Shown piece after piece: positions 1 to 16,658 of a DNA stretch of 16,658 nucleotides. Positions within the stretch are counted from its first letter, which is position 1. Every line of letters begins with the position of its first letter. The notes under the pieces are model-generated. The model was not told the DNA's origin and searched no databases. It saw only the letters and a program-made list of their open reading frames with translations. This stretch comes from Ramlibacter sp. (GTDB lineage Bacteria > Pseudomonadota > Gammaproteobacteria > Burkholderiales > Burkholderiaceae_C): the NCBI GenBank assembly GCA_025351615.1, contig JANXVP010000071.1, positions 1-16,658 of the forward strand. The letters run 5' to 3'. A program made the position numbers and the translations under genes.

Positions 1-1549
1 AGGCGGAACCTGCGCCCGCGCCTCCTTCCAGGAACTGGTACATCCGCACCGTCATCGTCGACCAGTGGCTGGTGTAGAGCACGATCGTCGAACTGAGCTC
101 CGACGCGGCGGTGATCCAGACCAGGATCATGCCCCCCACCAGGCCGCTCGCCATCAGCGGCACCGTCATGGTGACGAAGGTCCGGAACGGCGAGACGCCG
201 AGGTTGATGGAGGCTTCCTCCAGGCTGGGCTCGATCTGGTGCACGATGGCCGATGACGAGCGGATGCTGAAAGGCAGCTTGCGCACGATGTACGCGATCA
301 CCAGGATGAGCCATCCGCCGGTCAAGGTCAGGAAACCGCTGTTGAACGCGATAATCAGGCCGATCGCCAGCACGGTGCCTGAAACCGCAAACGGGATCAT
401 GCCGATGACGTCGAGCACGCTCGACAGGCCACCACGATGCCGCGTGACGATGTAGCCGATCGGCGCGCCCAGGATCGTCGCGACGACAGCCGTGACCGTG
501 GCCAGCATCAGCGTGTTGTAAAGCGGTTGATACGAGCCGGCGAGCAGCGTCGAGTAGTTGCTCAATCCGAATTGCCAGGTGAGAACCGGTCCGCGAAACT
601 TGAGAAAGGAAATGAACAACACGGCCAGGAAGGGGAGCAGCGACAGGACCACCACGCCCCAACTGAACCCCGTCGCGACCGCGCGCCAGCCAGGCGACAA
701 GGGAAGCGGGGGAGCAACGCTGCGGGCGTTGGTCGAGAAGCGGCGCCGGTTCAAGTAACGGCGCTGCACCAGCAGCACGATCGCCGTGCTGGCCATCAGC
801 AGAACGCTGAGCGCACCGGCAGCGGCCGGATTGTTGTCGGCTTCTCCGGCGAACAGCTTGAAGATGTCCACCGCGAGGAACGGACGATCCTCCGCCAGGA
901 CGACCGGAACACCGAAGTTTTCCAGGGCTTCGATGAACACCAGCAGCGCGCCGGCCAGCACCGCCGGCATGGCCACGGGCAACAGGACTGTGCGGAACGC
1001 GTGCATGCGAGATCCGCCGAGATTGCGGGCCGCTTCCTCGATCGAGATGTCGATCGCCTTGAAGCCCGCGATGGCCGGCATCAGCACATAAGGATAGAGT
1101 GTCAGCGAAAAGACGATGGTGATCCCGGTCAGGCCGTAGATGGAACCGATGGGAATGCCGATGGCGCGCAGACCCGTGGTGATGATCCCGGCATGCCCGA
1201 ACAGCAGCACCAGCGCATAAGCGGCAACGAAGGATGGCAGCACCAGCGGCAATGTTGCGAGCGTCAACAGCACCGTCTTGCCGGGCATGTCGACGCGTGC
1301 CAGGCAGAATGCCAACGGCGTGCCGATCAGCGAAGCGCCCACCGTCGCGAGCGTGGCCGCGATCATGCTGTTGCCGATGCTGTTGACGTAATATTTGCTC
1401 GCGAAAATCTGCAGATAATTCGCAAGCGTCAATGCCCCGGTGCCATTGACCCTGAGGCTCGCGTTCAGCACCAGGCTGAGCGGGTACAGCAGGAACAAGG
1501 CCAGAAGGGCCAGTGCGCCGAAGGTGACGGTGTAGCGGAATCCCTTCAT
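1..1549 (-). CDS. ABC transporter permease, two-domain iron-type, 3' end cut by window edge
   Basis: Inner-membrane permease of an ABC importer, FbpB/AfuB-like. The frame is open from ATG at 1549 to the left edge without a stop (about 516 codons), and it begins MKGFRYTVTFGALALL. Two homologous halves are visible. Each is rich in hydrophobic segments and has a cytoplasmic EAA loop that docks on the ATPase: EEAARNLGG near residues 171-179 and EEASINLGV near 444-452. This fused arrangement is typical of the ferric-iron/sugar-phosphate/phosphonate branch, usually about 550 residues, so only a short C-terminal stretch is missing. The start codon overlaps the ATPase stop (ATGA, 1546-1549), which indicates translational coupling. 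The reading frame and motifs are seen directly; the family is established; the substrate is unknown. Confidence 0.93.
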   Translation of the reverse strand, partial: MKGFRYTVTFGALALLALFLLYPLSLVLNASLRVNGTGALTLANYLQIFASKYYVNSIGNSMIAATLATVGASLIGTPLAFCLARVDMPGKTVLLTLATLPLVLPSFVAAYALVLLFGHAGIITTGLRAIGIPIGSIYGLTGITIVFSLTLYPYVLMPAIAGFKAIDISIEEAARNLGGSRMHAFRTVLLPVAMPAVLAGALLVFIEALENFGVPVVLAEDRPFLAVDIFKLFAGEADNNPAAAGALSVLLMASTAIVLLVQRRYLNRRRFSTNARSVAPPLPLSPGWRAVATGFSWGVVVLSLLPFLAVLFISFLKFRGPVLTWQFGLSNYSTLLAGSYQPLYNTLMLATVTAVVATILGAPIGYIVTRHRGGLSSVLDVIGMIPFAVSGTVLAIGLIIAFNSGFLTLTGGWLILVIAYIVRKLPFSIRSSSAIVHQIEPSLEEASINLGVSPFRTFVTMTVPLMASGLVGGMILVWITAASELSSTIVLYTSHWSTMTVRMYQFLEGGAGAGSA

Positions 1550-2607
1550 GGCGCGGGATAGGCGATGATCTGCGCCGGATCGTAGGTGAATGCCAGCGCA
1601 GTTCCCGCGGTGGCCCTGACCTGATGCGCACCAAGCGCCGACACGCGAATCGGCGTGCCGTCCGGCAGCGTCGCATGAAGCCGCTGGATCTGCCCCAGGA
1701 ATTCACGCAGGACCAGCTTCGCCTGGAGCAACGGGCCTTCCGAACCCTGCGCCAGGCGCAGGCCTTCCGGCCGGATCGACAGCAGCAGCTTCTGGCCAGC
1801 CTCAGCCACCTTGCCTTGCACCGAGATGGTCGTGCCGCAGGCCGCGACCTCGGTTGTCTTCCCATCGAAAGCGCCCGCGATCCCCGGCAGCATGTTCGTG
1901 CCTCCCAGAAACTCGGCGACGAAGGCGGTTTGCGGCCGTTGATAGATCTCTTCCGGGGACCCGATCTGCTCGATCTTCCCGGCGCGCAAGATAGCGATGC
2001 GGTCGGAAATCGCCAGCGCCTCCTCCTGGTCATGGGTCACGTACACGGCCGTGAGGCCAAGCGATTGCTGCAACTGACGGATCTCGACGCGCATCTGCGT
2101 TCGCAGCTGCGCGTCCAGGTTGGACAAGGGCTCGTCGAAAAGCAGCACGGCCGGCTCGATGACGAGCACGCGGGCGATCGCGACGCGCTGCAATTGGCCG
2201 CCCGACAGCTGATGCGGCCAGCGTGGCCCGTAACCGCCCAGTCGCACCCGCTCGAGCGTCTTCTCAACCCGCGCCGGAACCTCGGCCGGGTTGACCTTCC
2301 GAGCGCGCAGTCCGTAGGCGACATTGCCCGCGACGGTGAGGTTGGGAAAGATCGCATAGTTCTGGAAGACCATGCCGATGTTGCGCTGATGCGCCGGCAG
2401 GCTGTCGATGCGCCGGTCTCCGAACCAGATGCTGCCGGCTTCGACATCGGCAAAGCCGGCGATCATGCGCAGCAACGTCGTCTTGCCACAGCCAGACGGT
2501 CCGAGCAAGGTGAACAGCTTCCCTTCGTCGACGGTCAGGGAGACGTTGTCGACAGCGCGGACAGCGCCAAAGGTGCGGGTAATCCCGTCGATACGAATCG
2601 TCGTCAT
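1546..2607 (-). CDS. ABC transporter ATP-binding protein, FbpC/PotA-like
   Basis: Cytoplasmic ATPase (353 residues) that powers the adjacent permease. All nucleotide-binding motifs are present: Walker A GPSGCGKT (36-43), Q-loop FQN (81-83), signature LSGGQ (134-138), Walker B VLLFDE (154-159), and the switch histidine H192 in VTHDQEEA. The region from about 230 onward, with RPEGLRLAQ, is a TOBE-type regulatory domain typical of the iron/polyamine/sugar MOI subfamily. Length is normal for that group. It lies 21 bp downstream of the binding-protein stop and overlaps the permease start by 4 bp, so the three genes form one transcription unit. Shine-Dalgarno complementarity before ATG 2607 is weak, consistent with coupling to the gene upstream. 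The substrate cannot be read from the ATPase. Confidence 0.95.
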   Translation of the reverse strand: MTTIRIDGITRTFGAVRAVDNVSLTVDEGKLFTLLGPSGCGKTTLLRMIAGFADVEAGSIWFGDRRIDSLPAHQRNIGMVFQNYAIFPNLTVAGNVAYGLRARKVNPAEVPARVEKTLERVRLGGYGPRWPHQLSGGQLQRVAIARVLVIEPAVLLFDEPLSNLDAQLRTQMRVEIRQLQQSLGLTAVYVTHDQEEALAISDRIAILRAGKIEQIGSPEEIYQRPQTAFVAEFLGGTNMLPGIAGAFDGKTTEVAACGTTISVQGKVAEAGQKLLLSIRPEGLRLAQGSEGPLLQAKLVLREFLGQIQRLHATLPDGTPIRVSALGAHQVRATAGTALAFTYDPAQIIAYPAP

Positions 2608-2628
2608 GGCGAGCGACGCCGTTCGATG

Positions 2629-3630
2629 TCAGCGCGTGTCCTGAATGACCGTCTTGATCCGGCTAAGCGTCGCACTCCGCGCATCGTCCCACTTCACGTC
2701 GTTATACGGCAGGACCTTGATCCTGGAGAGGGCCGGCATGCCGCCAGGCATGGTGGACAGATCGATGTCCTGGCGGGCCGGGCGGCGGAACGTCGCCTTG
2801 AAGAGCATCTCCTGCGCCGGCCTGCTGGCGAGATAGTCAATCAATGCACGGCCGGCATCAGCTTCAGGCGCGCCCTTGAGGAGGGCTGCGCCTTCGGCGA
2901 GCGCCAGCGTGCCTTCCGTCGGATAGGTCACTTTCACGGGCGCCCCGTTATGGGCCCACAGGTAGCCGGCGTATTCGAGCGAGATGCCGAGCGGATATTC
3001 GCCGCTGCCATTGCCGTCGAAAACCAGCGTCGATCGATTGAGAATCTTGCTGTTGGCGACAAGCGACGAAAATTTGCTCCAGGCCGCACCGTTGTCGCCC
3101 CAGTACGTGAGCAGGGCCGTCGCGGCGCCATATGAAAAGCCCGAATTCACCGGGTCGGTGAAGGCGATCTTCCCCTTCCATTTTGGGTCCAGCAGGTCCT
3201 GCCAGGTCTTCGGACCGCTCGCGGGGTCGATCGCTTTCGTATTCTGGTTGATGGTGACGACCTGCAGGTTCGTGCCGATCCAGAGATTGCTCGGGTCGCG
3301 ATACTCGGCTGGGACTGCTTCACTGCCTTTCACCGCGTACGGATGAAAAAATTTCACGTTTTGCTTCAGCAGGGCGGAGCTGACACCCCAAACGACATCG
3401 GCCTGCGGATTCGCCTGTTCCGAAACGATGCGGCGAAAGAGCACGCCCGATCCGGTGGAGACCACATTGACCATCATGCCGGTTTCCTTCTTGAAACCGT
3501 CGGCAACCAGCTTGTTCACCGTATCGTCATTCGCCGAATACAGCACGACATGGTCCGCCGCCGCTGCCGGTCCGCCGGCGACGGCCGCCGCCAATGCCAG
3601 CGCGCCCATACACGAAGTCATCAGTCTCAT
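2629..3630 (-). CDS. ABC transporter periplasmic substrate-binding protein, AfuA/FbpA-like (COG1840-type)
   Basis: Periplasmic receptor (333 residues) for the ABC importer encoded downstream. It has a Sec signal: basic MRLMTS start, an Ala/Leu-rich core, and likely cleavage after PAAAA near residue 25. The mature protein opens with VVLYSANDD, a class II binding-protein fold start shared with the FbpA/AfuA family. Later segments such as ADVVWGVSSALL, WKGKIAFTDP and GEYPLGISLEYAGYLW also fit that family. The His, Glu and paired Tyr ligands of classic ferric-ion FbpA are not obvious, so iron should not be assumed. Relatives bind sugar phosphates or phosphonates. The start at 3630 is preceded by GAGGAG about 7 bases upstream, and a promoter lies at 3665-3693. 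It is the first gene of the unit. Confidence 0.93.
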   Translation of the reverse strand: MRLMTSCMGALALAAAVAGGPAAAADHVVLYSANDDTVNKLVADGFKKETGMMVNVVSTGSGVLFRRIVSEQANPQADVVWGVSSALLKQNVKFFHPYAVKGSEAVPAEYRDPSNLWIGTNLQVVTINQNTKAIDPASGPKTWQDLLDPKWKGKIAFTDPVNSGFSYGAATALLTYWGDNGAAWSKFSSLVANSKILNRSTLVFDGNGSGEYPLGISLEYAGYLWAHNGAPVKVTYPTEGTLALAEGAALLKGAPEADAGRALIDYLASRPAQEMLFKATFRRPARQDIDLSTMPGGMPALSRIKVLPYNDVKWDDARSATLSRIKTVIQDTR

Positions 3631-3656
3631 GTTTGGTCTCCTCTTCTATTTCTAGA

Positions 3657-3703
3657 CCGCCTCGATTGTACGGCTCGCTTTCGGGGCAGTAAATGAGAGG
3701 CGG
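3657..3703. repeat. 7-bp inverted repeat flanking the ABC promoter
   Basis: CCGCCTC at 3657-3663 and its reverse complement GAGGCGG at 3697-3703 are 40 bp apart, about four helical turns. They sit just outside the -10 and -35 boxes. This could be a bipartite operator. As a hairpin it would have a 33-base loop and no U tract, so a terminator is unlikely. Chance occurrence is possible. Confidence 0.3.
3665..3693 (-). promoter_or_regulatory. sigma70-like promoter of the ABC importer operon
   Basis: On the minus strand, TTTACT (3688-3693) is followed after exactly 17 bases by TACAAT (3665-3670). These match the -35 consensus at 4/6 and the -10 consensus at 5/6. Transcription would start near 3658, leaving about 28 bases before the start codon at 3630. 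It lies in the 74-bp gap after the first Bug gene. An inverted repeat flanks it (see separate entry). Confidence 0.6.
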
Positions 3704-3704
3704 G

Positions 3705-4694
3705 CTACTGCAAGGGGATGCTTTTTCCTCTGATCACTTTGGCCCAGGTTTTCTGTTCCGACTGGATGAACGCGCCGAACCTTTCCGGCGAACTGACCAC
3801 CAGCTCGAACCCCTGGTCGCCCAGGCGTTTGGCGATATCAGGGTTCTTCATCGCCTTGGCGATCTGCTGATTCCAGAATGCGACGATTCCAGGAGCAGTG
3901 CCCGCCGGCGCCAGAAGTCCGATCCACCCGTAGGCCTCGAAATTCGGCAGCCCTTGTTCTGCCACCGTGGGCAGCGCGGGGAATGCGGGGCTGCGCGTTG
4001 CACTCGCCTGGCCCAGTGCCTTGAGCTTTCCGGCATTGACGAGGCTTTGGGCGTACGGAGCGGTGCCCCACATGACTTGAACCTGGCCCGCCATCAAATC
4101 CGTTTGTGCGGGGGCGCCCCCTTTGTACGGCACATGCGTCATCGAAACGTTGGCAGTCATGTTGAACAGTTCGGCCGTCAAATGGCTCGCGCTACCCGCG
4201 CCGACCGAGGCAAAGTTCACCGCGTTGGGATGCTGCCTGGCGTATTTGACAAGTTCCGTCATGTTGTTGGGGGGGGAATTTTCATTGGCGACCGCCACCA
4301 TCGGTGCCCGGGCAATCAAGGAAATCGGGACGAAGTCCTTGTCCGTGTCGTAGGGGAGCGTCTTGTACACCAGCGGGTTGATCGCGTGGCTGTCCAGCAC
4401 GAGAAGCAGGGTGTAACCATCAGCAGGGGATTGGGCGGCGGCGGCAGCACCGATCGAACCGCTCGCGCCGCTGCGGTTGTCCACCACGATCGACTGTCCG
4501 ATGGACCGGGATATTTCCGGCATCAGGATGCGCGCCATACCGTCGACCAGCCCGCCGGCAGGAAACGGGACGATGACACGGACAGTCTTGCTCGGGTAGG
4601 CCGCCGGTTGCGCGTGAGACGAGCCGGCAAAGGCAGCCACTGCAAGGAAACAAGCCGCAAGGATTGATCGGACGGCTGAACTTGATTGGATCAT
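3705..4694 (-). CDS. Bug/TctC-family periplasmic solute receptor (tripartite tricarboxylate-type)
   Basis: Periplasmic binding protein (329 residues) of the Bug family, which usually captures small carboxylates and their amides. The start is ATG 4694, chosen because AGGA lies about 8 bases upstream and a signal peptide follows directly (MIQSSSAVRSILAACFLAVA, cleavage after SHA near residue 28). The frame stays open upstream, but that extension would run through the divergent control region and lacks a signal. Family hallmarks are YPSKTVRVIVPFPAGG just after the signal, NRSGASGSIGA, THVPYKGGAPAQ, and a C-terminal FIQSEQKTWAKVI. No TctA/TctB membrane partner is encoded here, so it is an orphan receptor. 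It diverges from the aconitase-type genes across a shared control region, suggesting co-regulation and a related substrate. An 8-base C run lies in the coding strand at 4269-4276. Confidence 0.93.
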   Translation of the reverse strand: MIQSSSAVRSILAACFLAVAAFAGSSHAQPAAYPSKTVRVIVPFPAGGLVDGMARILMPEISRSIGQSIVVDNRSGASGSIGAAAAAQSPADGYTLLLVLDSHAINPLVYKTLPYDTDKDFVPISLIARAPMVAVANENSPPNNMTELVKYARQHPNAVNFASVGAGSASHLTAELFNMTANVSMTHVPYKGGAPAQTDLMAGQVQVMWGTAPYAQSLVNAGKLKALGQASATRSPAFPALPTVAEQGLPNFEAYGWIGLLAPAGTAPGIVAFWNQQIAKAMKNPDIAKRLGDQGFELVVSSPERFGAFIQSEQKTWAKVIRGKSIPLQ

Positions 4695-4759
4695 GGTCAA
4701 TTTCCTGGGTTGGGATGATTGCGGCAGCGGGACGAGTGGCCTGCCGTTGTTAAGATAAC

Positions 4760-4773
4760 TGGACTTCAGTCCA
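4760..4773. promoter_or_regulatory. 14-bp palindrome, candidate operator in the divergent control region
   Basis: TGGACT-TC-AGTCCA, with two perfect 6-bp arms around a 2-bp centre, lies between the diverging Bug receptor and hydro-lyase genes. It overlaps the first copy of the 18-bp tandem repeat. Size and position fit a dimeric repressor or activator site. No regulator gene is in the window, so the binding protein is unknown. Confidence 0.4.
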
Positions 4774-4800
4774 AGCGCAGAATTCAGTCCAAGCGCAGAA
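4765..4800. repeat. exact 18-bp tandem duplication in the divergent control region
   Basis: TTCAGTCCAAGCGCAGAA occurs twice, head to tail, at 4765-4782 and 4783-4800 with no mismatch. It ends three bases before a -10-like TACAAT (4803-4808) on the plus strand. Either a recent slippage duplication or a repeated activator site would explain it. Confidence 0.85.
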
Positions 4801-4802
4801 TT

Positions 4803-4808
4803 TACAAT
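4803..4808 (+). promoter_or_regulatory. candidate -10 box for the hydro-lyase genes
   Basis: TACAAT matches the -10 consensus at 5/6. No good -35 stands at 16-18 bp spacing; that space is filled by the 18-bp repeats. The promoter, if real, is probably activator-dependent. Transcripts would start near 4815, leaving a leader of about 65 bases before the first possible start at 4879. Confidence 0.35.
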
Positions 4809-4878
4809 CGCCCGCTGGAACCTGACTCCAGCCCTTCCCGGCGATTGGAGCCCCGTTTTTCCATCAAGGAGCAACCCC

Positions 4879-4905
4879 ATGAAGACCGGGCACCGCCTGT
4901 CGTGA
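4879..4905 (+). CDS. putative 8-codon leader ORF, coupled to the hydro-lyase large subunit
   Basis: A strong Shine-Dalgarno AAGGAG (4867-4872) precedes ATG 4879, which opens MKTGHRLS and then stops. The stop overlaps a GTG in the large-subunit frame (GTGA, 4902-4905). The best ribosome binding site of the region therefore serves this tiny frame, not the big gene. It may be a leader peptide that delivers ribosomes to the GTG. Alternatively, the start region may have suffered a one-base frameshift that detached the original N-terminus. Nothing recognisable is encoded. Confidence 0.3.
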   Translation: MKTGHRLS

Positions 4906-6182
4906 AAGCACTTGGCAAGACGATGGCCGAGAAGCTGCTTTCGCGTGCCGCCGGCCGTGACCTGCACGCCGGCGAAGTGGCCGTTTGCAAGGTCGATGGC
5001 GCCATGGGCACCGACGGCTCGATTCCCATGGCGTTGGATTATCTGCAGCGCATGCAGGACGATGGCCTGCTGCCCGCCCCGGCCTGCCCGGAGCATCTGG
5101 CTTTTGCCTTTGACCACTACGGGCCTTCCTCGGGTGAGCGCGCTTTGCAGCTACAAGACCGGTCACGCCTCTATGCCCAGGCCTACGGCATCCGGGTGTT
5201 CGACGTCGGAGACGGCATCGGCCACCAACGCATGATGGAATGTGGCCTGGTTCTGCCCGGCTTGCTGATTGCCGGCGCGGACTCCCACGCCGTGTCCTAC
5301 GGCGCGCTGAACGCATTCGGCACCGGCATCGGCTCGTCCGATTTGGCCGGAATACTGCAATGCAATCAACTCTGGCTGAAGGTACCGGAGTCCTTGAAGA
5401 TCACGCTGCTGGGCGCCCTGCGCGGCCACGCATCGGCCAAGGATGTGGCATTGACGCTTGCACGCAGGCTCGGTGCCGACGGCGCCAACTATCTGGCGCT
5501 GCAATTCGACGGTCCAGGCCTGGCTGCGCTCGACATGGACGACCGCATCGTGCTCGCCAACATGTCCGTAGAAATTGGTGCCAAAGCCGGATTGTTCCCG
5601 TTTGACGAAATTACCCGGACCTACCTCGAAGGCCGCTGCAGTCGTCCCTACGTACCGGTCGACGCTGACAGGGACGCCCGGTATGCCTCCACCTTGGTGC
5701 TCGACCTGGCCGAGGTGGTGCCTCAGGTGGCTCTGCCGCACCGGGTCGACAACGTGGTGGACCTGTCCGAAGCGCCTGCTACTGCCATCGACATGGTCTA
5801 CCTGGGCACGTGTACCGGAGGCCGTACCAAAGACTTCCGCGAGGCATTGGAGGTATTGCACGAAGGTGGCGGGGTAGCGGCCGGTGTGCGTCTGATCGTG
5901 ACACCGGCATCCGAAGAGGTGCGTGCCGAACTGCAGAGCAGCGGCATGTTGTCGGCGTTCGAAGCGCTGGGTGCCGAGATTCAGCCACCCGGCTGCGGCG
6001 CCTGCTGCGGAACCTGCGGGAGCATTCCGGAAGATGGCGCACGCATCGTTTCGACTGCCAACCGAAACTTCAAAGGGCGCATGGGCAACCCCGAGGCACA
6101 TATCTACCTGGCGTCGCCCAAGGCCTGTGCCGCCGCCGCCGTGCGCGGTAGCTTGGGCCGGACGGTCGGATCGGCACAATGA
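4902..6182 (+). CDS. aconitase/isopropylmalate-isomerase-family hydro-lyase, large subunit (LeuC/HacA-like)
   Basis: Large subunit of a [4Fe-4S] hydratase/isomerase acting on a hydroxy di- or tricarboxylate. With GTG 4902 as start it has 426 residues; with ATG 4923 it has 419. Both fit the short archaeal-type LeuC/homoaconitase group. Visible motifs are FDHYGP (about 71-76), GIGHQ (105-109), [10 protein letters not shown] (126-135), [12 protein letters not shown] (219-230), and the cluster cysteines C304 in GTCTGGR plus C365 and C368 in [17 protein letters not shown] follows near 388-396. The frame continues upstream through the tandem repeats, but that part has no family similarity. The small subunit follows with a 4-bp overlap. 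The substrate is open: isopropylmalate, homoaconitate, dimethylmalate and citraconate-type acids are all possible. Confidence 0.9.
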
Positions 6183-6691
6183 TCGATCTTGCCATCCGGG
6201 GGCGTGCCAGGGTGCTGGGCGACGACGTCAACACCGACTACATCATTTCCTCACGCCGCAAAAAGGAAAGCCTGGATCAATCCGTTCTGCGTCGATTCCT
6301 GCTGGAAGACCTGAACCCCGCGTTTGCCGCCAGCGTGTCCGAGGGCGACATCCTCGTGGCCGGCAGCAACTTTGGCTGCGGCTCGGCCATGGAGGTCGCA
6401 GTCACCGTGGTGCTTGGCGCCGGCATCCGTGCGGTCGTGGCCAAGAGCTTCTCGCGAACCTACTGGCGCAACGCGATCAACAATGGGTTGCTGCTGCTGG
6501 TGGCCGACACGAGTGGCATCGCCGAAGGCGCGCCCTTGGAACTGAGTCTGGAGGGTGCCCGACCCGAATTGAAGGTCGGGGCCGCACCTGCAAGGCGCGT
6601 CGCCTGTGAGCCCGTTCCAGACTTCATGCTGACCATGCTAGAGGCCGGGGGCCTTGTTCCCTATTTGCGCAGGCACCGCAAGCTGGCCTGA
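6179..6691 (+). CDS. aconitase/isopropylmalate-isomerase-family hydro-lyase, small subunit (LeuD/HacB-like), altered active-site motif
   Basis: Small (swivel) subunit, 170 residues, which closes over the iron-sulfur subunit and supplies the catalytic serine and substrate-binding residues. Family hallmarks are [10 protein letters not shown] (14-23), [14 protein letters not shown] (56-69) and [16 protein letters not shown] (88-103). The usual GSSRE motif reads GSAME here: S69 is kept, but the next Ser and the carboxylate-binding Arg are replaced by A70 and M71. The specificity loop after DYII is SSRRKKE, very basic and unlike the YL-type loops of isopropylmalate isomerase and homoaconitase. This points to a non-standard substrate. 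ATG 6179 overlaps the large-subunit stop, so the two are made together. The replacements are read directly; their functional meaning is inference. Confidence 0.9.
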
Positions 6692-6762
6692 ACTCTGGCC
6701 GAAAAAGACAGTTGCCTTGGGCCGTTCAATGAGCGAGTTAAGCGAAGTTTTAACCCAGGACA
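6692..6762. other. convergent intergenic gap
   Basis: These 71 bases separate the hydro-lyase genes (plus) from the RraA-type gene (minus), where both transcripts must end. No clear GC-rich hairpin followed by a T run was found. A weak GTTAA/TTAAC inverted repeat near 6737-6753 is the only symmetry noticed. Confidence 0.4.
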
Positions 6763-7443
6763 CTAAAGAATAACGCCTTTGCTGCGCAGATAAGCGTCGA
6801 TCCAGTCGCGCTTGTCCTGGCCAGAGGCGATCAAACGCTTGCGCTCGGTCTCGCGCTGCGCCTGCCGACGGGCGCCATCGAGCACGCTTTGCAGCAGGCG
6901 CTGCGGAATGGCGATCACGCCGTCTTCATCGCCCACCACCAGGTCTCCCGCATCGACCGACATGCCACCGACGCTGACAGGTACATTGATTTCACCCGGA
7001 CCATCCTTGAATGGACCGCGCAACGTATTGCCGCGCGCATAGCACGGAAAATCGGCGTCGTAGAACGCCGCCACGTCGCGAATCGCACCGTCGATGACGA
7101 AGCCGGCGACGCCGCGGACCTGCGCATGCATCATCATCAGTTCACCGACCAGCGCCTGCGACACGTCGCGATTGGCATCGACCACGATGACGTCGCCGGA
7201 TTCGGCCATGTCGAGCGCCTTGTGAATCATCAGGTTGTCGCCCGGCCGCGCCTTGACGGTAATCGCGCGCCCGACCAGCTTCTGTTCCCGGTGATAGCGT
7301 TGCAGGCCGACACTGCCGGTCAGGCGATTCATGCTGTCGCCGATATGCGGCGTCACCATCTCGCGGTAGGCCTCGATGAAAGCCGTGGAAATTTTTTCCG
7401 GCATCGCAAGAATGCGAAATCCTGCTTGGTCGATTGTGCTCAT
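6763..7443 (-). CDS. RraA-family aldolase/decarboxylase (4-hydroxy-4-methyl-2-oxoglutarate aldolase-like)
   Basis: Cytoplasmic protein (226 residues) of the RraA / HMG-aldolase fold. Members cleave 4-hydroxy-4-methyl-2-oxoglutarate-type acids to pyruvate or decarboxylate oxaloacetate using a divalent metal; some only inhibit RNase E. The catalytic signature is intact: GELMMM (100-105), then GFVIDGAIRD (114-123), where R122 and D123 correspond to the pyruvyl-binding Arg and metal-binding Asp. The intact pair and catabolic context favour an enzyme over an RNase regulator. Start ATG 7443 is preferred over an in-frame ATG 33 bases upstream because AGGGA lies just before it and the family's N-terminal region begins there. 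It is the last gene of the long minus-strand cluster, 29 bp after the aldehyde dehydrogenase. The actual substrate is unknown. Confidence 0.9.
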   Translation of the reverse strand: MSTIDQAGFRILAMPEKISTAFIEAYREMVTPHIGDSMNRLTGSVGLQRYHREQKLVGRAITVKARPGDNLMIHKALDMAESGDVIVVDANRDVSQALVGELMMMHAQVRGVAGFVIDGAIRDVAAFYDADFPCYARGNTLRGPFKDGPGEINVPVSVGGMSVDAGDLVVGDEDGVIAIPQRLLQSVLDGARRQAQRETERKRLIASGQDKRDWIDAYLRSKGVIL

Positions 7444-7472
7444 TGGTTGATCCCTTATATGCAAAACGCCGG

Positions 7473-8885
7473 TCAATAGGCGATGGTGACCAGGCGCTCT
7501 TCGGTCATTTCCCGGATCGCATAGGCAGGACCTTCCCTGCCGAAGCCGCTATCCTTGACGCCGCCGAACGGCATCACATCAACGCGGGCACTCGATGCTT
7601 CATTGATGTGAATGCCGCCGAAACGCAGTACGCGCGCCGCGGAAAAGGCGACATGCAAATTGGAGGTAAAGACGCCGACGGACAAGCCGAACGGCTGCGC
7701 ATTTGCACGGGCGATCGCCTCGTCGAGCTGATCGAATTCGGAAATCGACATTACGGGCGCAAAGATTTCTTCGCAAACAACCTTCATCTTGTCCGTCACG
7801 CGATGCAAAACGGTAGGCTGCAAAAGGCTCCCCTCGCGGCGGTCGCCGGTCAGAATTTCGGCGCCACCGCTAACCGCTTCGGCAATCCAGGACGACGCAC
7901 GTTGCGCATGCTGAGTGGTGATCATCGGGCCGATGACGGTCGACGGGTCGCCCGGGTCTCCGAATTTCATCGCGCGTGCGGCGGCAACAAATTTCGGAAT
8001 GAATTCGCCCGCGATCTTCTGGTCGACGAACAGGCGCTGCACCGAAGTACACACCTGACCTGCCTTGCGGAATCCTGCATTGACGATTTTCGGAATCGCA
8101 AGGTCGATATTGGCGTCATGGCACACAATCGTGCTCGCGATGCTGCCAAGCTCAAGTTGGGTTCCACGCAGACCCGCGGCCCGCTGAATCTCGCGGCCGA
8201 CCCGGGTGCTTCCGGTAAATGCATAGAAGGAGATACGCTGGTCAGCCAGAAGCTGCGGGCCGATGATGCCGCCGTCCCCATGAAGCAGCGACAGCAAATT
8301 GGCGGGGAGGCCGGCCTCAATCAACACCTTGCAAAGCTCGACGGCAGTCAGCGGCGTGTACTCCGAAGGCTTCAGCACTACTGAATTGCCACCTGCCAGA
8401 GCCGGGCCGACCTTGTGCGCTATCGTGTTGAGCGGTGAATTGAACGGTGTAATTGCGCAAACCACCCCGCGCGGTCCCCGAATCGTAAAACCGACCCGGT
8501 TTTTCACCCCCTGCGCGGCCTCCATCGGCACCATCTCGCCGACCAGGCGTTTTGCTTCTTCCGCCGACAGTTCCAGAGTCTGCACACACCGGCGAACCTC
8601 ATTTTCGCCGTCGGCGCGTGTGAAGCCCGCTTCGGCGCGCATCAGATCAACCAGCCGGTCGATGCGGTTTTCGAGAATGCGCGCTGCGGCGCCGAGAATC
8701 TTGAACCGGTCGTACGGCGCAAGCCTGGAAGTTGCCTGTCCTGCGACTACTCCGGTTACGGAGGCCTCGACCTGCGCCGCGGAGGCTACCGCCATCTCAC
8801 CGTAGACCGCACCGGTAAATTTGTCGGTCAGGGCCTGCGTCGATTCGCCATCCACCCATTTGCCGCCGATCAAAAGCTGAGACAT
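7473..8885 (-). CDS. NAD(P)+-dependent aldehyde dehydrogenase
   Basis: Soluble aldehyde dehydrogenase (470 residues, normal length) oxidising an aldehyde to its acid. Motifs in order: TPFN with N149 for the oxyanion hole, K172 in KPSE for the cofactor, the Rossmann loop FTGSTRVG (223-230), general base E245 in LELGS, nucleophile C279 in GQVCTS, and EEIFAPV in the C-terminal catalytic region. The usual ELGG reads ELGS. ATG 8885 has GAAGGA about 8 bases upstream, and that site overlaps the end of the decarboxylase beta gene only 5 bp away. The aldehyde made by the decarboxylase is therefore its likely substrate. If that enzyme acts on sulfo- or phosphonopyruvate, the product would be sulfo- or phosphonoacetate; a carboxylated or branched aldehyde is equally possible. 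Confidence 0.92.
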   Translation of the reverse strand: MSQLLIGGKWVDGESTQALTDKFTGAVYGEMAVASAAQVEASVTGVVAGQATSRLAPYDRFKILGAAARILENRIDRLVDLMRAEAGFTRADGENEVRRCVQTLELSAEEAKRLVGEMVPMEAAQGVKNRVGFTIRGPRGVVCAITPFNSPLNTIAHKVGPALAGGNSVVLKPSEYTPLTAVELCKVLIEAGLPANLLSLLHGDGGIIGPQLLADQRISFYAFTGSTRVGREIQRAAGLRGTQLELGSIASTIVCHDANIDLAIPKIVNAGFRKAGQVCTSVQRLFVDQKIAGEFIPKFVAAARAMKFGDPGDPSTVIGPMITTQHAQRASSWIAEAVSGGAEILTGDRREGSLLQPTVLHRVTDKMKVVCEEIFAPVMSISEFDQLDEAIARANAQPFGLSVGVFTSNLHVAFSAARVLRFGGIHINEASSARVDVMPFGGVKDSGFGREGPAYAIREMTEERLVTIAY

Positions 8886-8890
8886 AGGAT

Positions 8891-9547
8891 TTATCCTTCA
8901 ATATTGGCGCCGTGCGAGGCTGCTTTTGATACGGCAAGGCCTTGCATGAAGCGGCCACGGATCTTTGCCGCATCACGTTCGGTAACGCCGGCCGGCGGCT
9001 TGTCGTCAGTCCGCGCCGCGATAAACCATGGACCGTCTTGCGTCAGCACGCAGTCAATGAGTTGCTCGAAATGCGCTTCGTCGGCGGCCCAGGTGCTTTG
9101 GAAGAGGCCCGTGCCCTTGGCCACCGCCACCAGGTCCGTGCCATACGATGTGAGCGTAGGCTGCGAGCCAGTGATCTGGTAGACACCGTTGTCGAAAACG
9201 ATGATTGCCAGATTTTTCTGGTTGGCGACTGCAATGGTTCCCAGTGCGCCGAGCTGCATCAGCATCGAGCCGTCGCCTTCCAACGCAAATACCCGGCGAT
9301 CAGGTTGCGCCATCGCAACGCCAAACGCGATCGGTGCTGCAAGCCCCATGCTTCCGAGCATATAGAAATTCTGGGGACGCTGGCCGCTCGCCCACAGGTC
9401 AAAATGGGTATGGCCGATGCCGCCAATGACGGCCTCTGCCTTGCGAAGCTTCGCCACGAGACGGCGAGTAATATCCGAGCGGTTCATGACCTTCGCCATG
9501 TCCCGTCTGGGCGATTTCATTTCATTTGCAGACATGGCAGCTCTCAC
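8891..9547 (-). CDS. thiamine-diphosphate decarboxylase beta subunit (sulfopyruvate/phosphonopyruvate decarboxylase type)
   Basis: C-terminal (pyrophosphate-binding) half of a ThDP-dependent 2-oxo-acid decarboxylase, as a separate polypeptide of about 218 residues. GDG at 91-93 starts the ThDP/Mg motif, which ends about 27 residues later at N120 in FDNGVYQITG. GSMGLAAPIAFGVA (65-78) is the usual preceding helix. ComE-type sulfopyruvate decarboxylase beta subunits have this layout, as does the C-terminal half of phosphonopyruvate decarboxylase. The start taken is GTG 9547, which overlaps the alpha stop (GTGA) and implies coupling. ATG 9535 or ATG 9487 are possible, since the first 20 residues look non-conserved. 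It must pair with the alpha subunit, because the activating Glu is there. Confidence 0.88.
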   Translation of the reverse strand: MRAAMSANEMKSPRRDMAKVMNRSDITRRLVAKLRKAEAVIGGIGHTHFDLWASGQRPQNFYMLGSMGLAAPIAFGVAMAQPDRRVFALEGDGSMLMQLGALGTIAVANQKNLAIIVFDNGVYQITGSQPTLTSYGTDLVAVAKGTGLFQSTWAADEAHFEQLIDCVLTQDGPWFIAARTDDKPPAGVTERDAAKIRGRFMQGLAVSKAASHGANIEG

Positions 9548-10083
9548 TTCTTGATGGTGTTCGTCAATAGCGGGGACAGAATGATCGCCGCGGGTGCCTG
9601 GGTTGCAAACGCCTGATTGATCATCCTGTCCACGATAAACTCGACATCCTCCGTACGCGTAATCGCATGGTGTTCAATGCCTAGCGTCTCCAGAACAGGC
9701 CGCATCATCCGGCAAACGATCGCTTGACCCAGTTGGAAGTCGCCCAACGTGCCACGTTCCGAAATCATCATCAGCAGAGGGATCTGATAGGGAACCGCGA
9801 GAGAAGCCAGGACATTCGGAATCGTCGCGAATCCGCTCGTCTGCATCAGCACGATGCCGCGCAGTCCGGCCATGTAGGCGCCGGTCACGATACCTACCGC
9901 CTCTTCTTCGCGAGCCGGGCAAATGACTGTGAAATACTCATCCGCGTGCAGCCGCTTGATCAGCGGAGCAAGGACTTTATCCGGGACATAAGTTATAAGC
10001 CGGACCTGATTTTCCTTCAAGACCCGTGCAACGATCTCATCCCAGGCTTCAGGGGGTGGACCGGCGGCATTGACAGCAGACAT
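9544..10083 (-). CDS. thiamine-diphosphate decarboxylase alpha subunit (sulfopyruvate decarboxylase type)
   Basis: N-terminal (pyrimidine-binding) half of the same ThDP enzyme, 179 residues. YVPDKVLAPLI (32-42), CPAREEEAVGI (55-65) with the glutamate that activates the cofactor, and MQTSGFATIPN (80-90) are typical of ComD-type sulfopyruvate decarboxylase alpha chains. The segment after SERG reads GTLGDFQLGQ, not the DEPQH-like stretch I associate with phosphonopyruvate decarboxylase. The start is ATG 10083 because AAAGGAG lies 5-11 bases upstream; an in-frame ATG at 10104 would place that site inside the gene. It overlaps beta by 4 bp, so both halves are made in equal amounts. The reaction class, 2-oxo acid to aldehyde plus CO2, is well supported. 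The acid is not known. Confidence 0.88.
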   Translation of the reverse strand: MSAVNAAGPPPEAWDEIVARVLKENQVRLITYVPDKVLAPLIKRLHADEYFTVICPAREEEAVGIVTGAYMAGLRGIVLMQTSGFATIPNVLASLAVPYQIPLLMMISERGTLGDFQLGQAIVCRMMRPVLETLGIEHHAITRTEDVEFIVDRMINQAFATQAPAAIILSPLLTNTIKK

Positions 10084-10110
10084 TTCTTCTCCTTTTTTTG
10101 TCATCGGGCA

Positions 10111-10194
10111 TTACTGCGCCTTGGGCAGCACTTTGCATGCACCTGGCGACGCGGTGCCATCAGCACGAACACCGGAATTCTGCGCGTGTGTCAT
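10111..10194 (-). CDS. possible 27-residue coupled small ORF
   Basis: ATG 10194 overlaps the stop of the preceding Bug gene (TAATG) and opens 27 codons (MTHAQNSGVRADG... ending LPKAQ) to TAA at 10111. It fills most of the 110-bp gap before the decarboxylase alpha gene. It has no Shine-Dalgarno of its own and no recognisable motif. It could be a coupled microprotein or chance. Confidence 0.18.
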   Translation of the reverse strand: MTHAQNSGVRADGTASPGACKVLPKAQ

Positions 10195-11180
10195 TAGTTG
10201 AGTTTGATGTTCGCCTCAGTAACTACCTGACCCCACTTTTTCGATTCCGAGCGCATCAGGTTCGACAACACCTCAGGTTTGCCACCGACAACGTCGAAGC
10301 CCATGTCGGTCAGTTTCTTGTGCATCAGCTTGTCCTGCAGCGCCCCATCGAACGCGGCGTTTAGTTTGGCGATGATCTCCCTTGGCGTATCCGAGCGCAC
10401 CACAAAACCATACCAGGAGATCAGTTCGAAACCGGGCACACCGGATTCGTCGACGGTCGGCAGATTCGGAAACTGGGGCGAACGCGCGAGTGTCGTGATG
10501 GCGAGCGGACGGAGGCGGCCCGCATTCACCAGCGCCATCGATTCCGGCAAAATCGCGATCGACATCGTTGTCTCGCCACTGACCAGACCTGCCAGCGCGG
10601 GGGCGCCCCCCTTGTAGGGAATGTGGGTCATCTCGATGCCGGCCATCATCTTGTACATCTCGGTGCCGAGGTGCCCGGGTGAACCATTTCCCGCAGTTGC
10701 GTAGTTCTCCTTGCCGGGCCGGCTCTTCAGATATGCGGTCAGCTCTTGCATCGTCTTGACGGGAACTGAAGGGTGGACGAGGACCTGGCTCGCCTGTTTC
10801 GTGGCGAGAATGATCGGAGCAAGGTCTTTCTGCGGGTCGTATGGCGACGCTTCCTTGTAGAGATGCGGATTCACTGCGAGCGCCGCCGAGGTTCCCAGAA
10901 AGATGGTGTAACCATCCGCCGGCTGCTTGAGAACCTGGCTCACTGCGATGTTGCCGCTGGCGCCTGGAAGATTCTCGACGATGACCGGTTGGTTGAACCG
11001 ATCGCTTAGCTCCTTCCCAAGCATGCGCGCCAGAACGTCGGTAGACCCGCCTGGCGCATAGGGCACGACAATTTTAATGATCTTGTTCGGGTAGTCCGCT
11101 GTCGCATCGGCGGCATAGGCACTGCTCCCGTGCAGCGTCGACAGGACGAGGGCCAACGTGAGCACCACGATATTTTCCAT
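10194..11180 (-). CDS. Bug/TctC-family periplasmic solute receptor, second copy
   Basis: Periplasmic receptor (328 residues) of the Bug family, embedded in the catabolic cluster and so probably binding its starting substrate. Hallmarks are YPNKIIKIVVPYAPGGS, NLPGASGNIA, THIPYKGGAPAL, LPTVDESGVPGFE and the C-terminal LMRSESKKWGQVV. Signal peptide MENIVVLTLALVLSTL ends with cleavage after AYA near residue 23; its n-region lacks a positive charge. The start at 11180 has GGAG 7 bases upstream. An in-frame ATG at 11237, with GAGG 7 bases upstream, would add 19 residues including an Arg, so the start is not fully settled. It lies downstream of hydantoinase B in the same direction. No membrane partner is present. 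It is clearly diverged from the receptor at 3705-4694, so this is not a recent duplication. Confidence 0.92.
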   Translation of the reverse strand: MENIVVLTLALVLSTLHGSSAYAADATADYPNKIIKIVVPYAPGGSTDVLARMLGKELSDRFNQPVIVENLPGASGNIAVSQVLKQPADGYTIFLGTSAALAVNPHLYKEASPYDPQKDLAPIILATKQASQVLVHPSVPVKTMQELTAYLKSRPGKENYATAGNGSPGHLGTEMYKMMAGIEMTHIPYKGGAPALAGLVSGETTMSIAILPESMALVNAGRLRPLAITTLARSPQFPNLPTVDESGVPGFELISWYGFVVRSDTPREIIAKLNAAFDGALQDKLMHKKLTDMGFDVVGGKPEVLSNLMRSESKKWGQVVTEANIKLN

Positions 11181-11250
11181 AGCGAATCTCCACTGTGCAA
11201 GGATTAAAAAATTGCAATGTAAAAAGCATCGCTGCATCGGGCTGCCTCAG

Positions 11251-12897
11251 TCACCGCTCTGCTCGAACTGAACAGGTATAGCCATGTAAACGGTCGTACG
11301 ACTGCAAGGCGTCGTTGCGCTCGCTGGCAGGACCGTAACCACCGCCGCCGGGCGTGCGCAATATCACCTCATCGCCCGGTGCAAGAACATGTGGCCGACG
11401 ACTGTCCACCGCAGCTCCGTTGATCAATACTTCGCCGCATGCCCCGGCCTCGCCTCCGGCAAGACCCGGAGCGGGCACATGAAGCCGTTCTGTCAGAAAG
11501 ACAATCGACAGCGGCCCGTCATGTTGGTTGACAAAGCAGATTTCTTCCCCCAACCCGCCGCGCGAGCGTCCGGCTCCGCCCGACCCGGGCCGCAGGCGCT
11601 TGTAGCGGAAGAACAGTGGTGCATCCCTCTCCGCAATCTCCACCGGAGTCGGCGAAATATTGCTCGGCCACGACATTGCCGATGAACCATCTTTCCCGGC
11701 GGTGCCGCCCATCCCCCCGTTATAGAAGAGCACCGTGGCGAACGGCTTGCCGTCCGGCCGCATTCCGCTCATATTTGCAATCCACAGCGGCGAGCCGGCG
11801 CCGGCCATGACGCGATCCGGGAGGACTGCCTGCAGGGCGCCAAAAATCACGGTCGGTACATAGTGTCCGGTACAGGCGCGACCGCCGACGGGAGCCGGTG
11901 ATTTCGGATTGACAATCGTGCCCTCGGGCGCGACTGCCCGGATCGGCCGAAACAAACCATCGTTATTCGGAAGATCCGGCAGGAGCAGGCACTTGATCGC
12001 ATAGACAGTCATCGCGTAGGTATAAGCCATCACGCAATTGATCGCGCGCGGCTGCTGCGGCGAAGTTCCCTCGAAATCGCATTCGATTTCGCTTCCCTGA
12101 ATTTTCACGGCGACGGCAAAGCGGAACATGTTCTCGAAGCCGTCGGTCTGCATCTCGTACGGGTACACGCCATCCGGAAGTTTCGAGATCGCCTGCCGCA
12201 TCGCAGCTTCACCGCGGTCGAACAGGGCTTCAGCGAGATCGTCGATGCCGTCCAGCGCGTACTCGGTCAGCACCTCGCCAAGCCGGCCCGCAACCAGTTC
12301 CACCGCGCCAACCTGGGACCAGATGTCGCCGACGGTTTGCTCGGGCGTGCGCACGTTGGTGCGGATCAGAGAAAGCAAAGTCTCGTCGTGTTTTCCTTCG
12401 CGCAGCAAGCGCATCATCGGGATCTGGAAGCCTTCCTCGAACAGCTCGCGCGAATCGACAGAGCGGATTTTTCCGCCGATATCGGGGACGTGACCCGCAG
12501 TCGCGGCAAAACCTATCAGCTTCGCCAGATGGAAAATCGGCTTGACCAGGCAGACGTCGTTCAGATGTCCGGTTCCGATCCATGGATTGTTCGTAATATA
12601 AATGTCGCCAGGCCGCATTTCATCGGTACCGATCTGTGCCAGCGCCGCTCTTACCGTACGTGGCAAGGTGCCGATGAACGACGGAATGCTTCCGCTGTTT
12701 TCGGCAAGGGACCGCCCTGACGAATCGGTGACGACCACAGCGAAGTCATTGGCTTCCGTGGAAAGGGTGGAAAACGATGTCCGTACGATCAGCTTCGCAG
12801 CTTCATCCGCGATGGAACGCACGCGCGTCCAGAAGACCTCCAGAAAAATTGGATCGGCCGTCCGTCCCGTGGTGCGCATTTGATTTTCCATCCTCAT
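11251..12897 (-). CDS. hyuB: hydantoinase B / N-methylhydantoinase-oxoprolinase family beta subunit
   Basis: Cytoplasmic partner (548 residues, normal length) of HyuA in an ATP-dependent enzyme that opens cyclic amides (hydantoins, 5-oxoproline) or, in relatives, carboxylates ketones. Family hallmarks are PGDIYITNNPWIGTGHLNDV (96-115), AGHVPDIGG (134-142), a conserved C-terminal RLRPGSGGAGRSRGG, and the ending RTPGGGGYG. H111, D114 and H136 have the same +3/+22 spacing I recall for the metal ligands of acetone carboxylase's homologous subunit, so a metal site is likely intact. ATG 12897 overlaps the HyuA stop by 4 bp, with AGGA just upstream. An in-frame ATG at 12891 is possible. It depends on HyuA, which is frameshifted here. 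Confidence 0.93.
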   Translation of the reverse strand: MRMENQMRTTGRTADPIFLEVFWTRVRSIADEAAKLIVRTSFSTLSTEANDFAVVVTDSSGRSLAENSGSIPSFIGTLPRTVRAALAQIGTDEMRPGDIYITNNPWIGTGHLNDVCLVKPIFHLAKLIGFAATAGHVPDIGGKIRSVDSRELFEEGFQIPMMRLLREGKHDETLLSLIRTNVRTPEQTVGDIWSQVGAVELVAGRLGEVLTEYALDGIDDLAEALFDRGEAAMRQAISKLPDGVYPYEMQTDGFENMFRFAVAVKIQGSEIECDFEGTSPQQPRAINCVMAYTYAMTVYAIKCLLLPDLPNNDGLFRPIRAVAPEGTIVNPKSPAPVGGRACTGHYVPTVIFGALQAVLPDRVMAGAGSPLWIANMSGMRPDGKPFATVLFYNGGMGGTAGKDGSSAMSWPSNISPTPVEIAERDAPLFFRYKRLRPGSGGAGRSRGGLGEEICFVNQHDGPLSIVFLTERLHVPAPGLAGGEAGACGEVLINGAAVDSRRPHVLAPGDEVILRTPGGGGYGPASERNDALQSYDRLHGYTCSVRAER

Positions 12898-15000
12898 GAA
12901 TCCTGGTCCGTCATCGTAATCACCAGGTTACCGCTCGAAAGTTGTTCGACATGTCCTTTCGGACCGACCACCAGCGATGAGCTGGTGTCTTCGATCACCA
13001 GCGGTCCGGGTGCACTGAAACCTGCAGGCAGCATCGAACGCTCATAGATCGGGGTGGGGAGATATTCGCCCGCTTCCCTGAAGTACACCTCGCGAATTCC
13101 CTTTGGCGCTGGCAAGGAGCCATGGCCCAGCGCTTCGGGTGTAAATCGTTCGCGCGGCGGCGCATCGCCGGCAATGCGCAGGTTCACCAACTCCACCGGG
13201 ACGTCGGGCGGTGTACGGCCAAACTTCTCCTGATAGACGGCTTCGAATGCCGCGACCAGCTTGGCACGAACTTCTTCTTCAGAGCCGGTGTGCACGCCTG
13301 TATACGGGCCCTCGGGCAGCTTGACGGAGAGGTTGAAACCCTGGCCGACGAAACGCCCGTCCGCCTGGCGCGTCAGAGTGATCGGGCCGAACGTATCCGC
13401 CAGGTGTTCGAGCGATGCGCGAGCCTGCGTTTCTAGCGCGGAAAATGCCTGTTCGATCGCCTCGAGCGAGTCCGAGGAAGGCCGAAAACTCATCGTGCGC
13501 GAGCGATCCGCCCGAGCCGATGCCACCAGCAGGCCGTATGCCGACGCCACCCCCGCTGCCGGCGGACAGATGATGGTCCGCACGCCGATTTTCCGGGCCA
13601 CGTAGTAGGAGTGCAGCGGACCCCCGCCGCCGGTGCATAGCAGCACGAAGTCGCGTGGATCCCGCCCGCGTTCAGCAACGTGAACACGAGCGGCGCCCGC
13701 CATGTTCTCGGCGACGATGTCATGCATGCCCCACGCGATATCGATCACGTCCCGTCCCAGCGACGCGCCGAGTCGTCCGATGGCTGCAGCAGCTTTGGTG
13801 CGATCGATCGACAGCGAGCCGCCTGCAAAATAGTCCGGGTTCAGATAACCGAGAACCAGATTCGCGTCGGTGACCGTCGGTTCGCTGCCGCCACGGGAGT
13901 AGCATGCCGGCCCCGGTTCCGATCCTGCACTCTCCGGTCCGACCTTGCAACCCGAGTTGATCCTGGTGGGCGATACTGCCGCCGCCAGCGCCGATCTCGA
14001 TCAGATCGACCGTGGTAATGCGAATCGGCAGACCGCTGCCCTCGGCAAAGCGCTTGCGCCGAGCCGCCTCGAAACCATAAGCGATGGACGGCCGGCCATG
14101 CTCGATAAGGCTGAGCTTGGCGGTGGTTCCGCCCATGTCGAACGCCAGCAGATGCGACTGGCCATCGCGCAAACCGTAATGAGCGGCAGAAATGGCGCCA
14201 GCGGCCGGGCCGGACTCAAGCAGTTCAATCGGGTTGCGCCTGGCTTCCGAGAGATGACATAAACCTCCATTCGACAGCATCATGAGCACACCGCTCATCA
14301 GCCCCAACGTGCTCAGTCGTTCCTCGAGCGCATTCAGATAGCGGTTTGCGAGCGGCTTGATATACGCGTTTGCAACCGTGGTCGAGATGCGCTCGAACTC
14401 GCGAATCACCGGCGCCACGTCCGAAGACAGCGTGATTTCCATCGCAGGAAAATCGCGCTTGATCCATTCGGCGACCATTCGCTCATGCCTTCCCGACGCA
14501 TAAGAATGCAACAGACAGACGGCGATCGATTCCACTCCTGCCTTCACCAGAGTGGCTACTGCGGTATGAACGTCGCGGGAATTCAGCGGCTCCAGTTCAT
14601 TGCCCTTTGCGTCGAGGCGTCCGCCAATTTCGGCGCGCTGATTGCGCGGCACCAGCGGCGGCGCGCGATCGATCGCCAAATCATAAAGATCGTATTTACG
14701 CTCATGCCCGATCTCGATCACATCCATGAACCCCTGGTTAATCAGCAACCCTGTGGAAATGCCGCGGCGCTCGATCAGGGCGTTCGCAAACAGCGTCGTC
14801 GCATGGACGACGCGCTTCACTTCGGGTGGGTTGATCCTGCATGTCCTGATTAGTTCGCTGACGCCGTCCGTCACGCCTTGCGCCGGATCGCCGTGCGTCG
14901 TCAACACCTTCAGGCTGTGAAGCTTGCCGGCTGAATAATCGAGAGCCACCACGTCGGTAAAAGTGCCGCCAATATCAATGCCTATTGCCCACTGAGTCAA
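12894..15000 (-). pseudogene. hyuA: hydantoinase A / oxoprolinase family alpha subunit, interrupted by a one-base frameshift
   Basis: ATP-binding half of the HyuA/HyuB enzyme. Residues 1-352 are read from TTG 15000 (GGAG 6 bases upstream; no ATG available). They include the actin-like phosphate loops IGIDIGGTFTDVV (6-18) and FDMGGTTAK (288-296), then SNGG and GAGGGSIA. At 13943-13944 one extra G shifts the frame. Read on in the next frame, the protein resumes at once with VGPESAG, EPGPACY, DANLVLGYLNPDYF and CTGGGGPLH, and runs to the stop at 12894. Removing one base gives 701 residues, normal for the family. Both halves are otherwise clean, so the event is very recent or is a sequencing error. 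As written, translation runs off-frame to a stop at 13720, leaving a protein without its C-terminal domain. HyuB follows with a 4-bp overlap. Confidence 0.92.
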
Positions 15001-15022
15001 AAAAATCTCCAGGCTGGTTAAA

Positions 15023-15052
15023 TGTTCACAAGCGTTTGTTCACGCTCGCGAG
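15023..15052. repeat. direct and inverted repeats in the aminotransferase-HyuA gap
   Basis: TGTTCAC occurs at 15023-15029 and 15037-15043. AGCGT/ACGCT (15031-15035, 15042-15046) can pair across a 6-base loop, and CTCGCGAG (15045-15052) is a palindrome. Together they fill the only sizeable gap in the 5' half of the cluster. They could mark an mRNA processing hairpin or protein site; chance is not excluded. Confidence 0.3.
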
Positions 15053-15064
15053 TGGTGGCATCCT

Positions 15065-16267
15065 TCAGACCAGAACCTCGCATGCCAATCGAATCCGGCG
15101 GCATCCCTCCTGAAGTTGCGCTTCCGGAGCGGCAAATGAAATCCGGAAGAATGGCGACATGCCATATGCTTCACCCTGGATGACAGCGACGTTTTGCGAT
15201 TCCAGCAGATGCATCGCGAAGTCGGAATCGTTTTCAATGGTGGTTCCACCCGGGGTCTTTTTCCCGATCGCGCCGGCGCAGGACGCAAACACATAAAACG
15301 CACCTTCCGGCTTGTGACACGTCACCCCGGGAGCTTCATTGAGCCATTTGACAACCTTGTCGCGGCGATTCTGGAACACCTCGCGGCTGGTGACGATGAA
15401 ATCCTGTGGGCCCGTCAACGCCTGCACTGCGGCGGCCTGGCCGATCGCAGACGGATTGGATGTGCTTTGCGATTGCAGCTTCACCATGTTTTTGATCAGC
15501 GCCGCCGGTCCTCCTGCATAGCCGATTCGCCAGCCCGTCATCGCGTATGCTTTCGATACGCCGTTGATGGTCAGCGTGCGCTCCTTCAGCGCCGGCTCCA
15601 TCTGCGCCGGGGTGGCAAATTCGTGGCCGTCGTACAGCAGATGTTCATAGATGTCGTCAGCCATCACACCTACATGCGGATGCCGCATCAGGACATCGGT
15701 GAGCGCCTTCATCTCGGCTCGCGTGTATGTCGCGCCGCTTGGATTGCTCGGTGAGTTCAGGACCAGCCAGCGCGTTCGCGGCGTCATCGCCTTTTCGAGC
15801 TGGTCGGGATGCATCTTGAAGCCGCTCTCGGGAGGGCAATGGACAAACACCGGATTGCCGCCGGCCAGTCGCACGATATCCGGATACGAGACCCAGCATG
15901 GCGCCGGCACGATGACTTCGTCACCGTGTTCGACCGTGCACATCAGTGCATTGAAAATCGCCTGCTTGGCGCCGCTGCAAGCAATGATCTCGTTCGTCTC
16001 ATAGTTCAGGCCATTCTCGCGCCTGAACTTGTCCTTGATCGCCGCCTTCAGATCCGGCGTGCCGCCGACGTCGGTGTATTTGGTCTTGCCGGCCCTGATC
16101 GCGCGGATCGCTGCTTCCTTGATGTGATCCGGCGTATCGAAGTCGGGCTCTCCCGTGGTCAAGCCGATCACATCACGCCCCGCAGCACGTAATTCACGCA
16201 CCCGCTGTCCTGCCATCGAACTGGGCGACGGTTTGATGCGGTTCAGCCTGCCGGAAATATGAATCAT
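15065..16267 (-). CDS. class I/II aminotransferase, aspartate aminotransferase-like (Ib-type)
   Basis: PLP-dependent aminotransferase (400 residues, typical of prokaryotic Ib aspartate aminotransferases). Visible elements are TTGEPDFDTP (37-46), GGTPDLKAAI (68-77), NSPSNPSG with N175 (171-178), DDIYEHL with D205 and Y207, PLP lysine K239 in NGVSKAYAMTGWRIGY, and R375 in FRISFA for the substrate carboxylate. The Arg and fold favour acidic or short amino acids such as aspartate, glutamate or a cysteate-like analogue, giving a 2-oxo acid. That is the class of substrate needed by the decarboxylase downstream. It starts at ATG 16267, 33 bp after the MmgE/PrpD stop, with GGGG about 8 bases upstream. 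A 64-bp gap follows before HyuA. Confidence 0.93.
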   Translation of the reverse strand: MIHISGRLNRIKPSPSSMAGQRVRELRAAGRDVIGLTTGEPDFDTPDHIKEAAIRAIRAGKTKYTDVGGTPDLKAAIKDKFRRENGLNYETNEIIACSGAKQAIFNALMCTVEHGDEVIVPAPCWVSYPDIVRLAGGNPVFVHCPPESGFKMHPDQLEKAMTPRTRWLVLNSPSNPSGATYTRAEMKALTDVLMRHPHVGVMADDIYEHLLYDGHEFATPAQMEPALKERTLTINGVSKAYAMTGWRIGYAGGPAALIKNMVKLQSQSTSNPSAIGQAAAVQALTGPQDFIVTSREVFQNRRDKVVKWLNEAPGVTCHKPEGAFYVFASCAGAIGKKTPGGTTIENDSDFAMHLLESQNVAVIQGEAYGMSPFFRISFAAPEAQLQEGCRRIRLACEVLV

Positions 16268-16300
16268 TTTTGTACCCCAGTAATTTTCGATGAAGAGGAA

Positions 16301-16658
16301 TCACGCTCTGGCACGAGGGAGCGTTGCCAGCTGAAGATCGCGGACGCCAAGTTGCTCCATGTGCCACAGCTTTTCGAGCAGCGCACGCGCGCGATCGGTG
16401 CCGATCACCGGCGGCGCCAGTTCCATAAACTTGTCATTGAGCTCAGCATCGGTCAGAGGGGCCTCGGGGTCTCCTTTACGATATGGGGCAAACTTTTCGA
16501 TCACTTCGCCACCGTTGAGCTTGACCTTGATCCGTGCGGCACGCATGCCCGGGAAATTGGCGCTGAAGTCCGGATCGTCGTTCAGCGTCATCTTTGCCAT
16601 CAGCCTGCGGATTTCCCCGTCGGACAGGCGCTCCTGGCTGAACGCGTTCAGCCGGACG
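16301..16658 (-). CDS. MmgE/PrpD family protein, C-terminal part only
   Basis: The C-terminal 118 residues of a MmgE/PrpD-family protein; the frame is open across the right edge, so the 5' part lies outside. The family (about 450 residues) includes 2-methylcitrate dehydratase, cis-aconitate decarboxylase and iminodisuccinate epimerase, all acting on polycarboxylates. Recognition rests on FPGMRAARIKVKLNGGEV followed by APYRKGDPEAPLTDAEL and FMELAPPVIG, the usual lid-domain ending in which RKG and the LTDAEL helix are conserved. Catalytic residues lie outside the window. It is upstream of, and co-directional with, the aminotransferase (33-bp gap), so it probably belongs to the same operon. Its presence hints at a di- or tricarboxylate intermediate. 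Confidence 0.88.
   Translation of the reverse strand, partial: VRLNAFSQERLSDGEIRRLMAKMTLNDDPDFSANFPGMRAARIKVKLNGGEVIEKFAPYRKGDPEAPLTDAELNDKFMELAPPVIGTDRARALLEKLWHMEQLGVRDLQLATLPRARA

Follow-up and report, generated by a model that had tools for sequence, protein, structure and literature searches.

A candidate catabolic gene cluster of Ramlibacter sp. with a two-subunit ThDP decarboxylase and an aldehyde dehydrogenase

A 2025 paper describes two-subunit ThDP decarboxylases as rare, with earlier examples restricted to the biosynthesis of rhizocticin and coenzyme M (PMC12746152). The caprolactam cluster of Pseudomonas jessenii encodes CapAB, an omega-aminotransferase and a 6-oxohexanoate dehydrogenase (available text of PMC6061476), and the Asp-His-Asp-His metal site of the caprolactamase subunit CapB is reported as required in the accessible part of PMC8453981. 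The window analyzed here, the whole stretch of 16,658 nucleotides, is one complete contig of Ramlibacter sp. (G000:C235). Its recurring core is a two-subunit ThDP decarboxylase (the alpha-beta pair) with an aldehyde dehydrogenase (ALDH), an association seen among relatives more often than by chance. The cluster may serve the catabolism of a carboxylated lactam or of the matching alpha-amino dicarboxylic acid, a reading of the sequence that we hold to be about evenly balanced between right and wrong. The families are already known; no description of the combined route or gene set was found in the literature searched, with most subscription papers outside the reach of that search.

Gene content and layout of the locus

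The first-pass annotation had described nine co-directional genes, with short gaps and three 4-bp overlaps, as a catabolic operon at 6763..16658. ORF and profile searches recovered all nine families on the minus strand: PrpD, aminotransferase, HyuA, HyuB, Bug receptor, alpha, beta, ALDH and RraA (Table 1). With HyuA counted as one gene, the gaps from PrpD to RraA were indeed short (33, 64, -4, 13, 89, -4, 5 and -4 bp), and two of the three overlaps hinged on the choice of start. Most of 25 aligned beta homologues begin at M5 of the window protein, which would turn that overlap into a gap of 8 bp, and the RraA gene, annotated from a TTG, has an alternative ATG 33 bp further in.

HyuA and PrpD held as families, and a frameshift in the former had been missed. 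HyuA is divided between ORFs at 13720-15000 and 12894-13748, which are read in different frames; the uninterrupted HyuA of the related locus L019 aligns as two pieces, which places the break at window positions 13946-13948. A 702-aa relative on a 14,759-bp contig (P0241) is 99% identical across 82% of the query ORF, which leaves either an assembly error or a change restricted to this strain as the cause of the break. PrpD is cut by the contig end and is 69% identical to a full-length relative of 454 aa in L019, for which the closest PDB match was the IDS-epimerase 2hp3 and the next cis-aconitate decarboxylase.

The originally proposed range also left out LeuC and LeuD (LeuCD; 4917-6691, plus strand), which scored above the cut-offs of hydratase subfamily models. 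LeuCD was judged to be part of the same system because LeuCD, the aminotransferase and RraA are consecutive in L162 beside a glutamate/aspartate-type importer. That single run holds LeuCD (LeuD 66% identical), a Glu/Asp-type binding protein, the aminotransferase (66%), RraA (51%) and two permeases. LeuC lies near the aminotransferase in L019 as well, where an 89% identical relative of a second receptor, Bug2, sits between ALDH and LeuC, and where counterparts of the window's three ABC genes follow the aminotransferase at 90-95% identity.

Promoter-like sites were as frequent in the window scan as in shuffled sequence (3 versus 3.2 +/- 1.9), and terminator-like sites numbered 14 versus 9.3 +/- 3.2 in shuffles. 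Two terminator-like sites on the coding strand lie at gene borders, one at 11232-11214, just behind HyuB and ahead of the receptor start first annotated, and one at 16316-16301, the end of PrpD. If real, these sites would argue against a single transcript.

Table 1. Features of the window, with coordinates, strand and profile evidence.
Feature	Position	Strand	Evidence
MmgE/PrpD family, C-terminal 118 aa only	16301..16657	-	PF19305 75.6 bits, cut-off 32.1
Class I/II aminotransferase, aspartate-type	15065..16267	-	PF00155; PRK06107 594 bits, cut-off 617
HyuA, ATP-binding subunit, hydantoinase/oxoprolinase/lactamase-type; frameshifted	12894..15000	-	PF05378, PF01968, PF19278 divided between two ORFs
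HyuB, metal-binding subunit	11251..12897	-	PF02538 504 bits
Bug/TctC periplasmic receptor, start provisional	10194..11237	-	PF03401 231 bits
ThDP decarboxylase PYR-type (alpha) subunit, motif MQTSGFAT	9544..10104	-	PF02776 27.0 bits, cut-off 26.8
ThDP decarboxylase PP-type (beta) subunit, GDGS...NG motif, likely start 9535	8891..9547	-	PRK06163 338 bits, NCBIfam cut-off 240
Aldehyde dehydrogenase (ALDH), Cys279, Glu245, Arg99, Arg434	7473..8885	-	PF00171 457 bits
RraA-like class II pyruvate aldolase/decarboxylase family	6763..7476	-	PRK06201 287 bits, cut-off 231; Arg-Asp pair
LeuC/homoaconitase-type hydratase large subunit, outside the range first annotated	4917..6182	+	PRK00402 430 bits, cut-off 385
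LeuD/DmdB-type hydratase small subunit	6179..6691	+	TIGR02087 135 bits, cut-off 109
Second Bug/TctC receptor (Bug2), coding portion of ORF 3705-5117, start provisional	3705..4700	-	89% identical relative in L019
ABC importer: binding protein 2629-3630, ATPase 1546-2607, fused permease 2-1549 (cut)	2..3630	-	2-aminoethylphosphonate-like, below those cut-offs

Recurrence of the decarboxylase and its neighbors among relatives

One scan of genome contigs yielded at least 581 stretches coding for relatives of beta. At E<=1e-70 such relatives were present in 1 of 369 class genomes, the window's own, and at E<=1e-50 in 5 of 399 order genomes, own included. At E<=1e-15 they were present in 7 of 200 family genomes, again with the own genome included and the best other 39% identical, and neither of the two congeneric genomes listed had one. 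Close relatives of beta are thus scarce around the window's own genome. Neighborhoods were counted by tblastn at 83 loci with a beta subunit, using identity thresholds and an 8-kb limit of our own choice. An ALDH at least 50% identical lay within 8 kb of beta at 29 of these loci and HyuB at 20, with both at 17. The ALDH gene stood straight behind beta at 27 of the 29; an aminotransferase gene intervenes in L059, and the ALDH gene precedes in L063. PrpD was found at 10 of the 29.

The surroundings varied beyond these genes. ALDH was absent from L020, L027 and L040, of the window's own clade, with 10 kb present on both sides, and 35 of the 83 loci carried a D-2-hydroxyacid dehydrogenase without an ALDH. 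The aminotransferase (at least 55% identical) lay within 8 kb of beta at only 2 of 83, so the other beta loci must obtain the 2-oxo acid by other means. RidA follows HyuB in 14 loci, with no aminotransferase of the window type nearby, an arrangement compatible with a step from enamine to 2-oxo acid. Molybdenum hydroxylase genes were near beta at 6 of the 83, in part of one subclade. The RraA-like gene (at least 35%) was within 8 kb of beta only in L040; both RraA and LeuCD seldom accompany the pair.

A search of 374 order genomes gave aminotransferase matches at E<=1e-170 in 6, the window's own genome counted. All three other genomes with a HyuB at least 61% identical belong to these, and in them the two genes lie on different contigs. 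HyuAB and the aminotransferase are on separate contigs in G516, G341 and G547. For the aminotransferase and window-type HyuA, 11 coincidences in the size of the longest contig (at least 5 kb, same source) were counted versus 0.05 expected.

Of the gene set first proposed, the beta-ALDH core stood, partly with HyuB, and a fixed nine-gene operon did not. Eight of the nine were together in one of 80 relatives, L019, with Bug2, LeuCD and the ABC genes also present and with ALDH and LeuC broken, and the nine genes were rejected as a conserved unit. A single run in L059 (Advenella sp. S44) reads HyuA-HyuB-alpha-beta-aminotransferase-ALDH, an order unlike that of the window. HyuAB joined the ThDP-ALDH module at least twice (HyuB tree test, AU p = 2.65e-8), a result that held after removal of the long branches L033, L129 and L042 together with L112, L106 and four duplicate rows; separate joinings for L059 and for the RidA-type HyuBs were not distinguished in the HyuB tree test (p = 0.165).

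These data also bear on whether a single pathway is encoded at all. The locus could be a patchwork of HyuAB-Bug, pair-ALDH-PrpD and LeuCD-aminotransferase-RraA-ABC modules that are chance neighbors, perhaps in a horizontally moved island. Modules do occur singly, HyuAB-Bug in L113, LeuCD-aminotransferase-RraA in L162 and pair-ALDH-PrpD in L017, L021-L025, L028 and L029. Seven other loci of the same genome have a higher GC content (64.8-68.7%) than the window (60.9%), with one further locus at 61.4%, and terminator-like sites mark two gene borders. However, a patchwork would account neither for HyuAB having joined the pair and ALDH repeatedly and independently nor for the arrangements in L059 and L019, and we consider it unlikely, though it survives best among the alternatives.

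Candidate functions and a tentative route

The metal tetrad of HyuB is kept: Asp51, His111, Asp114 and His136 align with D41, H99, D102 and H124 of the caprolactamase CapB (6yra_B). A metal site of this type is common to ring hydrolases and carboxylases and thus decides for neither. HyuAB could be an enzyme of the acetone/acetophenone carboxylase type, in which case the cluster would degrade a ketone or heteroaromatic by ATP-dependent carboxylation; the HyuAB families contain such carboxylases, both subunits match acetophenone carboxylase (Apc) models, and the molybdenum hydroxylase genes of one subclade would suit this. However, the Apc scores (HyuA 109 + 48 bits for its two frameshifted ORFs, HyuB 76) were lower than those for caprolactamase CapAB (225 + 128 and 186, themselves short of the NCBIfam cut-offs of 1000 bits each), and PDB matches ran from N-methylhydantoinase to a caprolactamase subunit and only then to carboxylases. 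The links to aminotransferase and RidA further indicate nitrogen release. A carboxylase is improbable on this evidence, and HyuAB is predicted to hydrolyze rather than carboxylate its substrate.

The beta subunit falls within PRK06163, a model that carries no function, and PDB sequence comparison gave RhiE (9iz3_A) and RhiF (9iz3_B) as the closest solved relatives of alpha and beta. A cysteate-like sulfonate had been among the substrates first suggested. Such a route would lead by transamination from cysteate or phosphonoalanine to sulfo- or phosphonopyruvate, decarboxylated by a ComDE/RhiEF-like pair, and on by oxidation to sulfo- or phosphonoacetate, with uptake by a 2-aminoethylphosphonate-like ABC importer. 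ComDE-type models and RhiEF are the closest characterized relatives of the pair, ALDH matches PhnY and SafD models, and the ABC genes match 2-aminoethylphosphonate models. Yet all of these scores lie below curated cut-offs: 116 versus 147.95 bits for ComD (TIGR03845), 147 versus 221.5 for ComE (TIGR03846), 356 versus 635.65 for PhnY, 338 versus 700 for SafD and 144 versus 393 for PhnS2. Phosphonopyruvate decarboxylase TIGR03297 gave 72 + 129 versus 312.5, as a fused-protein model that disfavors a split enzyme. The alpha motif is MQTSGF in 79 of 79 aligned sequences and MQTSGFAT in 78, where RhiE has MQNSGLGY; the RhiEF-type motif MQNSGLG does not occur in the window clade, a difference whose bearing on substrate choice assumes a role for this loop. 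This route also leaves HyuAB, LeuCD, RraA and PrpD without a role, and no enzyme cleaving C-S or C-P bonds was recognized among the 16 window proteins scanned. We consider it very improbable, and the sulfonate was dropped as a substrate. Least probable of all is direct decarboxylation of a heteroaromatic or cyclic imino carboxylate by the pair, with ALDH acting on a later aldehyde, for which the molybdenum hydroxylase genes speak, as does LumK/LumL, a ThDP enzyme of two subunits that decarboxylates a heterocycle and is encoded in a catabolic cluster (PMC12746152), but the position of ALDH straight behind beta suggests that the pair itself produces the aldehyde.

ALDH Arg99 and Arg434 align with the two-arginine anion site of ALDH21 (5mz5), as in an ALDH21-like semialdehyde dehydrogenase, and are conserved in 29 of 29 sequences and in 26 of 26 rows that reach the site, respectively. 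The aligned residues of ALDH21, R121 and R457, are presumably carboxylate-binding. The protein scored below the lactaldehyde dehydrogenase cut-off as well (423 versus 650 bits). CaiB- and HMG-CoA-lyase-like genes lie behind ALDH in L017 and L023; a pair of this kind handles (R)-citramalate in Chloroflexus, and itaconate or citramalate is for this reason proposed as the ALDH product. For the aminotransferase, PRK06107 (aspartate transaminase) was the best of 73 families, and the best PDB matches were the aspartate aminotransferases 6f77 and 6f35.

The catabolism of a carboxylated lactam or alpha-amino dicarboxylic acid would begin with uptake by a Bug receptor and the ABC importer, after which HyuAB and ATP would convert the lactam to the alpha-amino dicarboxylic acid. 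The aminotransferase would yield a 2-oxo dicarboxylic acid, the pair would decarboxylate it to an anionic semialdehyde, and ALDH would oxidize this to a dicarboxylic acid. In a side or follow-on branch, LeuCD may hydrate the 2-oxo acid at a C=C bond and RraA may cut the 4-hydroxy-2-oxo acid into pyruvate and another acid, while PrpD would act on a polycarboxylate product. We infer this order and the substrates from the families, catalytic residues and recurring neighborhoods described above. The chemistry first proposed, from cyclic amide through amino acid, 2-oxo acid and aldehyde to acid, emerged as the best supported, with HyuAB, aminotransferase, pair and ALDH recurring in L019 and L059.

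Several observations count against a lactam pathway: the carboxylases in the HyuAB families, the HyuA frameshift in this contig, the separate contigs of HyuAB and aminotransferase in three genomes, the terminator-like sites behind PrpD and HyuB, the rarity of RraA and LeuCD, the scarcity of the aminotransferase near beta, the absence of ALDH from L020, L027 and L040, and the 35 loci that have a D-2-hydroxyacid dehydrogenase and no ALDH.

On the strength of the transamination and hydration/aldol steps, our guess at the likeliest substrates is glutamates substituted at position 4, such as 4-methyleneglutamate, or the corresponding pyroglutamates; for the RidA subclade a picolinate- or pyrrole-carboxylate-like compound was considered, likewise as a guess. 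A bolder proposal, itself quite unlikely, is that the MQTSGFAT pair forms a separate class of catabolic 2-oxo dicarboxylic acid decarboxylases with varied front ends. The window pathway would then turn 4-substituted glutamate-type lactams or amino acids (plant non-protein compounds such as 4-methyleneglutamate) into pyruvate and itaconate- or citramalate-like acids. The front ends meant are the opening of a lactam, transamination, deamination by RidA, and dehydrogenases of the tricarballylate or D-2-hydroxyacid type.

Comparison with described systems

Two-subunit ThDP decarboxylases have been called rare and earlier ones came from biosynthesis (PMC12746152); the window-like clade is found in catabolic-looking clusters of several proteobacterial groups. 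The neighborhoods of the pair narrow its candidate substrates to a few, and with the function settled a catabolic role could be annotated in many genomes.

The quinoxaline decarboxylase LumK/LumL of riboflavin catabolism, compared by description, is likewise a two-subunit ThDP enzyme (20 + 23 kDa) of a catabolic cluster; it acts on a heteroaromatic acid, and its description mentions neither hydantoinase nor aldehyde dehydrogenase (PMC12746152). The RraA-like protein shares the catalytic Arg-Asp pair with the HMG/CHA aldolase of the RraA family (PMC5065237, accessible part), but belongs to PRK06201 and scores under the aldolase cut-off (PRK09262, 139 versus 179 bits). The phosphonopyruvate decarboxylase RhiEF, the closest solved structure (9iz3), and the sulfopyruvate decarboxylase ComDE are also split ThDP decarboxylases of two small subunits (PMC12141560, available text); these are biosynthetic, the RhiE motif differs, and the window pair falls under their family cut-offs.

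The caprolactam cluster of P. jessenii (PMC6061476, available text) resembles the window in its two-subunit ATP-dependent lactamase, aminotransferase, semialdehyde dehydrogenase and dicarboxylic acid end product. In contrast to that cluster, the window has a class I/II aspartate-type aminotransferase, its HyuAB lies below the CapAB cut-offs, and it adds a ThDP decarboxylase, as an alpha-amino acid would require.

Gene layout of the window

The nine co-directional genes had been read in the first-pass annotation as one candidate undescribed catabolic operon leading from a cyclic amide or amino acid to an acid. All of the gene families are present on the minus strand, but HyuA is split and PrpD is a fragment. 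The HyuA break was located against the uninterrupted HyuA of L019, a locus in a MAG named Ramlibacter tataouinensis UBA6035; there are close relatives that lack the frameshift, and a 702-residue protein (P0241), encoded on another contig, is 99% identical across 82% of the query ORF. Terminator-like sites in the scanned region numbered 14, compared to 9.3 in shuffles.

The window is the entire contig C235 of its own genome (G000), whose assembly (3.86 Mb, 583 contigs) has a completeness of 91% and a contamination of 2.65%. Its GC content is 60.9%, whereas seven of eight other loci measured in the genome lie at 64.8-68.7% (the eighth at 61.4%), and the contig may therefore be foreign DNA or misbinned.

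Table. Features of the window
Feature	Coordinates	Strand	Remark
PrpD, aminotransferase, HyuA, HyuB, Bug receptor, ThDP alpha and beta, ALDH, RraA-like	16657 down to 6763	minus	PrpD is a fragment
ThDP decarboxylase alpha (PYR-type)	9544-10104	minus	
ThDP decarboxylase beta (PP-type)	8891-9547	minus	
Aldehyde dehydrogenase (ALDH)	7473-8885	minus	
LeuC and LeuD	4917-6691	plus	
Second Bug receptor and three-gene ABC importer		minus	at lower coordinates than the RraA-like gene
Break in HyuA	13946-13948		two reading frames
Terminator-like site	11214-11232	coding strand	behind HyuB
Terminator-like site	16301-16316	coding strand	at PrpD end

Conservation of the ThDP pair and its gene neighbors

A profile built from 26 beta subunits was used in one scan of genome contigs, and at least 581 stretches were confirmed. 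The best 80 were retained together with L129-L131, and genes were sought by tblastn within 8 kb of beta; because the 80 are the closest relatives only, the counts are not frequencies for the whole beta-subunit family. Among these 83 loci, alpha was found in 82, D-2-hydroxyacid dehydrogenase in 35, ALDH in 29, HyuB in 20, TcuA in 17, RidA in 14, PrpD in 13 and the aminotransferase in 2. ALDH was accompanied by HyuB in 17 loci and by PrpD in 10. When both flanks of beta had to reach 6 kb or more, 54 loci were left, with counts of 18 for ALDH, 13 for ALDH with HyuB and 7 for ALDH with PrpD.

ALDH immediately follows beta in 27 of its 29 loci, the exceptions being L059, where the aminotransferase intervenes, and L063, where ALDH precedes beta. 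A tree was built from 80 rows of concatenated alpha and beta, leaving out L030 and L043 for want of a usable alpha. Its ALDH loci fell in a single 33-row clade (SH-aLRT 96), with ALDH present in 27 rows, window included, and in none of the 46 rows outside it (outgroup not counted). Three ALDH-less rows are short (L018 and L049 end less than 1 kb from beta, L032 2.1 kb behind it); L020, L027 and L040 have no ALDH despite 10 kb either side of beta. Since ALDH loci cluster in one clade and are absent from the remaining rows, the pair and ALDH are a single, largely inherited module.

No ALDH was found within 8 kb of beta in the 35 D-2-hydroxyacid dehydrogenase loci. These are mostly from Bradyrhizobium (L060-L062, L064, L068-L074, L076, L077, L079-L087, L089, L092-L095 and others), with the dehydrogenase mostly divergent from the nearby pair relative, and look like a lineage-stable gene set. 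The window's own genome holds a second, distant split pair (L143, contig C537, 889-7685; 31% and 38% identical), which has a Bug receptor on one side and a D-2-hydroxyacid dehydrogenase-like gene on the other and lies behind two full-length ThDP enzymes.

The front ends attached to the pair differ. HyuAB and RidA occur in 13 rows of a 14-row subclade (SH-aLRT 99), the fourteenth, L050, ending 744 bp behind beta; some rows also carry acyl-CoA ligase, thioesterase and molybdenum-hydroxylase genes. HyuAB and RidA occur with a hydroxylase gene in L030 too, a locus outside the tree. In L030, L031, L035, L037, L041 and L044, HyuAB-RidA-Bug is followed by hydroxylase genes of the CO-dehydrogenase/xanthine-dehydrogenase type, which suggests that some members of the subclade start from an N-heterocycle. 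Another subclade has TcuA and TcuB upstream in five of seven rows, and PrpD downstream in the four of these five that are not cut; TcuA and TcuB of L025 exceed their NCBIfam cut-offs. TcuA-type genes lie near the pair in L021, L024-L026, L028, L034, L036, L045, L052, L055, L090, L091 and L096, with weaker matches in L046, L054, L066 and L078. Given this recurrence, the true substrate of these genes, annotated as tricarballylate dehydrogenase, may here be another compound. PrpD lies upstream in L017 and L023, with HMG-CoA-lyase-like and CaiB-like genes downstream. A class V aminotransferase similar to the aspartate-glyoxylate aminotransferase BhcA (430 bits, cut-off 650) follows the pair in L048 and L051.

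Recruitment of HyuAB and a probable second module

In the HyuB tree, the window, L019 and L049 cluster with HyuBs of three other genomes of the order (G516, G341 and G547), in which no close beta subunit was found by the order search (399 genomes, presumed to be the set of the HyuB search). RidA-type HyuBs form a separate group with other relatives unlinked to a pair. Holding the window and RidA types together was rejected (AU p = 2.65e-8; 37 rows, long branches and duplicates removed), indicating that HyuAB was recruited to the pair more than once. Given how widespread HyuAB genes are in these bacteria, a single joining might be coincidence, which is a less ready explanation for two or more. 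L059 may be a third case, although its joining could not be told apart from that of the RidA type (p = 0.165). This locus (Advenella sp. S44) is one continuous series of HyuA, HyuB, alpha, beta, aminotransferase and ALDH, the last two at 63% and 55% identity.

The reading of all nine genes as one fixed operon was not supported. L019 has most of them in one direction (PrpD, HyuA, HyuB, Bug, alpha, beta, ALDH, Bug2, LeuC, LeuD, aminotransferase, ABC genes), but it lacks RraA. An opposed LysR-type gene separates its Bug from alpha, and its ALDH and LeuC appear broken.

Linkage was also assessed from longest contigs of identical size and source among the homologues listed (119, 117 and 120 rows). 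The aminotransferase and window-type HyuA shared 11 such sizes of at least 5 kb with the same source, an indirect sign of linkage. Beta shared four sizes with the aminotransferase, one of which (13,959 bp) has no source given and could stem from a variant form of the organism behind the window, and two with HyuA from the same source; control sizes shifted by 1 to 50 bp gave 0.03 to 0.07 shared cases. Of 374 order genomes, six (counting the window's own) have the aminotransferase at E<=1e-170, and all three other genomes with HyuB at 61-72% belong to these six; there the two genes lie on different contigs, and two of the three genomes are from one genus.

In L162 (genome G509), LeuC (57%) and LeuD (66%) stand in one run with a binding protein of the glutamate/aspartate type (351 bits against a cut-off of 375), the aminotransferase (66%), RraA (51%) and two amino-acid permeases. 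Since LeuCD, aminotransferase and RraA recur together in the window, L019 (without RraA) and L162, on which this reading is based, they look like a second module, around a hydratable, cleavable 2-oxo dicarboxylic acid. In L114 (genome G341), an RraA-like gene (44%) lies less than 2 kb from HyuA-HyuB on the opposite strand. The aminotransferase adjoins a D-2-hydroxyacid dehydrogenase in L160 and L161, in L160 also with a class II aldolase.

Proposed route and comparison with known systems

Aligned to caprolactamase CapB, in which the four equivalent metal ligands are required, HyuB keeps them all (D51, H111, D114 and H136); hydantoinase 7hk5 scores better than CapB, yet Gln aligns with the fourth ligand. 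HyuA has both nucleotide-site motifs (IDIGGTFTD and FDMGGT), and the RraA-like protein shares a catalytic Arg-Asp pair with HMG/CHA aldolase. ALDH has Cys279, Glu245 and Asn149, and its R99 and R434 match two ALDH21 arginines, which we take to be the carboxylate-binding R121 and R457. Across the ALDHs of the window and 28 relatives, R99 occurs in 29 of 29, and each of the 26 that extend far enough has R434; conservation of these arginines suggests an anionic semialdehyde as substrate.

HyuAB would open a lactam to an alpha-amino dicarboxylic acid, which the aminotransferase would convert to a 2-oxo acid. This could be decarboxylated by the ThDP pair and oxidized by ALDH to a shorter diacid, or hydrated by LeuCD and cleaved by RraA, yielding pyruvate plus a further acid. 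One substrate that would suit this scheme is 4-methyleneglutamate: its 2-oxo acid could be hydrated to 4-hydroxy-4-methyl-2-oxoglutarate, or decarboxylated and oxidized to itaconate. The RraA-related HMG/CHA aldolase acts on this hydrated product (PMC5065237). In RidA loci, which lack this aminotransferase, an unsaturated lactam might be opened to an enamine and converted by RidA to the 2-oxo acid.

On sequence evidence, this is a real catabolic cluster assembled from recurring modules, with an unstudied split ThDP decarboxylase clade at its center; the overall scheme from lactam through amino acid and 2-oxo acid to diacid is moderately likely.

No description of this gene set was found in the literature searched. 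According to PMC12746152, which adds LumKL, the only two-subunit ThDP decarboxylases recognized earlier belonged to two biosynthetic pathways. The beta subunit belongs to PRK06163, a model without assigned function. The pair would work like RhiEF/ComDE, but it falls below their family cut-offs and its alpha motif differs: MQTSGFAT in the window (all 79 aligned sequences have MQTSGF, and 78 have the complete octet), compared to MQNSGLGY in RhiE and MENSGLRR in 9u8r, one of three Protein Data Bank entries (9u8q, 9u8r, 9u8s) for another split ThDP enzyme. The nearest described pathway found is caprolactam degradation (PMC6061476), with a lactamase, an omega-aminotransferase and a semialdehyde dehydrogenase; to such a scheme the window would add a ThDP step, as an alpha- rather than an omega-amino acid needs.
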